A stretch of 64,000 nucleotides of DNA, taken from the IMG/VR virus record IMGVR_UViG_3300010160_000003, positions 1 to 64,000 of that record. One strand, 5' to 3'. The notes under the pieces are model-generated. The model was not told where the DNA came from, ran no database searches, and saw only the letters and a list, made by a program, of their open reading frames with translations. Shown here piece by piece: positions 1 through 64,000 of this stretch (positions are counted from its first letter, which is position 1; each line of letters starts with the position of its first letter). The stretch is from a virus. The translations under genes were made by a program, and so were the position numbers.

Positions 1-897
1 AGTTGTAGGGTGAACGTGGTCTGACCTAGCAGGAACAGTTGCAGTACCTGCTGAGGCTGAAGCGGCCAAAGCCGTACCTGTAGTAGCCGTTAATAGTGAA
101 CCAGCAAGGCCAGATGCGGAGATTGTTGATGTGGTAGATAACGCTCCTGCACCAGTTAAAGTTGCAGATAAAGTAGTTCCGCCATACCATTTAAATGAAT
201 GAGATGCTGAAGTAGGTACAGATACCCAATGTGTAAATCCCTCAACACCAATTGCATGGTCAACTGAAGCAGCAGCAACTGCTGGATATAAAACAATTTT
301 AGTTCCTGCTGAACGAGTAGTAAATGCGGGTGGTGCGCTACCATTTGTGTTAAAATCAATTCTATTACCAGTAGTGCCATTAAGGTAAATTTGACCACCA
401 GCATCTGCTGTGTTATTAGCAAGCGTTGATTGAACTTGACCAGTAAAAGTAGCACCAGCAGTTGCAGCCCTTGAAGTATCTGTTGGGTGTACGTGATCTC
501 CTCGTGCTGCAGTAGTTCCTGTTCCAACTGCTGCAGTCCCGTCTACTAAAGGTGTTGTTGAACTCAAACCTGTAATACTGTTAAAAGAAGTACCTGTTGC
601 TACACCTAATCCTGTATTTGCGTGAACGTGGTCTGCTCTAGCAACTGTAACTCCCGTCCCAACTGCTGCAGTTCCAAGGGCTGCTGGAGTTGTTGAACTG
701 AGTCCAGTAATAGAGTTAAATGAAGTTCCAGTAGCAACACCAAGAACGGGAGTTACTAAAGTAGGACTTGTTAAAGTTTTATTAGTTAAAGTAGATGTAG
801 AACTTTCAGTGACAACGTTTGAACTATTAACGGTGGCAGTTGCACCTTCTACTACTAGTCCATTTTTGACTATAAAATCTTTATTAGTTGTTGCCAC
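1..897 (-). CDS. Tail fibre protein, N-terminal part (runs off window)
   Basis: Open frame from a GTG start at 897 to the window edge, so the C-terminus is missing. The first ~30 residues (VATTNKDFIVKNGLVVEG) closely match the start of the next gene upstream (930-3002), which supports this GTG. The body is rich in Gly, Thr, Ala and Ser and repeats GTSFNSITGLSS units and the DHVHP motif, both typical of phage tail-fibre shafts. No catalytic motif is seen. It probably forms a trimeric fibre at the virion tip that contacts the host envelope. Function is inferred from composition, repeats and neighbours. Confidence 0.75.
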   Translation of the reverse strand, partial: MATTNKDFIVKNGLVVEGATATVNSSNVVTESSTSTLTNKTLTSPTLVTPVLGVATGTSFNSITGLSSTTPAALGTAAVGTGVTVARADHVHANTGLGVATGTSFNSITGLSSTTPLVDGTAAVGTGTTAARGDHVHPTDTSRAATAGATFTGQVQSTLANNTADAGGQIYLNGTTGNRIDFNTNGSAPPAFTTRSAGTKIVLYPAVAAASVDHAIGVEGFTHWVSVPTSASHSFKWYGGTTLSATLTGAGALSTTSTISASGLAGSLLTATTGTALAASASAGTATVPARSDHVHPTT

Positions 898-929
898 CGA
901 AGTTCCCTATCCCCTCGGGTATATCAAGA

Positions 930-3002
930 TTATGCTTCGATCAGCGTCTTGTATACCTTTACATCAGTACTTGCTGCTGCAGCAGTTACTTGAAGAAGAA
1001 CGTCTCCAGCACTGTAAATAGCATTAGTAGTTCCTAGTTGAGCATTGCTTATTACATCTGCATATTCTGTTAAATAAACATTGTTTGATCCATCAACTGT
1101 AACAAGTAGTTCAATTACCTCAATATCAGTACCTTTTTTCATTTGTACAATATATTTAGCAGATGAATAAGTAGTTGCTGACCATGTATCAATTGTAGTT
1201 GCTGAAGTTCCAGCAGTTGCTAGGGCAGAACCAACAAGGACATCTGCAAAAGTAACGCTTGTTGCTGCTGCTACACCAAGAGTTGGTGTAACAAAAGTTG
1301 GGCTAGTAGTAAATGCTACTGTTGAACTTCCTGATTCATCAGTTAATGCTGATGCAAGGTTTGCAGAAGAAGGAGTGGCTAAGAATGTTGCTACTCCAGT
1401 TCCAAGACCAGATACACCAGTTGAGATTGGAAGACCAGTTACATTTGTCATAACACCTGATGCTGGAGTTCCAAGAGCAGGAGTTACAAGAGTTGGACTA
1501 GTAGCAAATACTAATGCGCCAGTTCCAGTTTCATCTGTAATTGCTGAAATTAAGTTAGAACTAGATGGTGTTGCAAGGAATGTTGCTACACCAGTTCCAA
1601 GACCAGAAACATCGTTTCCAATTCTTACTGTAAGTGTATTACTTGCACCATTAATTGTCTTGTTTGTTAGAGTCTGTGTTGCTGCTGTCTCTAAGGTACC
1701 GTTTAGATAAAAAGCCTTACCAGAAGCAAGGTTAATATGATCAGAGAATGTCCATGCATCGGTTGCATCTACCCAGTTAATAGTCTTATCTGTAGCACCC
1801 TTAAGAGTAATACCACCACCATCAGCACCTGCATCTGTTGGGGTTGCTACTGAACCAAGTGTAATGTTCTTATCATCAACTGTGATTTCTGTTGAGTTAA
1901 TTGTAGTTGTTGTACCATTAACTGTTAAGTCCCCTGAAAGAGTCAAAGATGTACCAGTAGCAGCACCAATATCTGGTGTTACAAGTGTTGGGGTATTAGC
2001 AAAAACAAGTGCTCCAGAACCAGTCTCATCTGATAGTACTCCAGCAAGTTCTGCTGAAGAGGTTGCTGCAAAAGCACTTAACTTGTTATTTGTAAGAGCA
2101 ACAGTACCTGTAGCATCTGGGAAAGTAATAGTACGATCTGCTGTTGGATCTGTTACTGTAAGTGTTGTCTCAGATCCATCTGCAGTTGCACCTTCAAGAA
2201 CAATTGAACCATCTGAAAGATAAAGTCCTGAAACTGTTGGGCTTGTAAGTGTCTTATTTGTAAGAGTTTGTGTTGCACTATTTGTAGTAACTTCAACACC
2301 TTCAATAGTTACAACACCAGCACCAGATCTAGCAATAGTTGTATCTGATGCATGACCTAATTGAATACTTCCAAGGCCTAGTGCTGTAGTTGTTGATGAA
2401 GTAATTCCGCTAACTGGTAATCCAGTAGCATTGGTAAGTGTTCCAGAGGCTGGTGTTCCAAGTGCTGGAGAAGTAAAAGTTGGAGATGTAAGAGTTTTGT
2501 TTGTAAGAGTTTCTGTACCTGTAAGTGAAACAAAATCATCACCTGATAATGCTGTATTAAATTCAGCAAGTGTTCCTGAAACTGTGTTTGTTGTTAATGA
2601 AATAGATTTGTTTGTAAGTGTGTCAGTTGTATCTTTAAGAACTACAGTTCCTGTTGCATCTGGGAATGTAATTGTACGATCTGCTGCTGGATCTGTTACT
2701 GTAAGTGTTGTTTCAAAAGCGTCTGCAGTTGCACCTTCAAATATAATTGAAGTTTCAAATGAACCAGCAACTGGTGCTGGCGACCATTTTACTCCTGCTG
2801 CTTCTCCTGAATCTGCTGTAAGAACATATGTATTTGTTCCTACTGCTAATCTGACAACTGTGTTATCTGCGCTACCTACAAGCAAATCACCTTTTGCATC
2901 TACTTTGGCTTCTGTAAGAATATTTGAGTCATTAACAGTAGCAGTACTGCCTTCAACTACTAAGCCATGCTTAATCCGAAAATCTTTATTCACTGTTGCC
3001 AT
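930..3002 (-). CDS. Tail fibre / appendage protein with repeated shaft modules
   Basis: 690 residues, ATG start with AGGAG ribosome site. The N-terminus ([18 protein letters not shown]) is shared with the adjacent fibre gene and is probably the virion attachment part. The shaft repeats [30 protein letters not shown] and [21 protein letters not shown] units, which also occur in the fibre genes at 4598 and 7234. The last ~90 residues ([21 protein letters not shown] onward) form a non-repetitive beta-rich tip that resembles the C-terminus of the 145-aa protein at 3022, so this tip fold is reused. Structural virion role inferred; no enzyme motif. Confidence 0.8.
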
Positions 3003-3021
3003 AGTCTTTTCTCCTTTTATG

Positions 3022-3459
3022 CTAGGCTTTTAAGCCAGTCCTATAAAATCTGACAGTTATAGGACTGATTTGTGGTGTAACTCTCATACTGATTATACCA
3101 GAGTTTAGTGATGCTGTTATGATACCTATTTCTGACTCACTATTGGATACCGTTCCAAATTCTGTGATATTGGTATCCGTTCCATCAAAAACTACGACTA
3201 ACTCTGTGCTTTTAAACTTTTCAGTTGAGGTTTTTGACATTTGAATCAAATATTTAACTGTTCTAAACACCGATGTATCAATTGTGTCAAATGTGGTTAT
3301 ATTTTCTATGCCATTAATAGTAGATGAGTTATTTCCATCCGCACCTAAAGAATCTGCACTGAATGCCGTTGTATCAATTAAGTCTTCATAGTCTTGTTGA
3401 GATGGCCTATCCCCTGTCTGAAAAAGTGCTTTTAGGGTATTTATTGATATAATGGCCAT
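3022..3459 (-). CDS. Small tail-tip structural protein (145 aa)
   Basis: N-terminus [25 protein letters not shown] is a motif seen in small structural proteins next to phage fibres. The C-terminal half ([23 protein letters not shown]) resembles the tip of the 690-aa fibre encoded next, suggesting an assembly or receptor-facing beta domain shared by both. A TATAAT box ends seven bases before the ATG, so its mRNA may be leaderless. Exact function unknown. Confidence 0.65.
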
Positions 3460-3480
3460 ATCGTTGATTATATCATAACA

Positions 3481-3819
3481 TTAAAGTATATAGTTAGATA
3501 AACCAATTAATTGTATTCCAATTCCTGGGGGATTTGAAGGACTATATCCCTGAATACCAATATTAGTTATACTTACCATAAATGGCAATATTGATGTTGC
3601 CGTAATTGTTGCTGGATAGTCTGCAGTTGTTAAAGTTTCAACAGATCCTAGTGATATGTTTTGAACTGTTGGCAATATTGCAATTGTTGCCGCTGTAATT
3701 ATTAAACCAATATTTGAAATTAATGAAGAGTGCGTGGGTATTGCTGCTGCTGTTATTGTTGGTTTTATGTCAGATACAGTTTGGCTTCTGCCAATATCAG
3801 TTATATTGGTTGTTGCCAT
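3481..3819 (-). CDS. Hypothetical protein in fibre cluster (112 aa)
   Basis: Small Ile/Thr-rich protein without Cys, charged clusters or a recognisable motif; composition suggests beta structure. It lies two bases from the stop of the 153-aa baseplate-like gene and 21 bases from the 145-aa gene, so it is co-transcribed with tail genes and is probably a virion component. I do not recognise a family. Confidence 0.55.
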   Translation of the reverse strand: MATTNITDIGRSQTVSDIKPTITAAAIPTHSSLISNIGLIITAATIAILPTVQNISLGSVETLTTADYPATITATSILPFMVSITNIGIQGYSPSNPPGIGIQLIGLSNYIL

Positions 3820-3821
3820 AA

Positions 3822-4283
3822 TTAACTTACTTCGTCTTGTTCTGTAACTTCACCAATCATAATCATCTCGCCCTGACAAACCGTCCAAACACGAGAAAGA
3901 ACATCATCTCTTAATTGAATATCAAAGACATCACCTGTTCTTAAAACTTTAGACTGTGAAGGGGATAGCGTAACTGTAAACTCTCCAGGACCATCAAATT
4001 CTGTTTGGTCTGGGTAAATTGTAAAAAGTATATCGTCTCCAACGTTGTCAGAGTATCGTCTAAACTCTCCCTTAATGTCCCAACCAGTTATATCTCCAGT
4101 AGAGGTTGTATCATAGTCTAACTCCTCTCCTTCATCATCTTCAACATAAATTCTAAAAGAAGCACTATCGCCAACAACACAGGTCCAGTTAACAAGTGGA
4201 GGTATATTTCCAATACTGTATGTTGCAGGAGCAGTTGGTTGAGGATCTAATGAAGTCTCATTGGGGTTTCTATATGTAGCCAT
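3822..4283 (-). CDS. Baseplate/tail-associated beta-sandwich protein (153 aa)
   Basis: Contains a GDSASFRIYVEDDEGEELDYDT segment followed by alternating beta-strand sequence and RTGDVFDIQLRDD. The same pattern (VxGDT-x-hydrophobic, later Y-D-L-Q-x-D) is found in the proteins at 9798 and 10305, so three paralogous domains flank the fibres. Known relatives are upper-baseplate or LtfC/BppU-like domains of Gram-positive phages; this is a family resemblance, not proof. TATAAT lies six bases before the ATG, which predicts a leaderless message. Confidence 0.65.
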   Translation of the reverse strand: MATYRNPNETSLDPQPTAPATYSIGNIPPLVNWTCVVGDSASFRIYVEDDEGEELDYDTTSTGDITGWDIKGEFRRYSDNVGDDILFTIYPDQTEFDGPGEFTVTLSPSQSKVLRTGDVFDIQLRDDVLSRVWTVCQGEMIMIGEVTEQDEVS

Positions 4284-4308
4284 TGTTAAATTATACCATT
4301 AAGTAAGT

Positions 4309-4347
4309 TCATTTTTCAATACCCTCCCAAAGTTGTCTTGCCATCAT
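4309..4347 (-). CDS. Possible 12-residue peptide with strong ribosome site
   Basis: A perfect AAGGAGAT ribosome site precedes ATGATG and a 12-codon frame (MMARQLWEGIEK). It lies just upstream of the 153-aa gene. It may be a coupling leader or a chance frame; length alone gives no support. Confidence 0.25.
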   Translation of the reverse strand: MMARQLWEGIEK

Positions 4348-4365
4348 ATCTCCTTAGTATAATTA

Positions 4366-4437
4366 TTATTCTGTTTTATCTATGGCATCATCTATATCCC
4401 GCGCAAGCGGTACTAACTCAGTTAAGAGTGTGTCCAC
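4366..4437 (-). CDS. 23-residue ORF overlapping preceding stop (GTG start)
   Basis: Reads VDTLLTELVPLARDIDDAIDKTE from a GTG that overlaps the TAG of the 53-aa gene (TAGTG). A diverged copy of the same coding stretch lies after the Gly-rich fibre at 6347-6424, which argues that the peptide, not only the DNA, was once selected. It could also be the out-of-frame tail of the 53-aa protein reached by frameshifting; the upstream frame is open for only eight codons before a stop. Confidence 0.4.
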   Translation of the reverse strand: MDTLLTELVPLARDIDDAIDKTE

Positions 4438-4598
4438 TACTGTTGTTCGGCTGCTATTTGTTCAAGGCGCATTGTAGCCCAATTCAGGGCTGCTTCTTCA
4501 TACTCTTCAGGTGACAGTTGATATTCCTCACCGTTTATTGTTGCAGTCATTACTGGATGCTCTGCCTTGCATTGGGCAATTAGTTCTTCAAGTGTCAT
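4437..4598 (-). CDS. Small acidic protein after fibre gene (53 aa)
   Basis: MTLEELIAQCKAEHPVMTAT... ending in ...RLEQIAAEQQ. The ATG overlaps the stop of the 330-aa fibre (TAATG), so it is translationally coupled. Composition predicts helices with a short beta turn (INGEEYQLSPEEYE). Small acidic helical proteins often follow phage fibre genes as assembly helpers; this role is inferred from position only. Confidence 0.65.
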   Translation of the reverse strand: MTLEELIAQCKAEHPVMTATINGEEYQLSPEEYEEAALNWATMRLEQIAAEQQ

Positions 4599-5590
4599 TA
4601 TGCCGCCTCATAGTTAAAGTTGAATTGGAAAGCATCGTTTGTAGTCCAAGTCATCGGAGTAGTTGAGTTTGAATATGCTGAAGTTACATAAGTTCCAGCA
4701 GAGTTTTGAGCCTTCAAGCCCACCTGTGTTGTTGAGTTAAAGAACGCACTTCCCAAAAAGATGGTGGACGGCGATGCATCATAGATGCCAGCCGCGTAAT
4801 TGCCAATGTTAGATGTATTGGCTCCTGTTACGGGCAGAGATGCGTAAATGATTCCTGTTACTGAAGAAGTCGAACCAAGAGTAACTATAATGTTCACAAA
4901 TACAACTTTACCAATTTGTGCATAACGCGAAGTTACGCTGCCATTTCCAACGGTAAAGTTTGTCCAAGTTGGAGTGTAGTTTGCCCAAGCAGTACCTGTT
5001 TGAATATTAACACCTTCAATAGACACAACACCAGCAGAAACTCTAGCAATAGTTGTATCAGTAGCATGACCTAATTCAATACTACCTACTCCAATTGCTG
5101 CAGAAGTTGATGCAGTAATACCGCTTACTGGTAATCCTGTAGCATTTGTAAGTGTTCCAGAGGCTGGAGTTCCAAGTGCACCACCTGATACAAGTATATT
5201 GTTTCCTTCAATAGACACAACACCAGCAGAAACTCTAGCAATAGTGGTGTCAGTTGCGTGACCTAACTCAACACTTCCAACACCAAGGGCTGTCGTAGTT
5301 GAAGCAGTTAAGCCAGCAATAGGTAAGCCAGTTGCACTAGTTAATGTACCACTAGATGGTGTACCAAGTGCCCCACCGTTAACTACGGGAGCACCCGCAG
5401 TACCAACGTTAACGCCCAAGGCTGTAGCAACACCAGTACCTAGTCCTGAAATGCCAGTTGAGATTGGAATATCAGCATTTAAAACATTTTCTATACGTTC
5501 TGCTAATGACTGAATATCTTCATGTACATTTACAGGGTCAGTTAAAACGGGATAAGGAAAATTATAAGTTGTAGTTACACCAGTAGCCAT
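4598..5590 (-). CDS. Tail fibre with C-terminal receptor-type domain (330 aa)
   Basis: N-terminus YNFPYPVLTDPVNVHEDIQSLAERIE is a common start of Gram-positive phage fibre proteins (attachment helix). The middle carries two tandem copies of VGSxELGHATDTTIARVSAGVVSIEG separated by [18 protein letters not shown]. From about residue 200 a non-repetitive domain (YTPTWTNFTVGNGSVTSRYAQIGKVV onward) resembles C-terminal receptor-binding beta domains. It is followed by the coupled 53-aa gene. The fibre role is well supported; ligand unknown. Confidence 0.8.
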   Translation of the reverse strand: MATGVTTTYNFPYPVLTDPVNVHEDIQSLAERIENVLNADIPISTGISGLGTGVATALGVNVGTAGAPVVNGGALGTPSSGTLTSATGLPIAGLTASTTTALGVGSVELGHATDTTIARVSAGVVSIEGNNILVSGGALGTPASGTLTNATGLPVSGITASTSAAIGVGSIELGHATDTTIARVSAGVVSIEGVNIQTGTAWANYTPTWTNFTVGNGSVTSRYAQIGKVVFVNIIVTLGSTSSVTGIIYASLPVTGANTSNIGNYAAGIYDASPSTIFLGSAFFNSTTQVGLKAQNSAGTYVTSAYSNSTTPMTWTTNDAFQFNFNYEAA

Positions 5591-5655
5591 AATACTTATT
5601 ATTATACCACTTTCCCACGTAGAAATTAAAAGTTTACTAAAATGTTACCTAAAGT

Positions 5656-5685
5656 TTGACTTTGATGGCAAATTCATGTTATAAT
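5656..5685 (+). promoter_or_regulatory. Promoter of the lysozyme-like gene
   Basis: TTGACT at 5656 and TATAAT at 5680, spacer 18. The transcript would start near 5692 and begin with the hairpin at 5693-5710. Confidence 0.75.
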
Positions 5686-5692
5686 TAATATA

Positions 5693-5710
5693 TGCTACCA
5701 ACAGGTAGCA
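5693..5710 (+). other. 5'-terminal mRNA hairpin
   Basis: TGCTACC, loop AACA, GGTAGCA: a perfect 7-bp stem at the predicted 5' end of the lysozyme transcript. A terminal stem at this place usually stabilises mRNA; role inferred. Confidence 0.6.
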
Positions 5711-5736
5711 ATTTTACTCTCTAGGAGGTTATTATT

Positions 5737-6282
5737 ATGAGAAGAGATAAAAAGGCTTGGATTGGAATCCTAGCAATGGTTGGAGTTGTAGCACCATTTA
5801 GCAACTTTGCCAATGCATCAACTACTGAAAACAATTTACTAATTAAACAGGCTGAAAACCCTGATGCCACCCACAAGGTGGCTTTTGTTGTTTCTAAAGC
5901 AAAAATGTTAGAACGTTATGAAAATGAAACAAACCTTACGGATATTGAATTAAAGAAGTTGCTTTCTTTGGTGGGATTTAAAGGCAACGACTTAGTAGTA
6001 GCCTGGGCTATTGCTAAGAAAGAATCTAATGGTCGTCCCTTAGCATTTAATGGAAACCATAAGACTGGGGACTCCTCATATGGAATGTTCCAAATTAATA
6101 TGATTGATACATTGGGTCCAGATCGTAGAGATAAATTTGATCTTGATTCTAACGCTGAACTATTTAATCCCGTCAAAAATGCGGAGATTGCATACTATAT
6201 GTCTAATGGTGGGGACGACTGGTCTTCTTGGAAGGGCATTACTCCAAAGACAAAAGAATGGATGAAAAAGTTTCCTAAATAA
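5737..6282 (+). CDS. Secreted lysozyme / transglycosylase-like muralytic enzyme
   Basis: 181 residues with a signal peptide (basic MRRDKK, hydrophobic IGILAMVGVVAPF, cleavage near ANA-ST at about residue 28). The C-terminal ~110 residues carry WAIAKKESNGRP, with a likely catalytic Glu, then SYGMFQIN and AYYMSNGGDDWSSW, the pattern of lysozyme-superfamily transglycosylases. It should cut peptidoglycan outside the membrane. AGGAGG ribosome site, own promoter and own terminator; it sits on the opposite strand inside the fibre block, like a cargo gene. It could serve in lysis or weaken the wall; the separate CHAP endolysin at 44608 makes two muralytic enzymes. Confidence 0.8.
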   Translation: MRRDKKAWIGILAMVGVVAPFSNFANASTTENNLLIKQAENPDATHKVAFVVSKAKMLERYENETNLTDIELKKLLSLVGFKGNDLVVAWAIAKKESNGRPLAFNGNHKTGDSSYGMFQINMIDTLGPDRRDKFDLDSNAELFNPVKNAEIAYYMSNGGDDWSSWKGITPKTKEWMKKFPK

Positions 6283-6302
6283 CATTTTGTTATAAAAAAA
6301 AT

Positions 6303-6335
6303 ACCCTTACCTTTATGGTAGGGGTTATTTTTTAT
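6303..6335. terminator. Bidirectional intrinsic terminator
   Basis: Stem ACCCTTACC / GGTAGGGGT (9 bp, one G-T) with loop TTTAT, flanked by an A-tract on the left and TATTTTTTA on the right. It can end the plus-strand lysozyme message and the converging minus-strand fibre transcript. Confidence 0.85.
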
Positions 6336-6346
6336 GGTTTTAAGGT

Positions 6347-6424
6347 TTAAACTTTTGATATTTTATCTATATGATCATTTATATTATGCTCAAACGGGAC
6401 TAAATTAATTAAAAGTGTGTCTAC
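6347..6424 (-). pseudogene. Decayed copy of the 23-residue fibre-tail ORF
   Basis: Reads VDTLLINLVPFEHNINDHIDKISKV, aligned to the peptide at 4366-4437, but the GTG start has become GTA and no other start is in frame. It follows the Gly-rich fibre gene just as the intact copy follows the 330-aa fibre, so a fibre-end module was duplicated and this copy then lost its start. Confidence 0.55.
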
Positions 6425-6436
6425 TATTGATTTATA

Positions 6437-7234
6437 TTAATAAAATTGAATGTTACCTGTACCTGCAGTAAATGTTGTTACTTTAATATTCCCAGGAATC
6501 ATTGGTAGGGAAGTTGAACTAGTTAACCCATCTCCTATAGAAATTTTAAAATCATCTGAGTATCTAAGAATAACAACACCAGAACCACCATCGCCACCTG
6601 AACTAGAAGTAGAACCGCCACCACCGCCGCCAGTATTAGCAGTTCCAGCCGTACCAGCACCAAAACTACCACCAGCACCACCACCACCAGTGCCGCCAGT
6701 ACCACCAGTAAAGTTAGAAGCAGCACCACCACCACCTGCACGTGTTATGGAAGTACCAGTGATTGAGGAGGCTAGACCGTTACCACCGTTTTTACTACCA
6801 TCTACTCCTGCAGCACCAGCACCGCCACCACCGCCAGGAACTAGATAAGTGTTTCCACCGCCTACATTTCCTTGGCCAGAAGTTCCAGAACCAGGAGTTT
6901 GATTGGAACCACCACCGCCACCAGAACCACCGTTAACACCAGCAAGAGAATTACCTCCACCGCCACCGCCACCAACTGTAGATATAGTGTCAAATATAGA
7001 AGATTGGCCATTATTGCCAACACTGCCACTAGAGTTACCAGTACCACCAGCGCCAACTGTAACTGTATAGTTATTACCAGTTGTAATTGAATAACCTGTT
7101 GCTGTTAAATAACCACCACCACCACCACCACCACCAGTAGTACCGCCACCTTCACCACCACCTGCAATGACAAGGTATTCAAGTGTTGTTATTGTACGTG
7201 CACCTTTACTTGCTATGATTCCAAATATTGGCAT
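6437..7234 (-). CDS. Glycine-rich tail fibre / adhesin
   Basis: 265 residues from ATG 7234, which overlaps the stop of the 660-aa fibre (TAATG); a longer upstream frame exists but would overlap that gene. N-terminus MPIFGIIASKGARTITTLEYLVIAGGG leads into many Gly-rich repeats (GGGGGGGG, GGSGGGGG, AGGAGG), ending in a short beta tip (ISIGDGLTSSTSLPMIPGNIKVTTF). Poly-Gly sandwiches of this kind form receptor-binding tips in other phages (T4 gp38/S16-type adhesins). Function by analogy. Confidence 0.75.
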   Translation of the reverse strand: MPIFGIIASKGARTITTLEYLVIAGGGEGGGTTGGGGGGGGYLTATGYSITTGNNYTVTVGAGGTGNSSGSVGNNGQSSIFDTISTVGGGGGGGNSLAGVNGGSGGGGGSNQTPGSGTSGQGNVGGGNTYLVPGGGGGAGAAGVDGSKNGGNGLASSITGTSITRAGGGGAASNFTGGTGGTGGGGAGGSFGAGTAGTANTGGGGGGSTSSSGGDGGSGVVILRYSDDFKISIGDGLTSSTSLPMIPGNIKVTTFTAGTGNIQFY

Positions 7235-9216
7235 TAGACAATATCTCCAAACACATACCATGTATCTGTATTTGTTTTTAACAACGTAGCCGTTGAATAT
7301 GCAGTACGCATTTTAGGAGATGCAGCAGTTGCGCCATTGCTAAGTATACCTGTAGTACCAGGAGTTGTTGCTGTAACAGTTAACTGCCCTGTACCAGTTT
7401 GCATAATATGAATCTGTGTACCAATAGCAAATGCTACAGAAGCGTTAGTTGGAATGTTAATAGTTCCAGCAGTTGTACTGTTAGAAGCAAGAAGAAACTT
7501 ACCAGCATCTCCTACTACCAAAGTATAAACGTTAGTAGTAAATGTAGGAGCAGCGGTAGCCTGTGTTATTACAGGAGTAACTAAAGTTTTATTGCTAAGG
7601 CTGTTTGCTGCAGAAATAGTATCTACAGTAACGCCTTCAACAGATATAACACCAGCAGAAACCCTAGCAATGGTTGTATCAGTAGCATGTCCAAGTTCAA
7701 TGCTTCCAACACCAAGGGCTGTAGCAGTTGAAGCAACTAAACCAGCAATAGGTAAACCAGTAGCATTGGTAAGCGTTCCACCAGATGGTGTGCCAAGTGT
7801 ACCACCTGATACAAGTATATTGTTTCCTTCAATAGATACAACACCAGCAGAAACTCTAGCAATAGTTGTATCAGTAGCATGTCCTAATTCAATACTGCCT
7901 ACACCAAGTGCTGTTACGGTTGAAGCAACTAAACCAGCAATGGGAAGACCACTAGCATTAGTTAATGTACCGCTTGATGGTGTACCTAACGCTCCGCCAT
8001 TTATTACTGGAGCACCTGCAGTGCCTGTATTAACGGCAAGTGCTGTGGCAATACCAGTACCTAAACCAGTAATAGAACCAATTGCAAGAGAACTGGTGCT
8101 ATCATAATCCCAGTCAGCAGCGGTAGTTAATGTAGTACCAATACACGTAAATATTAATGATGCGTTTGAAGCAACCGTAGAAATAGTATTTAAACCAGAA
8201 GACTGTACAGTTACAGTACCAGTTGAATTATTAACAATACGATAACTCATACCCGTAACAAGTGTACTTGTAACTGGAAGAACTATTGTTTGTGTAGTGG
8301 TACCAGTAAAAAATTGTTGATTGGCAGAGGCAGATGTTAAAGTTGTTGTACCAGCAGCAGTTGCTGTAGTTGCATATCCTAGTTTTAAGTTGTTAATTAC
8401 TGGAAGAGTAATTGTAGGACCTGTTCCAAGAACAATTCCGCCTGAGCCAGTAACGGCTACGCCAAGTGCAGTAACTACACCAGTACCAGCAGAAGCAAGG
8501 TTTCCAACAGTGTAACCAGTAGTGTTAGTTAGAGTACCTGATGTTGGTGTTCCCAAGACAGCACCATTAGGGATAGTTACTGTTCCAGTAAATGTAGGAC
8601 TAGCCAGTGGTGCCCTAGATGTATCGCTTGGGTGAACGTGGTCTGCTTTAGCAACTGTTGTTAGAGAACCAATTGCAGCAGTTCCATCCATAACAGGTGT
8701 TGTTGAACTTAATGCAGTAATGCTATTAAATGAAGTTCCTGTTGCAACACCAAGAGAAGGTCCTATCAAAACAGGATTAGTATCAACGACAAACTTAGTA
8801 CCAGTACCAGTCTGAGATGCAATAGATGTGGCTGCACCAACAGATGTAATTGGACCAGTTAAGTTGGTAGGAGCAGCCCATTTAACTCCAAGAGTTTGAG
8901 TTGAGTCTGCAGTAAGCACATAGTTATTTGATCCAACTGTAAGATTATCTACTGCATTATTTGCGGAACCAATAAGTAAATCACCTTTTGCATCAATGAT
9001 ATTAACATCTACTGGAGTAATAGCAGTAATTTGAGTTTGCAGATTGTTTAATGTATATGCAATTGATGGGTTTACAAGGTTTGCAACATTTGTATTTGTG
9101 GTGTCATATGTTGCAGATCCATAATGATATAATCTAAGTGCTACTTGAACGTCGGCATTATCAGCATATCCTGGTATTTTTGTGGAATAAATTGCTCCAA
9201 TAGATTCTATTGCCAT
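7234..9216 (-). CDS. Large tail fibre (660 aa) with shared shaft repeats
   Basis: N-terminus MAIESIGAIYSTKIPGYADNADVQVALRLYHYG is a tail-attachment-like segment. It is followed by DAKGDLLIGSANNAVDNLTVG, STTPVMDGTAAIGSLTTVAKADHVHP, and two copies of GVGSIELGHATDTTIARVSAGV. About 110 C-terminal residues (TQATAAPTFTTNVYTLVVGDAGKFLLASN) form a tip domain. It shares modules with the fibres at 1, 930 and 4598, so the four genes probably recombine. Coupled to the Gly-rich gene downstream. Confidence 0.8.
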   Translation of the reverse strand: MAIESIGAIYSTKIPGYADNADVQVALRLYHYGSATYDTTNTNVANLVNPSIAYTLNNLQTQITAITPVDVNIIDAKGDLLIGSANNAVDNLTVGSNNYVLTADSTQTLGVKWAAPTNLTGPITSVGAATSIASQTGTGTKFVVDTNPVLIGPSLGVATGTSFNSITALSSTTPVMDGTAAIGSLTTVAKADHVHPSDTSRAPLASPTFTGTVTIPNGAVLGTPTSGTLTNTTGYTVGNLASAGTGVVTALGVAVTGSGGIVLGTGPTITLPVINNLKLGYATTATAAGTTTLTSASANQQFFTGTTTQTIVLPVTSTLVTGMSYRIVNNSTGTVTVQSSGLNTISTVASNASLIFTCIGTTLTTAADWDYDSTSSLAIGSITGLGTGIATALAVNTGTAGAPVINGGALGTPSSGTLTNASGLPIAGLVASTVTALGVGSIELGHATDTTIARVSAGVVSIEGNNILVSGGTLGTPSGGTLTNATGLPIAGLVASTATALGVGSIELGHATDTTIARVSAGVISVEGVTVDTISAANSLSNKTLVTPVITQATAAPTFTTNVYTLVVGDAGKFLLASNSTTAGTINIPTNASVAFAIGTQIHIMQTGTGQLTVTATTPGTTGILSNGATAASPKMRTAYSTATLLKTNTDTWYVFGDIV

Positions 9217-9234
9217 GTCATTTCACCGTATTCC

Positions 9235-9798
9235 TTATGTCACAACTGAAATAAATAAATGAACAGAAGTCTCTGCATCAAAGGCTCCCCATGTGCCATC
9301 ATATTCTGAGGCTTGAAGGTTAATAACAAGGTCTAATCCAGATATTTCAATTGAAAAAATAGATGAGGCTAAAGGGTTTGCATTGACTATTGAGTATTGT
9401 GCACTAAAGTTTTCTGCAGTTAAACCAGTAACGTCTGTTATATCTGTGATTGGAATTAAAATTGTTCCGCTTCCAATATCAGAACTTGTTCCTGATGCAA
9501 AAGTGACTGTATGTTTTTTTGAATAAATTGAGGTAGCAATTTTTAAAACCTCAATCCAAGTTTCTCCACCAGGCTCTGAAACATACTGATATAAATATCC
9601 ATACTCTGATCCCGTTGCTGAGTTAATATACAAATCACTTAATATTGGATCTAATGATCCATTTGAATTTGGATCTCCAACACCTACAAAAAACTTACTA
9701 CCTCTTGTTCCAGTTGGACCAATATCAACTAATAGTTCAATGACTTCTGGTCCAGATAAAACCGTTAGTTCATCATTTGATAATACTACATCTGGCAT
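9235..9798 (-). CDS. Minor tail protein with collagen-like GPTGTRGS element (187 aa)
   Basis: N-terminus LSNDELTVLSGPEVIELLVDIGPTGTRGSKFFVGVGDPN is a signature of small appendage proteins next to fibres in actinobacteriophages (short collagen-like turn then a beta domain). The rest is beta-rich without catalytic motifs. Its ATG overlaps the stop of the gene at 9798-10151. Probably a structural adaptor in the tail tip. Confidence 0.7.
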   Translation of the reverse strand: MPDVVLSNDELTVLSGPEVIELLVDIGPTGTRGSKFFVGVGDPNSNGSLDPILSDLYINSATGSEYGYLYQYVSEPGGETWIEVLKIATSIYSKKHTVTFASGTSSDIGSGTILIPITDITDVTGLTAENFSAQYSIVNANPLASSIFSIEISGLDLVINLQASEYDGTWGAFDAETSVHLFISVVT

Positions 9799-10151
9799 TA
9801 AACTGCTCCAGTTATATCATCTGTTACTGAAATTGATCCAGTCAGAAGTGTAAAAATAACACCTGATCCATTATCAATTTGAAGGTCATAAACATACGTT
9901 GTCCCAGGAGAAAGTTCTCTTCCCTGTGCTCCAGTAATTGTACAGGTAATAATATTATTTGTTGCGTCAATATCAGCAGTTGCGCCAATCTGAGTTCCAG
10001 TGCTACCACGCCTATTTGCTATTGTAAAGGTTTCGCTGCCTTCATAAGCAGCAAGGTCAAAGGCTTCTCCATTTTGACTTTTTGGACGGACAATAAATTG
10101 ATAAGTGTCGCCACGATAATAACTAAAACTATATGTACCTGGAAATGCCAT
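9798..10151 (-). CDS. Baseplate-like beta-sandwich protein (117 aa)
   Basis: YYRGDTYQFIVRPKSQNGEAFDL at the start and TYVYDLQIDNGSG near the end match the paralogues at 3822 and 10305. AGGAGGAA ribosome site and a TATAAT box upstream (10174 area). It is coupled to the collagen-like gene. Probable LtfC/BppU-type tail domain; virion location inferred. Confidence 0.65.
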   Translation of the reverse strand: MAFPGTYSFSYYRGDTYQFIVRPKSQNGEAFDLAAYEGSETFTIANRRGSTGTQIGATADIDATNNIITCTITGAQGRELSPGTTYVYDLQIDNGSGVIFTLLTGSISVTDDITGAV

Positions 10152-10221
10152 TATTCCTCCTAAGTTTATTATACCATTAAGACACGTTTACATACATACC
10201 TTTTTGACATAAATTATTTGA

Positions 10222-10308
10222 CTACTTTGATTGTGTTCTGTAAACCTTTGTTCCAACTTTAATTACAGGAGGTATATTTACTTGGGCTGGAGTTACTTTT
10301 ATTATCAT
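10222..10308 (-). CDS. 28-residue basic peptide in tail operon
   Basis: MIIKVTPAQVNIPPVIKVGTKVYRTQSK. Its ATG overlaps the TGA of the 138-aa gene (ATGA), which is good evidence for translation. Pro/Val/Lys-rich, no motif. Role unknown; perhaps a tail assembly peptide. Confidence 0.55.
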   Translation of the reverse strand: MIIKVTPAQVNIPPVIKVGTKVYRTQSK

Positions 10309-10721
10309 AACGTACCGCTGACATCGCCTATTACGCAAATTGTTCCAATAACGGGAGTCCACTTGCTAACTTCATCTCCACCACCACCTGAGACACCATC
10401 TCCAGGAATTGTGACCTGAAGATCAAACCTTAACTCTGCAACAACTGGTTTATATTTTCCAAGACCCCAGTTCTTTGTAATAGTGCTATTTGCAATAATA
10501 TAAACAACACCGTCTCCATAAGACTCTACCTTTAGTAAATCCAGAGCATCTGATACTGGATCATAGGATGTTGCTACAAATGCCCAAGCGGTAGTCTCAT
10601 ATGGGGTGACTTCATCATCTTCAAAAAACTCTACCTTAAGAGTTGCCGTATCTCCACGAACAACGTTCCATTGAATATTGGCTGGTGTTGCACCAAGTTT
10701 TTCGGTTGTAGTAGTACACAT
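10305..10721 (-). CDS. Baseplate-like beta-sandwich protein (138 aa)
   Basis: Contains WNVVRGDTATLKVEFFEDDEVTPYETTAW and later LRFDLQVTIPGDG followed by a Gly loop (SGGGG), the same domain plan as the proteins at 3822 and 9798. TATAAT lies eight bases before the ATG, so the message may be leaderless. Likely part of the tail tip; family assignment is by pattern only. Confidence 0.65.
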   Translation of the reverse strand: MCTTTTEKLGATPANIQWNVVRGDTATLKVEFFEDDEVTPYETTAWAFVATSYDPVSDALDLLKVESYGDGVVYIIANSTITKNWGLGKYKPVVAELRFDLQVTIPGDGVSGGGGDEVSKWTPVIGTICVIGDVSGTL

Positions 10722-10739
10722 AATATTAGATTATACCAT

Positions 10740-10801
10740 AATTAAAGGCTGGACACCCTTGATGCCGTTGGATGGGGGGGGTAGCAACCAAGAGTGCCAG
10801 C
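10740..10801 (-). ncRNA. Candidate hairpin small RNA with C8 loop
   Basis: Read on the minus strand, GCTGG-CACTCTTG-GTTG pairs with CAAC, CAAGGGTG and CCAGC (5+8+4 bp). The only non-Watson-Crick pair is U-G on this strand but C-A on the plus strand, so the minus strand is the RNA. The loop is CTACCCCCCCCATC. A TATAAT box at 10808-10813 puts the start at the stem base, and CTTTAATT follows the stem. C-rich loops resemble the actinobacterial 6C RNA idea; homology not shown. Confidence 0.5.
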
Positions 10802-10842
10802 ACAAGAATTATAACATTAATTTATACCAGTAGATAAAGGTT

Positions 10843-10880
10843 TATAACAAAAAGTTATATACTCCATAACAAAAAGTTAT
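10843..10880. repeat. Two operator-like palindromes ATAAC-A5-GTTAT
   Basis: Perfect 15-bp inverted repeats at 10844-10858 and 10866-10880, 22 bp apart (two helical turns). A third copy is at 11901-11915. Each abuts a -10-like TATACT or TATAAT, as expected for a repressor site over a promoter. The binding protein is unknown. Confidence 0.6.
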
Positions 10881-11042
10881 AATCCAGGTAAGTATAAAAG
10901 AGTTATCAAATTGTTATAATCATCTATGTCCGTTTTGTAACTATAAGTCCAATATGCCAGGTATTGAATAGTGTATACTAAATATATATAAGAAAAGAGA
11001 ATACTGTAGTTAAGGTTTTTAAAGATAGTTTATATATAGTAG
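10881..11042. other. AT-rich non-coding stretch
   Basis: No gene found. It holds a further TATAAT (10915 area) after a degenerate ATAAC/GTTAT half-site and short AT repeats. With the hairpin RNA and palindromes to its left it completes the 320-base gene-free region between the 138-aa and 94-aa genes. Confidence 0.5.
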
Positions 11043-11327
11043 TTATTTAGAACGAGAAACATAATCTAATAACACTTCATACATATGATCTAGTTTATCA
11101 CTAGTTGCCTTACGCTTTTCTCTAGCGTTTTCTTGCTCAAGTTTAATTGATTTAATTTCATCACGCATTGAGGTTCCGCCGTTGGTTTTAGTCTCGGCAC
11201 GAATATCTTCTACGGCATCGGCGATAGGTTTAACTTGAACCTTTATGTACCAGCGAATTGCACTAATTATAATTGCGCCAATTGAAAGCAAAGCAAGAAT
11301 AAATTGTGCCCAATCAGTTGCTGTCAT
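11043..11327 (-). CDS. Membrane-anchored coiled-coil protein (94 aa)
   Basis: Starts MTATDWAQFILALLSIGAIIISAIRWYIKVQVKPIADAVEDI: one membrane helix (~residues 7-28) followed by a charged coiled coil. I chose ATG 11327 because TATAAT lies nine bases upstream; an ATG at 11345 overlaps that box. Similar small proteins sit near lysis genes in actinophages and are often called holin-like or DUF2746-like; function unproven. Confidence 0.65.
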   Translation of the reverse strand: MTATDWAQFILALLSIGAIIISAIRWYIKVQVKPIADAVEDIRAETKTNGGTSMRDEIKSIKLEQENAREKRKATSDKLDHMYEVLLDYVSRSK

Positions 11328-11446
11328 AATAACACTATTATACATTATATTTATTTAATTTTGGCGGTATACGAATCAAGCCAAAAATAGAGTACAAACC
11401 TCCCCCTGACAACATAAGAGTAATATACTCTAATAATGTCAAACAC

Positions 11447-11475
11447 TGGACATATACTCTAGAATCTGCTATAAT
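11447..11475 (+). promoter_or_regulatory. Class I (leaderless) promoter
   Basis: TGGACA-N17-TATAAT-N6-ATG. The start codon of the 63-aa gene at 11482 falls at the expected transcription start. Confidence 0.8.
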
Positions 11476-11481
11476 CATATT

Positions 11482-11673
11482 ATGGAAATTACAACAACTA
11501 AAGATGTTCTAGTGCAAAACCTTACTAAGTTTTTTACTACTGACCTGTCCGAGAATTTGGATAAGTCTGGTTTGGACAAAGAAGAAAAAGATGCAAACAT
11601 GGTTTTAGCCAGAAAGAAAATTGCTGCTGATGCAGAAAATGTTGCTTTGATGGTTTTTAAATCATTTGAGTAA
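11482..11673 (+). CDS. Small hypothetical protein (63 aa)
   Basis: MEITTTKDVLVQNLTKFFTTDLSEN..., predicted all-helical, acidic/basic mix, no motif. It has no ribosome site but a good promoter whose -10 ends six bases before ATG, so it should be translated from a leaderless mRNA. First gene of the rightward small-gene block; pairs with the zinc protein two bases downstream. Confidence 0.65.
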   Translation: MEITTTKDVLVQNLTKFFTTDLSENLDKSGLDKEEKDANMVLARKKIAADAENVALMVFKSFE

Positions 11674-11675
11674 TT

Positions 11676-11876
11676 ATGTCTGATGAAGATGTTAAGCCTT
11701 GGGATTTGTTTAATGGATCCCCGAGGTCGCCAGAGGAAGTTGCTCAATACCGTTTAGAAATATGCAAAGGTTGCGACTTCTTTAGACCAAGGACTCAAAC
11801 CTGCAAGAAGTGTGGATGCTTTATGGCTGCTAAGTCTATGTTGTTAAATGCTAAGTGTCCTATTGGGAAATGGTAG
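11676..11876 (+). CDS. Small zinc-binding protein (66 aa)
   Basis: Spacing ICKGCDFFRPRTQTCKKCGCFMAAKSMLLNAKCPIGKW gives CxxC, CxxCxC and a final CPxGKW. This cysteine pattern is widespread in phages (small DUF6171-like proteins, often beside structural genes) and should bind zinc. Two bases after the 63-aa gene, so co-transcribed. Biochemical role unknown. Confidence 0.75.
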   Translation: MSDEDVKPWDLFNGSPRSPEEVAQYRLEICKGCDFFRPRTQTCKKCGCFMAAKSMLLNAKCPIGKW

Positions 11877-12233
11877 TTTATATACCGTTGAATTTTATAT
11901 ATAACAAAAAGTTATAGTATAAAACCTTTTATTATGGTTTGTGATCAAATGAGGTTTGACAAGAGCATCCATTGCAACAGGTTTCTGAAAAAACCTTTAT
12001 CTCCAGAGAAGATGGTTCTGTTTCAAATAGTGGATATTCGTTATCTAGGTTGTTTAGTATGGCGATGGTTTTATTCTATCATATACCGTGAAAATCTGAA
12101 AAATTTTGTATGTGAGGTTTGACAAAAATCTGAATATTTTCTATAAGTGTATGATACATATAATTCTGTAAAAAATGTATTTTAATTATAGCGCACACTA
12201 CACCACCCCCAAAAGATCTTATACTGGTACGCC
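11877..12233. other. Non-coding spacer between converging small operons
   Basis: Holds the third ATAAC-A5-GTTAT palindrome (11901-11915) and a TTGACA-N17-TATAAG promoter-like pair (12119-12146). A 62-codon frame at 11934 has no ribosome site or promoter at leaderless spacing and runs through promoter-like sequence, so I do not call it a gene. Motif ATACCGTgAAAA recurs here and before small genes at 27.5 and 29.5 kb. Confidence 0.5.
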
Positions 12234-12332
12234 CTAATCTTTCCAACACTTAGGACACGTGATAGCATCATCACTAGCAAAGTTTTCACTTGACATTTTT
12301 GTATCGCATAGGCGACATGATAGTGTAATCAT
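12234..12332 (-). CDS. 32-residue zinc-finger peptide
   Basis: MITLSCRLCDTKMSSENFASDDAITCPKCWKD: two CxxC knuckles, so a one-zinc ribbon. Start is directly after the stop of the 30-aa gene (TAAATG). Last gene of a four-gene leftward operon from the promoter at 12827-12848. Function unknown. Confidence 0.65.
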   Translation of the reverse strand: MITLSCRLCDTKMSSENFASDDAITCPKCWKD

Positions 12333-12425
12333 TTAATCGCTCTCTTTCTTAATATATTTGTAATTGCAGAAACTACAGACATAGTCACCATCATAGACAT
12401 GACCGAAGGTGTCGCATGGATTCAT
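12333..12425 (-). CDS. 30-residue zinc-ribbon-like peptide
   Basis: MNPCDTFGHVYDGDYVCSFCNYKYIKKESD: Cys4, His9 and CxxC (17,20) could form one zinc site. Its ATG follows the TAA of the 57-aa gene without a gap, as in coupled translation. Function unknown. Confidence 0.6.
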   Translation of the reverse strand: MNPCDTFGHVYDGDYVCSFCNYKYIKKESD

Positions 12426-12599
12426 TTAGTTATTCTCCTCTAAACTTGATTCGTAATCGTTAATGCCTACGCTATAGGCTATTGGGTCGCACTCTTTTAG
12501 TGCTCTGGAGGTATCGTATTCGTACCCTGCAATAATTACAGTTCCATAGACATCATTTAGCATTTCGTCATATGCTTGTTCTAATTCATATTGATTCAT
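12426..12599 (-). CDS. Conserved small phage protein (57 aa)
   Basis: MNQYELEQAYDEMLNDVYGTVIIAGYEYDTSRALKECDPIAYSVGINDY...: the DEMLNDVYG / YDTSRALKE / DPIAY pattern is common in small phage proteins of unknown function. ATG overlaps the TGA of the 58-aa gene upstream (ATGA). No catalytic motif. Confidence 0.7.
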   Translation of the reverse strand: MNQYELEQAYDEMLNDVYGTVIIAGYEYDTSRALKECDPIAYSVGINDYESSLEENN

Positions 12600-12772
12600 T
12601 TGATTTGTCCTCTCTTGCGTAGGATAGCCTCAACCTGCGCTAGTTGTTCAGGTGTAGATGTGCGATAGGCTTGCACACTTTCTCTAATCCAAGGGGATTG
12701 AGTCATAGCCTTTTCATGGGCTTCATGGCGAGCAATAGTTTGCTCTGTTTGTATTCTGTTTAGTGTATTCAT
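12596..12772 (-). CDS. Small helical protein (58 aa)
   Basis: MNTLNRIQTEQTIARHEAHEKAMTQSPWIRES..., predicted helical with a basic C-terminus. AAAGG ribosome site, first gene of the leftward operon. No recognised family. Confidence 0.65.
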   Translation of the reverse strand: MNTLNRIQTEQTIARHEAHEKAMTQSPWIRESVQAYRTSTPEQLAQVEAILRKRGQIK

Positions 12773-12826
12773 TAGATGAGTACCTTTCTTTTTTTAGTAG
12801 TTAAACTTTAACTATCTAATACTGTA

Positions 12827-12848
12827 AGTATAGCACCGACCACTGACA
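12827..12848 (-). promoter_or_regulatory. Class II promoter, minus strand
   Basis: TGTCAG-N10-TATACT on the minus strand, the same arrangement as ten plus-strand copies; drives the 58-aa gene operon. Confidence 0.75.
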
Positions 12849-13041
12849 TTTTTGCCCTATTCTCGGGCGTGTCGGTAAACTATTTTTGTGATGTTTATCA
12901 CATAAAATTTCCCCGGCCAATTTTGTCAAGTCAACACACCGATAAACCTCATATCGTTACGTAATCGTTATAATTCCCCATATAATGTGATGTACTTCAC
13001 AGTCGCAAATGTCCGTTTTATACCGATACTAGCCAGTAGAA

Positions 13042-13063
13042 TGTCAGACCCCCCTGCTATAAT
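13042..13063 (+). promoter_or_regulatory. Class II promoter
   Basis: TGTCAG (13042-13047), N10 with a C-tract, TATAAT (13058-13063). Precedes the operon at 13119. Confidence 0.8.
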
Positions 13064-13082
13064 ACTACTATAAAGAAAAACA

Positions 13083-13101
13083 AGCGGTAAAGAAATCCGC
13101 T
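13083..13101 (+). other. Leader hairpin, conserved loop
   Basis: AGCGG / CCGCT with 9-nt loop TAAAGAAAT between promoter and first gene. A second leader at 13875-13893 keeps loop and stem length but changes all outer pairs (TCAGG / CCTGA), so pairing is conserved by covariation. Confidence 0.65.
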
Positions 13102-13118
13102 AAAGAAAGGTCATAAAA

Positions 13119-13211
13119 ATGACACTACAAGAATATAAAGAAATGGTAGAGGCTCAGCGTAAAGCAAGCCTAGCCGTAGCCCTATCCGTACTAAAGAAAG
13201 AGGTCAAATAA
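13119..13211 (+). CDS. 30-residue helical peptide
   Basis: MTLQEYKEMVEAQRKASLAVALSVLKKEVK, one amphipathic helix. AAAGG ribosome site behind the class II promoter; stop overlaps next start (TAATG). Function unknown. Confidence 0.6.
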   Translation: MTLQEYKEMVEAQRKASLAVALSVLKKEVK

Positions 13212-13384
13212 TGACTATAAAAAATCTAATCCATGAGCATAATCCTATGCTCTCCGCTATCTCATCAGTAGGAGATGAGCAATTTACTTTCTGCCAAGAT
13301 TGCGAGCAGAATATCTCTCGCTACTATGGCGACCACGACCCTGAGCGGTTACCTATGTGGACAGATTGGTATTTAACTAAATGA
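13211..13384 (+). CDS. Small CxxC protein (57 aa), paralogue of the 13914 gene
   Basis: HEHNPMLSAISSVGDEQFTFCQDCEQNISRYY...MWTDWYLTK aligns along its length with the 60-aa protein at 13914 (EHNPKYSAIS, YTFCQNCENNI, QWSEWAVTK). The CxxC plus His residues suggest a zinc site. Two adjacent operons thus begin with duplicated genes. Role unknown. Confidence 0.7.
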   Translation: MTIKNLIHEHNPMLSAISSVGDEQFTFCQDCEQNISRYYGDHDPERLPMWTDWYLTK

Positions 13385-13521
13385 GTATTTTTAATTTTGA
13401 GTTATTCGTAACCGTTGAGGCAGATGATTTTGAGTCTGCACTTTCTTGGTTAAAAGTTTCACCCCTTGAAAATCAAATTGATTTTGAGGTTATTGACTAC
13501 ACAGAACTTAAAGGAGAATAA
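13381..13521 (+). CDS. Small acidic protein (46 aa)
   Basis: MSIFNFELFVTVEADDFESALSWLKVSPLEN...: beta strand followed by a helix with VEADDFESAL, similar in plan to the 54-aa protein at 16814 (FIDVEAESYDEAID). ATGA overlap with the gene before. Function unknown. Confidence 0.65.
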   Translation: MSIFNFELFVTVEADDFESALSWLKVSPLENQIDFEVIDYTELKGE

Positions 13522-13525
13522 ATAA

Positions 13526-13627
13526 ATGGAAAAAGATATTTTTGGATTTGCTGAAGCAATTGAATTAGATAATCTTAGCGATAAAGATTTAAAAATTGTT
13601 GAATTAATTTTTAAAGATTTTAAATAA
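13526..13627 (+). CDS. 33-residue acidic helical peptide
   Basis: MEKDIFGFAEAIELDNLSDKDLKIVELIFKDFK; AAGGAGAA ribosome site in the end of the preceding gene. Amphipathic helices, no motif. Confidence 0.55.
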   Translation: MEKDIFGFAEAIELDNLSDKDLKIVELIFKDFK

Positions 13628-13666
13628 CTAAAAAAGTTTTTTAGAGAATATCAAAACTCTAAAAAA
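13628..13666 (+). terminator. Two mutually exclusive hairpins after the operon
   Basis: CTAAAAAA/TTTTTTAG (13628-13644) and TTTTTTAGAG/CTCTAAAAAA (13637-13666, 10 perfect pairs) share the same T-run, so only one can form. Likely a 3' end or attenuator-like switch; it lies next to the GC block at 13670. Confidence 0.5.
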
Positions 13667-13913
13667 TAACCGGGCCGTTTTGTCAAATCGACACGCCGAT
13701 CTTTTTAAGATTGTTACGTAATTGTTATAATTTCCCCTAGTTATCCACAGAAGTTATCCACAGTTTTGAAAGTGTGACATAAAACACACGAAAAATCGTC
13801 TCACTATTTGGATTTACTGGCTAGTAATGTCATAAATGTCAGACCCCCCTGCTATAATTGCAGTATAAAGAAAATCAGGTACAGAAATCCTGAATTGAAA
13901 GGTAGGTCACTAA
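13667..13913. promoter_or_regulatory. Control region with two DnaA boxes and class II promoter
   Basis: GC block CCGGGCCG (13670-13677), TTACGTAA, two perfect TTATCCACA boxes (13741-13749, 13754-13762), a near-perfect TGTGA-N6-ACACA site (13773-13788), class II promoter 13837-13858 and covarying leader hairpin 13875-13893. No coding frame. Confidence 0.7.
13837..13858 (+). promoter_or_regulatory. Class II promoter
   Basis: TGTCAG-N10-TATAAT preceding the 60-aa gene at 13914; an extra AATGTCAT lies just upstream. Confidence 0.8.
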
Positions 13914-14096
13914 ATGACTACAATAAGTAAAACAACAGTATGCGTAGAGCATAACCCTAAATATTCTGCTATCTCAGAAGTATCAGATACACAATACACT
14001 TTCTGCCAAAATTGTGAAAACAATATAGACCGATTTTGGTTAGACTTTGGCTTAGAGCGTATGCCTCAATGGTCAGAGTGGGCGGTGACTAAATGA
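13914..14096 (+). CDS. Small CxxC protein (60 aa), paralogue of 13211 gene
   Basis: CVEHNPKYSAISEVSDTQYTFCQNCENNIDRFW...; aligned with the 57-aa protein of the previous operon. Probable zinc-binding. Ribosome site AAAGGTAGG. First gene of a six-gene coupled operon. Confidence 0.7.
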   Translation: MTTISKTTVCVEHNPKYSAISEVSDTQYTFCQNCENNIDRFWLDFGLERMPQWSEWAVTK

Positions 14097-14260
14097 GTAT
14101 TTGGACTAGGCTTGCTACTGTAAACGATTACCCTAAAGGCATGATGAACTTATGCCCTTGCGGTCAAGTGGTATTAGCCCCTGCGCTATACCATGAGGGG
14201 CAGTCATACATGACTAACCCTAATAAATGTAAAGAATTATTTGAAGGAGAAAATAAATGA
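14093..14260 (+). CDS. Small CxC protein (55 aa)
   Basis: MSIWTRLATVNDYPKGMMNLCPCGQVVLAPALYHEG...PNKCKELF: Cys21, Cys23 and a later Cys could bind metal. Coupled by ATGA overlaps on both sides. Function unknown. Confidence 0.65.
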   Translation: MSIWTRLATVNDYPKGMMNLCPCGQVVLAPALYHEGQSYMTNPNKCKELFEGENK

Positions 14261-14421
14261 GTACCTACGTACCAATTAAATCAGTATGCGGTGCAACTAG
14301 CACCAGCATAGATATCTATGACTTAGACCTTAACCCTCATGGGGTTATCTGTTGTGATAATTGCAAGTCTATCGTGTTGTGCCGTAAGGCATGGGACTTT
14401 CTATACAAGGGGGTTAAGTAA
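14257..14421 (+). CDS. Small zinc-ribbon protein (54 aa)
   Basis: ...NPHGVICCDNCKSIVLCRKAWDFLYKGVK: CCxxC plus CRK Cys suggests a zinc knuckle. ATGA overlap upstream, TAATG overlap downstream. Function unknown. Confidence 0.65.
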   Translation: MSTYVPIKSVCGATSTSIDIYDLDLNPHGVICCDNCKSIVLCRKAWDFLYKGVK

Positions 14422-14615
14422 TGGCTACAATTACAATAGGCGGATTAGGGCAAAAAATTGCTGTTTACTGTTTCGTGTGTTCTGGTAAAATGTCACACTG
14501 GGCGATTGCTTCAAATGGCGTTCGCTATGAGTGGCAGTGTAAAGATTGCGAAATCTCTATAAAATCAGATAGATTTGGAAATGCTAAATTACTAAAAGAA
14601 ATGGAGAATAAATAA
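14421..14615 (+). CDS. Small two-CxxC zinc protein (64 aa)
   Basis: IAVYCFVCSGKMSHWAIASNGVRYEWQCKDCEISIKSDR: two CxxC pairs about 22 residues apart, the classic zinc-ribbon spacing. Coupled to its neighbours. Could be a nucleic-acid or protein-binding adaptor; unproven. Confidence 0.7.
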   Translation: MATITIGGLGQKIAVYCFVCSGKMSHWAIASNGVRYEWQCKDCEISIKSDRFGNAKLLKEMENK

Positions 14616-14705
14616 ATGAAAACACTTAAAGAAAAGTTAGATGCAGTAGCGTTAGAGTTAGAGCCAGTACTATGGGATTTACTAAATGAAATTGAGGAGA
14701 AATAA
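14616..14705 (+). CDS. 29-residue acidic helical peptide
   Basis: MKTLKEKLDAVALELEPVLWDLLNEIEEK, a single amphipathic helix; start directly follows the TAA of the preceding gene. Function unknown. Confidence 0.55.
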   Translation: MKTLKEKLDAVALELEPVLWDLLNEIEEK

Positions 14706-14707
14706 AA

Positions 14708-14803
14708 ATGGATCTATCTTTTTTTTATAGTGGAAATGCACTTTTGTTTTTATCTCTTGGGTTAATTGCTTATGGTTTTATTCTCTTTGCAAAGGGGGAA
14801 TAA
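14708..14803 (+). CDS. 31-residue membrane peptide
   Basis: MDLSFFYSGNALLFLSLGLIAYGFILFAKGE: one membrane helix with short tails. GAGGAGA ribosome site lies in the previous gene. Small hydrophobic phage peptides may alter host membranes; role unknown. Confidence 0.55.
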   Translation: MDLSFFYSGNALLFLSLGLIAYGFILFAKGE

Positions 14804-14950
14804 AATTTGCCCGGCCCGTTTTTTGACTGGTCAAACCTTTTACGTACGATGTGATTTTTCTCACATGCGACACGCCGTGTTTAGATTTGACTTTTTGACT
14901 TTTTTTTGCTATACTTGCAGTATAACAATTAAATAAGAACAGACAAGGCA

Positions 14951-15001
14951 ATGAGCCTAGCAAATAAGTGTGATGAGTATCACAATGAGCCTAGCAAATA
15001 A
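14951..15001 (+). CDS. Possible 16-residue leader peptide
   Basis: MSLANKCDEYHNEPSK after an AAGG ribosome site and behind the promoter at 14887-14915. The frame is built on two copies of an 18-base direct repeat with a CRP-like palindrome between them, so it may be regulatory DNA rather than a gene. Confidence 0.25.
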   Translation: MSLANKCDEYHNEPSK

Positions 15002-15012
15002 ATGCCCTAAAA

Positions 15013-15034
15013 TGTCAGCCCTCAATGGTAAGAT
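15013..15034 (+). promoter_or_regulatory. Class II promoter
   Basis: TGTCAG-N10-TAAGAT before the 61-aa gene at 15068. Confidence 0.65.
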
Positions 15035-15067
15035 AGTCTTATCACTAAAACGAAAGGAAGTCACTAA

Positions 15068-15253
15068 ATGACTTACACTATAAAACTAGAAACCTACTCA
15101 GGTTCAATAAAAAATATCCCCCTATCCACTAAAGGACAGGTTGCAGATTTTATCTCTAACTATCCTAATGCGTTACCCGTTGGCGTGTCCGTAAAAATAT
15201 CCTGCGACTTGCTCGGTATTCGCGGAACACTACGCGGAAAGGCAATTCTCTAA
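15068..15253 (+). CDS. Small hypothetical protein (61 aa)
   Basis: MTYTIKLETYSGSIKNIPLSTKGQVADFISNYPNALPVGVSVKIS...: beta-rich start, AAAGGAAG ribosome site. The stop overlaps the next start (TAATG). No family recognised. Confidence 0.65.
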   Translation: MTYTIKLETYSGSIKNIPLSTKGQVADFISNYPNALPVGVSVKISCDLLGIRGTLRGKAIL

Positions 15254-15402
15254 TGATAAATTCAGTAATGACAATACCTTGCGAGGAGTGCCACTCAACA
15301 GGTTTAATTTTTTTTGGCGATAACGATAATTTTGATACCGAAACTTGCGAGTGCGATTTTGGTATTGAACAAGACTTATATTTTTTCAACAACAACAACT
15401 AA
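15253..15402 (+). CDS. Small CxxC/CxC protein (49 aa)
   Basis: MINSVMTIPCEECHSTGLIFFGDNDNFDTETCECDFGIEQD...: CEECHSTG is a CxxC knuckle like those of DnaJ-type zinc turns, with CEC later. Ends in an Asn run (NNNN). Coupled to the 61-aa gene. Confidence 0.6.
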   Translation: MINSVMTIPCEECHSTGLIFFGDNDNFDTETCECDFGIEQDLYFFNNNN

Positions 15403-15421
15403 CGAATAGGAAATAAAAAAA

Positions 15422-15631
15422 ATGACAGTATCAATTAAACACAATCTCGCTTTTGTAACTGAAGTAGACGAAACTCATCCAGTAGGTATTCGCCTGCTTG
15501 CACTCCCTGATGAAATGCGAATCCTTATGCTTGAATCAATGCTAAAGGAATTCCTTATCCCAGCACTTGGGCCAGTAATTGATAAAATTAACGAAAATGG
15601 CTCATACGCAATTCTTAAGGTAGTGGAATAA
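15422..15631 (+). CDS. Hypothetical protein (69 aa)
   Basis: HNLAFVTEVDETHPVGIRLLALPDEMRILMLESMLKEFLIPALGPVIDKINENG...; amphipathic helices, acidic. GAATAGGAA ribosome site. Stop immediately followed by the next ATG. No motif. Confidence 0.65.
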   Translation: MTVSIKHNLAFVTEVDETHPVGIRLLALPDEMRILMLESMLKEFLIPALGPVIDKINENGSYAILKVVE

Positions 15632-15814
15632 ATGATGACACGCAAGGACTATGTAGCAACTGCTGAAATTCTAAATGGATTCAAAGATATAATCTTAGAT
15701 GAAATTACTTTTGCTGATTTGGTAGATGAATTTTCTCTAATGTTTGAAAGTGATAATCCAAAATTCTCACCAACAATTTTTGAAACCGCTTGCTATAAAA
15801 ATGCAGATGAATAA
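15632..15814 (+). CDS. Hypothetical protein (60 aa)
   Basis: MMTRKDYVATAEILNGFKDIILDEITFADLVDEFSLMFESDNPKFSPTIFETAC...: the RKDYVATAEIL...F..MF..DNP.F....F..AC pattern is common in small phage proteins across tailed phages; function unknown. Last gene before the stem-loop terminator. Confidence 0.7.
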   Translation: MMTRKDYVATAEILNGFKDIILDEITFADLVDEFSLMFESDNPKFSPTIFETACYKNADE

Positions 15815-15829
15815 ATAAAATAAAAGACC

Positions 15830-15862
15830 TGAGCAAGTCTGTGCAAAACTGCTCACTTTTTT
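15830..15862 (+). terminator. Conserved CCTGAGCA stem-loop terminator, copy 1
   Basis: TGAGCA (15830-15835) pairs with TGCTCA (15850-15855), followed by CTTTTTT. One of five related stem-loops (others near 19077, 19578, 20803, 22041) with AAAC before the right arm. Confidence 0.75.
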
Positions 15863-16070
15863 ATTGCAAAAAAACCCGGCCCGTTTTCCACAGGTTTATC
15901 CACAGGCAGGTTTAAGATACGCTTACGACACGCCCGAGATCTTGTGAGATTAATCACACCGAAAATGTATCCACATTGTGAGATTTATCCTCTACGATTT
16001 GAAAATGTCACCCGTATCTGATAGGATTACATAGTAATAATAAATTAACTAAAGAAAGAGGTTGCCCCCT
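15863..16070. promoter_or_regulatory. Control region with DnaA box and class II promoter
   Basis: GC block CCCGGCCCG (15875-15883), TTATCCACA (15896-15904), TGTGA-N6-TCACA (15943-15958), a half site, and class II promoter TGTCAC-N10-TAGGAT (16006-16027) with TTGAAA at -35. Confidence 0.65.
16006..16027 (+). promoter_or_regulatory. Class II promoter (variant)
   Basis: TGTCAC-N10-TAGGAT, with TTGAAA 17 bp before the -10. Leads the eight-gene operon from 16071. Confidence 0.6.
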
Positions 16071-16298
16071 ATGGCTACTAAAGCATATTCTATCGTAGAT
16101 TTACTTGAAGGTAAATACTATCGCTCACACTCCCGTTATATTGACGGACTAATCACTTACGCAGAAAAGCGTGACTCAGTTTACTATGGCGAAGGCTTTG
16201 AGGCTTACCTTGTAAAAGTACGCCCTACCTATAAGGGATTCCCTGATTTGCCCAAAGCAGATTTTTATGCTACGATTGCAGTAAAGGTTGGAGAATAA
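16071..16298 (+). CDS. Hypothetical protein (75 aa)
   Basis: MATKAYSIVDLLEGKYYRSHSRYIDGLITYAEKRDSVYYGEGFEAYLVKVRPTYKGF...: beta-rich, basic. The ATG at 16071 is chosen over an in-frame TTG at 16062 because AAAGAGG lies at the right distance and CCCCC-T-ATG is shared with other class II leaders. No family recognised. Confidence 0.7.
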   Translation: MATKAYSIVDLLEGKYYRSHSRYIDGLITYAEKRDSVYYGEGFEAYLVKVRPTYKGFPDLPKADFYATIAVKVGE

Positions 16299-16300
16299 TA

Positions 16301-16411
16301 ATGGACTTCTATGATGACTACTATGAAACAGATATGATACGCCCAGATGTAAAAGATTGCTATTGCAAACTTCACTCAATTTGTACTAACTGCATGAAGG
16401 GATATAACTAA
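16301..16411 (+). CDS. Small Cys-rich peptide (36 aa)
   Basis: MDFYDDYYETDMIRPDVKDCYCKLHSICTNCMKGYN: CxC, His, CxxC, enough for one zinc. Stop overlaps the next start. Resembles a zinc finger after an acidic Tyr-rich tail. Confidence 0.6.
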   Translation: MDFYDDYYETDMIRPDVKDCYCKLHSICTNCMKGYN

Positions 16412-16599
16412 TGGGAAACTTATTTGATGAGATTGGCACTTGCTACACTTGCTATGATGAAGGACTAATAATGAAAGATGAGTTTATTACAGATTTTTGC
16501 AACGATTGTGAAAAAGGCTCAGTCCTTGCTAATGAGTATGCTATATGGTATGCTGAAAATGAAATGAACGAATACACTAAAGAAATGGAAAATGCATAA
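16411..16599 (+). CDS. Small zinc-ribbon protein (62 aa)
   Basis: GTCYTCYDEGLIMKDEFITDFCNDCEKGSVLANEYA...: two CxxC pairs about 20 residues apart, then an acidic helix. TAATG coupling on both ends. Function unknown. Confidence 0.7.
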   Translation: MGNLFDEIGTCYTCYDEGLIMKDEFITDFCNDCEKGSVLANEYAIWYAENEMNEYTKEMENA

Positions 16600-16814
16600 T
16601 GGAATATCTATACGCAATAACAGTATCCTATGACGGCAACACACCTCATTGGACAGGTCGCTACTCAGACGCACTAACCGCCGTTGATGAGTTTAATAAG
16701 CATATTGATTGGGGATTTGCAGATGAATACGCAACAGTTAATTTATCTGAGCCAAGTGGAAAGATGCACACACGCACTTTCTATCGTGAAGGCAGAAGGG
16801 TTGTGACTAAGTAA
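16599..16814 (+). CDS. Hypothetical protein (71 aa)
   Basis: MEYLYAITVSYDGNTPHWTGRYSDALTAVDEFNKHIDWGFADEYATVNLSEPSGKMHTRTFYREG...: alpha-beta pattern with SDALTAVDEF helix. Such proteins recur in actinophage early regions; function unknown. Confidence 0.65.
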   Translation: MEYLYAITVSYDGNTPHWTGRYSDALTAVDEFNKHIDWGFADEYATVNLSEPSGKMHTRTFYREGRRVVTK

Positions 16815-16978
16815 TGGAAATTTTTGAGTTTAATACTTTCATAGATGTCGAGGCAGAGTCGTATGATGAAGCCATTGATGTCTTTCAATTCCAATTAAAG
16901 TATGGAATAAATAAAGATAATGTCTATGTCGCAGACATAAAGCAATTAACTAACAACAACGAAAGCGTAGAGGTATAA
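16814..16978 (+). CDS. Small acidic protein (54 aa)
   Basis: MEIFEFNTFIDVEAESYDEAIDVFQFQLKYGINKDNVYVADIKQL...: beta-helix-beta plan similar to the 46-aa protein at 13381 (VEADDFESAL), suggesting a small paralogous family. TAATG overlap upstream. Confidence 0.65.
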   Translation: MEIFEFNTFIDVEAESYDEAIDVFQFQLKYGINKDNVYVADIKQLTNNNESVEV

Positions 16979-16981
16979 ATA

Positions 16982-17269
16982 ATGGGAAGCGTAACAGCAA
17001 TTGGATTAGCAGATAGCGTATTAGATTTAGAAACTCAATTACTCTATCACTTGAAGGGTAATCACTATCCACCAGTACCAGCAGAAATGGTAACACCATG
17101 CATTGAAGCCATTGATGCAGCCTATGATGAAGATTTTAACCGCATGATTGACATGCCAAAGGTCGGTGACTTTCAGATTCTCTATAAAGACTCAACGCAA
17201 GCACCAGCGTGGGCAATTATTGAACAACACCACTTGGATTGGTTTATCACACCAACAGAGGAGGACTAA
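16982..17269 (+). CDS. Conserved phage protein (95 aa)
   Basis: DSVLDLETQLLYHLKGNHYPPVPAEMVTPCIEAIDAAYDEDFNRMIDMP...: the LxGNHYPPVPxxMVxPCIEAIDA motif is frequent in actinobacteriophage proteins of unknown function. Coupled to the 24-aa gene. Confidence 0.7.
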   Translation: MGSVTAIGLADSVLDLETQLLYHLKGNHYPPVPAEMVTPCIEAIDAAYDEDFNRMIDMPKVGDFQILYKDSTQAPAWAIIEQHHLDWFITPTEED

Positions 17270-17343
17270 TGACAGATTTTTATATTCCCCACTCAAAGTA
17301 TTGTGATTGCAACGAATGCCTAACTATTGAGGAGAATGAATAA
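17269..17343 (+). CDS. 24-residue Cys-containing peptide
   Basis: MTDFYIPHSKYCDCNECLTIEENE: CxCxxC with His8. ATG overlaps the TAA before it and its TAA abuts the next ATG, so translation is likely despite its size. Confidence 0.5.
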   Translation: MTDFYIPHSKYCDCNECLTIEENE

Positions 17344-17577
17344 ATGTCTGATACAATAAAAAACGTGGAACTTAGATTTGCTGATAACTTAACACCCTCT
17401 CAACTTATGCCAGGAGATCTAGTCAAGGTTGATGGTGAGTGTGTAACTATTGAAACCCTTACAGAAAATAAACACGGGTTTAATATTTATGCTAGAGATG
17501 ATTTTAACGAAGAGGTTCATTTTTATTTATTTGATGATGAAACTATTGAGTGGTATGTATTTTTTGAAGAAGAATAA
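17344..17577 (+). CDS. Small acidic beta protein (77 aa)
   Basis: ...LTPSQLMPGDLVKVDGECVTIETLTENKHGFNIYARDDFNEEVHFYLFDDETIEWYVFFEEE: the PGDLVKVDGE..V motif resembles intein-hint-like or SH3-like small barrels. Ends the operon. Function unknown. Confidence 0.65.
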   Translation: MSDTIKNVELRFADNLTPSQLMPGDLVKVDGECVTIETLTENKHGFNIYARDDFNEEVHFYLFDDETIEWYVFFEEE

Positions 17578-17658
17578 TCACTAAACTAATTTTTAATCCT
17601 TCCCATCACAAAAAACCGCCCGGCACATTTTTTATAGAATGTCAAGTATTTACGTAAT

Positions 17659-17687
17659 TTGACATTTTTCCCCATGTATGCTAAGAT
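17659..17687 (+). promoter_or_regulatory. Class I (leaderless) promoter
   Basis: TTGACA-N17-TAAGAT, then six bases to ATG 17694. GC block GCCCGGCAC at 17618-17626 and TTTACGTAA lie upstream. Confidence 0.8.
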
Positions 17688-17693
17688 TAATTT

Positions 17694-17855
17694 ATGAAAA
17701 CAAGAAAAAACCCCGAGGAATTGCGTAGACTTATGGAATTACGCCGTAGTAATGCAGCCTCAGCCGTACCCTCAAAGAAAAACTATTCTAGAAAAAATAA
17801 ATGTCAGTCCCTTATGCTAGAATTAAAGAAAGAAAGCGAGTCCCCTAATGACTAA
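17694..17855 (+). CDS. Small basic protein (53 aa), leaderless
   Basis: MKTRKNPEELRRLMELRRSNAASAVPSKKNYSRKNK...: Arg/Lys-rich helix, possibly nucleic-acid binding. No ribosome site but ideal leaderless spacing. Its 3' third contains the class II promoter of the next gene and its end overlaps that gene by eight bases, so the reading may be partly incidental. Confidence 0.5.
   Translation: MKTRKNPEELRRLMELRRSNAASAVPSKKNYSRKNKCQSLMLELKKESESPND
17802..17823 (+). promoter_or_regulatory. Class II promoter inside the 53-aa ORF
   Basis: TGTCAG-N10-TAGAAT upstream of the Gp88-like gene at 17848. Confidence 0.7.
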
Positions 17856-18570
17856 ACTACTAAGAAGCAAAGATAGAAAAGTAACTAATGCCGTATCCCC
17901 TAATGGTAAGACTGCCACTATTGCTAATACTTTTGGTCTTCCCGCAGGAAAAGCATATTCATGTCCTGGAGCCACAACAGTATGCGAAAGTGTATGCTAT
18001 GCAGGAAAGTTAGAAAAAATATTCCCTAGTGTTAAAGTTAATCTATTACACAATTGGGATTTACTAAAAAATGCAGACGGTGTTACTATGACAACACTAC
18101 TTAATGAAATGATAGATGAGTTTATTGTTGATTGTGAAAAGAAAAATGCAGAAAAGTTATTCCGTATCCACTGGGACGGAGATTTTTTCAATGACACTTA
18201 TGCAATGGCATGGCGTGAGGTTATTCTTAATTATCCTACCGTTCAATTCTGGGTATACACTAGAGTTTCATCTGCGGCTCTTATTCTAAAGGGAATACAA
18301 AACCTATCTCTCTATTTTTCTGCAGATAGCGAAAATATCAAAACTGCCGTTGACTTAAAATTAAATAATGGTATTCGCATGGCGTACCTTGCTAAGACAT
18401 TCGCAATAGGACAAGCAGACATAAAAGAAATGATAGGTAAGCCTAGTGCTAAGTGTCCTGAGAATAATAAACAAATTCCGCTAATCTCAACCAAAGGTTC
18501 GGCTTGCGTTTCTTGCTCATTGTGTGTATACTCTAAGAGTGACATAATTTTTTCTAGTAGTAAGAAGTGA
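17848..18570 (+). CDS. Gene product 88-family protein (240 aa)
   Basis: The start (KVTNAVSPNGKTATIANTFGLPAGKAYSCPGATTVCESVCYAGK) matches the mycobacteriophage Gp88 family: an N-terminal Cys cluster CPGATxxCxxxCYAGK, a central HWDGDFFN segment and a C-terminal CxxCxLC cluster (ACVSCSLCVYSKSD). The Cys clusters suggest metal or Fe-S binding. Biochemical function of the family is unknown to me. Own class II promoter and CCCC-ATG leader. Confidence 0.8.
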   Translation: MTKLLRSKDRKVTNAVSPNGKTATIANTFGLPAGKAYSCPGATTVCESVCYAGKLEKIFPSVKVNLLHNWDLLKNADGVTMTTLLNEMIDEFIVDCEKKNAEKLFRIHWDGDFFNDTYAMAWREVILNYPTVQFWVYTRVSSAALILKGIQNLSLYFSADSENIKTAVDLKLNNGIRMAYLAKTFAIGQADIKEMIGKPSAKCPENNKQIPLISTKGSACVSCSLCVYSKSDIIFSSSKK

Positions 18571-18576
18571 GATAAA

Positions 18577-18642
18577 ATGGAAGGCTATAAAATATTTTTA
18601 TTTTTTTTATTATTTTTATTTATTTTATTTTTAAACCAGTGA
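18577..18642 (+). CDS. 21-residue hydrophobic membrane peptide
   Basis: MEGYKIFLFFLLFLFILFLNQ: nearly pure Phe/Leu/Ile helix, long enough to span a membrane. Six bases after the Gp88-like stop with GAAGTGAG upstream. The coding DNA is a T-run, so chance cannot be excluded. Confidence 0.4.
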   Translation: MEGYKIFLFFLLFLFILFLNQ

Positions 18643-18895
18643 AAACTGGCCCGGCACAAAAATATTTAAAAGTCAAATTTTAACCTTTAAGAAGATCAAT
18701 TTATTTCCCCGATTACGTATGAGATTAATCACACCCAAAAACCTCACTAGGATTTGCTTTTATGACATTTTTATGTCATACTTAGGGTATAAACAAATAA
18801 CAATTCCAAATAGTGAGATTTTTAGGTATTCAACTTGAAAATGTCAGTAGGAAATGTTATACTTAAAATATCAACTAAACAGAAAAGAGAAAATC
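18643..18895. promoter_or_regulatory. Control region before the 54-aa gene
   Basis: Hairpin CCAGT-GAAA-ACTGG (18636-18649), GC block GGCCCGGCAC (18648-18657), near-perfect CRP-like site (18718-18733), then class II promoter TGTCAG-N10-TATACT (18842-18863) with TTGAAA at -35. Confidence 0.65.
18842..18863 (+). promoter_or_regulatory. Class II promoter
   Basis: TGTCAG-N10-TATACT with TTGAAA 17 bp before the -10; drives the 54-aa gene at 18896. Confidence 0.75.
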
Positions 18896-19060
18896 ATGTC
18901 AGTAGCAACCGCAACTTATCGTGTAGGAGATACCTATACAACACAGAAGTCAAAAGTAACAGGAGTCATTGAGGAAATCACAACTCTTGCAAATGGTAAT
19001 GTTCGTGTTAAGTTAAATGTAGAAGGCAACACTCGCTACACAACTTGGACAGCAAAGTAA
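18896..19060 (+). CDS. Small beta protein (54 aa)
   Basis: MSVATATYRVGDTYTTQKSKVTGVIEEITTLANGNVRVKLNVEGNTRYTTWTAK: SH3-like beta strands. Start at 18896 follows AAAAGAGAA; a longer frame from 18854 lacks a ribosome site and begins in the promoter. Repeats of this type often bind nucleic acids; unproven. Confidence 0.7.
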   Translation: MSVATATYRVGDTYTTQKSKVTGVIEEITTLANGNVRVKLNVEGNTRYTTWTAK

Positions 19061-19076
19061 TCTAATTACTTATTCC

Positions 19077-19099
19077 TGAGTATGAAATAAAACTACTCA
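19077..19099 (+). other. CCTGAGTA stem-loop, copy 2
   Basis: TGAGTA pairs with TACTCA; compared with other copies the C-G pair has become T-A on both arms, which is covariation. No T-run follows, so it may be a processing or stability element. Confidence 0.65.
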
Positions 19100-19141
19100 C
19101 GCAATACCCCCTAATAATCCACCAAAGAAAAGAGAAAACAA

Positions 19142-19564
19142 ATGGCTAGAGCAAAAGCAATAAATGTAAAAATCCCAACAGTACGAGTAATCGCAGGACT
19201 AGAGGAAGCACTCGCTACCCTAGAAGCAGACTACGCAACACAATCAGCAAAAGAAGCAAAGTACGAAATTGCTCGCAAGGCTTGGCAAAAAGAAGTTCAG
19301 GACTTTGCTATCGCAAACATCAGCAAGGCAGAAAACTTCCGCACCAACTTCCGTTCTTGGTCAAACAATCTCAACATTGACTTTGACTTGACAGTATTAG
19401 AAAAGGACTTGCCTAAAGAGCCTGAGCAGGACTACGAAGTAATCCATCAGCACACTTATCGTGAGTCAAAGAAAGAAATCACAAACGCAATTCGTCTGTT
19501 AAAAATGACAGATGAGGAAACAGTAAGCACAAGCACTTACAATGCTATTGCTCAGTATCTCTAA
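19142..19564 (+). CDS. Hypothetical helical protein (140 aa)
   Basis: MARAKAINVKIPTVRVIAGLEEALATLEADYATQSAKEAKYEIARKAWQKEVQDFA...: long charged helices (residues ~20-60) then HQHTYRESKKEITNAIRLLKMTDEETVSTSTYN. No membrane or metal motif. AAAAGAGAAAA ribosome region. Bracketed by stem-loops 2 and 3. Function unknown. Confidence 0.65.
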   Translation: MARAKAINVKIPTVRVIAGLEEALATLEADYATQSAKEAKYEIARKAWQKEVQDFAIANISKAENFRTNFRSWSNNLNIDFDLTVLEKDLPKEPEQDYEVIHQHTYRESKKEITNAIRLLKMTDEETVSTSTYNAIAQYL

Positions 19565-19577
19565 ATAATCCAACACC

Positions 19578-19600
19578 TGAGTATGTGTATAAACTGCTCA
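19578..19600 (+). other. CCTGAGTA stem-loop, copy 3
   Basis: TGAGTA with TGCTCA (one G-T pair), AAAC before the right arm; 14 bases after the stop of the 140-aa gene. Confidence 0.6.
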
Positions 19601-19611
19601 CACAATTAAAT

Positions 19612-19718
19612 GATGGTCTGTCCGTTCCGACGGCATAGGTAAGAGTGTGACCCTTTAACCAAAGGGTATTGAGTCATAACGGCACACCGCCATCCACCCC
19701 TCCCCAGGATCCAGGGAA
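19612..19718 (+). ncRNA. Candidate structured RNA
   Basis: GC-richer than its surroundings. CCGT-TCCG-ACGG (19622-19633), ACCCTTT-AACC-AAAGGGT (7 perfect pairs, 19650-19667) enclosed by GTGTG/CACAC (19645-19649, 19683-19687), and TCCC/GGGA near 19701-19716. No coding frame. Strand follows neighbours; function unknown. Confidence 0.4.
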
Positions 19719-19727
19719 ATTGACAAA

Positions 19728-19749
19728 TGTCAGACCCTCATAGTATAAT
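19728..19749 (+). promoter_or_regulatory. Class II promoter
   Basis: TGTCAG-N10-TATAAT with TTGACA 18 bp before the -10. Confidence 0.8.
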
Positions 19750-19777
19750 TAATATAACCAACAAGAAGGAGCCCCAA

Positions 19778-20275
19778 ATGGGATTAGATATGTACCTTAG
19801 TGCAAGAAAGCACTTAGAAAAAATCAACTGGAAAGCACTACAAGGAAATGATGAACTATCTTATTCATCTCCTGAAGCCGTATATCCTAAGTTTAATGAC
19901 CTAATGGAAATCACACAACTATCAGATGTTGCTACAGATATTTATGGAGCAGAGGTATCAGTTACTTGTGCCTACTGGCGCAAGGCTAATCAGATACACA
20001 ACTGGTTCGTTACAAATGTTCAAGGCGATAACGATAACTGCGGAGAATACTATGTATCACAAGATAAACTAACAGAATTAATGGTTTTATGCGAACACGC
20101 ACTTGAAAATAAAGACCCAGCACTACTACCCCCACAAGAAGGATTTTTCTTTGGGGGCACAGATATTGATGAGTGGTATTGGAATCAACTAAAGAATACT
20201 ATTACTCAGTTAAAGCGTATCTTTGCTTTCCCTGAAATTAATAATCTCTCATTCTACTATAACTCATCTTGGTAA
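19778..20275 (+). CDS. Conserved phage protein of the MGLDMYL type (165 aa)
   Basis: MGLDMYLSARKHLEK..., AYWRKANQIHNWFVTNVQGDNDNCGEYYVSQDKLTELMVLCEHAL and GFFFGGTDIDEWYW are hallmarks of a family often found in phages and bacteria, sometimes mislabelled phosphoglycerate kinase. Start at 19778 follows AAGGAG-CCCC; a frame from 19727 begins in the promoter. No proven activity. Confidence 0.8.
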   Translation: MGLDMYLSARKHLEKINWKALQGNDELSYSSPEAVYPKFNDLMEITQLSDVATDIYGAEVSVTCAYWRKANQIHNWFVTNVQGDNDNCGEYYVSQDKLTELMVLCEHALENKDPALLPPQEGFFFGGTDIDEWYWNQLKNTITQLKRIFAFPEINNLSFYYNSSW

Positions 20276-20283
20276 TTGACAAT

Positions 20284-20305
20284 TGTCAGTACCCTGCGAT
20301 ATACT
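20284..20305 (+). promoter_or_regulatory. Class II promoter
   Basis: TGTCAG-N10-TATACT with TTGACA 18 bp before the -10. Confidence 0.8.
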
Positions 20306-20337
20306 TAAACTAACCAACTAACAGAAAGAGGCCCCCA

Positions 20338-20751
20338 ATGGAGCAAACAGTAATACCAGCAACAACGCAAGAATTTCTACAATCTCAGGTATCAATTAAA
20401 GATGAGCGTATTGCTCAACTAGAAGAGCATATCCAAAAACTAACACAACGTTCATATACAGATTCTGCAGAGCGCAACCGTATGGTTGAGGGTATGCAAG
20501 AGTGGACACTTAATGAACTAGAAAATGAAGACATAACAGAAGAGCAAGCAGAAGCAATTGCTGAAATTATGGGCTTTGAACTTACAAAAGAGTTTGAGGT
20601 TGAAGTTACTGTTCTTTATTCTGTTACAGTTAATGCACGTAATGAGGAGCAGGCTACTAATGCAATTCACGATATTGATTTTGATACCGTTGACTATAAC
20701 TCAGACTCAATTCAATACTTGTCATCATCAATTGATAGAGTAGATATTTAG
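20338..20751 (+). CDS. Coiled-coil protein (137 aa)
   Basis: Residues ~15-60 form a coiled coil (SIKDERIAQLEEHIQKLTQRSYTDSAERNRM); the C-terminal half is beta-rich (FEVEVTVLYSVTVNARNEEQATNAIHDI), a small ferredoxin-like plan also seen in the 46- and 54-aa proteins. AAAGAGG-CCCCC-AATG leader. Function unknown. Confidence 0.65.
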   Translation: MEQTVIPATTQEFLQSQVSIKDERIAQLEEHIQKLTQRSYTDSAERNRMVEGMQEWTLNELENEDITEEQAEAIAEIMGFELTKEFEVEVTVLYSVTVNARNEEQATNAIHDIDFDTVDYNSDSIQYLSSSIDRVDI

Positions 20752-20785
20752 TAGGGGGCTACTAATAGACATGCCGAATGTCTAT
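20749..20785 (+). other. Two tandem hairpins starting at the stop codon
   Basis: TAGTAG-GGGG-CTACTA (20749-20764, including the TAG stop) and ATAGACAT-GCCGA-ATGTCTAT (20765-20785, 8 perfect pairs), directly followed by the terminator stem. A compact three-hairpin 3' UTR. Confidence 0.6.
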
Positions 20786-20800
20786 AAACTAGGCAAGGGA

Positions 20801-20837
20801 CCTAAGCATTGTCCACGTAAACTGCTTATTTTTTTTA
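20801..20837 (+). terminator. CCTAAGCA stem-loop terminator, copy 4
   Basis: TAAGCA (20803-20808) pairs with TGCTTA (20823-20828), then TTTTTTTTTA. Both arms differ from copy 1 at the same pair (G-C to A-T), supporting RNA function. Confidence 0.75.
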
Positions 20838-21012
20838 TTTATTCAGTTGCATAAAATGTGGGCCGGGGCAGTTGTGATCAATATCACATTGTGAATTACG
20901 ACACAGTTACGATATGCCCGAATTGCCCCATGTCTGCTTATACGATTTGACTTTGTCAGCCCTGTCTGCTAAACTTAGTATAACAATCAAACAGAAAAGG
21001 AAAAATAAACTC
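20838..21012. promoter_or_regulatory. Control region of the DUF932 gene
   Basis: GC block GGGCCGGGGC (20860-20869), TGTGA-N6-TCACA (20873-20888) and class II promoter TGTCAG-N10-TAAACT (20954-20975) with TTGACT at -35. Confidence 0.7.
20954..20975 (+). promoter_or_regulatory. Class II promoter
   Basis: TGTCAG-N10-TAAACT with TTGACT 17 bp before the -10; drives the DUF932 gene at 21013. Confidence 0.75.
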
Positions 21013-22029
21013 ATGGCACATGAACTAGAAACACAAAATGGAGTAGCCTCTTTCGCTTCATTTCGTGAACCTGCTTGGCATGGATTGGGTACTGTATTCA
21101 CAGAGGAAAAATCTACATCAGAAATGTTGGCTTCTGCCAATCTTAATGGTTGGAACGTTCGTCTAGAGGATTTAGTGACCCCTTCACATTTATCAAGCGA
21201 CAAAGAATATCAGTATGTCGTTCGCACTAACCCTACTGATAATTCTCAAACCGATATTCTTGGTGTTGTCGGTGAGCGATACCATGTAATGCAAAATGAG
21301 GATTTATTCTCATTTGGAGATAATATCCTAGACGGCGGTGGTCGTTGGGAAACTGCTGGCTCAATCAAGGGTGGTCGTGTTGTATTTGGTGCGTTAGCAC
21401 TAGAGCGTGAAACTATCCTAGACCCTAATGGTGTTGCTGATAAGGTAAAAACTTATTTACTTATTAACACTTCCCATGACGGTTCTATTGCAATTCAAGC
21501 AAGCATAACACCCGTTCGTGTTGTGTGTGCTAATACTCTCAATATGGCACTCAACACTACAAAAAAGAAAAATGGTATCAAGCAATCTTTCAAGATTCGC
21601 CATACGCAAACCGCACAAGGTAAAGTGCAAGTGGCTCGTGAAACTCTTGGGCTTGCTAATGCATACATGGATTCATTTGACATCATGGCAAAAACTTTAT
21701 TTGCTACTGAGGTCAATGCTAAAATGTTCAATGAGATTATTCTCGCTTCATATCCTAAGCCTGAAAAAGATGCTAAGGGTGCAATTAAAAAGTGGGAAAA
21801 TAAAGTTGATACTATCAACGACATTTACACAGGCGAGTTTAACGGCATGATTGCTGGTAATGCTTGGGGTGCGTTCAATGCACTAACTGAGCGACTAGAC
21901 TGGTATCGTTCTGCTCGTGGTGGTTCTAACGAGTCAATTCTTGCAAGTGCAAGTGGATTTGACCCTGCAATTAACGCAGAGAAAAATCGTTTGCTCAAAG
22001 TTGTAAAAAATGTAATGCAACTCGCATAA
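21013..22029 (+). CDS. DUF932 phage/plasmid-like protein (338 aa)
   Basis: MAHELETQNGVASFASFREPAWHGLGTVF at the start, ILGVVGERYHVMQNEDLFSFGDNIL, and HDGSIAIQASITPVRVVCANTLNMAL are signature segments of DUF932 (TIGR03299 type). Family members occur beside mobile-element and early phage genes; some are thought to act in DNA metabolism or anti-defence, but activity is unproven. I chose ATG 21013 (AAAAGGAAA upstream) over an earlier frame inside the promoter. Single-gene operon ending at stem-loop 5 and tRNA-Asp. Confidence 0.85.
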   Translation: MAHELETQNGVASFASFREPAWHGLGTVFTEEKSTSEMLASANLNGWNVRLEDLVTPSHLSSDKEYQYVVRTNPTDNSQTDILGVVGERYHVMQNEDLFSFGDNILDGGGRWETAGSIKGGRVVFGALALERETILDPNGVADKVKTYLLINTSHDGSIAIQASITPVRVVCANTLNMALNTTKKKNGIKQSFKIRHTQTAQGKVQVARETLGLANAYMDSFDIMAKTLFATEVNAKMFNEIILASYPKPEKDAKGAIKKWENKVDTINDIYTGEFNGMIAGNAWGAFNALTERLDWYRSARGGSNESILASASGFDPAINAEKNRLLKVVKNVMQLA

Positions 22030-22040
22030 CAAAATAATCC

Positions 22041-22062
22041 TGAGCATGATTGAAAACTGCTC
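22041..22062 (+). other. CCTGAGCA stem-loop, copy 5, abutting tRNA-Asp
   Basis: GAGCA pairs with TGCTC; a direct repeat GCATGATTG spans the stem-loop and the tRNA start. It may separate the DUF932 message from the tRNA. Confidence 0.6.
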
Positions 22063-22067
22063 CGCAT

Positions 22068-22144
22068 GATTGCGTAGAATAGTTGGTTAATTCGCTAGCC
22101 TGTCACGCTAGAGATCGTGGGTTCAAGTCCCATCGCAATCGCCA
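22068..22144 (+). tRNA. tRNA-Asp (anticodon GTC), CCA encoded
   Basis: Acceptor GATTGCG/CGCAATC (7 pairs), D arm GAAT..ATTC, anticodon arm CTAGC-CTGTCAC-GCTAG, T arm GTGGG-TTCAAGT-CCCAT, discriminator G and encoded CCA. All arms pair. Reads GAC/GAU. Confidence 0.95.
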
Positions 22145-22287
22145 ATAAAATGGGCCGGGTCCGTAACATTTTGTTATAAAACCAATTACGATAGATGACA
22201 TTTTTCCCCAAACCTTATTAAGAAGAACTTGACATTTCCCCCAAACCATGCAATAATTAATACATAACCCACTAACAAAGGAATTTC
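22145..22287. promoter_or_regulatory. Control region of the 140-aa gene
   Basis: GC block GGGCCGGG (22152-22159), AACATTTTGTTAT, TTACGA, TTTTTCCCC, and promoter TTGACA-N17-AATAAT (22229-22257). Ribosome site AAAGGAA. Confidence 0.65.
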
Positions 22288-22710
22288 ATGAGAGAACGCA
22301 CAACAGGATATATAGGTAATATTTTAGACGGAAAGAAACTAGCCAAGATTGCCAATAAAATTTACAAAGCGCAATATAACAGTGTTAGTGAATGTACAAT
22401 AGATAACTTACTACTAATTGAACTTGAAGAGAAGAATGTTTTTGGAGATTCAAAGTATGCCGTTGTATGTACAGAGGGTGTTGGCTGGGAGCAAGATAGT
22501 TATGGTTGTCTTGAAATCCCGACAAATGTTGGTGCTATGGGTAACTGGAATGGCCGTGTATTCATATCAGTAGAGGTAATTGGACAATGTTTAACAGGAC
22601 AAACACAGGATATCTCAAAATACATTCGTACCTTTGGAGATAGATTAGATAATAACTGTTACCTATGGCAATGTAAAATGTCAGTCCTACCTAGTACAAT
22701 ATCAGTATGA
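22288..22710 (+). CDS. Hypothetical protein (140 aa)
   Basis: MRERTTGYIGNILDGKKLAKIANKIYKAQYNSVSECTIDNLLLIELEEKN...: helical N-terminal third, then beta-rich GVGWEQDSYGCLEIPTNVGAMGNWNGRV. Its last codons contain a class II promoter (22679-22700). Not recognised. Confidence 0.65.
   Translation: MRERTTGYIGNILDGKKLAKIANKIYKAQYNSVSECTIDNLLLIELEEKNVFGDSKYAVVCTEGVGWEQDSYGCLEIPTNVGAMGNWNGRVFISVEVIGQCLTGQTQDISKYIRTFGDRLDNNCYLWQCKMSVLPSTISV
22679..22700 (+). promoter_or_regulatory. Class II element at leaderless distance
   Basis: TGTCAG-N10-TACAAT inside the end of the 140-aa gene, six bases before ATG 22707: it combines both promoter classes. Confidence 0.6.
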
Positions 22711-22868
22711 CCCAAACAACATTCAAACCATACACAATATCAGAACTCGTAGATGAAATCTACAACGACAACTACTCACATCTTGAATTCATGGATAACA
22801 TGGGTGGAGATTGTGACTGCGTAATCCATACTACTATGCAAACCATCTTAGAATACTGGGGAGAATAA
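22707..22868 (+). CDS. Small acidic protein (53 aa)
   Basis: MTQTTFKPYTISELVDEIYNDNYSHLEFMDNMGGDCDCVIHTTMQTILEYWGE; CDC with His. ATGA overlap with the 140-aa gene and TAATG overlap with the next. It can be made by coupling or from its own leaderless message. Function unknown. Confidence 0.65.
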   Translation: MTQTTFKPYTISELVDEIYNDNYSHLEFMDNMGGDCDCVIHTTMQTILEYWGE

Positions 22869-23062
22869 TGTGGACTACCTATAGTTATGTTTGTACTAAC
22901 TGTGATGCATTGATCCAGGTCACTACTCAAGTTACCCCTGAAGAAAATGCATCCTGTACTTGTATGCGTGGGGCCTGGGTAACTCGTACTGCCATGGAAC
23001 CTAATGTGAGCAAGGTCACACCTCCAAAACTTGTAAAAATCAACACCAACCCGTATAATTAA
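22868..23062 (+). CDS. Small zinc-ribbon protein (64 aa)
   Basis: MWTTYSYVCTNCDALIQVTTQVTPEENASCTCMRGAWVTRTAMEPN: CxxC and CxC about 20 apart, a short zinc ribbon. The coding DNA contains a perfect TGTGA-N6-TCACA (23005-23020) just upstream of the next leaderless promoter. Confidence 0.7.
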   Translation: MWTTYSYVCTNCDALIQVTTQVTPEENASCTCMRGAWVTRTAMEPNVSKVTPPKLVKINTNPYN

Positions 23063-23065
23063 TAT

Positions 23066-23221
23066 ATGGACCTAAGTACACTAACCGAATATCTAAAGAT
23101 ACACCTAATCAGTATCCAACAGGACTATGATAAGTTACCTGACGGAGACACACATTCTGTTGCCCACCTTAATGGACAACAACTAGCCATTAACCATATA
23201 CTAAGAGTAATCAATGACTGA
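23066..23221 (+). CDS. Small helical protein (51 aa), leaderless
   Basis: MDLSTLTEYLKIHLISIQQDYDKLPDGDTHSVAHLNGQQLAINHILRVIND. TATAAT ends six bases before ATG. Shares the L/F-x-G-hydrophobic helix plan with the next two proteins, so the three may be paralogues. Unknown function. Confidence 0.65.
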   Translation: MDLSTLTEYLKIHLISIQQDYDKLPDGDTHSVAHLNGQQLAINHILRVIND

Positions 23222-23450
23222 GAAGTATCCTTTCATACCCGAATATTTGACAAAGGCTTTAGAAGATACATCTATACCTCTAATTGACCTAATGCACGGC
23301 TACCTTAAACAAGAAATGCTGGACACTGAAGAACTAATGAAAGATAACAATGACAGATTTTTTCAGGGATATATAGAAGCCTTGACAAACTGCTATGTCA
23401 TGACCTATAATTTATCTATAGACCGTAAAAACATAGAGGAGACCCAATGA
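23214..23450 (+). CDS. Helical hypothetical protein (78 aa)
   Basis: MTEKYPFIPEYLTKALEDTSIPLIDLMHGYLKQEMLDTEELMKDNNDRFFQGYIEALTNCYVMTYNL...; all-helical. Overlaps the previous gene by eight bases and the next by four. Possibly paralogous to its neighbours. Confidence 0.65.
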   Translation: MTEKYPFIPEYLTKALEDTSIPLIDLMHGYLKQEMLDTEELMKDNNDRFFQGYIEALTNCYVMTYNLSIDRKNIEETQ

Positions 23451-23656
23451 CACCACAAGAAATGTTAGAACAGATGATTGACAAGGCTACTTTAGATTTC
23501 TTGGAGATAACCAAGGAAGAAGAAGACGGCGACTTTGGAGATGCAATGCTATCTATGGAACGCACAGAGGCTAATGGTTTTCTAGAAGGTTTGTCAGTGG
23601 CATACCATATAATCTTTGATAAGGTATATACCTCACCAGTAGGATTGGATAACTAA
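23447..23656 (+). CDS. Helical hypothetical protein (69 aa)
   Basis: MTPQEMLEQMIDKATLDFLEITKEEEDGDFGDAMLSMERTEANGFLEGLSVAYHIIFDKVY...; ends with a FxxGLxxAYxxIxD helix like the neighbours. Coupled translation on both sides. Unknown function. Confidence 0.65.
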   Translation: MTPQEMLEQMIDKATLDFLEITKEEEDGDFGDAMLSMERTEANGFLEGLSVAYHIIFDKVYTSPVGLDN

Positions 23657-23835
23657 TGCCTAAGTGTTTAGATTGCAATAACACCACAAGATTTTGGTAT
23701 CAGGAATTAGGAAATAAACTTGGTATCTATAATGAAGACGGTACCCTTGATGATGTAGAGGACGACTACTACGATGAAGTAGAAGGTGGCACTTGTGCTG
23801 AATGTGAATCTGCAAACATTGAGGGGAAGTTATAA
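23656..23835 (+). CDS. Small acidic zinc-ribbon protein (59 aa)
   Basis: MPKCLDCNNTTRFWYQELGN...DDVEDDYYDEVEGGTCAECESANIEGKL: CxxC at each end with an acidic centre. TAATG overlaps both sides. Zinc binding likely; role unknown. Confidence 0.7.
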   Translation: MPKCLDCNNTTRFWYQELGNKLGIYNEDGTLDDVEDDYYDEVEGGTCAECESANIEGKL

Positions 23836-24266
23836 TGGATAACTTTATTGAAATGACAGAAGACGAATGGATTGCTACATACAAACCAATCAAAAATCAT
23901 ATAGATACAAATGCTTCTTTTAATGGAGAGATGTTTGAGACATATGGAGAAGAAGTAGAGTTTGTTAAAGCCCAAGATGAGAATCGCATTTGGATGTATG
24001 GAGACGGAGACGACGGTGGGGGATATGTATGGTCTGGTTGGGGATTTGTAAATAGAATAGGATACTTTATCACTGAGGTTCCTTTCCCTGATAATACTAC
24101 TATACAGGTTCAACTTACCATACCGTTTTATTGTTGTGAGAATTGTGACTCAGAACTAGAAGACCCTGATAATCTAATTAGAGATGCCTTTGATGAGGCA
24201 GACTTGCAAAAATGCCCTAAATGTGCTACGATTGATGAAATGACCCTAGTTGAATTGGAGAAGTAA
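23835..24266 (+). CDS. Conserved acidic protein with C-terminal zinc ribbon (143 aa)
   Basis: MTEDEWIATYKPIKNH at the start and GDGDDGGGYVWSGWGFVNRIGYFITEVPF in the middle are recurring phage features; the C-terminal third has CCENC...CPKC, a zinc ribbon. Small-molecule or DNA role cannot be told. Adjacent start follows its stop without gap. Confidence 0.7.
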   Translation: MDNFIEMTEDEWIATYKPIKNHIDTNASFNGEMFETYGEEVEFVKAQDENRIWMYGDGDDGGGYVWSGWGFVNRIGYFITEVPFPDNTTIQVQLTIPFYCCENCDSELEDPDNLIRDAFDEADLQKCPKCATIDEMTLVELEK

Positions 24267-24590
24267 ATGATAGAAGGACTCGAAATAGCAGGATATTTTT
24301 CAGTAGACTCAGGACAAGCAATGGTAGGCGACCCCTGCTATCTAGATGATTGGGATACTAATAAAAATGATGAATGGAATCTAGAAGGTAAAGAAGGAGA
24401 GTATTCTTATCATGGTTCTAGTGCTACTACACTAACAGACTCATTCGGACAACTAGGCAACTCTACTGCCGTAGTATTTCAAACGGGATATGGAGACGGA
24501 CTCTACCCTGTATATGTTAAGTTAAATGATGATAATCGTGTTTCAATGGTTGTCATTGACTTTGAGGATAATGTAGAGGTAAACAACTAA
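24267..24590 (+). CDS. DUF4241-like protein (107 aa)
   Basis: GYFSVDSGQAMVGDPCYLDDWDT, YSYHGSSATTLTDSFGQLGNSTAVVFQTGYGDGLYPVYV: the SGQ-hydrophobic-hydrophobic-GDPCYL start and TGYGDGLYPV end match a small family known from actinophages and annotated DUF4241-like. Beta-sandwich expected. Function unknown. Confidence 0.7.
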   Translation: MIEGLEIAGYFSVDSGQAMVGDPCYLDDWDTNKNDEWNLEGKEGEYSYHGSSATTLTDSFGQLGNSTAVVFQTGYGDGLYPVYVKLNDDNRVSMVVIDFEDNVEVNN

Positions 24591-24952
24591 TGGGGGCACG
24601 TATTAACTTTGTCTTCAAAGACCGTGAGGGCCGCCCTGCAGTAGTCTTATACAGTCACTGGGGCCAAGATGAATGGCAACGAGACATAGCAATGGCCCTA
24701 GACCATGCCCGTCCTAGATGGGGTGATGAGTCTTACTGTACACGTATGATTATTAGTTATTTAATGCAAGATAGCATTCTAGATGAAACTGGATTTGGTA
24801 TTTATGCTATTAATGATACATTATCTACCCTAGGAGATCAAACCGTTATAATTGATATCATTCAAGAAACTATTATTGACGGTAATACTAAGGTAGACTG
24901 GGACTTATTTGTACAGGCATACAAGCCTGTCGCTGCGCTAGTGGGGGGGTAG
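24590..24952 (+). CDS. Hypothetical phage protein (120 aa)
   Basis: MGARINFVFKDREGRPAVVLYSHWGQDEWQRDIAMALDHARPRWGDESYCTRMIISYLMQD...: starts with F-x-D-x-x-G-x-P-A-V-V-L-Y-S-H-W-G, a motif of a common phage family. Overlaps the DUF4241-like gene by one base. Ends the operon before a strong terminator. Confidence 0.7.
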   Translation: MGARINFVFKDREGRPAVVLYSHWGQDEWQRDIAMALDHARPRWGDESYCTRMIISYLMQDSILDETGFGIYAINDTLSTLGDQTVIIDIIQETIIDGNTKVDWDLFVQAYKPVAALVGG

Positions 24953-24970
24953 GGTCACTCTCGCACTTAC

Positions 24971-25014
24971 GGTGGGGGGCCAACTGTGGTGGGTTGCTCC
25001 CCACCTTCTTTTTT
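24971..25014 (+). terminator. Strong intrinsic terminator
   Basis: GGTGGGG / CCCCACC (24971-24977, 24999-25005) with inner CAAC/GTTG, followed by TTCTTTTTT. Confidence 0.9.
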
Positions 25015-25039
25015 GGTATAATAGTAAAGAGAGGAACTC

Positions 25040-25276
25040 ATGTATAAAATTACTAGAAATAATGTAGCCACTAATGAAGAAAAGATTGCTAAAAAAATAT
25101 CGGTACTTTTATCAGATTTCACTATTGACTTAGAAAAGGTTGGATACTATTTAGCAAGAGCGACACCCTATTTACTTTTTTGCAGAAGCCTAGAAGTATT
25201 AGAGTCAGCACAATTTCAGAAAGACACCATTGAACAACAGAGAATAGGATATGATAATGACAGACTTTTTTATTAA
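25040..25276 (+). CDS. Hypothetical protein (78 aa)
   Basis: MYKITRNNVATNEEKIAKKISVLLSDFTIDLEKVGYYLARATPYLLFCRSLEVLESAQ...; helical. TATAAT just after the terminator and GAGAGGAA ribosome site. Not recognised. Confidence 0.65.
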   Translation: MYKITRNNVATNEEKIAKKISVLLSDFTIDLEKVGYYLARATPYLLFCRSLEVLESAQFQKDTIEQQRIGYDNDRLFY

Positions 25277-25514
25277 GTGTCAGATTTTAGGGGAACTATA
25301 TGAAAACTATAAAGAAGAGTTTGAAGATTTAATTGAAATAAATGACATTGGTTTTCCAATAGCATATCTAAATACACAAAACCTAGTTATACCAACTTCT
25401 CCAGGAATGAGATATGTAGAAGAGGCATGGGATATGCTATTACTAGACCTTGTGGTTGAAGATAAAGGTTTTGAAGATTTAGATGATTTGTTGGTTTTTG
25501 CAAACTATGAATGA
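25257..25514 (+). CDS. Hypothetical protein (85 aa), paralogue of 25636 gene
   Basis: MTDFFIKCQILGELYENYKEEFEDLIEINDIGFPIAYLNTQNLV...YVEEAWDMLLLDLVV aligns along its length with the 93-aa protein at 25636 (FETVCGILGELHFNY, DLGLPLAFL). That alignment fixes the start at 25257 rather than 25251. A recent duplication; function unknown. Confidence 0.75.
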   Translation: MTDFFIKCQILGELYENYKEEFEDLIEINDIGFPIAYLNTQNLVIPTSPGMRYVEEAWDMLLLDLVVEDKGFEDLDDLLVFANYE

Positions 25515-25520
25515 AATCTA

Positions 25521-25543
25521 GCCCTGCGGGGCCGGGATTTTTT
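25521..25543 (+). terminator. Short GC hairpin with T-run
   Basis: GCCC-TGCG-GGGC then CGGGATTTTTTAT. It contains one of nine CCGGG-type GC blocks. Confidence 0.6.
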
Positions 25544-25635
25544 ATAAAATTTTAAACCATCAAACCATATTTCCTAAAACCTTATTACGAAGCATCCAAA
25601 TTTTTTCCCCAAACCTCATCTGCTATACTTGAACT

Positions 25636-25917
25636 ATGGCTAATTTTGAAACGGTATGTGGAATTCTAGGTGAACTACACTTTAACTATGGTGATAGTAA
25701 AGACTTTAGAGGTTTTGTAGAGTTTAATGATCTTGGCCTTCCCCTGGCTTTTTTAATAAATGAAGGTTTGGTAGTAGAGTTATCAGATGATGGACGCAGG
25801 TATGTTATAGATACCTTTGATATGTTTGTTGCTTCCCTCAAAGTAGATCCTGATGACATCATGGACGGCATGACGCTTGATGAACTTTTGGAAATCGCTG
25901 CAGCATCCCAAACATAA
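25636..25917 (+). CDS. Hypothetical protein (93 aa), leaderless
   Basis: MANFETVCGILGELHFNYGDSKDFRGFVEFNDLGLPLAFLINEGLVVELSDDGRRYVIDTFDMFVASL...: paralogue of the 85-aa protein. TATACT ends six bases before ATG and there is no ribosome site. Last gene before the origin-like region. Confidence 0.75.
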   Translation: MANFETVCGILGELHFNYGDSKDFRGFVEFNDLGLPLAFLINEGLVVELSDDGRRYVIDTFDMFVASLKVDPDDIMDGMTLDELLEIAAASQT

Positions 25918-26039
25918 AACCTTACAAGACATTACGAAGCCCTAAAAACTTTTCCCCAATCATCGACAAACCTTCAAACCTTCATGCCAGGATATAAGGT
26001 TTGTTATTCCTATAGAGGTATTACGAACTCTCTTTATTT

Positions 26040-26093
26040 ATCCCCCGCCCTGCAATCAATCTAAGGATATTCAAACATTCTGCAGCGGGGGAT
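26040..26093. repeat. GC-rich inverted repeat
   Basis: ATCCCCCGC / GCGGGGGAT (9 perfect pairs) plus inner TGCA/TGCA, loop 26 bases, in otherwise AT-rich DNA. No T-run, so not a simple terminator. Confidence 0.7.
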
Positions 26094-26237
26094 CAAAAGA
26101 TATACCAAACCACACAGTATAAAACACATTACGAATAACATATATTTTTCCCTGGTTTTCTAGATATTTATCAAACCTTTCAAACCTTTATATGATTTAA
26201 TTGGACATTTTCTCCACATTTGTGTAGGGTTTTAGAG

Positions 26238-26266
26238 TTGACAAATGGAAGGTTTGGGAGTATAAT
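26238..26266 (+). promoter_or_regulatory. Consensus promoter firing into the DnaA-box array
   Basis: TTGACA-N17-TATAAT, both hexamers perfect. No gene starts for about 370 bases, so it may make a primer or an untranslated transcript. Confidence 0.8.
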
Positions 26267-26311
26267 GCCAGGGTTTGTAAGGTTTGACAATGTAAAGGTT
26301 TTATGATAGGA

Positions 26312-26355
26312 GGTTTTGGGGTGTGAGGTTTGAAGGTTTTGGGGTGTGAGGTTTG
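26312..26355. repeat. 23-bp G-rich tandem repeat
   Basis: Two adjacent copies of a unit GGTTTTGGGGTGTGAGGTTTG plus AA. G-runs could form a quadruplex; contains the AAGGTTTG iteron core. Confidence 0.75.
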
Positions 26356-26454
26356 TCCGTTAGACATTACGAACGCATCTGTATAAATGCTCCATTCCCC
26401 ACTTCACTCCACTTTCCTCCACTTTAAGATAAATCTAAAAAATATCAGTAACAT

Positions 26455-26600
26455 TTATCCTGTGGATAACTATCCTAAACCTGTGGATAACTCTATCAAA
26501 CCACGCCTTCCTCCTGTGGATAACTTCATCAAACCTCTGCATAAACCTGTGGATAACTATCAAACATATGTAATAGATATGTTCTATAACCTGTGGATAA
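26455..26600. other. Array of five perfect DnaA boxes
   Basis: TGTGGATAA at 26461, 26482, 26515, 26548 and 26592, all in one direction; the first lies in TTATCC-TGT-GGATAA. Spacings 21, 33, 33 and 44 bp put the boxes on nearly one helix face. TTATCCACA is the conserved bacterial DnaA box. Confidence 0.85.
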
Positions 26601-26641
26601 CTCCTAGAGTTACTCTGATAACTTTGTGATATTATGGGTAT

Positions 26642-26728
26642 ATGAAACCTTTTCTGATCATTATGCTTGGCCTATTTCTATTCTTAAATTACATGGCTTA
26701 TCTCCAACAAATCCGTATGAGTGGATAA
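26642..26728 (+). CDS. 28-residue membrane peptide, leaderless
   Basis: MKPFLIIMLGLFLFLNYMAYLQQIRMSG: one membrane helix. TATTAT lies six bases before the ATG. Small membrane peptides next to origins may anchor DNA or toxify; no evidence for either. Confidence 0.45.
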   Translation: MKPFLIIMLGLFLFLNYMAYLQQIRMSG

Positions 26729-26822
26729 AACCAGGGTATATAAACCTCTGGCTATCTGGCATATGGGGCTATAAGGCTATCTGGCTATAGGGTTTGTATC
26801 TTATACTGGGGATTATGATGTC

Positions 26823-26851
26823 TTGACTTTCCCCCGATTTTTTGATATGAT
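26823..26851 (+). promoter_or_regulatory. Class I (leaderless) promoter
   Basis: TTGACT-N17-TATGAT, six bases to ATG 26858; the spacer carries the TTCCCCC tract. Confidence 0.8.
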
Positions 26852-26857
26852 GGTTTA

Positions 26858-27484
26858 ATGAAGCAATGGAAGCAAAGAACCTGGTTTCAGGCTCCCGATG
26901 GCACAAAAGGATCTAATGCCTTAGTTGCTAAAGAGGCTGGAGTTACTACTGGAACAGTTACCAATGTATTTAGTTATCCTGAAAAAGTAATACCAGAGAC
27001 TAAAAAAAGGGTTTTAGAGGCAGTTAAAAAACTTAACTATACCTACAATGTAATGCCAACAATGAAAATGTGTACTGTCTGTAAGGTTGCCAAACCATTT
27101 GAAGATTTTTATGATGGCTATAAAGCCAAGAAACAAAGAGATGTTACAAATAAAAAATATCTTCATTCTAGATGTAAAGATTGCGATCATGCCAGAGTTA
27201 AGGTCTATCATAAAAATAATAGGGTTAAAGTTAGAAAACAACAGTTAATTTCTCATAGACGTAGAGAGTATGGGCTAACTGAAGAAGAATACAATAATAT
27301 GGTTTTGTCTCAAAATAACATGTGCGCTATCTGCAATAAGCCTAATGATAGAACCTTACATATAGACCATGAGCATGTAACAGGCAAGGTTAGGGGCTTG
27401 CTATGCTCTAACTGTAACCTAGGTATAGGACTGCTTCAAGAAGATCTTATTATTCTTAATAGGGCTATTAAGTACTTATCTTGA
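26858..27484 (+). CDS. LacI-type HTH fused to endonuclease VII (208 aa)
   Basis: Residues ~20-64 (ALVAKEAGVTTGTVTNVF, then PEKVIPETKKRVLEAVKKLNY) form a LacI-family DNA-binding headpiece. Residues ~70-110 hold CTVCKVAKPFEDF and RCKDC, the zinc part, and ~140-208 (LTEEEYNNMVLSQNNMCAICNKP, IDHEHVTGKVRGLLCSNCN) form a recombination endonuclease VII / HNH domain. So a sequence-specific binder is joined to a nuclease, as in some homing or regulator-like nucleases. Leaderless. Directly right of the origin-like region. Fusion is visible; target unknown. Confidence 0.85.
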   Translation: MKQWKQRTWFQAPDGTKGSNALVAKEAGVTTGTVTNVFSYPEKVIPETKKRVLEAVKKLNYTYNVMPTMKMCTVCKVAKPFEDFYDGYKAKKQRDVTNKKYLHSRCKDCDHARVKVYHKNNRVKVRKQQLISHRRREYGLTEEEYNNMVLSQNNMCAICNKPNDRTLHIDHEHVTGKVRGLLCSNCNLGIGLLQEDLIILNRAIKYLS

Positions 27485-27573
27485 TATACCGTGCAAAAGT
27501 AGGCTGTTAACCAATGGTGCCCGTGTAGGGCAGTGGAAGGTTTGTTACTCTATTATCGCCGAACATTAAAAAC
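27485..27573. other. Short spacer with GCCC hairpin
   Basis: GCCC-GTGTA-GGGC hairpin near 27520 and an ATACCGTGCAAAA motif; no gene. Confidence 0.4.
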
Positions 27574-27602
27574 TTGACAACTTATCCTCCAAATGGTATG
27601 AT
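27574..27602 (+). promoter_or_regulatory. Class I (leaderless) promoter
   Basis: TTGACA-N17-TATGAT, six bases to ATG 27609. Confidence 0.8.
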
Positions 27603-27608
27603 AGATAT

Positions 27609-27833
27609 ATGACACACGATGAATTGCTCGAATTCATAAATAGCCCAACCTGTCGGAATAGTCGAACCTTAGAGACTCCATACGCAGCCCTTCGTGCAGT
27701 AGTGGAATTGCATAAGCCTTCTTTGGTAAATGCCGAAGAGTGCGAAACTTGCACACTACACACAGATTATTCTGACAGGTATATTGCTTATCCTTGCGAA
27801 ACCATTCAAGCCATAGAAAAGGAGTTAACGTGA
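27609..27833 (+). CDS. Small protein (74 aa), leaderless
   Basis: MTHDELLEFINSPTCRNSRTLETPYAALRAVVELHKPSLVNAEECETCTLHTDYSDRYIAYPCETIQAIEKEL: CETC with His and Cys later (possible zinc site) within helices. The pattern PYAALRAVVELHKP is frequent in actinophage small proteins. Coupled to the next gene by GTGA. Confidence 0.65.
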   Translation: MTHDELLEFINSPTCRNSRTLETPYAALRAVVELHKPSLVNAEECETCTLHTDYSDRYIAYPCETIQAIEKELT

Positions 27834-28015
27834 GTAGCATAGATACTTGCTGGAATTGCGGTAACTCTGATATTGAAGCAATAGAAAAAGTTGCTCTGGC
27901 AATTCAACAAAGACATGATAATGGATCTTACTTTGATAAGCAATGGTCAAACCATCATGGACTAATGCGTTGCGATTGTGTTGAATTAATACGATTTATA
28001 AGGAACTTAAAATGA
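27830..28015 (+). CDS. Small two-CxxC protein (61 aa), GTG start
   Basis: VSSIDTCWNCGNSDIEAIEKVALAIQQRH...MRCDCVELIRFIRNLK. GTG chosen because AAAGGAG precedes it and it overlaps the TGA before (GTGA); an upstream TTG frame overlaps the 74-aa gene. CxxC plus CxC likely bind zinc. Confidence 0.65.
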   Translation: MSSIDTCWNCGNSDIEAIEKVALAIQQRHDNGSYFDKQWSNHHGLMRCDCVELIRFIRNLK

Positions 28016-28152
28016 AACTACACTATGGGAAAATGACTGCCAACTATTCTTTTGGGGTATATGTTCATGACTGGGGATACCCTATTAAACATGAATGGGA
28101 AATTGGCTTATACCTGTTCCATTGGTATATAGGAATAGACTTTTTTAAATGA
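28012..28152 (+). CDS. Small aromatic-rich protein (46 aa)
   Basis: MKLHYGKMTANYSFGVYVHDWGYPIKHEWEIGLYLFHWYIGIDFFK: beta pattern with many Trp/Tyr/His. ATGA overlaps both ends. Not recognised. Confidence 0.6.
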   Translation: MKLHYGKMTANYSFGVYVHDWGYPIKHEWEIGLYLFHWYIGIDFFK

Positions 28153-28286
28153 CCTGTACAAAATATGGCTGTAACTATGAACTAGACCTTGATGGTAAGG
28201 TAACTTGTACTGTATGTGGTGCAATGGATGATGATATGAGTCCAACAACATTAGATATGTTTGAGGCTCAGGTAGATTTTGAATGA
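28149..28286 (+). CDS. Small zinc-ribbon protein (45 aa)
   Basis: MTCTKYGCNYELDLDGKVTCTVCGAMDDDMS...: four Cys in C-x4-C...C-x2-C form, a minimal zinc ribbon. Coupled both sides. Confidence 0.65.
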   Translation: MTCTKYGCNYELDLDGKVTCTVCGAMDDDMSPTTLDMFEAQVDFE

Positions 28287-28447
28287 AGCGTTGTATACAT
28301 GTATATAAAATTGTGCATGAAGACATATGTTCACTATGTGGTAGGGACACCCATGAAACAAACTGGGTACAAGAATTAAAATATAGACGAGAGTATGTAG
28401 AAAAAGTGGGCTTATTCTATAAACGTTCTGTGTGGTGGAGTATATAG
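28283..28447 (+). CDS. Small zinc-finger protein (54 aa)
   Basis: MKRCIHVYKIVHEDICSLCGRDTHETNWVQELKYRREYVEKVGLFYKRSVWWSI: C-x-H...CxxC...H could hold zinc; RD-H-x-x-x-W motif is known from other small phage proteins. ATGA overlap upstream. Confidence 0.65.
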   Translation: MKRCIHVYKIVHEDICSLCGRDTHETNWVQELKYRREYVEKVGLFYKRSVWWSI

Positions 28448-28461
28448 GTTATAATAGGCTT

Positions 28462-28515
28462 ATGCCATGTATACATTATAAAGCAATTAGTGTGGTAGAA
28501 TGTATATATGAATGA
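28462..28515 (+). CDS. Possible 17-residue leaderless peptide
   Basis: MPCIHYKAISVVECIYE from an ATG six bases after TATAAT. It overlaps the start of the Dps gene and holds that gene's -10, so it may be only a leader or chance. Confidence 0.3.
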   Translation: MPCIHYKAISVVECIYE

Positions 28516-28960
28516 AAAATTAATTGAACTATTAAAGGCTCTTCTTGCAGATACTGTAGCCTTAAAGTTTAAAGCACATGGATACCATTGGAATGTTGAA
28601 GGAGATGATTTTCCTCAAGCACATGCTTTTTTTGAAATGATTTATAATGATTATGAAGAAGCAATTGATGGCTTTGCAGAAAACCTTCGTCGTTTAGATA
28701 CATATGCTCCATTTAAACTTTCACGTTTTGTAGAACTATCAAAGAATGTAGCAGAAACTGATGTTAATTCTGATTTTGTAGTAATGGCTGGCGATCTTCT
28801 TATATCAAATGATGCAGTTTTAGTAGTTTTAAAAGATACATTTGATGTGGCTGATATGGCTCGTGAACAAGGTGTTGCAAACTTCCTTGCAGAACGTATT
28901 GATCAACATCAAAAATGGCATTGGCAACTTAAGGCAGTTACTAAGCCTTCAATGAATTAA
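28508..28960 (+). CDS. dps: Dps-like ferritin (DNA-protection / starvation protein)
   Basis: 150 residues, all-helical. Ferroxidase ligands fall at His27, His39, Asp54 and Glu58, the same spacing (12, 15, 4) as in E. coli Dps (His51, His63, Asp78, Glu82). Motif KAHGYHWNVEGDDF is typical. Dps forms dodecamers that oxidise and store iron and can protect DNA from peroxide. In a phage it could guard phage DNA or sequester iron during infection. Leaderless start (TAGAAT six bases upstream), followed by the HAD gene. Confidence 0.85.
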   Translation: MNEKLIELLKALLADTVALKFKAHGYHWNVEGDDFPQAHAFFEMIYNDYEEAIDGFAENLRRLDTYAPFKLSRFVELSKNVAETDVNSDFVVMAGDLLISNDAVLVVLKDTFDVADMAREQGVANFLAERIDQHQKWHWQLKAVTKPSMN

Positions 28961-28965
28961 TAATT

Positions 28966-29334
28966 ATGTCTACAATAGTAGATATTGATGGAACACTACT
29001 AAGTAACGGTACACAACCTATTCAAAGAGTAATTGATTATGTAAATTCACTTCCAGGTTCATTAATAATTGTAACTGGAAGAAATGAATCTCAAAGGTCA
29101 GAAACAGTTAAAGCATTACGAGCAGCAGGTGTTAAGTACTCTCGTCTTATTATGAATCCTGGTTCTAGTTCTGATACCGCTAAATATAAATATGAAGTAG
29201 GTCTAAAACTTAAAGGATCAGTTAATCTTGCTATTGATAATAATCCTACTATGAGAGCAGCATATGCTAAAGCAGGCATACCTACAAAAGATCCAGCAAC
29301 TTTACCAGATATGAAGAAGTTTTGGACAATCTAA
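28966..29334 (+). CDS. HAD-superfamily phosphatase-like protein (122 aa)
   Basis: VDIDGTLLSNG is the catalytic DxDGT motif I (Asp6, Asp8), LIIVTGRNE motif II (Thr), and LAIDNNPTMRAAY motif IV region. Length fits small HAD enzymes of the polynucleotide-kinase-3'-phosphatase or nucleotidase type found in phages. Substrate unknown. Five bases after dps. Confidence 0.8.
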   Translation: MSTIVDIDGTLLSNGTQPIQRVIDYVNSLPGSLIIVTGRNESQRSETVKALRAAGVKYSRLIMNPGSSSDTAKYKYEVGLKLKGSVNLAIDNNPTMRAAYAKAGIPTKDPATLPDMKKFWTI

Positions 29335-29502
29335 TTGTCTTTGTCTAAAAAAGAAACACAGGCTCTTCAACAACAATATTTCAATAAAGTAAAATTAAAT
29401 AATAAAGAACAATGGAGCCTATGCTATATATGCTCTAAGCCTAGATATAACTTTACTACTGTAGAAAATATATCTATGCCTGTGTGTGAGGAACATTCTT
29501 GA
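29335..29502 (+). CDS. Small CxxC protein (55 aa), probable TTG start
   Basis: (M)SLSKKETQALQQQYFNKVKLNNKEQWSLCYICSKPRYNFTTVENISMPVCEEHS: CxxC...CxxH forms a zinc site. No ATG is in frame upstream of the domain; TTG 29335 directly follows the HAD stop. No clear ribosome site, so start is uncertain. Confidence 0.55.
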   Translation: MSLSKKETQALQQQYFNKVKLNNKEQWSLCYICSKPRYNFTTVENISMPVCEEHS

Positions 29503-29527
29503 CATACCGTTCAAAAATTGGTAGACT
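29499..29527 (+). promoter_or_regulatory. Class I (leaderless) promoter
   Basis: TTGACA-N17-TAGACT, six bases to ATG 29534. Confidence 0.8.
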
Positions 29528-29533
29528 TAGTAT

Positions 29534-30004
29534 ATGCAAACTTTTTTGCCAGATAAAGATTATAAACTCTCTGCCCAAACCCTAGATAATAAGCGACTCA
29601 ATAAACAGATCCTAGAGGGCTATCAGATACTCAAAGTATTATCAGGTGCAACAGAGTCAGGGGCTTGGCGTAATCACCCTGCAGTGCTCATGTGGAAGGG
29701 CTCAGAGACCCATCTTATGAACTATGTCAACCATATGGTAAATGAGGCAGACATTCGTGGCATCAAGACAGTTAACAATGTATTAAACCTAAAAATTTTA
29801 AAAGCGGGGTTTGGAAAAATGTGGGGTAAAAATAAACCTATTTGGCAAAAACCAGAACATATCTCTCGTGTTATAGAAAGCCATAGGGCTAATCTTTATA
29901 GGAAAGATTCTATTATCTATGCCGAGTATCAACTCAATACCGCCGATCCATGCTGCGAAAAGTGTTTATATTATTGGCCTACTCATAAAGAAAGACAAAC
30001 TTGA
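29534..30004 (+). CDS. Pyrimidine-dimer DNA glycosylase-like protein (MSMEG_6728 type)
   Basis: 156 residues. MQTFLPDKDYKLSAQTLDNKRLNKQILEGYQILKVLSG and WRNHPAVLMWKGSETHLMNYVNHMVNEADIRG match the MSMEG_6728 / Pyr_excise family related to T4 endonuclease V. The C-terminal half has GKMWGKNKPIWQKPEHISRVIESHRANLYRKD and a terminal DPCCEKC. It may start repair of UV dimers in phage or host DNA, useful for a surface-water phage. Enzyme activity inferred from family. Leaderless. Confidence 0.8.
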   Translation: MQTFLPDKDYKLSAQTLDNKRLNKQILEGYQILKVLSGATESGAWRNHPAVLMWKGSETHLMNYVNHMVNEADIRGIKTVNNVLNLKILKAGFGKMWGKNKPIWQKPEHISRVIESHRANLYRKDSIIYAEYQLNTADPCCEKCLYYWPTHKERQT

Positions 30005-30029
30005 CAAACTTGTTATCAAACTGTATAAT
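30001..30029 (+). promoter_or_regulatory. Class I (leaderless) promoter
   Basis: TTGACA-N17-TATAAT (both perfect), six bases to ATG 30036; begins inside the stop region of the glycosylase gene. Confidence 0.85.
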
Positions 30030-30035
30030 GGATAT

Positions 30036-30215
30036 ATGAGCATAGACGAAATGACATTACGAGAAGAGATTGCCAAGGCTATTGAAAATATTTCTTTGGG
30101 AGAAGATAATGACCAACTAAATGCATTAGGTATGCGTATGCTTGCAGCAAAAGTTGCAAGGGGAGAAAATAACTACATGACAAACATGTTTAAAAGCAAA
30201 AATGACTTTGAATAA
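30036..30215 (+). CDS. Small helical protein (59 aa), leaderless
   Basis: MSIDEMTLREEIAKAIENISLGEDNDQLNALGMRMLAAKVARGENNYMTNMF...; helical. A longer frame from 29919 overlaps the glycosylase gene and lacks signals. Unknown function. Confidence 0.65.
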   Translation: MSIDEMTLREEIAKAIENISLGEDNDQLNALGMRMLAAKVARGENNYMTNMFKSKNDFE

Positions 30216-30324
30216 AAACGAATGCTTAAAGTGTGAAATATCATACAAAGATCCTCTATTCTGGGAAACTCATCAAACAATGAGCGATAACAAAATTTGG
30301 TGTGCATATGCCAAAAGAATGTAA
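30202..30324 (+). CDS. Small Cys-containing protein (40 aa)
   Basis: MTLNKNECLKCEISYKDPLFWETHQTMSDNKIWCAYAKRM: CxxC, His, Cys, a possible zinc finger. Overlaps both neighbours in other frames. Confidence 0.55.
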   Translation: MTLNKNECLKCEISYKDPLFWETHQTMSDNKIWCAYAKRM

Positions 30325-30403
30325 CCATACTTGGTATATGCGTGAACTTGGTATACAGTGTACTAAGTGTTTAATTCTTTGGGAGAACAATGAAAGAACC
30401 TAA
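30308..30403 (+). CDS. 31-residue zinc-finger peptide
   Basis: MPKECNHTWYMRELGIQCTKCLILWENNERT: C-x-H and CxxC make one zinc site, similar to many tiny phage zinc fingers (C-x-H-x-W-x-x...C-x-x-C). Overlaps neighbours. Confidence 0.55.
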   Translation: MPKECNHTWYMRELGIQCTKCLILWENNERT

Positions 30404-30515
30404 GATAATCCAAATGGATTGGCGATCATTAGGCTATTGGCCTGTTTGGAAAAATGGAAAGAAAGTGTGGGTACCTAAAAATGATGAATCATTCAACAAA
30501 GATTCAAAGAACTAA
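30390..30515 (+). CDS. Small Trp-rich protein (41 aa)
   Basis: MKEPKIIQMDWRSLGYWPVWKNGKKVWVPKNDESFNKDSKN. GGGAGAAC ribosome site. Not recognised. Confidence 0.5.
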   Translation: MKEPKIIQMDWRSLGYWPVWKNGKKVWVPKNDESFNKDSKN

Positions 30516-30801
30516 GATATGGCCATTACGATGGATAGGTAATTTTCTTGGTGGCTATGCAGTTAATCATTTAGTTAAATGTTTTGATTACGATGAAGAT
30601 GATAAATTGGAGTTTGCTTATAAATACCACGCAAAAATGTGGAAGTACCTCAATAAACCTTATGAACGTTGGGGAACATACTATAAACTAGACTTGGACG
30701 GCTGGAAGAAAGAACTAGATAAGATAAAAGAAAATGTACAGAATCAGAATTGGGATGACTATGATGAAGATGGCATAGCATATTGGGAAAAAGATGAGTA
30801 G
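30481..30801 (+). CDS. Hypothetical protein (106 aa)
   Basis: MMNHSTKIQRTKIWPLRWIGNFLGGYAVNHLVKCFDYDEDDKLEFAYKYHAKMWKYLNKPYERWGTYYKLD...: basic start, acidic helical end rich in Trp/Tyr. First possible ATG at 30481 overlaps the preceding gene; an upstream TTG frame is less likely. Not recognised. Confidence 0.55.
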   Translation: MMNHSTKIQRTKIWPLRWIGNFLGGYAVNHLVKCFDYDEDDKLEFAYKYHAKMWKYLNKPYERWGTYYKLDLDGWKKELDKIKENVQNQNWDDYDEDGIAYWEKDE

Positions 30802-30898
30802 AACACTTATTTGTCCAACCTGTAATAAAGAATGGGAACTTCGTTGGGGAATCTTTGCCCATGAATCATTATCTAGACATATGAGGGAACATGATTAA
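30794..30898 (+). CDS. 34-residue C2H2-like zinc finger
   Basis: MSRTLICPTCNKEWELRWGIFAHESLSRHMREHD: CxxC followed by His spaced like a C2H2 finger. Overlaps the neighbours by 8 bases each. Possibly DNA binding. Confidence 0.6.
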   Translation: MSRTLICPTCNKEWELRWGIFAHESLSRHMREHD

Positions 30899-31097
30899 TC
30901 TTGAGATCCCTGATCCATTTGAAACTTTTGTATCAAAAAAATATATTAATTATAAAGGGTATGTACATGATTTTTTTATTAGAGAATGGTCTTATAGGTG
31001 TTTAACTTGTAAGGATAATATGTCTGCTCCATCCCGCAAAATTATGACAAAGATTAGATTATTTCATACAAGAAATGAGTGCACGGGTGGATATTAA
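30891..31097 (+). CDS. Small zinc-binding protein (68 aa)
   Basis: ...SYRCLTCKDNMSAPSRKIMTKIRLFHTRNECTGGY: CxxC...H...C. Start overlaps the finger peptide. Function unknown. Confidence 0.6.
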   Translation: MINLEIPDPFETFVSKKYINYKGYVHDFFIREWSYRCLTCKDNMSAPSRKIMTKIRLFHTRNECTGGY

Positions 31098-31152
31098 TTA
31101 CTTTATTGCAATAAACCTTCAAACCTGATAGAATGGATACATAAGGAGAAGT

Positions 31153-31254
31153 ATGTTTTGTAATTATTGCGGGAATAGATTAGAACACGGTGATTGTAAT
31201 TATTGTAATGATAATAACAATGCCCTTAGAGAATTTGAGGAAGAAGATGATTAA
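31153..31254 (+). CDS. 33-residue zinc ribbon peptide
   Basis: MFCNYCGNRLEHGDCNYCNDNNNALREFEEEDD: two CxxC pairs with ideal zinc-ribbon spacing, then an acidic tail. AAGGAG ribosome site and a TAGAAT box upstream. Confidence 0.65.
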   Translation: MFCNYCGNRLEHGDCNYCNDNNNALREFEEEDD

Positions 31255-31330
31255 TGCTTTAGTTTTAATCCCTGCATTTATTGCTGGGTATGTAGCATGT
31301 TATTTTGTTATGACCTATAAGGTCAAATAA
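31247..31330 (+). CDS. 27-residue membrane peptide
   Basis: MINALVLIPAFIAGYVACYFVMTYKVK: one membrane helix with a Lys end. Overlaps the zinc peptide. Its TAA is followed in the same frame, without gap, by the endonuclease VII-like frame. Confidence 0.55.
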   Translation: MINALVLIPAFIAGYVACYFVMTYKVK

Positions 31331-31693
31331 ATTAAGGTTTGTAGCAAATGTGGGCTTAACTTAGATAAGTCCTTTTTCTCTCCATCTTCTGGTGGGAAAT
31401 ATTTAAGGCCAGAGTGTAGGTCTTGTGCTTCCAAATTAGCAAAGCAAAGGCTAGAACTAAGGAAGGTTTGGGGATATCCAGAAGAAGATCACATATGCCC
31501 TATTTGTTTAAAAAATGAACAAGAACTCAAGGGTACTGGAGGAAATGCTAGTATCTGGGTAGTAGATCATGACCACATAACAAATAGTTTTAGAGGACAT
31601 ATATGCCACAATTGTAATCGTGGTCTTGGTGTATTCCAGGATAATGTTGATAGATTAGAAAGAGCAATTAGTTATCTAAGTTCGGAGCGGTAG
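31331..31693 (+). CDS. Endonuclease VII / HNH-like nuclease without normal start codon
   Basis: Open frame of 120 codons: IKVCSKCGLNLDKSFF, RPECRSCASK, then ICPICLKNEQEL, VVDHDHITNSFRGHICHNCNRGLGVFQDN, a full endonuclease VII domain similar to residues 70-208 of the fusion at 26858. No ATG, GTG or TTG is in frame before the domain. ATT at 31331 takes the place of the usual Met (MKxCxKCG) and AAGG lies eight bases upstream, so an AUU start is plausible; otherwise the gene has lost its start or is read through from the membrane peptide. Stop TAG lies inside tRNA-Ile. Confidence 0.65.
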   Translation: MKVCSKCGLNLDKSFFSPSSGGKYLRPECRSCASKLAKQRLELRKVWGYPEEDHICPICLKNEQELKGTGGNASIWVVDHDHITNSFRGHICHNCNRGLGVFQDNVDRLERAISYLSSER

Positions 31694-31756
31694 CCAAGTG
31701 GTAAAGGCATCAGCCTTATATGCTGAAGATCGTGAGTTCAACCCTCACCCGCTCTA
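31684..31756 (+). tRNA. tRNA-Ile (anticodon TAT), reads AUA
   Basis: Acceptor GGAGCGG/CCGCTCT (one G-U), D arm GCC/GGC, anticodon arm TCAGC-CTTATAT-GCTGA with U33 and A37, T arm GTGAG-TTCAACC-CTCAC, discriminator A, no CCA. UAU anticodons are rare in bacteria, which usually read AUA with a lysidine-modified CAU tRNA. AUA is common in this AT-rich genome. Overlaps the stop of the nuclease gene. Confidence 0.9.
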
Positions 31757-31757
31757 C

Positions 31758-31833
31758 CCCTAAGTATGCCCTGCGGTTTCTACCCGCTTGAAAGGCTAAC
31801 GGATACATGCAGGTTCAATCCCTGTCTTAGGGA
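31758..31833 (+). tRNA. tRNA-like element, possible Arg (anticodon TCT), non-canonical
   Basis: 76 bases. Perfect acceptor CCCTAAG/CTTAGGG, T arm GCAGG-TTCAATC-CCTGT, discriminator A. An anticodon-type hairpin GCGG-TTTCTAC-CCGC (U33, UCU, A37) sits only eight bases after position 9, leaving no normal D arm and a 21-base region before the T arm that contains a D-loop-like AACGGATA. Either a D-arm-less tRNA-Arg for AGA, or a rearranged relic. Confidence 0.5.
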
Positions 31834-31866
31834 CTTTGGTTCAAATCTATATGATATAATTAAACT

Positions 31867-32211
31867 ATGCCATATAAAGATCCAGAAAAACAAAAAGCAG
31901 CGCAGAGTGCTTGGTATAAAAAAAATAAAGAATTAACATATTCAAGATCTTTAAATAGCAAAGAAAAACGTAAAAACATAGTTAGAGAAATAAAAGAATC
32001 TTCTCCGTGTAAAGATTGTAATATTTTCTATCCATACTATATTATGCATTTTGACCATATGGATTCATCAAAAAAGATTGATAAAATTTCTTCAATTATT
32101 CATACATCCAGTTTAAGTAGTATTTTAAAAGAAATAGAAAAGTGTGAACTTGTCTGTTCAAATTGTCACTCTAAAAGAACATGGAAGCGTCAGCACGGAC
32201 TGATGCTATAA
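31867..32211 (+). CDS. HNH endonuclease (114 aa), leaderless
   Basis: Basic N-terminus MPYKDPEKQKAAQSAWYKKNKE (typical of free-standing phage HNH genes), CKDCN, MHFDHMDSSKK (first His) and CELVCSNCHSKRTWKR (zinc Cys and last His). It matches the HNH gene at 45428. TATAAT six bases before ATG. Probably a homing-type nuclease. Confidence 0.8.
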   Translation: MPYKDPEKQKAAQSAWYKKNKELTYSRSLNSKEKRKNIVREIKESSPCKDCNIFYPYYIMHFDHMDSSKKIDKISSIIHTSSLSSILKEIEKCELVCSNCHSKRTWKRQHGLML

Positions 32212-32230
32212 TAGATAAAACAAAGGGGTA

Positions 32231-33190
32231 ATGTTGGCTAACATAGTTTTTTTAGGTAATTTTGAAGTGTCTTATAGTAGTGAGAATCATCATGCTAGTA
32301 GTCTAGAGTCTTTAGGCCATACCGTGACAAAACTGCAGGAGCGTAAGGCTAAGACACAAACCATCCTAGAAAAAGCATTAGACTCTGACCTATTTATCTG
32401 GGTACACACACATGGCTGGGAAACTAGTGGAAACATCACAATGGATCAAGTTCTTAACAAACTTAACTCTACTGGCATTATTACTATGACATACCACTTA
32501 GACTTATGGTTTGGCCTTGATAGACAAAATGATCTTAAGCATGATAGTTTCTATAGAACTATTGGTCACTTCTTTACTGTAGATAAACTTATGGCTGATT
32601 GGTTTGATCACAATACCGCCGTGAAAGGCCACTTCATGCCTGCAGGTGTATACGATAAGGAATGTTACATACACCCAGACTATAATACACAAGGCTTTGA
32701 GTATGATGTTATTTTTGTCGGTAGCAAAAGATATCACCATGAACATAAGTATCGCCCAGAACTAATTGACTTCTTAAGAAAGACATACGGCAAAAGATTT
32801 CTTCATGTTGGTGGAGATGGAGATACTGGAACTATTCGTGGAGATGCATTAAACCGTGTCTATGCTAAAAGTAAGATTGCTGTTGGAGATAGCCTTAACA
32901 TAGGTTTTGAGTATCCTTACTATACTAGCGATAGGTTATTTGAAAGTACTGGTCGTGGTGGGTTTACTATCTACCCAGAAATTAAGGGGCTAGATCAATA
33001 CTTTGCACCCGATGAAGTTGTATTCTATAAGCATGGAGACTTTCATGATTTAAGAGATAAGATAGATCAGTATCTTGAAAATTCTTTGGTAAGAGAAAGA
33101 ATTAGAGTAAATGGTCATACCCGTACAAAGAAAGAACACACATATGTACATAGATGGACCGCAATCTTAGAAGAGTTGGGCATTAAATGA
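32231..33190 (+). CDS. Glycosyltransferase, CgeB/GT4-like (319 aa)
   Basis: LANIVFLGNFEVSYSSENHHASSLESLGHTV at the start is a GT-B N-terminal strand-loop; the C-terminal half (DVIFVGSKRYHHEHKYRPELIDFL, SDRLFESTGRGGFTIYPEIKGLDQYF, VFYKHGDFHDL) matches the spore-maturation CgeB-like glycosyltransferase family with a nucleotide-sugar-binding E. AAAGGGG ribosome site and TATAAT upstream. First gene of an eight-gene glycan operon with four-base overlaps. Confidence 0.8.
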   Translation: MLANIVFLGNFEVSYSSENHHASSLESLGHTVTKLQERKAKTQTILEKALDSDLFIWVHTHGWETSGNITMDQVLNKLNSTGIITMTYHLDLWFGLDRQNDLKHDSFYRTIGHFFTVDKLMADWFDHNTAVKGHFMPAGVYDKECYIHPDYNTQGFEYDVIFVGSKRYHHEHKYRPELIDFLRKTYGKRFLHVGGDGDTGTIRGDALNRVYAKSKIAVGDSLNIGFEYPYYTSDRLFESTGRGGFTIYPEIKGLDQYFAPDEVVFYKHGDFHDLRDKIDQYLENSLVRERIRVNGHTRTKKEHTYVHRWTAILEELGIK

Positions 33191-34071
33191 ATTGTTTAGT
33201 AACTGGAGGAGCAGGATTTATTGGATCCAATCTTGTTGATAAACTTATAGACCTTGGTCATAATGTTATCTGTATAGATAATGAGTCAGCAGAGTGTCAT
33301 GAGCAATTTTATTGGAATTCAAAAGCAAATAATTATAAATATGATATATGTGATTATGACCAGATAGAGCATTTATTTAATGGAGTTGACTATGTCTTCC
33401 ATATTGCATCTGATGCAAGAATTCAACCAGCAATCCTAAATCCTAAAAAATCTATTGAGTCAAACTCAGTTGGAACTGCTAATGTACTGGAACTATCTCG
33501 CTTAGCAAAAGTAAAGAAGTTTATTTATTCTAGTACATCTTCTGCATATGGCAAGAAAGCAATACTTCCAAATATAGAAACTCAGGCATCTGATCCACTA
33601 ACACCATACTCTGCTGCAAAAGTCTTTGGTGAAAACCTTGCAAGAGTTTACTACAATCTTTATGGTCTTGAAACTATATCACTTAGATATTTTAATGTTT
33701 ATGGAGATAGGCAGCCATTAAAGGGTCAGTATGCACCAGTAATAGGTTTATTTTTAAAGCAATACCACGAAGGAAAACCATTAACAGTTGTTGGAGATGG
33801 ATCTCAGCGCAGAGACTTTACACATATATCTGATATTGTAGAAGCAAATATCCTTTCATCTGAAGCAAGTCATGGTTTTGGTGAAGTATATAACATAGGG
33901 TATGGAAGTAACCACTGTATACTTGATCTTGCTAATATGATTTCAAATGATGTTAAGTTTATCCCGTCAAGAATTGGTGAAGTACAAGAAACTCTTGCAT
34001 CTAACGAAAAGTTTAAAAGTTTAACTGGTTGGACTGCAAAAATATCTTTAATGGATTGGATACAAAAATGA
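33187..34071 (+). CDS. NAD-dependent sugar epimerase/dehydratase (294 aa)
   Basis: Extended SDR fold: TGGAGFIGS (residues 6-14) binds NAD, SSTSSAYG and catalytic Y141-x3-K145 (YSAAK), SLRYFNVYGDRQ. Closest in style to UDP-glucose 4-epimerase / dTDP-glucose dehydratase. It would supply the activated sugar used by the neighbouring transferases. ATGA overlaps on both sides. Exact sugar unknown. Confidence 0.85.
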   Translation: MNCLVTGGAGFIGSNLVDKLIDLGHNVICIDNESAECHEQFYWNSKANNYKYDICDYDQIEHLFNGVDYVFHIASDARIQPAILNPKKSIESNSVGTANVLELSRLAKVKKFIYSSTSSAYGKKAILPNIETQASDPLTPYSAAKVFGENLARVYYNLYGLETISLRYFNVYGDRQPLKGQYAPVIGLFLKQYHEGKPLTVVGDGSQRRDFTHISDIVEANILSSEASHGFGEVYNIGYGSNHCILDLANMISNDVKFIPSRIGEVQETLASNEKFKSLTGWTAKISLMDWIQK

Positions 34072-34577
34072 ATATAAACTTTGGTTGTGGAAGCATTCAG
34101 CCTTCTGATTGGACTAATATAGATATTGATCCTGAATATAAAACAGAACACAAAAATTTACATTTAATTCCAGATAATTCATGTGATATTTTAGTTTCAC
34201 ATGCAACGATATGTGGAATATCTTATAATGAAATAAAACCAACATTATTAGAATTTAAAAGAGTATTAAAACCTTCAGGGATTGTAAGAATTAGTTTGCC
34301 AGATATACTTTCTGGATTTGATGCATATAAAAATAACAATATTAACTTTTTCCCAAATTCTGAAGATAGTTTAGATAGACGGTTTTCTGCTTGGTTGACA
34401 TGGTACTCAACATCAAAATCTTTATTAACATATAAAGCATTAGAATATAAGTTACATGATAGTGGATTTAAAAATATAACAAAAGTAAAATATAAAGAAA
34501 CTACATTATTAAACCCTAAAGTTTATGAACTTGATACTAGAGAACATGAATTCTATTTTATGGAGGCAATAAAATGA
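34068..34577 (+). CDS. SAM-dependent methyltransferase (169 aa)
   Basis: MNINFGCGSIQPSDWTNIDIDPE is motif I with the acidic SAM-ribose residue; VSHATICGISYNEIKPTLLEFKRVLKPSGIVRISLPD is motif III-IV of sugar or lipid methyltransferases. Start at 34068 overlaps the epimerase TGA. Probably methylates a sugar in the glycan. Confidence 0.75.
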   Translation: MNINFGCGSIQPSDWTNIDIDPEYKTEHKNLHLIPDNSCDILVSHATICGISYNEIKPTLLEFKRVLKPSGIVRISLPDILSGFDAYKNNNINFFPNSEDSLDRRFSAWLTWYSTSKSLLTYKALEYKLHDSGFKNITKVKYKETTLLNPKVYELDTREHEFYFMEAIK

Positions 34578-35281
34578 CAGAAATGATTAAAGCAACAGTT
34601 AATGGTGAATTTGATATAATTCTTCCAAAACATCGTGCAGATAGACCAGATTGGTACCAACCTAATGGATGGGAAAAATTAAGGCTAAAATCAATGCACA
34701 ATAATATTGGTAAAGGAGATGTTGTTTACTATGTTGGTGCAGAAGAAGGAGAGTTTCCAGCCCTATGTCAAATGTGGGGTGCAGAAGTTGTATTGTTTGA
34801 ACCAAACCCTAAAGTATGGTCACACTTTCCTATAACTTGGTCTGCTAATAATCTAGAACTTCCAATGGTATGTATTCCTGGATTTGCATCTGATAAGATA
34901 AACAATCTTTCACGAATTTATTATAATGAGTGGCCACCAGAAGTTAACAATGTAATTGAAGCAGCACATGGATTTAAAGAATTATATCTTGAAGGAGATA
35001 CATATGGTCAGATAACTATAGACTCTTGTGTTTATGATCATGGGATTAAGCCACCTACTGCTATTTCATTAGACGTAGAGGGTAGCGAATGGAGGGTGTT
35101 AGGAGGGGCTGAGAGGGTGCTTAGAGAGTATAAACCAAAGATTTGGTTATCTGGACACCCTGAGTTTATGCTACAGCAGTGGAATGAAGCATTGCATGAT
35201 CTTAGACAATGGATAAAAGGATTAGGATATAATGAAACTCTTTTAGATTATCAACATGAGGTACATTTATTTTATGAGTAA
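34574..35281 (+). CDS. FkbM-type methyltransferase (235 aa)
   Basis: DVVYYVGAEEGEFPALCQMWGAEVVLFEPNPKVW (motif I and II), then ISLDVEGSEWRVLGGAERVLREYKPKIWLSGHPEF, the diagnostic FkbM pattern (DVEGSE...L). FkbM enzymes O-methylate sugars. Two methyltransferases in the operon imply a heavily decorated glycan. Confidence 0.8.
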   Translation: MTEMIKATVNGEFDIILPKHRADRPDWYQPNGWEKLRLKSMHNNIGKGDVVYYVGAEEGEFPALCQMWGAEVVLFEPNPKVWSHFPITWSANNLELPMVCIPGFASDKINNLSRIYYNEWPPEVNNVIEAAHGFKELYLEGDTYGQITIDSCVYDHGIKPPTAISLDVEGSEWRVLGGAERVLREYKPKIWLSGHPEFMLQQWNEALHDLRQWIKGLGYNETLLDYQHEVHLFYE

Positions 35282-35894
35282 TTTAATTTTTTGTCCACAT
35301 ACAGATGATGCAATTTTTTCTTTAGGTGATTACATTATTGATAACCCAAATGATGTTTTTACAATTGCATCAGCATTTGCTGGTATACCAAAAGATGAAG
35401 TTGGATATAAAAAACATACCATATTAAGACAAGAGCACGATGAAGCATGTGCCATGATAAATGCTAAGGTTATTAATAGTGATCTATTAGATGATGTTTA
35501 TGGAAAACAAAATGAAAATGATTTAATAGATTGGATAAAATCTATAATTGTAGATTTTGATAATATATATATTCCACTAGGAATACATCATCCAGATCAT
35601 GTCTTATTATCTGAGACATTGCTTAATTTAATAGAGTCTTTGAATAAAACATATTTTATTTATGCAGAACTTCCATATAAAATTGCATATCCAGAACTAT
35701 ATCAATCAAGATTAAATAAGTTTAAGTCTATTCATAATCTACAAAATATTTCTATTAACTTTACAAAAAATAAAATAAATGCAATAAAAAAATATAACTC
35801 ACAAATAACTTTTTTTTCTAATAAAACAATAATAGATGAAGATCTAATCAATAACATTGTTGTAGAAGAAAAACTTTGGAAGGTATTAAATTGA
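35274..35894 (+). CDS. PIG-L family deacetylase (206 aa)
   Basis: FCPHTDDAIFSLG (residues 6-18) is the zinc-binding H-x-D-D motif and GIHHPDH near residue 108 supplies the second His pair. PIG-L / LmbE enzymes remove acetyl groups from N-acetylglucosamine-type sugars. Start 35274 overlaps the stop before it. Same-operon sugar processing fits. Confidence 0.8.
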   Translation: MSNLIFCPHTDDAIFSLGDYIIDNPNDVFTIASAFAGIPKDEVGYKKHTILRQEHDEACAMINAKVINSDLLDDVYGKQNENDLIDWIKSIIVDFDNIYIPLGIHHPDHVLLSETLLNLIESLNKTYFIYAELPYKIAYPELYQSRLNKFKSIHNLQNISINFTKNKINAIKKYNSQITFFSNKTIIDEDLINNIVVEEKLWKVLN

Positions 35895-36739
35895 TATCTG
35901 CATACTTGTATTCTCATGATGGACAAAACTATGCAAATGACAAATGGGATTATGGATTATTAAAAGAAATATTTGATAAGCATGAAGTAGATCAAATAAG
36001 GGTTACAGAAATTCCAAAAGGTGATAAAGCCTTTGTTGTAATTCCTGGACCACAAACTGCTGGCAATGAAGAATTGTTATCTAATGAATTGAATAAACTT
36101 TCTAGAGTTGTTTTATTTATTAATGGAGACGAGAATGCTAGGTTTGATGTAAGTAAAATTAGACATTCTAATATTGAAATATGGATTCAATACCCTCATG
36201 AAAAGCATGATCAATATAACAAGATGCCAATTGGAGTTCCACAACACTTAAAAGATAACGTTCCAGAGTATAAAGAAAAAGAGTATGATGTATATTTTGG
36301 GGGACAGATAACGCATCAAAGAAGAAAAGAATTATCCTTAATTATGCCAAAACTAAAAAATTCACTCTATGGACCAACAAAGGGATTTTCCCTAGGAGAT
36401 ACACCAAAAGATTATTATGCTAAACTTGCAAGTGTAAAGATTGCTCCTTGCCCATCTGGGGCAGCAGTAATAGATACATTTAGATTTTTTGAGGCAATAG
36501 AATTATTGACACTTCCAATTGCAGACAAACTAGATCCATCAATGACAGAAACAAAATTTTATATTAAAATGTTTGGTCCTGAATTTCCTGTTGAATCTGT
36601 AGACAATTGGAATAATATTGAAAAACTTCTTCCAGAATTATTAGAAAATTATCCAAACAATATGCATAGAGTTGTTTCTTGGTGGATTAAATATAAAAGA
36701 GATCTGGGTATTAAAATAATGGAGCAATTAAATGCATAA
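35891..36739 (+). CDS. Putative glycosyltransferase (282 aa), TTG start
   Basis: Starts LISAYLYSHDGQNYAND from TTG 35891, which overlaps the TGA before it and has GGAAGG at the right distance. KEKEYDVYFGGQITHQRRKEL and KIAPCPSGAAVIDTFRFFEAIELLTLPIAD resemble exostosin/GT-B catalytic halves (conserved E). Part of the glycan operon. Confidence 0.65.
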   Translation: MISAYLYSHDGQNYANDKWDYGLLKEIFDKHEVDQIRVTEIPKGDKAFVVIPGPQTAGNEELLSNELNKLSRVVLFINGDENARFDVSKIRHSNIEIWIQYPHEKHDQYNKMPIGVPQHLKDNVPEYKEKEYDVYFGGQITHQRRKELSLIMPKLKNSLYGPTKGFSLGDTPKDYYAKLASVKIAPCPSGAAVIDTFRFFEAIELLTLPIADKLDPSMTETKFYIKMFGPEFPVESVDNWNNIEKLLPELLENYPNNMHRVVSWWIKYKRDLGIKIMEQLNA

Positions 36740-37490
36740 AAGAGATATAACTATTGTTTTAGTAACCTCTGTCTTGCCATCTCACCCAAATACAGACATC
36801 ATTGATGAAACAATTAAGTCTATTAGATTTCATTTTCCAGATAATGAAATAATTATGCAGATTGATGGATTAAGAAGAGAACAAAATCACCGCAAAGCAG
36901 ACTATAATGAATATAAGAGTCGTATTTTGTGGAAATGTTTGCATGAATATAAAAATGTTCTGCCAATGGTTTTTGAAAGTCACATCCACCAAACAGGAAT
37001 GATGAGACTAACAATGCCAGAAATAAAAACATCATTGATTCTTTATATTGAGGGAGATGCTCCTCTTACACTTGACCCCATTGATTGGGAAAAGTGTTTA
37101 GATATGATTGAATATGGCAAAGCAAATACTATTCGTTTTCATTTTGAGGCTTTCATTCCAGAACCTCACAAACATTTAATGCTTGGTTTAGAAGATGGGT
37201 TCTTGAAGACTGCTCAATGGAGCCAACGTCCACACCTAACAACAAGAAGTTATTATAGAGATATTGTTTTGCCATCATGTGACAAATTCTTTTTTATAGA
37301 AGACACTTTTCATGGAGTAGTTCAAGATGATATTTTGCCATATGGAATTTTTAATAAAAATGGATGGGATATACATAAGTTATGGATTTATCATCCTGAG
37401 ATAAACATTAAAAGATCTTATCACTTAGATGGTCGTGATGGTCATAAAAAATTTACTACAGATGATAATTTTTGGGGATATAAAGAATGA
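36732..37490 (+). CDS. Putative glycosyltransferase, GT-A like (252 aa)
   Basis: DITIVLVTSVLPSHPNTDIIDETIKSIRFHFPDNEIIMQIDG begins like GT2 enzymes; LILYIEGDAPLTLDPIDWEK gives the D-x-D-like acidic site (EGD), and later IEDTFHGVVQDD. Overlaps neighbours by 8 and 4 bases. Substrate unknown. Confidence 0.65.
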   Translation: MHKRDITIVLVTSVLPSHPNTDIIDETIKSIRFHFPDNEIIMQIDGLRREQNHRKADYNEYKSRILWKCLHEYKNVLPMVFESHIHQTGMMRLTMPEIKTSLILYIEGDAPLTLDPIDWEKCLDMIEYGKANTIRFHFEAFIPEPHKHLMLGLEDGFLKTAQWSQRPHLTTRSYYRDIVLPSCDKFFFIEDTFHGVVQDDILPYGIFNKNGWDIHKLWIYHPEINIKRSYHLDGRDGHKKFTTDDNFWGYKE

Positions 37491-38518
37491 GACTAGGAAT
37501 TATAGCAAGATCTGATAATACTGGCCTTGGTAATCAAACCAGAGAACTGGTAAATATGCTAAACCCTGACAAAATTTTACTCATTAACTCAAGTTTTTTT
37601 AATCAAAATGAACAGCATCCCGAGTGGTATGCAGGCTATAACTGCATTACGACAGACAGAGGATTTCCTAGACAGGGGGAAATAAAAGCATTTTTACAAA
37701 ACCTTGATGTTGTTATTAGTTGTGAAACATTTTACTCACAACAGTTTATTGATATGGCTAGGTTTGCTGGTATAAAAACTATTCTTCAATATAACTATGA
37801 ATTTTTAGGTAATTTACAACATCAAGACTGGTCATTACCCGATGTATTATTGGCTCCAAGTACTTGGCATATAAATGATATTAAAAATTTATATGGTGAT
37901 AGATGTGAAATTATTCATCTACCGCCGCCGACTGACGCAGAGTTATTTAAAGATGTAAGAAATATAAATGCACAAGACCATAAAAGAATTCTTCATGTTG
38001 CTGGCAAGGCAGCAGTTAAGGATCGTAACGGAACAGAAACCGTTATTAAGATGCTTAATTATTCACGGGAAGATTATAAATTAGTTATTAAAACACAAAC
38101 ACCGTTAGAGATTAAATCAACAGATGAAAGAATCATTATACAAACCGATAATGTTGTAAACAGGCAGGATCTATACTCTGGTTATGATGCAATGGTATTG
38201 CCTAGAAGGTATGCTGGTTTATGTCTACCAATGAATGAGGCATTAATGAGTGGTTTACCAGTCTTTATGCCTAGGGTTTCTCCAAACACAACTGTATTGC
38301 CAGATGAATGGACACTAGAGGCTGAAAAAATTGATATGTTTAAGGCTAAAGCAACTGTAAATGTTTGGTCAGTTAATCCTAAATCACTTGCTAAACTTAT
38401 TGATAACTATATTGTTAGTGATAAAGAAGCAATAAAAACAAAAGCCTTTGAGTTGGGGTTTGAACATTTTTCAAGAGAATCACTAAAAGAAAAATATATA
38501 AATATAATTAACTCTTAA
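37487..38518 (+). CDS. Glycosyltransferase family 4-like (343 aa)
   Basis: MRLGIIARSDNTGLGNQTRELVNML is a GT-B N-terminus with the Gly loop; HVAGKAAVKDRNGTETVIKML and AMVLPRRYAGLCLPMNEALMSGLPVFMP (E-x7-E donor site) define GT4. Last gene of the glycan operon, ending at a terminator shared with the converging genes. Confidence 0.8.
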   Translation: MRLGIIARSDNTGLGNQTRELVNMLNPDKILLINSSFFNQNEQHPEWYAGYNCITTDRGFPRQGEIKAFLQNLDVVISCETFYSQQFIDMARFAGIKTILQYNYEFLGNLQHQDWSLPDVLLAPSTWHINDIKNLYGDRCEIIHLPPPTDAELFKDVRNINAQDHKRILHVAGKAAVKDRNGTETVIKMLNYSREDYKLVIKTQTPLEIKSTDERIIIQTDNVVNRQDLYSGYDAMVLPRRYAGLCLPMNEALMSGLPVFMPRVSPNTTVLPDEWTLEAEKIDMFKAKATVNVWSVNPKSLAKLIDNYIVSDKEAIKTKAFELGFEHFSRESLKEKYINIINS

Positions 38519-38524
38519 AACAAA

Positions 38525-38555
38525 AAAGCCAGCCTATTTCTAGACTGGCAATTCT
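38525..38555. terminator. Bidirectional terminator between convergent operons
   Basis: GCCAG (38528-38532) / CTGGC (38545-38549) with inner CTA/TAG, preceded by an A-run and followed by AATTCTG. Confidence 0.8.
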
Positions 38556-38566
38556 GTAAGTAAATA

Positions 38567-38836
38567 TTACTTCTTTGGTGCTGCTTTCTTAGCAACCTTC
38601 TTAGCGGGTGCCTTAGCAGCCTTCAGAGCCATGCCTACGGCCTTAGCATCTGGCAATAGACCAAAAGCCTTGTCGTTAGGATTGATTGCTCTAATTGCAA
38701 CGGGTGCAATTGCTGCAACAAGTGCAGTCCAAAGATCCTTTGGATCCGTCACTCCTGCCATGTATAGTGCAAGGCCTGATGCAAGGACTGAACGTCCGTA
38801 TGACGCAAGTAATGCCTTTAATTGTTCTGTGTTCAT
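38567..38836 (-). CDS. Small membrane protein, holin-like (89 aa)
   Basis: MNTEQLKALLASYGRSVLASGLALYMAGVTDPKDLWTALVAAIAPVAIRAINPNDKAFG...: two short hydrophobic segments and a Lys/Ala-rich tail (KKVAKKAAPKK). Similar small proteins accompany lysis genes in environmental phages. AGGAGGAAAA ribosome site. Holin role is a guess. Confidence 0.6.
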   Translation of the reverse strand: MNTEQLKALLASYGRSVLASGLALYMAGVTDPKDLWTALVAAIAPVAIRAINPNDKAFGLLPDAKAVGMALKAAKAPAKKVAKKAAPKK

Positions 38837-38844
38837 TTTTCCTC

Positions 38845-39003
38845 CTAGGATAGAACTTTAATTAGTATAGCATATCCAGCCCATAGCCCTACAATTCCTG
38901 CGACTCCCGCAAAAACTGGTGGTGCTGGTACTGGCAATTTGAATGCAGCAAATATTATGCCACATCCAAAACCTGTTAGTATTGATAATAATATATCTTT
39001 CAT
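38845..39003 (-). CDS. XapX-domain membrane protein (52 aa)
   Basis: MKDILLSILTGFGCGIIFAAFKLPVPAPPVFAGVAGIVGLWAGYAILIKVLS: two membrane helices around the P-x-P-A-P-P turn that defines XapX. ATGA overlap with the upstream gene. Function of XapX proteins is unknown; here it may belong to the lysis group. Confidence 0.75.
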   Translation of the reverse strand: MKDILLSILTGFGCGIIFAAFKLPVPAPPVFAGVAGIVGLWAGYAILIKVLS

Positions 39004-39431
39004 TGTTTTATTTCATCCTCTGGAAGTAGTGTTTTTAATTCTTTATATGCTTTTGAAATATTTTTCATAGAAGGATAGTCTGGCCTTGACATAGATAGTA
39101 CCTCTCCATATTCATCAAAATGTGATACATCTGCATCAACATCATTAACAAACTTAGTTAATCCTTTTTGTACATTTTCAATATATGAAAAAGCCCAATC
39201 CCGTGAGTCAGAAAGAAATTTAATAAAGTTTTCTTTATGTATTGATTCATCTGAGTCTTCTTTTGTTTTTATAGATTTTGTTAAATCAACATATTCTTGA
39301 AGCAAAGTATTTTCAATAAAAAGTTTTGCAATATCTTTTTTAAGTTTAACAGATTGTCTTAAAACTAAGAAATATGACAATGCAAAGCAAACTGACAATG
39401 TTATAAAAACAACAATAAAAATATCTTTCAT
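39000..39431 (-). CDS. Membrane-anchored helical protein (143 aa)
   Basis: MKDIFIVVFITLSVCFALSYFLVLRQSVKLKKDIAKLF: N-terminal membrane helix, then a coiled cytoplasmic part. ATG 39431 chosen for its GGGGAT ribosome site. Spanin-like or holin-partner roles are possible but not shown. Confidence 0.6.
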   Translation of the reverse strand: MKDIFIVVFITLSVCFALSYFLVLRQSVKLKKDIAKLFIENTLLQEYVDLTKSIKTKEDSDESIHKENFIKFLSDSRDWAFSYIENVQKGLTKFVNDVDADVSHFDEYGEVLSMSRPDYPSMKNISKAYKELKTLLPEDEIKQ

Positions 39432-39466
39432 ATCCCCACTCCACATGTTTTAAGTATATCCTAATA

Positions 39467-40381
39467 CTACAGTTTTGTCAAACTATAAAAATCTTTAAAG
39501 TTAGTATTAGTAAAGATCTCATACTCTGCAAGAGATCTAATGTTCCCAGCACCAAAAATTCCCTCTTCTTCACCACAAAGTATTCTTTTTTGTTTCTTAT
39601 ATGATATTTCTTCTAACTCTTTCCAAGATAAACCTCTTAGATTTCTATCTCCCCAAATCTTATAGTATCCACCACGAGAATAAAAATGATAAACAATATT
39701 TTTTGCAGGAGAATAAATATCCCAGCCTCTAGTCCAAGCCCTCATAGCAAAACAAATTTCTTCACCAAAGAAACTTAGATCTGGATCGTATGGAAGTTCA
39801 TTAACCATTGCACCATAAGAAAACATAAAACCACCAAGAACGGTCTCTGATATTTCTGGATATTCTTTTATTCTATTTGCAAACTCAACTCTTTCTGCTG
39901 TCCATTGATGTTTTCTATTTAATGCTATTTTCTGTCTAGTTGGATATGACTTTATCTTTGGATGTTTTTTTATTAAATGCATACCGCCATTACTTTCTGG
40001 CTCATATGGAGCAGGGAAATATGAAAGAATGACAGATGAGTGACCAGAAATATTTTTAGCCTTTTCTAGTTGATCAATAGATATAAGGTCCCAGTCTTTT
40101 TGAAACCTTGTATGTGAGTCAACTTGAAGGAAATAGTCTTGATTGGAGTATAGTTCCATGGCTTTTGCTCTTGCATACCCAGCACCTCTGGCTTCTTTAG
40201 AGTGCATAGTTACTAGAGATAAGTTTGGAACTGAGTCAAAGTTTGGCATTTCTAGTGGCAAGCCCTGATAAATAACACCAAAGTATAGGTTTTCTGGATT
40301 GCTGGCATTGTCAATAGCACTTTTAATAGTCCATTCAAGTTCTGGATCACGAAAAGATGCTATAGATATAAAGATTGTCAT
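39467..40381 (-). CDS. GlcNAc-transferase-like glycosyltransferase (304 aa)
   Basis: IFISIASFRDPELEWTIKSAIDNASNPENLYFGVIYQ is the signature start of the UDP-GlcNAc transferase family related to Skp1 GlcNAc transferases; FLQVDSHTRFQKDWD gives the D-x-D-x-H metal site, and SFFGEEICFAMRAWTRGWDIYSPAKNIVYHFYSR follows. It may glycosylate virion or host proteins and links to the plus-strand glycan operon across the terminator. Confidence 0.85.
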   Translation of the reverse strand: MTIFISIASFRDPELEWTIKSAIDNASNPENLYFGVIYQGLPLEMPNFDSVPNLSLVTMHSKEARGAGYARAKAMELYSNQDYFLQVDSHTRFQKDWDLISIDQLEKAKNISGHSSVILSYFPAPYEPESNGGMHLIKKHPKIKSYPTRQKIALNRKHQWTAERVEFANRIKEYPEISETVLGGFMFSYGAMVNELPYDPDLSFFGEEICFAMRAWTRGWDIYSPAKNIVYHFYSRGGYYKIWGDRNLRGLSWKELEEISYKKQKRILCGEEEGIFGAGNIRSLAEYEIFTNTNFKDFYSLTKL

Positions 40382-40608
40382 TTAATAGCCTCTCTTGTAA
40401 CTAACACTATTGCGCCTTCCATTTCTAATGCTTTTTTTGCATTTAATACATATTGTAATGCCTGTATTTTGTCATCATGAACCATCTTTGCAAATACATA
40501 TTCATCTAATTTAATTGTTAAAAAATGTTCATTATCAATTAACTCTACCTTAAAGTTCTTTGGAGGAAGAATAGAATGAAAAGCCCTACGCATTTGATCT
40601 GTGTACAA
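40378..40608 (-). CDS. Hypothetical protein (76 aa), TTG start
   Basis: MYTDQMRRAFHSILPPKNFKVELIDNEHFLTIKLDEYVFAKMVHDDKIQALQYVLNAKKALEMEGAIVLVTREAIK: alpha-beta. TTG 40608 follows the WhiB stop directly with GGAG upstream; ATG 40593 is the alternative. Confidence 0.6.
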   Translation of the reverse strand: MYTDQMRRAFHSILPPKNFKVELIDNEHFLTIKLDEYVFAKMVHDDKIQALQYVLNAKKALEMEGAIVLVTREAIK

Positions 40609-40893
40609 TTATGTCTCCATTGTCAATGATTGCCATGTATTAGCCCAATCTTGCTTTGTTTTATGTTTATTAAATTCTCTAGATATATTTCCTAATTCAA
40701 GAAATACACCACCCCAAACACCATATTCTTTGCCAGAAACACCAACAGCAAAACATGTTGTTGATACTGGACATCTTTGGCACATTGAGTCTACAATTGA
40801 ACGGACATCAATGACTTCTTCATACTTATCAAAAAATATATTAGTATCAAGGCCAAGGCAGGCTGCTTCATCTTTCCATAAATGTTGTTTCAT
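40609..40893 (-). CDS. whiB: WhiB-family [4Fe-4S] regulator
   Basis: 94 residues with four Cys (12, 38, 41, 47) in the WhiB order C...CxxC...C and the GVWGG turn. WhiB proteins are iron-sulfur regulators restricted to Actinobacteria and their phages; they bind sigma factor region 4. It probably redirects host transcription or blocks superinfection, as TM4 WhiB does. Strong evidence for the host phylum. Confidence 0.9.
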   Translation of the reverse strand: MKQHLWKDEAACLGLDTNIFFDKYEEVIDVRSIVDSMCQRCPVSTTCFAVGVSGKEYGVWGGVFLELGNISREFNKHKTKQDWANTWQSLTMET

Positions 40894-41103
40894 TTACTGA
40901 CCGTATTTGTTTGGAATATCCCAACCATTACGATTAAGGTTAAAGGTTTTTTGTAGATACCATGCATTTTTTACACGTACCCCGCTTGGCGATGTTCTGG
41001 CAAGATCTGACCTCTTACGCTCTACAACATCCCAACCTATCCATGCTAGTTCTTTATTTTTTGAAACAATTTTTTCCATATGTGCTAATGAATTGATTAT
41101 CAT
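40894..41103 (-). CDS. Conserved phage protein (69 aa)
   Basis: ...KNKELAWIGWDVVERKRSDLARTSPSGVRVKNAWYLQKTFNLNRNGWDIPNKYGQ: the GWDVVERxxSDxARTSPxGVRVxxxWYxxKxFxxxxxGWxIP pattern is widespread in phages near WhiB-type genes. ATG 41103 follows AGAAAGAG. Function unknown. Confidence 0.7.
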   Translation of the reverse strand: MIINSLAHMEKIVSKNKELAWIGWDVVERKRSDLARTSPSGVRVKNAWYLQKTFNLNRNGWDIPNKYGQ

Positions 41104-41116
41104 GATACTCTTTCTA

Positions 41117-41467
41117 TTAATAACGGAATATTCCAACTTCTACATTTTTTAATTCTGCAGAATGGACTAATTTTGATACAGATTGTTTTGGTTTACTTAA
41201 GAATGCAAAATAGTTTATTTGTTCCATATTTTCTTGAACCCAAGATTCTGGAACTTTATAAAACTTTATTTTACGACCCCTGGCTTTCATGCCTCGTTCT
41301 GAAAGGTTTGAGAATTCTGAAACAAAAGAATTAATTCTTACAGGCCCAACGGAATAAATTGTAAATTCTTTTTCATCACTTTTCATTCCCGATAGGGCAA
41401 CGCTCATTGCACGAAGAAATAAGTTGTAGTCATCAAACTCGTTAGTTCCTTGCACCGCCACTATCAT
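41117..41467 (-). CDS. Hypothetical protein (116 aa), Rossmann-like
   Basis: MIVAVQGTNEFDDYNLFLRAMSVALSGMKSDEKEFTIYSVGPVRINSFVSEFSNLSERGMKARGRKIKFYKVPESWVQEN...: the VQGTNEF.DY..FLRAM start resembles DprA/SLOG-type nucleotide-binding folds. GGGAG ribosome site supports 41467; overlaps the membrane gene upstream. Function unknown. Confidence 0.65.
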   Translation of the reverse strand: MIVAVQGTNEFDDYNLFLRAMSVALSGMKSDEKEFTIYSVGPVRINSFVSEFSNLSERGMKARGRKIKFYKVPESWVQENMEQINYFAFLSKPKQSVSKLVHSAELKNVEVGIFRY

Positions 41468-41858
41468 TTTTTCTCCCACCATTTAAGTTATCCAGGATGA
41501 ATAACATTTTATTTACTTCTTTTTGAGACATTGTTGATATGTCTATTGGTTTTCCAGTCTCTGGTTTAACTTGACCATTATCTGTATCACCAACATAGAA
41601 CATATTATTAGATACCCAATATGCTTTTTGATCTATTATAAGAAACTTGGTTGTTTTTTTATCTTTCCAAATTTTAGATTGGGAAGAAACAGCCTCGTTA
41701 TCAAAAATATCTCTAAAGAAAAATTCTTTTAACATATTGTGCATATCACTTTGACGATACAATGTTTTATTAAAAGATTTTTTTTCTTTTTTACCTATTA
41801 TTATAAGTATAGAGGAAAACATAGCCAATGTCAAGCCAACAATTAAGGCAATCTCCAT
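41442..41858 (-). CDS. Membrane-anchored hypothetical protein (138 aa)
   Basis: MEIALIVGLTLAMFSSILIIIGKKEKKSFNK: N-terminal membrane helix, then a soluble domain of ~105 residues (KFLIIDQKAYWVSNNMFYVGD). No motif. Ribosome site GGAGAAAC. Confidence 0.6.
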   Translation of the reverse strand: MEIALIVGLTLAMFSSILIIIGKKEKKSFNKTLYRQSDMHNMLKEFFFRDIFDNEAVSSQSKIWKDKKTTKFLIIDQKAYWVSNNMFYVGDTDNGQVKPETGKPIDISTMSQKEVNKMLFILDNLNGGRKNDSGGARN

Positions 41859-41874
41859 TGTTTCTCCTAATTAT

Positions 41875-42039
41875 TTAGTTATTTTTTTTGGGAATATTAT
41901 TTTTTTCTAATGCTGGCTCTGTAGGCAAAACCCTAGTAAGTTTTAACTGTGCTTGTAACAAGTTAAACTCCAGATCTGTTGCCCTTTGTTTATAAAATAT
42001 AACTAACTGTTTTACTTCTTCAATTGTTAAATCTTCCAT
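41875..42039 (-). CDS. Small coiled-coil protein (54 aa)
   Basis: MEDLTIEEVKQLVIFYKQRATDLEFNLLQAQLKLTRVLP...: one long coiled-coil helix with a basic tail. Overlooked by a 60-codon cut-off. GGGGGAAA ribosome region. Function unknown. Confidence 0.65.
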   Translation of the reverse strand: MEDLTIEEVKQLVIFYKQRATDLEFNLLQAQLKLTRVLPTEPALEKNNIPKKNN

Positions 42040-42042
42040 AAT

Positions 42043-42411
42043 TTATTTCCCCCTTATGCTAAATGGACTTCCTTGCCATAGTTTTTCTGTCTTACTTTTT
42101 TCTCTGTTTACTATTGCCCTACTCCAAGCAAACCCTGCATCTCCACCCCAGGCTAACCACATGATCTTCCCATTAGATGGATTCTCTGCATTATCAAAAT
42201 CTTTTCCTTTTTTATCTACTTCGTGACGGGAAAAAAACGAATACATTCTTTTAACTGTATCAAGAGACATGGATGCACCATTTACAATATCTGTTGCTCT
42301 ACCCCAACCTACTGGAGTTCCAGCACCTGTTGCTTTACCATCTTCTTTATACTTTAAGGCACGTCTTGCAGCGGCCTTCATTCCATCATTAGGAGAGTAT
42401 GTATCTGCCAT
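42043..42411 (-). CDS. Conserved phage protein of head-morphogenesis type (122 aa)
   Basis: YSPNDGMKAAARRALKYKEDGKATGAGTPVGWGRATDIVNGASMSLDTVKRMYSFFSRHEVDKKGKD... and IMWLAWGGDAGFAWSRAIV: this GWGRATDI / MxSFFxRHExDK / WLAWGGDxGxxWS pattern occurs alone or fused to capsid protease / MuF-type proteins in many phages. Possibly head-associated. Coupled by TAATG to the 44-aa gene. Confidence 0.7.
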   Translation of the reverse strand: MADTYSPNDGMKAAARRALKYKEDGKATGAGTPVGWGRATDIVNGASMSLDTVKRMYSFFSRHEVDKKGKDFDNAENPSNGKIMWLAWGGDAGFAWSRAIVNREKSKTEKLWQGSPFSIRGK

Positions 42412-42545
42412 TATTTATCCTTCTTTGGATGTTTTACTTCATATGGACCAAGAATAGATTTAATTGTACCGTTTTTGTTCATGCGTACAATCTTTCCGTC
42501 CTTAATTTGTGTTGCATTAAATGATTGTGCTTTTTTCTTTGGCAT
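42411..42545 (-). CDS. Small basic protein (44 aa)
   Basis: MPKKKAQSFNATQIKDGKIVRMNKNGTIKSILGPYEVKHPKKDK: Lys-rich ends with a short beta core, probably nucleic-acid binding. TAATG overlap both ends. Confidence 0.6.
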   Translation of the reverse strand: MPKKKAQSFNATQIKDGKIVRMNKNGTIKSILGPYEVKHPKKDK

Positions 42546-43150
42546 TATTTTAAAAATCCATTCCAAAAATTATCTGATCCTAATTCTTTTTCAGACTTAT
42601 ATGTTCCACCACGACGTTTATATTCAGCAACTACCCAAGCATTTGCATAGGCAGATGGATAAACATCAAACTTATCTTTTGCTGCCTGTACAACTCTTGC
42701 ATAAAGTTTTGGATTTGATGGATTGCTACCACCACTGCGTGGTTTAATAATATTTTCATAGTTTGGCTTTGCTTTGCCAATTGATGAATCATACATTGCC
42801 ATTGCAACTTCTGAATTCATAGAATTATTATTTTGAAGATCTGGAATAAATAATGGTTCAATTTTTGTTACCATAGAGGCCTTTACACCAATTAAATATT
42901 CAGTTTCATCCCAACCATAGTCTTCCTCAAATTCAAGAATACGGACTAAGACTACTGGCTCTTCTGTTGAGGCTTTTAATGAATAGTCAGAGTATTCTAT
43001 TCCAAACATGCCATCCACCATCACATACTGAATAATTCCAACATATGTTTCATCTTCTCCTGTTGTAATAACAAAATCACCTTCTACAGGCATTGACTTT
43101 TCTAGGCTTGTAATAACCCTATATTCTCCTACTGGCTTACCTACTGGCAT
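42545..43150 (-). CDS. Conserved phage protein with DUF5872-like C-terminus (201 aa)
   Basis: N-terminal ~100 residues are beta-rich (ITSLEKSMPVEGDFVITTGEDETYVGIIQYV). The C-terminal part YARVVQAAKDKFDVYPSAYANAWVVAEYKRRGGTY is a widespread helical motif (DUF5872-like) found on many phage structural or DNA-packaging proteins. Function unknown. Confidence 0.7.
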   Translation of the reverse strand: MPVGKPVGEYRVITSLEKSMPVEGDFVITTGEDETYVGIIQYVMVDGMFGIEYSDYSLKASTEEPVVLVRILEFEEDYGWDETEYLIGVKASMVTKIEPLFIPDLQNNNSMNSEVAMAMYDSSIGKAKPNYENIIKPRSGGSNPSNPKLYARVVQAAKDKFDVYPSAYANAWVVAEYKRRGGTYKSEKELGSDNFWNGFLK

Positions 43151-43188
43151 AGCAATCCTCCTAGTTTATACATTGATTATATCAGACT

Positions 43189-43518
43189 TTACTTTAGTAA
43201 TAATCGCTTGACTTCTTCTAATGCCCAGATTTCAGGCTTAGTAAGTTTAGAAATCTCATTTTTATCTAGTCCTTTTTCAGATATAGTCACTATTGGATCT
43301 GGTAATAAAAGGTCAATATTTACATACCCTTTTTCCCATAAATTTAATAGATTATCATTGACTGTCTTAAGATGATCTTCATATAAATCTGGCATAACTT
43401 CTTTCATTTTAGAGGTTATAGCATAAAGAAATTCTCCATTTTCAGAGTCTAGTCCAGCAACCTCTAAGGCCCCTTTAAGTATAAGATTATTTATTAAATC
43501 ATCTTCGTTGTTATTCAT
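43189..43518 (-). CDS. Hypothetical protein (109 aa)
   Basis: MNNNEDDLINNLILKGALEVAGLDSENGEFLYAITSKMKEVMPDLYEDHLKTVNDNLLNLWEKGYVNIDL...; helical, with a winged-helix-like KGYVNIDLLLPDPIVTISEKG end. Overlaps the thioredoxin gene by 8 bases. Not recognised. Confidence 0.65.
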   Translation of the reverse strand: MNNNEDDLINNLILKGALEVAGLDSENGEFLYAITSKMKEVMPDLYEDHLKTVNDNLLNLWEKGYVNIDLLLPDPIVTISEKGLDKNEISKLTKPEIWALEEVKRLLLK

Positions 43519-43768
43519 ATTTAATTAATTCCTCTAACTGTTGCCTTGTCTTTGCACCAGTTACACGGTGAATTTCTTTGTTATTTTTCATTACTACAAA
43601 AGTAGGAACAGATTTAATCTCAAAATCTTGAGCCATCTCAATTTCTAAATCAACATCAATAATAAAAAATTTAGCCATTGTTTGTTCACGATTTAAGTCT
43701 TCAACGATTGGCTTTGTTTGTTTACACGGACCACACCAATCAGCAGTAAAATAAAGAATAATATTCAT
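43511..43768 (-). CDS. trx: Thioredoxin (85 aa)
   Basis: Catalytic WCGPC at residues 11-15 and cis-Pro in SVPTFVV near residue 55. Length is at the short end for thioredoxins (lacking the first helix). It reduces disulfides in the cytoplasm and may feed ribonucleotide reductase or keep WhiB/zinc proteins reduced. One-base overlap with the nuclease gene. Confidence 0.9.
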   Translation of the reverse strand: MNIILYFTADWCGPCKQTKPIVEDLNREQTMAKFFIIDVDLEIEMAQDFEIKSVPTFVVMKNNKEIHRVTGAKTRQQLEELIKYE

Positions 43769-44175
43769 TACTTACCTGATTTTAATCTAGCCTTTTTAAG
43801 TGCCTGGAAATCTTTAACTTTAGTATCGCCAAGGTAACCCCAAGCATAACCATCATTAATCATTTTATCATTGATAGATATTGTATCTCCATTAACATAT
43901 ACCCAGCCTAAGATACGACCATACTTTTCAGATGAGTCCATTTTTTCAGTCTTAATTACAACAGACTTAGCATCCTTTAGAGCCTTCTTAAGGTACTCTT
44001 TGGCCTCAAGACCAAGAGCCTTTTCAGCAAGATCCTTTGTCCTAGACTCAGGGGTATCAATACCAGCCAATCTTACACGGGACTGAAATAAAATATCAAA
44101 CCCTAAATCAATAAGAACGTCAATGGTATCTCCATCTACTACGTTCTCTACTTTTCTAACATAATACTCATACAT
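43768..44175 (-). CDS. Staphylococcal-nuclease-like thermonuclease (135 aa)
   Basis: SNase motifs in order: VVDGDTIDVLIDLG (Ca-binding Asp), RVRLAGIDTPESR (catalytic Arg and Asp), EKYGRILGWVYV (second Arg), DGYAWGY. No signal peptide, so cytoplasmic; likely degrades host DNA/RNA or phage competitors' DNA. Coupled to thioredoxin. Confidence 0.9.
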   Translation of the reverse strand: MYEYYVRKVENVVDGDTIDVLIDLGFDILFQSRVRLAGIDTPESRTKDLAEKALGLEAKEYLKKALKDAKSVVIKTEKMDSSEKYGRILGWVYVNGDTISINDKMINDGYAWGYLGDTKVKDFQALKKARLKSGK

Positions 44176-44425
44176 AATCTTTATCCTTTAATTTATTTTG
44201 AACCAATTTATCTCGTTCGTCTATAACCGTAAGAGCAAAAGACATCATCTTTTTATATCCACCTGAATCATTCATAATCTTATTATAGTGATGCCCACAA
44301 AACATTAAATCTCCAGATATTCCAGTTACTTTAACCAGTGCTTCTGATGGACAAGAATCACAACGATCTGTTGCTTTTAATAGCCATTCTTTTTCTGCAA
44401 CATCTTCTGTAATTGTCATATTCAT
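44168..44425 (-). CDS. DUF7455-like small zinc protein (85 aa)
   Basis: TDRCDSCPSEALVKVTGISGDLMFCGHHYNKIM: the CDSCPxEAxV...L-x-FCGHH pattern is a family common in Actinobacteria (DUF7455) and their phages; CxxC plus CxHH bind zinc. Function unknown. Supports an actinobacterial host. Confidence 0.75.
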   Translation of the reverse strand: MNMTITEDVAEKEWLLKATDRCDSCPSEALVKVTGISGDLMFCGHHYNKIMNDSGGYKKMMSFALTVIDERDKLVQNKLKDKDYV

Positions 44426-44434
44426 ATTATACTG

Positions 44435-44608
44435 CTACTTTCTGTTGTCGGTTGAGTAAAATCCAGTACCGTTAAATATAGCGGTAGGTGCAGACCATTG
44501 CCTTGTCATTGTTTGATTACAACATGATGGTTCTATATCTTCACCATATTCTCTTTTGAATTCAGTAGATATTGAACACACTGTGCATTTATAATCATAA
44601 ACTGGCAT
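44435..44608 (-). CDS. FmdB-type zinc ribbon protein (57 aa)
   Basis: MPVYDYKCTVCSISTEFKREYGEDIEPSCCNQTMTRQWSAPTAIFNGTGFYSTDNRK: Y-x-Y-x-C-x-x-C start and the C-terminal F-x-G-x-G-F-Y-S-T-D match FmdB family regulatory proteins. TAATG overlap with the endolysin gene. Confidence 0.75.
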   Translation of the reverse strand: MPVYDYKCTVCSISTEFKREYGEDIEPSCCNQTMTRQWSAPTAIFNGTGFYSTDNRK

Positions 44609-45390
44609 TACTTGCTCTCTAATACTTTAAGTGTAATTGCGTCTACAATGCCATTTGCAGAAAGTTTTTTTGATAATTGAAAAACCTTAACAGCCTTTTC
44701 AGTACTTGGACCAAATTCACCATCTGACTTAATACCAAGAAGTGTTTGAACATTCTTTACTTCCTGACCTTTTGATCCAAACTTTAATGGTTTAAATGGT
44801 TGTGGTGCAGACTTCTTTACAGGAGCAGACGTTTTTGCTACAGGTGCTACATTACGTTTTGAGAGCAATGGGGAGTTCTCTTCACCAGCATATACTGGAC
44901 GGCCCCAGCCAACAACGGCATTAATTAATTTCTTCTTGTTATCTTTTACATAACCACGAGTTTTTTCAACACACATTCCTCCATTGCGTTGATCTCCCTT
45001 TGCAGTTCCTGAAGTGTTTCCTTCAATAACTTGGATTGTTCCATCACCATTATTTTTAATGCAAATACCAACATGTGAAATACGATTTACACCATCATCT
45101 GGAAAATCAAAATAAATCCAGTCTCCTGCTTGTGGATCATCATTACGTGCATCTGACCAACGACCTTCTTTTTTAAACTGATCTGATGCTGCTACTGTTG
45201 ACGCAGACTTTGGGAACTTTGAAACTCCCGCTGACATTGCACACCAAGAAACAAATGATTGGCACCATGGTTGAAAGTTAACCTTAATCCATGCACCGTA
45301 CTTTGTTTCGTTATCTTTAGGACCTTCAATGGTTCCTAACTCTTTCTTTGCAACCTCAATGATTGCTTCTAATGTACCTTTTTGTGTCAT
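44608..45390 (-). CDS. Endolysin: CHAP domain plus peptidoglycan-binding domain (260 aa)
   Basis: CHAP amidase/endopeptidase domain, residues ~10-165, with Cys43 (PWCQSF), His106 (RISHVG) and Glu123/Asn125 (VIEGNTS). A Pro/Lys linker leads to a C-terminal PG_binding_1 domain (LKFGSKGQEVKNVQTLLGIKSDGEFGPSTEKAVKVFQ). No signal peptide, so it needs a holin; holin-like genes lie at 47111-47568 and 38567. TATAAT (45419-45424) and AGGAGGAA precede it. Confidence 0.9.
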   Translation of the reverse strand: MTQKGTLEAIIEVAKKELGTIEGPKDNETKYGAWIKVNFQPWCQSFVSWCAMSAGVSKFPKSASTVAASDQFKKEGRWSDARNDDPQAGDWIYFDFPDDGVNRISHVGICIKNNGDGTIQVIEGNTSGTAKGDQRNGGMCVEKTRGYVKDNKKKLINAVVGWGRPVYAGEENSPLLSKRNVAPVAKTSAPVKKSAPQPFKPLKFGSKGQEVKNVQTLLGIKSDGEFGPSTEKAVKVFQLSKKLSANGIVDAITLKVLESK

Positions 45391-45427
45391 TATTCCTCCT
45401 GTTTAAATGCTACATTCTATTATATCA

Positions 45428-45703
45428 TTACGAGTCTTTAGATGTCAAACGGTTATATGTTCTTATCCTATGACAATTTGAGCAAACAACCTCACATTTT
45501 GCTATCTCTTTTTTAATTGCTGCCCAAGAAAAACCATCGTGAATCATTCTTGAAACATTATATTTTTTATTACTGAGATGATCAAAATCTAAAACAATAT
45601 GATTTTTTTCTCCACAATCAAAACAACCAGAAGACTCTTTTATTTCCTTTAAGCGTTGCTTAAATTGTTTCTTGCTATAACTTGCCAACTCTTTGTCAGT
45701 CAT
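45428..45703 (-). CDS. HNH endonuclease (91 aa)
   Basis: CFDCGEKNHIVLDFDHLSNKKYNVSRMI and CEVVCSNCHRIRTYNRL form the HNH site with two zinc CxxC pairs; homologous to the gene at 31867. Basic N-terminal helix YSKKQFKQRLKEIKESSG. TATAAT nine bases before ATG. Probable free-standing homing nuclease next to the ncRNA candidate. Confidence 0.8.
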   Translation of the reverse strand: MTDKELASYSKKQFKQRLKEIKESSGCFDCGEKNHIVLDFDHLSNKKYNVSRMIHDGFSWAAIKKEIAKCEVVCSNCHRIRTYNRLTSKDS

Positions 45704-45725
45704 ATTAATGCAATTATATCAGAAT

Positions 45726-45818
45726 AATTAAAAGCCCCACACAGGCAATTCACCTGACTTGCGCCACGGTCTCTATCCAATGGGTAACTAATCCATCACT
45801 AAGGTCCTGTGTGGGGAC
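45726..45818 (-). ncRNA. Candidate small RNA with 11-bp closing stem
   Basis: CCCCACACAGG (45735-45745) and CCTGTGTGGGG (45806-45816) pair perfectly and enclose 60 bases. Minus-strand TATAAT (45824-45829) puts the start at the stem base, and CTTTTAATTATT follows the 3' arm. Inner pairs ACCT/AGGT and GATGG/CCATT; the latter needs U-G on the minus strand but would be A-C on plus, so the minus strand is the RNA. No coding frame. Class unknown. Confidence 0.65.
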
Positions 45819-45829
45819 ATTCTATTATA

Positions 45830-46246
45830 CTACTTTATCTTAATTGTTTTTGGTTTCTTTTCTTCTGGAACAATACGATCTACATTAATATGTAGCATAC
45901 CATCCTTCATTTCTGCACCAGTTACTTCCATGTATTCTCCAAGAGCAAATGTACGAGTAAACTTTCTACCTGCAATTCCTTTGTGAACAATTTCAGCATC
46001 TATTACTTCTACAATTTCTCCTTTAATAATGAGTGTTGCATTATCTACTGAGAGATTAATATCTTCCTTTGAAAATCCAGCAATTGCTAAAGAAATTCTA
46101 TATGTATCTTCATCTAATTTAAGAAGATCATATGGAGGATATGATTGTGAATTTGTTTTATGTGCTGCATTTAATCGGACTAACTCTTTGTTAAATCCAA
46201 TAAAAAAAGGATCATTGAATAGATCCATATCTCGTGTTACTACCAT
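45830..46246 (-). CDS. Hsp20 / alpha-crystallin small heat-shock protein (138 aa)
   Basis: Alpha-crystallin domain, residues ~38-130: YPPYDLLKLDEDTYRISLAIAGFSKEDINLSVDNATLIIKGE and FTRTFALGEYMEV; a C-terminal KTIKIK (I-x-I-like) tail. Small HSPs hold unfolding proteins; phage copies (common in cyanophages) may help virion assembly. GGGGAAT ribosome site. Followed by the small RNA candidate that uses its stop region as a -10. Confidence 0.85.
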   Translation of the reverse strand: MVVTRDMDLFNDPFFIGFNKELVRLNAAHKTNSQSYPPYDLLKLDEDTYRISLAIAGFSKEDINLSVDNATLIIKGEIVEVIDAEIVHKGIAGRKFTRTFALGEYMEVTGAEMKDGMLHINVDRIVPEEKKPKTIKIK

Positions 46247-46307
46247 TTTATTCCCCTTTCAAGCGAATAAGTTAAATTAGTACCCCCTAACGGCAGGTAC
46301 ATAATAA

Positions 46308-46493
46308 TTATATCATAAGTCTTACAACATGCTCACACGGATCTCCGCCATCTTCCCACTCTTGAATTTCTTCTTCACTCATATACTGAGTTCCACCATC
46401 ATGAGTATGACAATAAGGGTCAGTTACCCAACCTCTTTCAATACCGTTTCTTAGCCAAATTCCAAACTCTAAGTCTTCTTCATCATTAATCAT
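46308..46493 (-). CDS. Conserved small phage protein (61 aa)
   Basis: MINDEEDLEFGIWLRNGIERGWVTDPYCHTHDGGTQYMSEEEIQEWEDGGDPCEHVVRLMI: FGxWLRxGxxxGWVxxPxCxTHDGxxxxxEExxxxExGxDPCxxVxRL is a recurring phage family; His/Cys could bind metal. Function unknown. Confidence 0.75.
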   Translation of the reverse strand: MINDEEDLEFGIWLRNGIERGWVTDPYCHTHDGGTQYMSEEEIQEWEDGGDPCEHVVRLMI

Positions 46494-46508
46494 ATTTTAA
46501 TTATACTC

Positions 46509-47033
46509 CTAAATGCTTACTATGTCAACTGGACCCATGCAGGATGGATTAAATTTGATAGCAGCGTTGACTGCTTGCATTACTCTATTTCTTGCATTTT
46601 TTTGTTTATCTGTTGCATATAAAACACCATAAGCGTACTCTGCTCCAGAACCCATAGCAAGATATGGCAAATTATATTTAGATAAAGACATATCTGAAGA
46701 ATTATGTTCATATATTTGTCCACGAATACAAATAATTAGTCCAAGATCTCCATCTTTTGATGTATCAATCCAGAACTCATTATAAAATTCTTTTAGTTCT
46801 TTAACAAACTTTGTTTGCATAAATCTATCTGTGTCTTTAATGTTAGGAGTAGTTGGTTTAAAGTTATAACGGATTCTTTCTCCGTCCATTGCACCTGCAT
46901 ACCCAATAAGATAAGGTCCTATTTTCCAAACTTTTGGTGATTCAAGTGCTAAGATAGTTTTATCATCTGATGCTCCACGATCTCCAGCCATATAAATTTT
47001 ATCTTCATGGCGGACAACAGCAATGCAAGTCAT
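46509..47033 (-). CDS. Ntn-hydrolase, proteasome/HslV-like protein (174 aa)
   Basis: MTCIAVVRHEDKIYMAGDRGASD: after Met removal Thr2 (or Cys3) could be the N-terminal nucleophile, and GDR follows as in HslV/proteasome beta. LIGYAGAMDGERIRY and LAMGSGAEYAYGVL complete the family pattern. Could be a phage protease or a self-compartmentalised hydrolase. It has its own strong promoter. Partner ATPase not seen here. Confidence 0.8.
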   Translation of the reverse strand: MTCIAVVRHEDKIYMAGDRGASDDKTILALESPKVWKIGPYLIGYAGAMDGERIRYNFKPTTPNIKDTDRFMQTKFVKELKEFYNEFWIDTSKDGDLGLIICIRGQIYEHNSSDMSLSKYNLPYLAMGSGAEYAYGVLYATDKQKNARNRVMQAVNAAIKFNPSCMGPVDIVSI

Positions 47034-47063
47034 GACAAACCCCTCCCAGACTAGGTATATTCA

Positions 47064-47092
47064 AGTATACCATTGCCTAGAAGGGGTGTCAA
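47064..47092 (-). promoter_or_regulatory. Strong consensus promoter (minus strand)
   Basis: TTGACA (47087-47092), N17, TATACT (47064-47069). The -10 lies in the palindrome GGTATA-CTTGAA-TATACC, a possible operator. Drives the Ntn-hydrolase gene with GGGAGGGG ribosome site. Confidence 0.9.
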
Positions 47093-47110
47093 GCAAGGTC
47101 TAAAATATGG

Positions 47111-47395
47111 CTAATTAGCCTTTTTGTCTACTGATTTAAATGCATCATTGATTTCTGACAATGATAGCCTTCCATCGTCCAAAAAAGCCCTTGCCAGCCT
47201 TTCAATAACAGTGGCTACTCCTAATAGTCCTGCTAATAATACAGCCTGCATAGTTTCAATTCCTACTACGGCTCCTGCTCCCAAGACTGATAGTCCTGAT
47301 GCTGCGAATACCGCAAGAATTCTCATTAGAATATTTGTTATTGCTTTCTGTGGGTGCTCCTGCTTTGGGGGTTCTACTATTTTTTTAGTTGCCAT
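47111..47395 (-). CDS. Small membrane protein, holin-like (94 aa)
   Basis: ILMRILAVFAASGLSVLGAGAVVGIETMQAVLLAGLLGVATVIERLARAFLDDG: two membrane helices with charged ends, fitting a class II holin shape. Coupled by TAATG to another small membrane protein. Role inferred from topology and nearby endolysin. Confidence 0.65.
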   Translation of the reverse strand: MATKKIVEPPKQEHPQKAITNILMRILAVFAASGLSVLGAGAVVGIETMQAVLLAGLLGVATVIERLARAFLDDGRLSLSEINDAFKSVDKKAN

Positions 47396-47568
47396 TATTC
47401 ATTATCTCTATTTCTAATTGGATACGTAACTGCCCATGCAATTAATGTACATACAATTGCATAACCAACTATTGTTTTTGCAGAGCCATCTAGAACTACC
47501 CAAGCAATAAACATACCTAGAAGTGTCCAAAGTTGGTCTATCATATCTTGCATTATTTTCTTTATCAT
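47395..47568 (-). CDS. Small membrane protein (57 aa)
   Basis: MIKKIMQDMIDQLWTLLGMFIAWVVLDGSAKTIVGYAIVCTLIAWAVTYPIRNRDNE: two membrane helices with a short loop, positive C-terminus; also holin-shaped. ATGA and TAATG overlaps with both neighbours, so it is clearly translated with them. Confidence 0.7.
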   Translation of the reverse strand: MIKKIMQDMIDQLWTLLGMFIAWVVLDGSAKTIVGYAIVCTLIAWAVTYPIRNRDNE

Positions 47569-49667
47569 GGTTTTCTTCTCCTTATTCCCTTGGAATCGCC
47601 AGAGGCTCCTCCGCCACTTGATCCTCCAGAATTACCTCCTGTGGATCCTCCAGTGGTTCCTGCTGCAGCACCAACAGCACTTAATGCTGCTCCTGTTGCA
47701 ATAACTGTTGCGACAACCATTTTAGTTGCCTCTTCTCTTTCTCCTGGAGTCATGTCTGCTCCAATGCTTCCAATTGCAGCAAGGGCTGCACCTGGGTCTG
47801 TAAATACTGCTTCTAATAGTGCTCCTGCATCTGTAACCAATTCTACATTTGCAGCAACTTCTGCAGTAATAACAAGTGCCTCTCCAGATTCAGAAATTCT
47901 AATCTCAATTGGAGTTTCTGGTGGAAGGTCTGAATATGAAACTCCAGATGCTTTAACTTCTTCTGCAGAGATTGATTCTCCTGGTTCTAAATCTGCTATT
48001 AATGATGTAACAACTGCAATAATTTCTTCATTTGATAATTCTTTTCCTTGTTTTGCTTCTTCTGCAATCTTAGCAAGTTTTTCCTCTTGAGCCTTATTTG
48101 CTTCCTCTTCTGCTTTAGCCTTCTCATCTTCTGCCTTTGCTTTTGCTTCTTCAGCAGCCTTTTGCTCTGCTAATTTATTAGCCTCTTCTTCTGCTTTGGC
48201 TTTAGCCTCTTGTTCTGTTTTTAGTTGTTCCTCTTCTGCAAGCCTATCTTTTTCTTTTTGTTCTTCCACTGCTTTTTCAGCAGCAATTTTTTCTGCTTCA
48301 AGTCTTGCATCTTCTTCTGCCTTTAGTTTTGCTTCTTCTGCAATTCTTGCTTCTTCTTCAGCCTTTTGTGTAGCCAACTCTGCAGCAATTCTTTTTTCTT
48401 CTGCAATCTTTGCAGCAGCCTCTGCTTCTAAACGATCAGCCTCTGCTTTTGCTGCTGCCTCTGCAGCGATGACTGCTAATCTTTCTGATTCAATTCGTGC
48501 TGCCTCTTCAATCGCAGCAAGTCTTGCTTCTTCTTGTTCTGCTATTATACGGTCTGCTTCTTGCTGGGCTGCTAACAATGCTGCTGCTTCTCTTTCAAGT
48601 CTTGCAACTTCTTCTAATCTAACAATTTCTGCTAACCTAGCAATTTCTGCTAATCTTGCTTCTTCAGCAAGTCTTGCAATTTCTGCTAATCTTGCTATTT
48701 CAACAGCAACTGCTGCTAATCTTGCATTTTCTGCATCTATAATTGCTTGTGCTGCTGCTACTTCCGCAGCAACTTCTTCTGCAGTCTTTCCAATTTTAAG
48801 TGTAACAACATTTGAGTTTTCAGAGTAAAGGGCTAATGTATCGTTGTCTGACCTAATATGAAATGACCATATGGTTCCACTTGGCATTAAACTTTCAAGT
48901 AGTGAATGATCAATTGTTATTGTTGTATTTAAAGAATTAGGACCTCCAACATTTCCAGTCGCAATTCCCCAGCCATTACACCCAGAACAATTAAAACTTA
49001 TTGCATATCTTTCTGGCTGAGTATTACCCGTATCTGGAGCATCCCAATCTAAAACTGTTGCAGTTGAACCATCAACCACGGTCAAATTTCTTGGAGCACC
49101 TATAGTTTTTACTATTGGGGCTGCTACTGAGGTAAATGCTTCTGCTGGAATAACTTGCATTGATCCAGACTGATCCCATAATAATTGAACCCAAGCACCC
49201 CCACCATTTTCATAATATATTAGTTCTATAGTTTTAGGGACTCCTGCTGTAAATGATACTGGAGAACTTGTAGTTCCTCCACCACCTTTATCAGTCCAGT
49301 CATTTGTTATTAGATTCCCGTCAAGGTAGAGTTTAGTTCCGTCATCTGCTTGTGCTAAAAATGAGATATTTTGTGTAGTATTACTAATGATTGATCCTGT
49401 ATACCTAACTATTACATCTTCAGTATTAGATGTACCTAAGATACCGCCACTTCCCCACTGGAAGTCAATATTTGGAACATTGGTAGTTAGTATAGGAGAA
49501 GCCCCCTGTGGTATATAAGGAGCATTATTTTGTCCCAGTACATCATAGACTTCAGCAGTTAAACCTTCTGCTGCATGTGCTTTATCAATACCTACAAGCA
49601 GTGGAAATAAAACAAATGATAGTATTAAAATTATGCGTAATAATTTGTTCAAGTAGGGGCCTTTCAT
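47565..49667 (-). CDS. Secreted PA14-domain protein with long Ala/Glu coiled coil (700 aa)
   Basis: Signal peptide (residues 1-32, cleavage near AHA-AE). PA14 carbohydrate-binding domain ~35-185 (FLAQADDGTKLYLDGNLITNDW). Fn3-like domain ~190-295 (APRNLTVVDGSTATVLDWDAPDTG). Residues ~296-560 are an extended coiled coil of EEARLAEIARL and AEEEANK repeats, then a short acidic domain, a hydrophobic segment (VVATVIATGAALSAVGAAAG) and a Gly/Ser tail with terminal RRRKP. Exported surface or virion adhesin. Leaderless start; lies between holin-like genes and terminase. Confidence 0.8.
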   Translation of the reverse strand: MKGPYLNKLLRIILILSFVLFPLLVGIDKAHAAEGLTAEVYDVLGQNNAPYIPQGASPILTTNVPNIDFQWGSGGILGTSNTEDVIVRYTGSIISNTTQNISFLAQADDGTKLYLDGNLITNDWTDKGGGGTTSSPVSFTAGVPKTIELIYYENGGGAWVQLLWDQSGSMQVIPAEAFTSVAAPIVKTIGAPRNLTVVDGSTATVLDWDAPDTGNTQPERYAISFNCSGCNGWGIATGNVGGPNSLNTTITIDHSLLESLMPSGTIWSFHIRSDNDTLALYSENSNVVTLKIGKTAEEVAAEVAAAQAIIDAENARLAAVAVEIARLAEIARLAEEARLAEIARLAEIVRLEEVARLEREAAALLAAQQEADRIIAEQEEARLAAIEEAARIESERLAVIAAEAAAKAEADRLEAEAAAKIAEEKRIAAELATQKAEEEARIAEEAKLKAEEDARLEAEKIAAEKAVEEQKEKDRLAEEEQLKTEQEAKAKAEEEANKLAEQKAAEEAKAKAEDEKAKAEEEANKAQEEKLAKIAEEAKQGKELSNEEIIAVVTSLIADLEPGESISAEEVKASGVSYSDLPPETPIEIRISESGEALVITAEVAANVELVTDAGALLEAVFTDPGAALAAIGSIGADMTPGEREEATKMVVATVIATGAALSAVGAAAGTTGGSTGGNSGGSSGGGASGDSKGIRRRKP

Positions 49668-49712
49668 TGTTATTATTATACCAAACTATTTAATTAAATA
49701 TAAAATTATAAC

Positions 49713-49740
49713 AAAAAAGGGAGCCAAATTAATGACTCCC
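49713..49740 (-). terminator. Intrinsic terminator of the Ig-like surface-protein gene
   Basis: On the minus strand GGGAG...CTCCC (49736-49740, 49719-49723) is followed by TTTTTT. Confidence 0.85.
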
Positions 49741-49756
49741 CCAGTTGTTGGATTAA

Positions 49757-50950
49757 TTACTTAAGAAGTGCAATTTTGGCTTTTGGATGAGCCTTATTCC
49801 ACTTAGTAGCAAGATAGTTATACTTTGCTTTGTATGTTGCTGCAGCGATTGCTGCAGTTGCAGCAGCATCTGCTTTAACTTTTTCAACTTCTGTTGTATG
49901 AGAAGCAAGTGCATCTACAAGTGCTTTTGCACTAGCAGACTTTACAGAAGCAAGTTCAGCATCTGCGGTAGCCTTTGCATTTGCTAGAGCCTTATCTGAG
50001 GCAACCTTTGCATCCGCTAAAGCATTATCTGAAACAACCTTAGCATCTGCTAAAGCCTTATCTGAGGCAGTCTTAGCATCGGCTAATACTTTTGCATTTG
50101 CAAACTTAGTTGCTTCATGAGCAGACTTCTCTGCAGCCAATTCAGCCTTTAATCCAGCAATAGTTGCTGAAAGATCAGAAACTGTAAACTTAGAAATTAC
50201 AGACTTAATTGGTGCTGATAAACCTGGAACTGCAGTAACTGCAGAAAGCCCTGTTGCAACAATTGTTACTTCACCAGCAACTGCTGCTGAAAGTGTTGCT
50301 GTACCAGTTCCAATGAGTGCACCTGTTGCAGCATTAGTTACTGCTGATGTTGTAATCAATGAAGAAACAGCACCGCCAGTAAATGTTGAGCCGATCAATG
50401 TTACTGTTGCTCCATCTGAAACTGGGTTATTAAAAACGTCAGTTGTTAAAAGTGCAATTGTTGGAACATTTCCAACTGCCGTTGTTGATGGAACAGATAG
50501 TGCTAAATTATAAGCAGGACCTGCGATTCCAGCAACATATACAATTGTTGAATATGCTCCATTAGTTACTGTAACTGATCCGACTGCTGTTGAAGTTGTG
50601 TAAGCATAAACAGTAATTGTTACGCCTGTTGATGTTCCTGAAATTGAAGCGACACCGCTTGCAACTGTTTTTGGAGCATCTACTGTGCTAAGTGCTGAAA
50701 CTAATTTTACTCCGTTTGCAACAAATGTTACTGTTGTTCCGTTGTCTGCTGTTGCAGCGATTGCTACAGTATTACCTGCACCAATTACGTTTGTTGATGG
50801 AACTGCAACTGTAGCAGGTACTGATGGTGTTGTCGTATTAGCAACAATACCAACATTAACTGCAAGAGGTGCAGCATTTGCTGTAGTTGAAAGTCCTACC
50901 AAAGCCATTGCTGCAGCAGTGACTAGAGCGATCTTTTTAAATGAATTCAT
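49757..50950 (-). CDS. Secreted surface protein with Ig-like domains and coiled coil (397 aa)
   Basis: ATG 50950 follows AAGGAG. Signal peptide MNSFKKIALVTAAAMALVGLSTTANA, cleaved before APLAV. Residues ~27-240 are Ala/Thr/Val-rich beta repeats like invasin/Ig-like domains (GNVPTIALLTTDVFNNPVSDGATVTL). Residues ~245-370 form a coiled coil with repeats of DKALADAK, and the end is YNYLATKWNKAHPKAKIALLK. This plan looks like host cell-surface or S-layer-type proteins of freshwater actinobacteria, so host origin is likely. Own terminator. Role may be surface remodelling or exclusion. Confidence 0.75.
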   Translation of the reverse strand: MNSFKKIALVTAAAMALVGLSTTANAAPLAVNVGIVANTTTPSVPATVAVPSTNVIGAGNTVAIAATADNGTTVTFVANGVKLVSALSTVDAPKTVASGVASISGTSTGVTITVYAYTTSTAVGSVTVTNGAYSTIVYVAGIAGPAYNLALSVPSTTAVGNVPTIALLTTDVFNNPVSDGATVTLIGSTFTGGAVSSLITTSAVTNAATGALIGTGTATLSAAVAGEVTIVATGLSAVTAVPGLSAPIKSVISKFTVSDLSATIAGLKAELAAEKSAHEATKFANAKVLADAKTASDKALADAKVVSDNALADAKVASDKALANAKATADAELASVKSASAKALVDALASHTTEVEKVKADAAATAAIAAATYKAKYNYLATKWNKAHPKAKIALLK

Positions 50951-50997
50951 TTTTTTATTTCTCCTTATTGTTTTCCCCAACCACAATTGGATTGGCT

Positions 50998-52782
50998 TTA
51001 TAGTAAATTAAACGTATCAAGGAAATCCTTGACATCTTCGGGCATTTGCCTGTTATTCAATTCTACCATACTCCTGTCCTTTTCTGCAAGTCGTGCAGAA
51101 GAAGACCAAGTATGGACTTCTATCTCTGTATTATTATTCTTTGGTGTGTGTGATATTGCTCCAAATACCGCACCAGTTACGGCATCTGCTAAATCTTTAG
51201 ATTTTTTACGTGGATGGTCAACACGATTACCCTTCATAATTTTAAGTTCTGACATTTCTTCTAATAGGATAGGTATTCTTGGAATAGACACACGCTCTTC
51301 ATAAATCATCATAGCAAGATCTTCATAGTGCTTTTTTGCAACAGACACTGTCTCAGTCCTAATACCAACAGCCTGTAACTCATTCTGAATATCAAATGAT
51401 TGCCAACGGTCAAATGAAACCATTCCAATATTAAAACCTTGTCTGCGTAAGTTCATAATCCATTGCTTAACTTCAGATAAATTAACTGGACCTTCTGCTC
51501 TTGGCTCCCACCAAGCAACTGCATCTACTACCACTATGGGTGCTACTTGTTCGTAATCTTTAATTACCTGAATATTTACCCATTTATCTACGTGAGCAAT
51601 AGCAACAGCACACTTATCATGCTTTTGTGCAAGGTCAGCGTGTATGTAATATGTTTTTTCTGGATCTGGAATAAAGGTTTCATCAAACCTTCTAAATGAA
51701 TCTATTGGATTTCTTGTGTTCATACACTTCTCAACCTTATCAATTTGTTTAAAGAAGGCATCAGATGAGTATGTTGGCATACAGGCGAAGCGCATCATGG
51801 CATCACCAAGATCAGTATAGAATGCTAGTTTAAAGTCTTCTATCTTACGTGTAGGGTTTACTTCCCATGTTGGTCTTTTAAATGCGTATACCCTTGGAAT
51901 TTTGTATTGAAGAATATTATCCTCATCCCACGAAATCTGAAATTGATTTCCTGGATCAGTATGAGGCAAGTCTTCGTTCATGATAAATGTATGTGTTCGT
52001 TCAATTGTTTCTTTATCTGCAATAACTGATTCATACCTTTGTGAAATAAAGTCACCCTGATATCTAGGAAAAGAAAGCAAAACAACTTTTCCAAGGTCTG
52101 GGAAACGAGAGTCTACTGATCCACGAAATGCTTTATAAATGTTGTCAGCAGTTTTACCTTGCTCATTTCCAGATGCTACCTCGCTTACAAAGCCAGAAAT
52201 TTCATCAAGTACTGCCATTAGCAAGTTCAAACCTTCATGAGATTCTCTTTCTGAGTGTCCAGAGTAGACGGTAATTGCTTTATCAAATTCAACTGAGTCA
52301 GCCTTAGCATTATACTTTCCAGCAAACCAAGGGGACTTTTCAATCTTTGTTTTAAAACCTTTAAAGAAAACGTTCTTTGCTTGTTGTGCGTTAACTGCAA
52401 CGTTAATAATATCAATAGCATCTCCTGCAGGTTTACCGTAATAAATTGCAGGGTCTTTAAGGCATAACAGTTTATACACTACATATGCACAGGCTACTGT
52501 TGATATAAAGTCTTTACCACTACCCTTGCCAAGTTGAAGAATTAATTCATTTTTTGTATACTTAGCAAAATGCCTTGAGCCTTCAAGATCACCCATGATA
52601 TCAATTAAATCTTCTTTACGGTATATCTGACTCATTGCTTCAACAATTTCATATTGAATATCAGATAAAATTGGTTGTCCAAGATATTCTGGAGACTGTA
52701 CAAATGTCTTTACATCAACAGGCTTCTCATTAAAATGATTTTCTTTTAATACTTCAATAAAATCATTGAACATCGTGGACAA
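50998..52782 (-). CDS. terL: Terminase large subunit
   Basis: 594 residues. Walker A GKGSGKD at 85-91, Walker B hydrophobic-DE (VLDE 191-194), and a C-terminal RNase H-like nuclease with YIHADLAQKHDKCAVAIAH (first metal Asp) near residue 385 and KSKDLADAVTGAVFGAI near the end (last Asp). It cuts concatemers and pumps DNA into the head. Overlaps the small subunit gene; the usual portal neighbour is absent, replaced by two secreted protein genes. Confidence 0.95.
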   Translation of the reverse strand: MSTMFNDFIEVLKENHFNEKPVDVKTFVQSPEYLGQPILSDIQYEIVEAMSQIYRKEDLIDIMGDLEGSRHFAKYTKNELILQLGKGSGKDFISTVACAYVVYKLLCLKDPAIYYGKPAGDAIDIINVAVNAQQAKNVFFKGFKTKIEKSPWFAGKYNAKADSVEFDKAITVYSGHSERESHEGLNLLMAVLDEISGFVSEVASGNEQGKTADNIYKAFRGSVDSRFPDLGKVVLLSFPRYQGDFISQRYESVIADKETIERTHTFIMNEDLPHTDPGNQFQISWDEDNILQYKIPRVYAFKRPTWEVNPTRKIEDFKLAFYTDLGDAMMRFACMPTYSSDAFFKQIDKVEKCMNTRNPIDSFRRFDETFIPDPEKTYYIHADLAQKHDKCAVAIAHVDKWVNIQVIKDYEQVAPIVVVDAVAWWEPRAEGPVNLSEVKQWIMNLRRQGFNIGMVSFDRWQSFDIQNELQAVGIRTETVSVAKKHYEDLAMMIYEERVSIPRIPILLEEMSELKIMKGNRVDHPRKKSKDLADAVTGAVFGAISHTPKNNNTEIEVHTWSSSARLAEKDRSMVELNNRQMPEDVKDFLDTFNLL

Positions 52783-53299
52783 CAGTAATCACTTCTCCTT
52801 CTTTTGCAATGGTAGAAAGTCTTTTCATAATAATATCACGAACTTGTGGATGTTCTGAAGCAATATCTCTTAAAATTCCAACAAGAACTTCTTGTCGTCT
52901 TTCAATTTCAACCATTTCTTCTGCTAGTTCTTTGTTCTCAAGAAGACCAGCCTTTTGTAGCATATCAATTCTTCTTGATTCAATATCTAAAACTAATTTA
53001 ATTCCAGCAGTTTTAGCACTAAGGTTTGTTGACAGGCTTGCTTCATCAATAACTTCATAAGCCTTTGTAATTAATTTTGTATAGTGTGTGTCTGCTCCAA
53101 CCAAAGCCTCTTTTGCACGGGCACGAATAGCATCATTTGCAGATGCCATAACCTTCCACTCATTGATTAAAGACACAACACGAGTACGTGGAATTTCTAA
53201 TTCTTTAGAAATAACTGTTGGATCATTACCTTTAAGATATTCTGTTACTACTTGATTTACTTCATCAAGATGTTGAATAAGTTCTATCTCAGTTGACAT
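52763..53299 (-). CDS. Terminase small subunit-like protein
   Basis: 178 residues, helical. Residues ~10-50 form a helix-turn-helix (VTEYLKGNDPTVISKELEIPRTRVVSLINEW); the centre ASANDAIRARAKEALVGADTHYTKLITKAYEVIDEA is an oligomerisation core typical of TerS-like proteins. Position directly before terL supports DNA recognition for packaging. Confidence 0.75.
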   Translation of the reverse strand: MSTEIELIQHLDEVNQVVTEYLKGNDPTVISKELEIPRTRVVSLINEWKVMASANDAIRARAKEALVGADTHYTKLITKAYEVIDEASLSTNLSAKTAGIKLVLDIESRRIDMLQKAGLLENKELAEEMVEIERRQEVLVGILRDIASEHPQVRDIIMKRLSTIAKEGEVITVVHDVQ

Positions 53300-53531
53300 A
53301 CTTTCCCTCTAGTCTATTTATTTCATCTTTAATATAAAAAATGGCCTTTTCTAAATCTTGAATGGTTTTTGCTTCATCTTTAAGTCCTGCTCTCCACAAG
53401 TACTTAAAGGCATTACCAATGTTAAAGTTACGATGACGAGTAATTTGAATTGCTTCTATACCACTAGGGTCAGAAGTATAGTGAACGGGATGATTAACCT
53501 GGTCAACTGTAATGTTAAACTTTTCACTCAT
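53289..53531 (-). CDS. DUF3310 protein (80 aa)
   Basis: VNHPVHYTSDPSGIEAIQITRHRNFNIGNAFKYLWRAGLKDEAKTIQDLEKAIFYIKDEI: the VNHPxHY...GIExIxI...FNxGNAxKYxWRxGxK pattern is diagnostic for DUF3310 (sometimes called nucleotide-kinase-like). Start could be 53531 or 53537. Small regulator or enzyme; function unknown. Confidence 0.85.
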   Translation of the reverse strand: MSEKFNITVDQVNHPVHYTSDPSGIEAIQITRHRNFNIGNAFKYLWRAGLKDEAKTIQDLEKAIFYIKDEINRLEGKYVN

Positions 53532-53646
53532 CTTCATTCCAGTCTATATCAAAAGCATCTTCAAGATCTTTTAATGAAGAAAGTGCATAAGTAATTCCAA
53601 CTGCACCTACAATTGCTAGGGCTAGAATAATTTTCTTTTTATTCAT
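53524..53646 (-). CDS. Small membrane protein (40 aa)
   Basis: MNKKKIILALAIVGAVGITYALSSLKDLEDAFDIDWNEDE: one membrane helix then an acidic tail; the FDIDWNEDE end recurs in small phage membrane peptides. ATGA overlap with the HTH gene and overlap with DUF3310. Function unknown. Confidence 0.65.
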   Translation of the reverse strand: MNKKKIILALAIVGAVGITYALSSLKDLEDAFDIDWNEDE

Positions 53647-53798
53647 CGTTTAGACTTCCTTAGATTAAATTTAGCAAGGTATACGTAGATAGTCTCAACA
53701 CTGGCTCCGCACTCCTTTGCAATTTCTTCTGGGGTCTTCTTATCCACAAGATAACGCTTACGCATGAAAACTTCTGAAGTATACAGTTTAGCAGTCAT
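53643..53798 (-). CDS. Small helix-turn-helix protein (51 aa)
   Basis: MTAKLYTSEVFMRKRYLVDKKTPEEIAKECGASVETIYVYLAKFNLRKSKR: single HTH (TPEEIAKECGASVETIYVYLAKFNL) with basic tail, like sigma region 4 or TerS HTH. ATG 53798 preferred over a longer frame that overlaps the next gene. May regulate transcription or packaging. Confidence 0.75.
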   Translation of the reverse strand: MTAKLYTSEVFMRKRYLVDKKTPEEIAKECGASVETIYVYLAKFNLRKSKR

Positions 53799-53802
53799 AT
53801 TG

Positions 53803-54447
53803 TTATTTGTCAAGTTCTGTATCAATAACATCATAGTCATAAGCATTGGAGTCTTCAAGCATCCATTTATCGTAACTCTCAACATCCCATTTATTTGTAT
53901 TAATGAGTCTTTGTATAACTAGATCTTTTTTGGTAACAAATGAAGGTTCTTTTAGCCTTACCCGATTATTTGGCTGGATTGCAAAATTGCCATCGTCTCT
54001 TTGAATAACATGGCCACATTTATGCTGACCTGGATTTTCTGAATACCCGTCATCTAATATATTTGTCTCTGGGTTATGCCAATCCAGGGTAAATAAATAT
54101 GTTCCAGGAACGCTGGTCTTAGTTCTATCAAGATAGGACATCCTCATATTACTTAAGTTTTCAAACTTTGTTACTGAAACATATGGACTAAAAGAATTCC
54201 ATAAGACAAGATTTTGAATTGGTTCTTCTGGAACACCTGGCTTAGTGCAAAAAGCATTAATTGGCATTCTCCACCAGATACCACCATCCTCCATTAAGAA
54301 ATGGAACAAGGGGCTTCTACTTTTAATACTTGAAACACCAAATATGACGCATGGAAAATATTGGTCATGGCTATCTTCTTGGTCTCTTAAAAAGTTTCCA
54401 CGAACGTAGCACTCAATTGGTGGTATGTTTGCATTTAACTCTGGCAT
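53803..54447 (-). CDS. Conserved phage protein (214 aa)
   Basis: ECYVRGNFLRDQEDSHDQYFPCVIFGVSSIKSRSPLFHFLMEDGGIWWRMPINAFCTKPGVPE... and LFTLDWHNPETNILDDGYSENPGQHKCGHVIQRDDGNFAIQPNNRVRL: a widespread family in tailed phages with large genomes; no known activity. Coupled to the resolvase gene. Confidence 0.75.
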   Translation of the reverse strand: MPELNANIPPIECYVRGNFLRDQEDSHDQYFPCVIFGVSSIKSRSPLFHFLMEDGGIWWRMPINAFCTKPGVPEEPIQNLVLWNSFSPYVSVTKFENLSNMRMSYLDRTKTSVPGTYLFTLDWHNPETNILDDGYSENPGQHKCGHVIQRDDGNFAIQPNNRVRLKEPSFVTKKDLVIQRLINTNKWDVESYDKWMLEDSNAYDYDVIDTELDK

Positions 54448-55016
54448 TATTTATTATCTCCTATTGCTTTCTCCCAGTTTTTTATTGCCCAATGTCCAAT
54501 ACCACAGGCATCTGCAACATCATTATCAACTATATTTTTATCATACTGCATATTAATAAACCTAATAGTTTTTTGTTTTCTTATTTCTCTTTCATTTGAT
54601 TTGTGCCATGCTTCTGACTTACCTGGATTCTTTGATCTTATTAAAAACTTTTCATCTTTAGTTAATTTACCATTCCCTAAAAATATTTGCCAAGTAATTG
54701 GTGCAACCTTGCCAATGGCTTTTGTTCCAGACTGACCTGCTGCTCCAAGAATAGCACCCTGAACTAATGCAAGGTCTGCAGCGGTCTTGGGACTGTTCAT
54801 AAAGACAGTATGTTCAATTACTATTGCTTCAAAACCACTATAGTAATCAAAGAAAGCCTTAACCTTTTGCCCTGCATCCATAACTTTTTGGTATGTATCT
54901 TTACCTTCAAAGTTAATTTTTCCTATAGTTCCTAATGCTTTTTGTTGGGTATCAAACAAAGCAAAAGCAAGACTATTAGTACTAGCATCAATAGCACAAA
55001 TAGTTTTTGGCATCAT
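54447..55016 (-). CDS. RuvC-like Holliday-junction resolvase (189 aa)
   Basis: RNase H fold: PKTICAIDASTNSLAFALFD (first Asp), VIEHTVFMNSPKTAADLALVQGAILG (Glu), and NIVDNDVADACGIGHWA (Asp pair). Resolves branched DNA before packaging. Start at the first of two ATGs (55016/55013) after GGGG; a longer frame overlaps the zinc gene. Confidence 0.8.
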   Translation of the reverse strand: MMPKTICAIDASTNSLAFALFDTQQKALGTIGKINFEGKDTYQKVMDAGQKVKAFFDYYSGFEAIVIEHTVFMNSPKTAADLALVQGAILGAAGQSGTKAIGKVAPITWQIFLGNGKLTKDEKFLIRSKNPGKSEAWHKSNEREIRKQKTIRFINMQYDKNIVDNDVADACGIGHWAIKNWEKAIGDNK

Positions 55017-55029
55017 CTCTAATCCCCAT

Positions 55030-55320
55030 TTATTCTTGCTCATATTCAATATAACCTTTCAACTCTTTTAACATTTTTGTAACTGCCTTTTCGCTAACAT
55101 TACAGTTAGCACAAAATCCAGAATCGTTATAAATAGATAATTCTTGTCCACACCCTCCAAGACAAAGACGTACCTTGTTTTTTCTTTTTTGTCTTTTTGT
55201 GACAGCATATCTTTCTGCAATTTTTTCTTTAGTTGCAAGGTCTCTACAAACCTTGCTACAATAAATTTGATAACTTACTGCAGCCTTAAAAGATGAGTGG
55301 CAGATGCTACATAGTTTCAC
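55030..55320 (-). CDS. Small multi-Cys zinc protein (96 aa)
   Basis: MKLCSICHSSFKAAVSYQIYCSKVCRDLATKEKI (CxxC...CxxxC zinc knuckle) and LCLGGCGQELSIYNDSGFCANC (second knuckle) around a basic helix. Overlaps the Cas4-like gene by 14 bases. Possibly a nuclease or recombination partner. Confidence 0.7.
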   Translation of the reverse strand: MKLCSICHSSFKAAVSYQIYCSKVCRDLATKEKIAERYAVTKRQKRKNKVRLCLGGCGQELSIYNDSGFCANCNVSEKAVTKMLKELKGYIEYEQE

Positions 55321-56092
55321 GCAGTTCCTCCAGGGATGCTATCTTTATTACGCCCACCCCTGCTTCTCCGCAAGCCTTCTTAATAGGACAGTTCTTGCAG
55401 ATTTTTGAATTAGATCTATAGTTTTTTGTAGGAAGAGTTTTATCTTCCCATGCCTTACGAACATCACGCATCCACTGAAAAGCCATGTCAATCCACGCTC
55501 TATAGTGATCGTTTACTTCTACTGGAATAATTAATAGTTCATGATTATTTTTATTTTCATAAACTAGAATACCTTTGGATTTTTTAAGAACCTTCATATA
55601 AATAAGCAACTGAACTACGTGACCCATTTTTGGTTTGTTTGTACGCTTGCGGTACTCAAATACCTCATTGTTTGTTGTCTTAACTTCAACAACAATCTCA
55701 TCGCCCTTCCATTGAATAAAGTTATCCACATACCCAAAAATTGGTGGGTCATCATGGAATAACTTAAATTCAGAGTTAATTGAAATACCAGAGTTTTTAA
55801 ACGCTGCTTCAATTCGGCTATGAGAAAGAGTACCATTAGTCATGTTTGCTACCGCATAGGCATCTGAGTTATCTTCAAAAACTGCACCCTCAAAAGCAAG
55901 ATACCAGTATCTTGGACATTCACCATGACCGTATGCAATTGTAGACGGACCAAAAGTCTTTTTTTGTTTATGCTCAGGATCTCTTCCTACAAGATATCCT
56001 TGTTGAATAACATTAACTAATTCTTTTGCATCTATCTGTTCTGGTGTTTCAACTTCTTTAATCATTATTGTATGTAGTAAATTTTTTGTCAT
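55307..56092 (-). CDS. Cas4/RecB-like PD-(D/E)XK nuclease (261 aa)
   Basis: GECPRYWYLAF (first Cys of a 4Fe-4S site), GYVDNFIQWKGDEIVVEVKTT (Asp and E-x-K active site), QLLIYMKVL, and C-terminal CKNCPIKKACGE (three Cys). This is the Cas4-type exonuclease layout; phage copies act in recombination and end processing. No CRISPR array or other cas genes are present. Promoter TATACT and AAGGGG upstream. Confidence 0.85.
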   Translation of the reverse strand: MTKNLLHTIMIKEVETPEQIDAKELVNVIQQGYLVGRDPEHKQKKTFGPSTIAYGHGECPRYWYLAFEGAVFEDNSDAYAVANMTNGTLSHSRIEAAFKNSGISINSEFKLFHDDPPIFGYVDNFIQWKGDEIVVEVKTTNNEVFEYRKRTNKPKMGHVVQLLIYMKVLKKSKGILVYENKNNHELLIIPVEVNDHYRAWIDMAFQWMRDVRKAWEDKTLPTKNYRSNSKICKNCPIKKACGEAGVGVIKIASLEELRETM

Positions 56093-56129
56093 TATATCCC
56101 CTTGTTTATATAAGTATAGCAGGTTACGG

Positions 56130-56435
56130 TTATCGTATTAAATACTTAAGTGCTGAAACAAGAGAGTTAATTGATTCTGCTGCAGTATAATAAATGTTCT
56201 TTTTTGCTCTATTACTTTTGTCTACGTTGGCCATCCAAGTAGCCTTTAAAGCCATCTTAGCGGCTATAGCCTGGAGTCTAACAATTTCTAGACTTGCAAC
56301 CTGTATAGGGATATCTGGCTTAATGATAATCTTGGCAATCATTGTTAACGCTACTGTCAACTCTTCATCATCCATATACTCTGCAATTTCTGCTAATCCA
56401 TTGACCTGCTCAAGTGTTGTCTTTGTTGGTTCCAT
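56130..56435 (-). CDS. Helical protein (101 aa)
   Basis: LAEIAEYMDDEELTVALTMIAKIIIKPDIPIQVASLEIVRLQAIAAKMALKATWMANVDKSNRAKKNIYYTAAESINSLVSALKYLIR: conserved in phages next to recA-like genes; all helical. Function unknown. Overlaps the nuclease-like gene upstream. Confidence 0.7.
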   Translation of the reverse strand: MEPTKTTLEQVNGLAEIAEYMDDEELTVALTMIAKIIIKPDIPIQVASLEIVRLQAIAAKMALKATWMANVDKSNRAKKNIYYTAAESINSLVSALKYLIR

Positions 56436-56721
56436 TATTATTCTCCTTTATTAATTGTTCTAACATATCTAATTCTATTATAGCAAGGCGTACCTTTTGT
56501 GTCCCCTCGCCAAGCACGATAACCAAAGCAGGATCCATACTTTTCTTTAATGCATCAGTTGTGGCCTTAGCCCAAACATCTTGGTTTAATGTAAAAGATT
56601 TTGAACATTCTTTAAAGTCTATTACAAAATTATTCCAGGAAGCATCGCCTTTGGTGTTGTTGCGACCACTATTCTTATGTTGTTTGGCACCTATTCTTTT
56701 AGATTCTGATCTTTCACTCAT
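56410..56721 (-). CDS. Resolvase/nuclease-like small protein (103 aa)
   Basis: MSERSESKRIGAKQHKNSGRNNTKGDASWNNFVIDFKECSKSFTLNQDVWAKATTDALKKSMDPALVIVLGEG...VRLAIIE: the G-R...GDA / F-V-I-D-F-K / PALVIVLGEG order matches small PD-(D/E)XK Holliday-junction resolvase-like proteins (D-x-K core). ATG 56721 fits better than a longer frame overlapping the zinc gene. Confidence 0.7.
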   Translation of the reverse strand: MSERSESKRIGAKQHKNSGRNNTKGDASWNNFVIDFKECSKSFTLNQDVWAKATTDALKKSMDPALVIVLGEGTQKVRLAIIELDMLEQLIKENNNGTNKDNT

Positions 56722-56899
56722 CTTCAAAATCCCTTTTTTTCTTTTTAGATGGAATAAGACCAACTCTTGATACATGTTTTGATGTGCACATCCAAGTAGC
56801 ATCCCCCGTTTCAGACCAAAGCCTTAAAGAGGTAACTGGTAATTTGCATTTTTGACAAATAAACTCACCAGCAAAAACCTTAAAATCTCTTTCAGCCAT
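56714..56899 (-). CDS. Small zinc-binding protein (61 aa)
   Basis: MAERDFKVFAGEFICQKCKLPVTSLRLWSETGDATWMCTSKHVSRVGLIPSKKKKRDFEDE: CxxC...C...H zinc site with a Lys-rich tail. ATG 56899 overlaps the RecA stop. Function unknown. Confidence 0.65.
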   Translation of the reverse strand: MAERDFKVFAGEFICQKCKLPVTSLRLWSETGDATWMCTSKHVSRVGLIPSKKKKRDFEDE

Positions 56900-57905
56900 T
56901 GGCAAGTTTGTCCTTTAAACTTTTTTGTAAGTCAAGATCTTCTCTGACACGACTAATAAAACCTTCTCTGCCTTGAACCTTTGTGCCATCATCAAGTTGA
57001 TACCAAGCACCAGTACGATTAACAAGTCCTATTGATTCTGCTGTGTCAACCAAATCACCAATAGCATCAATACCAATATCGTCACCTCTAAAATAAAAAT
57101 CATACTCACCAGATTGAAATCCTGGAGAAGTTTTAGAAAATTGTAACTCCCAACGAATCTTTCTTCCAATCTTTTCTTCAATTAATTTATCGCCTATCTT
57201 AATTTTTCCCTTAATTGCTTGATTTTCGGACTCGGAACTAAATAACTTAATAATGCAAGAAGAATAAAACTTAGTAGCCTGACCACCAGAAGGCTGCTGG
57301 CTAGTATACATAGCATTAATATTATTACGAGACTGGGAAATAAGAACAAGAAGAGTAGGCTTAACCTTGTTATTAGCATAATTAAGCATTTTCCATGCAT
57401 TACTAAAGTCACGTGATTCTGCTCCAATCTGTTTTGTGTTTTCTAAAGCCTTCATATCATCAGTGTCTTTCTCAAAGTAAATTGCAGGAAGCATTGATGT
57501 AATAGAGTCTATCACGATAATATCTACTCCAGCATTAATAAGACCAACACCTACATCTACCATGTCGCTTATTGTTCTTGCTTGTGAATAAATTAATTTT
57601 GTTGGATCTACCCCAAGTTTTATTGCCCAGTCTTCAGAGTATGACATTTCAGAGTCGATCCACGCACATACCTTACCTTCTTTTTGTGCTAAAGCAATCA
57701 TTTGAAGGCACATAGATGACTTTGCAGAAGACTTACTTCCCCAAACTAATACCTGTCTGCCGTATGGTAGTCCTCCACCTAGTGCACGGTTTAATCCAAA
57801 ACTGGGTGTTGGTTGATGATCAAAGTTTATTCCAACACCACTCCCTAGCCTCTTTCTTAATTTAGGGTCTAGTTGTGCTAATACTTCTTCTATTGTTACT
57901 GACAT
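56892..57905 (-). CDS. recA: RecA/UvsX-like recombinase (337 aa)
   Basis: Walker A GSKSSAKSS (residues 56-64), a divergent P-loop that keeps A-K-S; Walker B VDIIVIDSITSMLP near 127-136; LLVLISQSRNN as the catalytic Gln region. About the length of bacterial RecA core. Forms filaments for strand exchange in replication and repair. One-base overlap with the MazG-like gene. Confidence 0.9.
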   Translation of the reverse strand: MSVTIEEVLAQLDPKLRKRLGSGVGINFDHQPTPSFGLNRALGGGLPYGRQVLVWGSKSSAKSSMCLQMIALAQKEGKVCAWIDSEMSYSEDWAIKLGVDPTKLIYSQARTISDMVDVGVGLINAGVDIIVIDSITSMLPAIYFEKDTDDMKALENTKQIGAESRDFSNAWKMLNYANNKVKPTLLVLISQSRNNINAMYTSQQPSGGQATKFYSSCIIKLFSSESENQAIKGKIKIGDKLIEEKIGRKIRWELQFSKTSPGFQSGEYDFYFRGDDIGIDAIGDLVDTAESIGLVNRTGAWYQLDDGTKVQGREGFISRVREDLDLQKSLKDKLANG

Positions 57906-58234
57906 TAAAATCGTACCCCGTGTTTTTCTGGTCTAGTTTTATTAAAGTTAATTTTTTCTTCCATTGCATAATCAAGGGATAACTTAGTATACCCTGCTTC
58001 AACCATTCCTGCATATAGATCAAGTGTGCGAATAATAATGTCTGCAAACTCTTTAGTAATTTCTTCTTCACCTTTATCTTTACGTACCGCTTCCATTACT
58101 TCTGTTACTTCAGAAACAATCATCATACATTGTTTTGCAATAAAAATATCATTAACCACTGCTGGCCAAAATCCTTTTTCAACTGCATTTTTGTGCAACT
58201 CTATTGCTAAATTGTCAAATACATTGTTATACAT
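57905..58234 (-). CDS. MazG-like nucleotide pyrophosphohydrolase (109 aa)
   Basis: MIVSEVTEVMEAVRKDKGEEEITKEFADIIIRTLDL: E-x-x-E and E-x-x-D helices of the all-alpha NTP pyrophosphatase family. May cleanse nucleotide pools or lower alarmone-like signals during infection. Overlaps the polymerase stop. Confidence 0.85.
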   Translation of the reverse strand: MYNNVFDNLAIELHKNAVEKGFWPAVVNDIFIAKQCMMIVSEVTEVMEAVRKDKGEEEITKEFADIIIRTLDLYAGMVEAGYTKLSLDYAMEEKINFNKTRPEKHGVRF

Positions 58235-61200
58235 TTATATCCTCCAGTGTTATTGTTCCATCTTTTGTTTTACCAAAACTAAATTTATATGCCTTGCCTT
58301 CTTCAATATTCATGTAGGCTTTTGGAAATGCCGTTGGAAATACTGTTATAGAGTGTAAGTCTCTGCTGGTATCTGCTAAAGTTAATGAAGCCATCTTCTT
58401 TCCAGCCTTTGTAATTCTAGGCTTAAAAGAAACTACAAACATTTCATTATCTTTATACGGTAGTTGTTTATATCCTAAGAATCTTACAAGAGCATTTGAA
58501 GATCCTTTTATTTCATCAACGGGGATTGCAGAAACAATCCTGTTATCATTTGCAAGAATAAGATAAGTACGACCTGTCTCAATGGTGGTTGCTTCTTCAT
58601 CAAATATACCAACGCTGCCCGTTTTATCTAGAATCTCAACTCGTGACCAACCCTTTCCTCGTTTAATTGCCTTGACCATTCCCATTAAAATAAATGATCC
58701 CTTCTCTTCAAAAGAATCAACATCCTGTATAAATGCGTAGTAGTGAGATGGAATTGTAATGTTAAACTCTGGAAGATTTAAGAACTCGTATAAGTTTTCT
58801 TTAATTTCTGCATCATTTCGTGGTTGATCTGAGAATGTTGCTCCACCAATAACACGTAATGCATTTAATGCACGGCTATTTACCCCATTGCCTTTTGTAA
58901 AAGTAAACTCTTCAAGTTGTTTATAGGATGTAAATGGACGAGCAGCAATATATTTTTCTGCAATGTTTGTTGATATAAACTTAATACCAGTCAAACCAAA
59001 ACGAATACCCTTGCCTTCAATCTTAAAATCTAAATCAGAATCATTAATGTGTGGAAGTTTAATCGGAATGTTCATTCTTTTTGCTTCAATTAGATACTCT
59101 GTTCTTGCATCCTTATCCTTTTCATTTTTTAAAAGGGCAAACATAAACTCAAGTGGATAATAATACTTTAGCCATGCTGTCCAATAGGATAGGGTTGAAT
59201 ATGCTACTGCGTGAGACTTATTAAATGAATACCCTGCATGAGCCTCAAAGTCATGCCATAAATCACGAGCATCATTAGGAGCAATATAAGCAGAGGCACC
59301 AGAAACAAACTGCTCTTTGTATACATCAAACTCTTTTGCGTTTTTCTTCTTACCAATAATCTTTCTAACCTTATCAGCATCCGACATTGACATACCACCA
59401 AGGTGTACGCAAGCCTGCATAACTTGTTCCTGGTATAAAATACACCCATATGTATCAGAAGTAAATGGCTTCATAATTTGATGACTATATGAAACATTTT
59501 GCTTTCCATGTTTACGAGCAATATAATCTTTACCAATTGTGTTCATTGCACCTGGACGAACTAAAGCATTAGATGCTGCAAGTTCATCAAAATTCTTTAC
59601 ACCCATTTTAACTAAAAGGTTTGTATATGGAGTTGCTTCGCATTGAAACACACCCTTTGTGTAACCATCAGAAAGCATTTCATAAACTTTTGGATCTGCC
59701 ATATCAATAGATAGTAATTCAATATCTTTATAATGATTTTGTTTAATCATTGATACTGCATCTTGAATAACGCTAAGAGTCTTAAGTCCTAGTGCATCTA
59801 TTTTTATAAGCCCGATGCGTTCAGCCTCTTCCATGTCGACACCAACCACAGGTATACGTTCATCAGACCCAGGAGAAGATCTCGTTTCCAACGGAGCAAA
59901 CCTAAAAATTGGATCTTTGCTAGTGACCACACCAGCAGCGTGTATACCAGTACCACGAATACGACCACGTAATTGTTCACCATAAACCTCCACCTCTGGA
60001 TATTTTTCTCTAAACTCTCTTGTTGACTTAGAACTACAGAAGTCTTCCCAAGTATCTACTAATTTTAAAACCTTGTTAACATCTGTTAAAGGAATATCTA
60101 AAACTCGTGCAACATCTCGCACAACTCCTTTGTCTTTAAATTGTAAGAAGGTGGCAATAGATGCAACATGTCGATATTGTCTAACTAAATAATCTTTAAC
60201 TTCATCACGGCGAGTATCTTGAATATCGGTATCAATATCAGGAAAGTCGTTGCGATCTGGGTTAATAAAACGGAAAAACAAAAGTCCATGTTTAATTGGA
60301 TCAATATCTGTAATACCAAGGCAATAACAAACCAAAGAACCAGCAGAAGACCCACGACCAGGACCAACCATAATTCCCTCTTTCTTTGCCCAAGCAATCA
60401 TGCTTTGAACTACAAGAAAGTATGGAGCAAACTTTTTATTTTTAATGATTTCAAGTTCTTCTTCAACTCTGGCAATATACTCTGGGTTATCTAAAAGGCC
60501 TCTGCTCTCCAAACCTTCATAAGCAATCTTTTTAAGTTCTTTGTCAGGGCTCTTGTACTGTACTGGCAGTAGGTTAAGACCTTCTTGAATGTCATAGTCT
60601 TCTACTGTATCTGCTAATAATAAAGTGTTTGAGTAGATGTCTGGTCGATCAATACCCTGCAATTCCATGGCTGATTTAATTTCTTTATAGGACAGAAGGT
60701 GTATATCAAACTTATTAAATGTTATTTGGCGGTCTTTACCATAAAGGTAATCAAGTCTATCCATCATAGAAGAATGCTTTGATGCCTTTGCAAATGTTGT
60801 TTCTTTAACAACCTTGGCGTGTGTATTCATTAAAAGTTTAAACTCTTGAATTTCTTTTTGTGAGGGATCAGAATGATGACAATCTGGTGTAACAATAACT
60901 TTAATATTAAACTCATCGGCAAGTTCTATAAGATATTTGTTAATGTGTGCTTCGGTGTGTGGCATTACCTCAATATAATAATCACTGCCAAAACGTTCTT
61001 TAAACCAAGTAATATATTTTTTGGCAAGAGCAAACTCTTCTTCTTCTAATGCTTTTACAAGAACGCTGCTTGGACATGCAGAAGAAACAATAATTCCTTC
61101 TTTATACTTTTCCAATATAGTAAAATCAAATCGTGGCTTTTTAAAGAAACCATCTGTCCAAGACAGTTCACTAATCTTGTTAAGGTTTTCTAAACCTATT

Positions 61201-61499
61201 TTATTCTTGGCTAGAAGGATAATGTGGTTATAGACAAGATCTTGTTGACCTTCTCTTTCAGACTTATCTCTTGTATCAGAGATATCTGCACACATGTATC
61301 CTTCTAGACCTAGAATTGGCTTAATGCCCTTTGCTTTTGCAACTCGGTACAGTTCCCTATGCCCAGATAATGTTCCGTGATCTGTGATAGCCAAGGCTGG
61401 CATACCAAGTTCAACTGCTCGGTCTATATATTCTTCTGGAGTAGCAATCCCATCAAACAAACTAAAATGGGTATGGACATGTAAGCCTACGTAGTTCAT
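58227..61499 (-). CDS. dnaE: DNA polymerase III alpha subunit, DnaE-type (1090 aa)
   Basis: N-terminal PHP domain (HVHTHFSLFDG residues 7-17, ITDHGTLSGH ~39-48), then the C-family polymerase with GPGRGSSAGSLVCYCLGI and PDIDTDIQD (catalytic Asp pair), YGCILYQEQVMQ, and AGYSFNKSHAVAYS finger motif. A C-terminal OB-like part follows. Start 61499 lies one base after the SSB stop; a longer frame overlaps SSB. Phage carries its own replicative polymerase of bacterial type. Confidence 0.95.
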   Translation of the reverse strand: MNYVGLHVHTHFSLFDGIATPEEYIDRAVELGMPALAITDHGTLSGHRELYRVAKAKGIKPILGLEGYMCADISDTRDKSEREGQQDLVYNHIILLAKNKIGLENLNKISELSWTDGFFKKPRFDFTILEKYKEGIIVSSACPSSVLVKALEEEEFALAKKYITWFKERFGSDYYIEVMPHTEAHINKYLIELADEFNIKVIVTPDCHHSDPSQKEIQEFKLLMNTHAKVVKETTFAKASKHSSMMDRLDYLYGKDRQITFNKFDIHLLSYKEIKSAMELQGIDRPDIYSNTLLLADTVEDYDIQEGLNLLPVQYKSPDKELKKIAYEGLESRGLLDNPEYIARVEEELEIIKNKKFAPYFLVVQSMIAWAKKEGIMVGPGRGSSAGSLVCYCLGITDIDPIKHGLLFFRFINPDRNDFPDIDTDIQDTRRDEVKDYLVRQYRHVASIATFLQFKDKGVVRDVARVLDIPLTDVNKVLKLVDTWEDFCSSKSTREFREKYPEVEVYGEQLRGRIRGTGIHAAGVVTSKDPIFRFAPLETRSSPGSDERIPVVGVDMEEAERIGLIKIDALGLKTLSVIQDAVSMIKQNHYKDIELLSIDMADPKVYEMLSDGYTKGVFQCEATPYTNLLVKMGVKNFDELAASNALVRPGAMNTIGKDYIARKHGKQNVSYSHQIMKPFTSDTYGCILYQEQVMQACVHLGGMSMSDADKVRKIIGKKKNAKEFDVYKEQFVSGASAYIAPNDARDLWHDFEAHAGYSFNKSHAVAYSTLSYWTAWLKYYYPLEFMFALLKNEKDKDARTEYLIEAKRMNIPIKLPHINDSDLDFKIEGKGIRFGLTGIKFISTNIAEKYIAARPFTSYKQLEEFTFTKGNGVNSRALNALRVIGGATFSDQPRNDAEIKENLYEFLNLPEFNITIPSHYYAFIQDVDSFEEKGSFILMGMVKAIKRGKGWSRVEILDKTGSVGIFDEEATTIETGRTYLILANDNRIVSAIPVDEIKGSSNALVRFLGYKQLPYKDNEMFVVSFKPRITKAGKKMASLTLADTSRDLHSITVFPTAFPKAYMNIEEGKAYKFSFGKTKDGTITLEDINV

Positions 61500-61500
61500 A

Positions 61501-62157
61501 CTACCAATCAGCGTTAGTTGATGAGGTAGTAGAAGGGCCATCAAAGCCCAAGTAGAACGCTTCTTGTTCCGCATATGGAATCTTCTTTAGTGCTGACTCC
61601 AATGGATATGGTTCGATTGTTCCCCAGTTAAATGGTTCTTTATCTGGTGCTGAAGGAATTAATGTGTAGTTGGTTTCAGTACCCTGACCATTACGCTTTA
61701 ACTTCCATAATACGTTTGAGATGCTTCCTGTTTCAAGTGCATACTCACGAATAGTATTAAATGATGACTGCTTACTAATTCCCATGTTCCAAATTGCAAC
61801 ATATGGTGCTTCAATTCCATCATCAACAAGTACGTTGCAATAGAAACGTAGACGGGCTCTCCAGCCAGCCTTCATATCTTTGCGGTGCATTTCTTCTGCC
61901 CAGTCACGACCTTCTGATTCCATTGTGTCTACAGCCTTGCGCTTATAGTCCTTTGGATTTGTGTGCTCCTTGACAACTAGTGCAAGGCCACGCTTTTCGT
62001 TATAGTTTGCTGAGTCTTCATCTAACTCCTCAACAAATCGAATCTTTACTGACTGACCGTCTGCAAGTTTTAACCACTTTACTTTTGGTCCATCATTTTC
62101 ATACTTTGGCTTTTCGAGCAGGGTTTCTATATTCTTTAATCCCTTTACAATGCTCAT
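61501..62157 (-). CDS. Single-stranded DNA-binding protein-like (218 aa)
   Basis: PKYENDGPKVKWLKLADGQSVKIRFVEELDEDS at the start, WRARLRFYCNVLVDDGIEAPYVAIWNMGISKQSSFNTIREYALETGSISNVLWKLKRNGQGTETNYTLIPSA in the core: an OB-type SSB of the kind next to phage polymerases (gp32-like layout). Acidic/aromatic tail. AAGGAG ribosome site. Confidence 0.8.
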   Translation of the reverse strand: MSIVKGLKNIETLLEKPKYENDGPKVKWLKLADGQSVKIRFVEELDEDSANYNEKRGLALVVKEHTNPKDYKRKAVDTMESEGRDWAEEMHRKDMKAGWRARLRFYCNVLVDDGIEAPYVAIWNMGISKQSSFNTIREYALETGSISNVLWKLKRNGQGTETNYTLIPSAPDKEPFNWGTIEPYPLESALKKIPYAEQEAFYLGFDGPSTTSSTNADW

Positions 62158-62183
62158 ATTTTATCTCCTTCGTGTTGTTTATA

Positions 62184-63110
62184 TTATTTTAGCATAGATG
62201 ATATAGATTTGTCAAACTGAAACTCAAGTTTCTTTATTTCTGCATCTTCCATATCGCCTATGTCTTTATAGTTTTTATTAAGCCGAATAACAGTAATTAA
62301 AGATCCAAGTTTTTCAATTAACTTGTCTTTCATTATGTTACCAGCATCATCGTTGTCTGCAATTAGTACAACATTTGTGAAGTACTTTTCTAATAATCTA
62401 GTTTGTGAATTAGATACATTAGCCCCAAGAGTTGCAACTGCTGGGAATCCTATTTGGTCTAGCCGAATTGCATCAAAAGATGATTCAACTACGTATACTG
62501 TACCAGATGATTTAACTCTGTGCAAGTTAAATAATATCTTACCTTTTGGTAATCCTGGAGTATTTTTAAAGTCTTTTCCTTCAATAGTTCTTGCAACAAA
62601 ACCAAGACACATTCCATCTGGAGAGTGCATTGGTACTGTTATCGAATCTTGTTTTTCTGAATATCCCAAAGAAAACTTTGACCATGATGTTGGTTCAATT
62701 TTTCTATACTTAAGATAATTCTTTGCCTTATCTGATACTGCAAGTTGGTTGTATAAACGCTTTAATATTAATTCATCATACTGAACAAACTCTGGTGGTG
62801 CAACTAGTGTTTTGTTAACAAGTTTTTCAATATCGTTTTCTGTTTCTTTGCTTTTAATATATCTAACTGCTTCAAAATATGTTCGTCCAGACATGTGCAT
62901 AATAAATTCTTCTAGGTTCTTTGTTGTCTGGCATCCAAAACAAAAGAACAGTCCGCTATCCTTAGCAACTTCTCCAGCAGGAGTTCTGTTGTTATTGTGA
63001 TATGGGCAAAAGATTATATAGTCATTGCCAAACTCTGCCTCAATATCCACTCCTGCACCTACAAGAACACGTTTAATCTGTTCTTGTGTATATATATTAT
63101 TTGTCTTCAT
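62184..63110 (-). CDS. dnaG: DNA primase with CHC2 zinc finger and Toprim domain (308 aa)
   Basis: Zinc finger CPYH (35-38) with C57 and C60 (FFCFGC), then Toprim motifs VYVVESSFDAIRL (Glu) and VVLIADNDDAGN (Asp-x-Asp). Start at 63110 overlaps the helicase end; an upstream ATG frame is less likely. Makes primers for the DnaE polymerase together with the helicase. Confidence 0.9.
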   Translation of the reverse strand: MKTNNIYTQEQIKRVLVGAGVDIEAEFGNDYIIFCPYHNNNRTPAGEVAKDSGLFFCFGCQTTKNLEEFIMHMSGRTYFEAVRYIKSKETENDIEKLVNKTLVAPPEFVQYDELILKRLYNQLAVSDKAKNYLKYRKIEPTSWSKFSLGYSEKQDSITVPMHSPDGMCLGFVARTIEGKDFKNTPGLPKGKILFNLHRVKSSGTVYVVESSFDAIRLDQIGFPAVATLGANVSNSQTRLLEKYFTNVVLIADNDDAGNIMKDKLIEKLGSLITVIRLNKNYKDIGDMEDAEIKKLEFQFDKSISSMLK

Positions 63111-64000
63111 AGTCTTTATAACGATAATAACCCTTGTCAAAATCTACTTGAACTAAAAAATCGCCCATGTATCCATTACGATTCTTGCGGAATACACATT
63201 CAATAATATCACTATTAGTTGCACGACCAAGAGCCATGACCCAGTCAGCATCATAGGCAATTTGTCTTGACCAAGCGGTTTGTCCAAGTGTTGGAGGACT
63301 TGATAAATCTTTTACATCGTCAGGGGTAGCAGAAGATATGGCAATAATAGGCACTTCTTCACTAATTGACATTAGTTTAAGTTCTCTTGAAAGGTTTTTC
63401 ATTCGTACCGTTTCAGAATCAGCCTTTTGGTTTGGAGACATAAGTTGTAGATAATCAACAACAACAAAGTCTGGACGGTACTGATCAATCTTTCCACGAA
63501 TAACAGAAGGTGTTACTTCTCCACCACTATCGTTAGAGATAATATGAAACTCTGGACGACCCTCAACCTTGTTATGGTGCCACTTTTTTAACATATCAAT
63601 TTCTACTTCACCATTAGATAATTTTCTGTGTGACCAAAGACCCTCACCCATAATAGCAAGAACACGGTTACGAACTTCTGTTTCACTCATTTCAAGTGAA
63701 ATAATCATTGGAGACTTACCTTGCTTCCATGCTTGTACTGCAAAGTAAAGAGCAAGCCAAGACTTTCCAATTCCTGGATATGCAAGAAACACACCCAATT
63801 GACCTGGCATAATTCCAGAAGGTAGGTAATTATCAAACCCTGGAAGCCCAGTCTTAATACCAACATGACCAAGTTCTTTTTGCTTCTGAACATTTTCAAA
63901 ATATGCAACGGCAGAGTCTAGATCTGTTGCATCAATGTCACGGATAGCAGAGGTATTCTTTTTTAATTCAGATGTCTTTGTTATTAGGTGTTCAAGTGCT
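63097..64000 (-). CDS. dnaB: DnaB-type replicative helicase, C-terminal part (runs off window)
   Basis: Open to the right edge. FENVQKQKELGHVGIKTGLPGFDNYLPSGI precedes Walker A GVFLAYPGIGKSW; SLEMSETEVRNRVLAIM is motif H1a and DFVVVDYLQLMSP Walker B with Gln sensor. DnaB/gp4-like RecA fold. Overlaps the primase gene by 14 bases, so the two work together at the fork. Confidence 0.9.
   Translation of the reverse strand, partial: ALEHLITKTSELKKNTSAIRDIDATDLDSAVAYFENVQKQKELGHVGIKTGLPGFDNYLPSGIMPGQLGVFLAYPGIGKSWLALYFAVQAWKQGKSPMIISLEMSETEVRNRVLAIMGEGLWSHRKLSNGEVEIDMLKKWHHNKVEGRPEFHIISNDSGGEVTPSVIRGKIDQYRPDFVVVDYLQLMSPNQKADSETVRMKNLSRELKLMSISEEVPIIAISSATPDDVKDLSSPPTLGQTAWSRQIAYDADWVMALGRATNSDIIECVFRKNRNGYMGDFLVQVDFDKGYYRYKDYEDK

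What the first reader, a model, noticed from the sequence alone, without database searches (positions are those of the whole stretch)
12827..22700. Eleven copies of an unusual promoter element TGTCAG-N10-TATAAT
Exact spacing of ten bases between TGTCAG and a -10-like hexamer occurs at 13042, 13837, 15013, 16006 (TGTCAC), 17802, 18842, 19728, 20284, 20954, 22679 and on the minus strand at 12843. The interval is C-rich. In several copies a TTGACA-like -35 sits directly before it, so TGTCAG lies in the spacer, where a regulator or a phage-modified polymerase could bind. It marks the start of nearly every early operon, comparable to start-associated sequences of cluster K mycobacteriophages but with a different sequence.
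Basis: partly seen in the sequence, partly recalled or inferred. Interest (0 to 1): 0.85.

Follow-up and report, generated by a model that had tools for sequence, protein, structure and literature searches.

The report
Composite early promoters of actinophages
A family of viruses of actinobacteria puts the same unusual start signal, often paired at an exact distance with a docking site for a common kind of bacterial activator protein, in front of about a dozen small early genes; what reads the new part of the signal is unknown.

Summary
All 11 reported TGTCAS-N10-TAnnnT sites exist; all 12 in the 100-kb virus record lie at 12.8-23.6 kb (64-kb window shuffled: mean 1.7, largest 6 of 300). In 80 related viral loci TGTCAG-N10-TAnnnT occurs 712 times (4-194 at other spacings), with consensus AAATGTCAG-n-CC/GG-TGnTATAAT: an extended -10 promoter, mostly with a weak -35. 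It marks one clade of actinophages; the Streptomyces relatives checked lack it.

The main new result was not in the finding: CRP/GlxR-type palindromes (TGTGA-N6-TCACA) stand upstream of 215 of 497 non-redundant sites, centred mostly 26.5, 36.5, 46.5 or 56.5 bases before TGTCAG. Such 10-base phasing is that of class I CRP activation; ordinary -35/-10 promoters of these phages show it too. No CRP-type HTH (PF13545) or sigma region 2 was found in 11 clade records.

Best reading: host RNA polymerase and host CRP drive these promoters, and an unidentified factor, somewhat more likely phage-encoded, reads TGTCAG at about -28 to -23 in place of the -35. Promoter nature and phasing are well supported by sequence; reader, timing and use are inferred. 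The cluster K comparison is not supported. New variant of a known kind.

The parts
12827..12848 (-). TGTCAG-N10-TATACT promoter, leftward (GG subclass, no -35)
   Evidence: CRP centre to -10: 62.5
12887..12902 (.). CRP-type palindrome TGTGATGTTTATCACA
   Evidence: in phase with the leftward promoter
12986..13001 (.). CRP-type palindrome TGTGATGTACTTCACA
   Evidence: 64.5 to the -10 at 13058, 2 bases off the common phase
13042..13063 (+). TGTCAG-N10-TATAAT promoter with TGC extended -10
13773..13788 (.). CRP-type palindrome, 1 mismatch
   Evidence: 72.5 to -10
13837..13858 (+). TGTCAG-N10-TATAAT promoter
14850..14865 (.). CRP-type palindrome before a canonical TTGACT-N17-TATACT promoter with -10 at 14910
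   Evidence: 52.5 to -10
14969..14984 (.). CRP-type palindrome TGTGATGAGTATCACA
   Evidence: 52.5 to the -10 at 15029
15013..15034 (+). TGTCAG-N10-TAAGAT promoter
15943..15958 (.). CRP-type palindrome TGTGAGATTAATCACA
   Evidence: 71.5 to the -10 at 16022
16006..16027 (+). TGTCAC-N10-TAGGAT promoter (variant), -35 TTGAAA N17
17802..17823 (+). TGTCAG-N10-TAGAAT promoter before the GP88-family gene 17848-18570
   Evidence: inside small ORF 17694-17855
18842..18863 (+). TGTCAG-N10-TATACT promoter, -35 TTGAAA N17; 1-mismatch CRP site at 18718 lies 132.5 from -10
19728..19749 (+). TGTCAG-N10-TATAAT promoter with TTGACA N18, no CRP site
20284..20305 (+). TGTCAG-N10-TATACT promoter with TTGACA N18, no CRP site
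20873..20905 (.). Two CRP-type palindromes (20873 perfect, 20890 one mismatch)
   Evidence: 89.5 and 72.5 to the -10 at 20970
20954..20975 (+). TGTCAG-N10-TAAACT promoter before the DUF932 gene 21013-22029, -35 TTGACT N17
22679..22700 (+). TGTCAG-N10-TACAAT promoter, leaderless start at 22707
23005..23020 (.). CRP-type palindrome before the TATAAT at 23054 (gene 23066)
   Evidence: 41.5 to -10
23592..23613 (+). Twelfth TGTCAG-N10-TATAAT match, inside ORF 23447-23656; undecided

Best explanation
TGTCAG is a fixed part of a composite early promoter of one actinophage clade: AAATGTCAG (about -31 to -23 if the -10 hexamer is -12 to -7), 10 bases, then an extended -10 (TGnTATAAT). Shown by sequence: spacing, strand, conservation, place shortly before small early-region genes, and phased CRP-type palindromes upstream of a good part of the sites. 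Inferred: host sigma-A polymerase opens the promoter through the extended -10; where a palindrome is present, a host CRP/GlxR protein helps from the same face of the helix (class I, about -53, -64, -74, -84), so early expression would follow host cAMP or whatever that protein senses; a sequence-specific factor, unidentified, binds TGTCAG just below the -35 position and takes over the -35's role, as MotA or PhoB do on other promoters. I hold this factor somewhat more likely phage-encoded (about 0.6 to 0.4 for a host factor). If phage-made, the TGTCAG promoters are delayed-early and the canonical phased promoters (for example -10 at 14910) come first.
For: Spacing: TGTCAG-N10-TAnnnT 712 times in 80 loci, other spacings from 3 to 25 give 4-194; TGTCAC, TGTCAA and TGTCAT have no comparable N10 peak (11, 33, 63). 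Logo of 183 non-redundant sites: AAA before, CC or GG after, TG at the extended -10, no strong -35. In promoter clusters (not deduplicated) TGTCAG 1661 against CTGACA 56 and 60-211 for five permuted words on the same strand; 1398 of 1661 have the N10 -10. Start codon leaderless or 10-59 nt after the -10 in 362 of 407 sites against 154 of 917 TGTCAG without that -10. CRP palindromes, at most one mismatch: 215 of 497 sites within 24-62 bases; 280 hits in 150 upstream bases against 7 in reversed upstream sequence; peaks 26.5/36.5/46.5/56.5. The same fine phasing in 95 pairs from 96 further loci, which were however picked by a composite pattern with a gap of 26-52. From CRP palindromes to any extended -10 downstream, TGTCAG not being used in the search: 90 of 174 carry exactly TGTCAG 16 bases before the -10 (some of the loci had been fetched by the motif). 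Canonical promoters show the same positions relative to -10. No PF13545 and no PF04542 in 11 clade records. Clade restriction.
Against: No start site, binding or expression data. No reader protein identified: two conserved early proteins were folded and neither matches a known regulator. 88 of 407 sites have a -35 of at least 5 of 6, so some may be ordinary promoters to which TGTCAG adds something else. 282 of 497 sites lack a CRP palindrome within 24-62 bases, and a minor group of palindromes sits half a turn off, at 41.5-42.5 before TGTCAG. Lesser peaks of TGTCAG-TAnnnT at N5, N15 and N16 (107, 93, 194) were not explained. Host genomes could not be searched properly, so a host promoter class is not excluded. 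The host is inferred, not shown.
Confidence: 0.5

Rival explanations
1. Host promoter class: the host's own polymerase, or a host factor bound to it, reads TGTCAG, and the phages copy a strong host promoter type together with host CRP sites.
For: Early promoters must work with what the cell has; the CRP palindromes look like host sites and no phage PF13545 was found; two Streptomyces relatives, in another host, lack both elements but for single matches.
Against: 119 of 119 loci found by the motif alone show at least 20% coverage by proteins of this phage family; in a second scan 93 of 96 new loci do, two more have the same kind of promoter and GC content, and one (L431) looks unrelated and has a single site. 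A strict form found 2 places in one genome for each of 84,980 prokaryote species, neither actinobacterial, but only 3 of 720 phage sites fit that form, so this is weak.
Confidence: 0.3
2. Operator of a phage repressor: TGTCAG is bound by a repressor that shuts the early promoters off by covering the spacer.
For: Lies within the expected polymerase footprint at many early promoters; cluster A mycobacteriophage stoperators contain TGTCAAG (recalled).
Against: N10 spacing and fixed strand over hundreds of sites and mostly weak -35; an operator would tolerate shifts and inversion. Single, non-palindromic half site.
Confidence: 0.12
3. No reader: TGTCAG with the tract after it shapes the spacer DNA, and the promoters are plain extended -10 promoters.
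For: Spacer sequence can affect promoter strength without known specific contacts (PMC2613000, passages read).
Against: Six specified bases plus AAA and a CC-or-GG step across a deep clade are more than a bend would need.
Confidence: 0.08

Closest known systems
Class I (and extended -10) CRP-dependent promoters, e.g. lac and galP1 of E. coli; CRP of M. tuberculosis
   Same: TGTGA-N6-TCACA palindrome, centres about 10 bases apart in phase, weak or absent -35, extended -10 (consensus and galP1 in PMC4117774 and PMC2613000, passages)
   Different: Centres fall about 3 bases further upstream than -61.5/-71.5 (recalled) if the -10 is numbered as in lac; an extra TGTCAG in the spacer; on phage DNA
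T4 middle promoters (MotA box, sigma appropriation; recalled)
   Same: A short asymmetric box near -30 replacing the -35, fixed distance to an extended -10, many copies per phage
   Different: Different sequence, somewhat nearer the -10; no MotA or AsiA family seen in what was scanned; the CRP part has no T4 counterpart that I know of
Pho box promoters (PhoB; recalled)
   Same: The promoter-proximal TGTCA half site sits 10 bases before the -10 and replaces the -35
   Different: Only one half site here, no conserved repeat 11 bases upstream; TGTCAG, not TGTCAC/T
Early promoters of Streptomyces phage Samisti12 (Stanwilliamsviridae)
   Same: By eye, a promoter-like -10 before most small early genes
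   Different: TAGACA-N18-TAnnnT, 9 in the record (other records 0-4 at N18; BillNye 0 at N18 and 5 at N17); one TGTCAG-N10 match and no perfect CRP palindrome in the whole record

Membership tests
CRP class I activated promoters | TGTGA-N6-TCACA palindrome upstream | tested here: met
   215 of 497 sites with at most 1 mismatch at 24-62 bases; 280 hits against 7 in the control. The other 282 sites do not meet it
CRP class I activated promoters | Helical phasing relative to the promoter | tested here: met
   Peaks 10 bases apart, seen again in 96 further loci picked by a 26-52 gap; a minor group is half a turn off
CRP class I activated promoters | A CRP protein binds and activates | not testable with these tools
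   No phage PF13545 found; host genome not available
T4 MotA-type middle promoters | MotA box sequence (TTTGCTTTA, recalled) | tested here: not met
   Box is AAATGTCAG
T4 MotA-type middle promoters | MotA and AsiA homologues | tested here: inconclusive
   None among the 10 Pfam families hit by 44 early-region proteins; the list for 32 further proteins was cut at 25 of 31 families; not all genes were scanned
PhoB/OmpR-type box | Two direct 11-base repeats before the -10 | tested here: not met
   No conserved second half site upstream in 183 sites
Alternative sigma factor promoter | Phage sigma factor and -35/-10 spacing of 15-19 | tested here: not met
   Spacing 10; no PF04542 match in 13 records
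WhiB-dependent promoters | A WhiB confined to phages with the element | tested here: not met
   WhiB in 12 of 13 records including both Streptomyces phages that lack the element
Start-associated sequence of cluster K phages | Conserved 13-mer just before start codons (recalled) | tested here: not met
   Element lies upstream of a -10; start codon mostly 20-39 nt after the -10 (278 of 344 with a leader)
Cluster A stoperators | Copies at free distance from promoters (recalled) | tested here: not met
   1398 of 1661 sense copies at N10 from a -10

The most novel reading that the evidence does not exclude
A large clade of uncultured actinophages encodes an unknown specificity factor that binds TGTCAG at -28 to -23, a stretch that no sigma domain I know of reads, and redirects host polymerase from -35 recognition to a phage regulon of about 4-20 early promoters per record, which at the same time listen to the host's cAMP/CRP-type signal through helically phased sites.
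Probability: 0.35. Interest if true: 0.8.

Novelty: new variant of a known kind. Interest (0 to 1): 0.62.

Why it matters
It gives, from sequence alone, a promoter grammar for a deep clade of uncultured actinophages and predicts two testable things: that host CRP/GlxR activity sets early phage expression, and that a separate factor reads TGTCAG. A new -35-replacing element would extend the short list of ways in which phages redirect sigma-A polymerase in actinobacteria.

Tried and rejected
Rejected: (1) TGTCAG as the -35 of an alternative sigma (spacing 10; no PF04542). (2) Presence of a phage WhiB as the explanation of the element. (3) A second Pho-type half site. (4) Tandem switch in which an ordinary TTGAC[AT] promoter precedes each TGTCAG promoter: 12 of 391, against 7 (downstream) and 9 (opposite strand). 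(5) CRP sites exclusive of a -35: 44 of the 88 sites with a good -35 are CRP-positive, so not exclusive. (6) CRP acting only through the TGTCAG reader: canonical promoters show the same positions. (7) Two conserved early proteins as reader: the 54-aa protein 18896-19060 is predicted as a small SH3/Tudor-like barrel (pLDDT 80), best match E 0.22; the 140-aa protein 19142-19564 has best match E 0.028 at probability 0.44; neither excluded nor supported. (8) Literature, all as listings: TGTCAG with bacteriophage, promoter and extended, 0 papers; CRP binding site, early promoter, bacteriophage, cAMP-CRP, 18 papers with 3 of 4 terms, 12 listed, none on phage early promoters of this kind by title; cAMP receptor protein, phage promoter, class I, actinophage, 318 papers with 2 of 4 terms, 15 listed; mycobacteriophage promoters with CRP, 10 listed; Stanwilliamsviridae, 6 papers, none on transcription by title and abstract start; freshwater actinobacteria phages, 27 papers, 15 listed. 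PMC10202952 was read whole: isolated Planktophila phages carry whiB and a sigma-70 gene; promoters are not treated.

Rows dropped before counts: 90 of 497 sites with poor -10 or unusual bases after TGTCAG; 23 of 407 that were neither CRP-positive at 24-62 nor free of CRP within 140, rows were thinned from 93 to 33 by dropping similar unlabelled ones, 48 of the 80 loci were searched (mostly short contigs and one duplicate left out), 39 of those 48 (left out: eight shorter contigs and G033, a 133-kb Streptomyces-type record with 4 scattered matches). The site sets include loci that had been fetched by the motif itself; the 80 loci had not. Some of the 96 loci come from contigs that earlier loci also cover.


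Full report
What was checked. The window is bases 1-64000 of a 100,390-base virus record. The 11 reported sites are all present with the exact ten-base interval. TGTCAS-N10-TAnnnT occurs 12 times in the whole record, all between 12.8 and 23.6 kb; shuffles of the window give a mean of 1.7 and a largest value of 6 in 300. TATAAT with two mismatches allowed gives a weaker excess over the whole window, 32 against 20.2, with 0 of 100 shuffles reaching 32.

The phage. Its DNA polymerase is of the DnaE type and is 52-54% identical to those of Streptomyces phages Samisti12 and BillNye, family Stanwilliamsviridae. Genes in the region include a GP88-family and a DUF932 gene, both also found in cultured phages, mostly of actinobacteria. 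A WhiB gene lies at 40705-40878. That the host is an actinobacterium follows from these relatives and WhiB; that the clade lives in fresh water is my guess, since no call gave habitats.

Conservation of the element. In 80 viral loci fetched by the GP88 protein TGTCAG-N10-TAnnnT occurs 712 times; other spacings from 3 to 25 give 4-194, the larger ones being N16 (194), N5 (107) and N15 (93), which I did not resolve. TGTCAC, TGTCAA and TGTCAT give 11, 33 and 63 at N10, no comparable peak. The logo of 183 non-redundant sites reads AAAA-TGTCAG-T/A-CC or GG-C, then TG-n-TATAAT-TA. Within promoter clusters TGTCAG is found 1661 times on the sense strand, its complement 56 times and five permuted words 60-211 times, redundancy not removed; 1398 of the 1661 have the -10 at N10. 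Of 407 well-formed non-redundant sites 376 are followed by a start codon within 160 nt, 278 of them 20-39 nt after the -10 box.

Distribution. 27 of 27 long contigs, chosen because they held a close GP88 relative or the motif, have 4-20 copies, with 0-3 in the reversed-pattern control; 24 of 27 hold the polymerase, 51-97% identical. BillNye has 0 and Samisti12 has 1. Of 48 contigs fetched by polymerase, 5 have clusters (7-17 copies) and the rest 0-4. In 39 of these the DUF932 gene of the early region was sought and found in 7: 4 have clusters and 3, related to the Streptomyces phages in polymerase, have 0-1; one cluster contig (G075) gave no DUF932 match. Most of the others may therefore be fragments without the early region. 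In a polymerase tree of 33 rows the 16 labelled with clusters and the 6 labelled without (one of these, G033, has 4 scattered matches) lie on opposite sides of a branch with full support; the tree is unrooted, so gain and loss cannot be told apart. Loci found by the motif alone: 119 of 119 show at least 20% coverage by proteins of the clade and the two Streptomyces phages. In a second scan with the composite pattern 93 of 96 new loci do; two of the three others (L370, L403) have the same kind of promoter and GC content, and the last (L431, 54% GC, one site) looks like chance.

The CRP-type palindromes. Perfect TGTGA-N6-TCACA occurs 7 times in the record, all at 12.9-23.0 kb, and 3-10 times in each of 10 relatives; four other spacings average 0-0.5; Samisti12 has 0 and BillNye 1. 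Among 497 non-redundant TGTCAG sites, 215 (43%) have such a palindrome with at most one mismatch 24-62 bases upstream; 280 hits in 150 upstream bases against 7 in reversed upstream sequence; the centres cluster at 26.5, 36.5, 46.5 and 56.5 bases before TGTCAG (9, 32, 52 and 26 hits, neighbours one base off adding to each), with a minor group at 41.5-42.5 (9). A further 96 loci, selected with a gap of 26-52, give the same fine pattern: 36.5 (21), 46.5 (14), 56.5 (8), 41.5-42.5 (10) of 95 pairs. The test was turned round: from the palindromes (623 non-redundant, both orientations), any extended -10 downstream was taken without asking for TGTCAG; 90 of 174 have exactly TGTCAG at the slot 16 bases before it, and 64 of 104 at the phased distances. 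Ordinary promoters, TTG[AG][CA][AT]-N16-18-TAnRMT without TGTCA at that slot (658), have 54 perfect palindromes within 150 bases, most often 52.5 (12), 41.5 (8) and 62.5 (5) bases before the -10. Hence the palindrome-binding protein appears to address polymerase and not only the TGTCAG reader. In the window, the distances from palindrome centre to -10 are 62.5, 64.5, 72.5 (one mismatch), 52.5, 71.5, 72.5 (one mismatch; a perfect site there is at 89.5), and 52.5 and 41.5 for two promoters without TGTCAG; 17802, 19728, 20284 and 22679 have none, and 18842 has only a distant one-mismatch site.

Mechanism. The -35 is weak: at most 3 of 6 in 242 of 407, at least 5 of 6 in 88 of 407; in CRP-positive sites a TTGAAA-like hexamer at N17 is faintly visible. 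[quoted passage not shown] CRP of M. tuberculosis binds a palindrome like that of E. coli (PMC4117774, passages). I therefore infer that host polymerase uses the extended -10, that host CRP assists from phased sites, and that a separate protein reads TGTCAG. In 11 clade records no PF13545 (HTH_Crp_2) or PF04542 (sigma region 2) match was found; other CRP or sigma models were not tried. Several small early genes are conserved in all or most of 10 relatives and not found in the two Streptomyces phages and are candidates; two were folded without result.

Verdict. A real and well-defined promoter element, part of a composite early promoter with phased CRP-type sites at about two fifths of the sites; a new variant of a known kind. 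No paper on it was found in the searches listed, which cover only open-licence PubMed Central and were seen as listings.

Noticed in passing
window 26461-26600: Five copies of TGTGGATAA (DnaA-box-like) within 140 bases; similar groups in two relatives, six copies mostly 21 bases apart in G014 and three in G012. Perhaps a replication origin.
   Followed up: partly
window 13741-13762 and 15884-15904: Pairs of DnaA-box-like TTATCCACA (one TTTTCCACA) inside early promoter regions; TCCACAG occurs upstream of 30 of 185 CRP-positive and 3 of 199 CRP-negative sites.
   Followed up: partly
window 13083-13101 and 13875-13893: Leader hairpin with fixed core GGTAnAGAAATCC and changing stems: 39 of 45 distinct copies pair 3 of 3, with six stem types; 42 of 45 lie less than 90 nt after a TGTCAG promoter. 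No Rfam match there at gathering score.
   Followed up: partly
window 12866-12873, 13690-13697, 14869-14876, 15928-15935: GACACGCC element (or its complement; places read by eye), enriched upstream of CRP-positive sites, often about 25 (complement 18) bases before TGTCAG.
   Followed up: partly
window near 15830, 19070, 19575, 22040: Recurring CCTGAGCATG...AAACTGCTC-like words after genes, able to form a hairpin (by eye); CTGA-N10-AAAC is enriched upstream of CRP-negative sites. Terminator or processing site?
   Followed up: no
window 17682, 22695, 23054, 25624, 26846, 27597, 29522, 31855: Leaderless-looking genes: -10 hexamer 6 nt before ATG, several with a TTGACA-like -35.
   Followed up: partly
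window 12912, 14810, 15875, 20860, 22152, 25529: CCCGGCC/GGGCCGG words between early genes; Samisti12 has GGGCCCGGACA between its early genes.
   Followed up: no
window 32231-38518: Sugar gene cluster: glycosyltransferases, NAD-dependent epimerase, FkbM methyltransferase.
   Followed up: no
window 18896-19060: 54-aa protein with relatives in 159 of 253 loci searched (many of which do not cover the early region), predicted small SH3/Tudor-like barrel, no PHROG match below E 0.06.
   Followed up: partly
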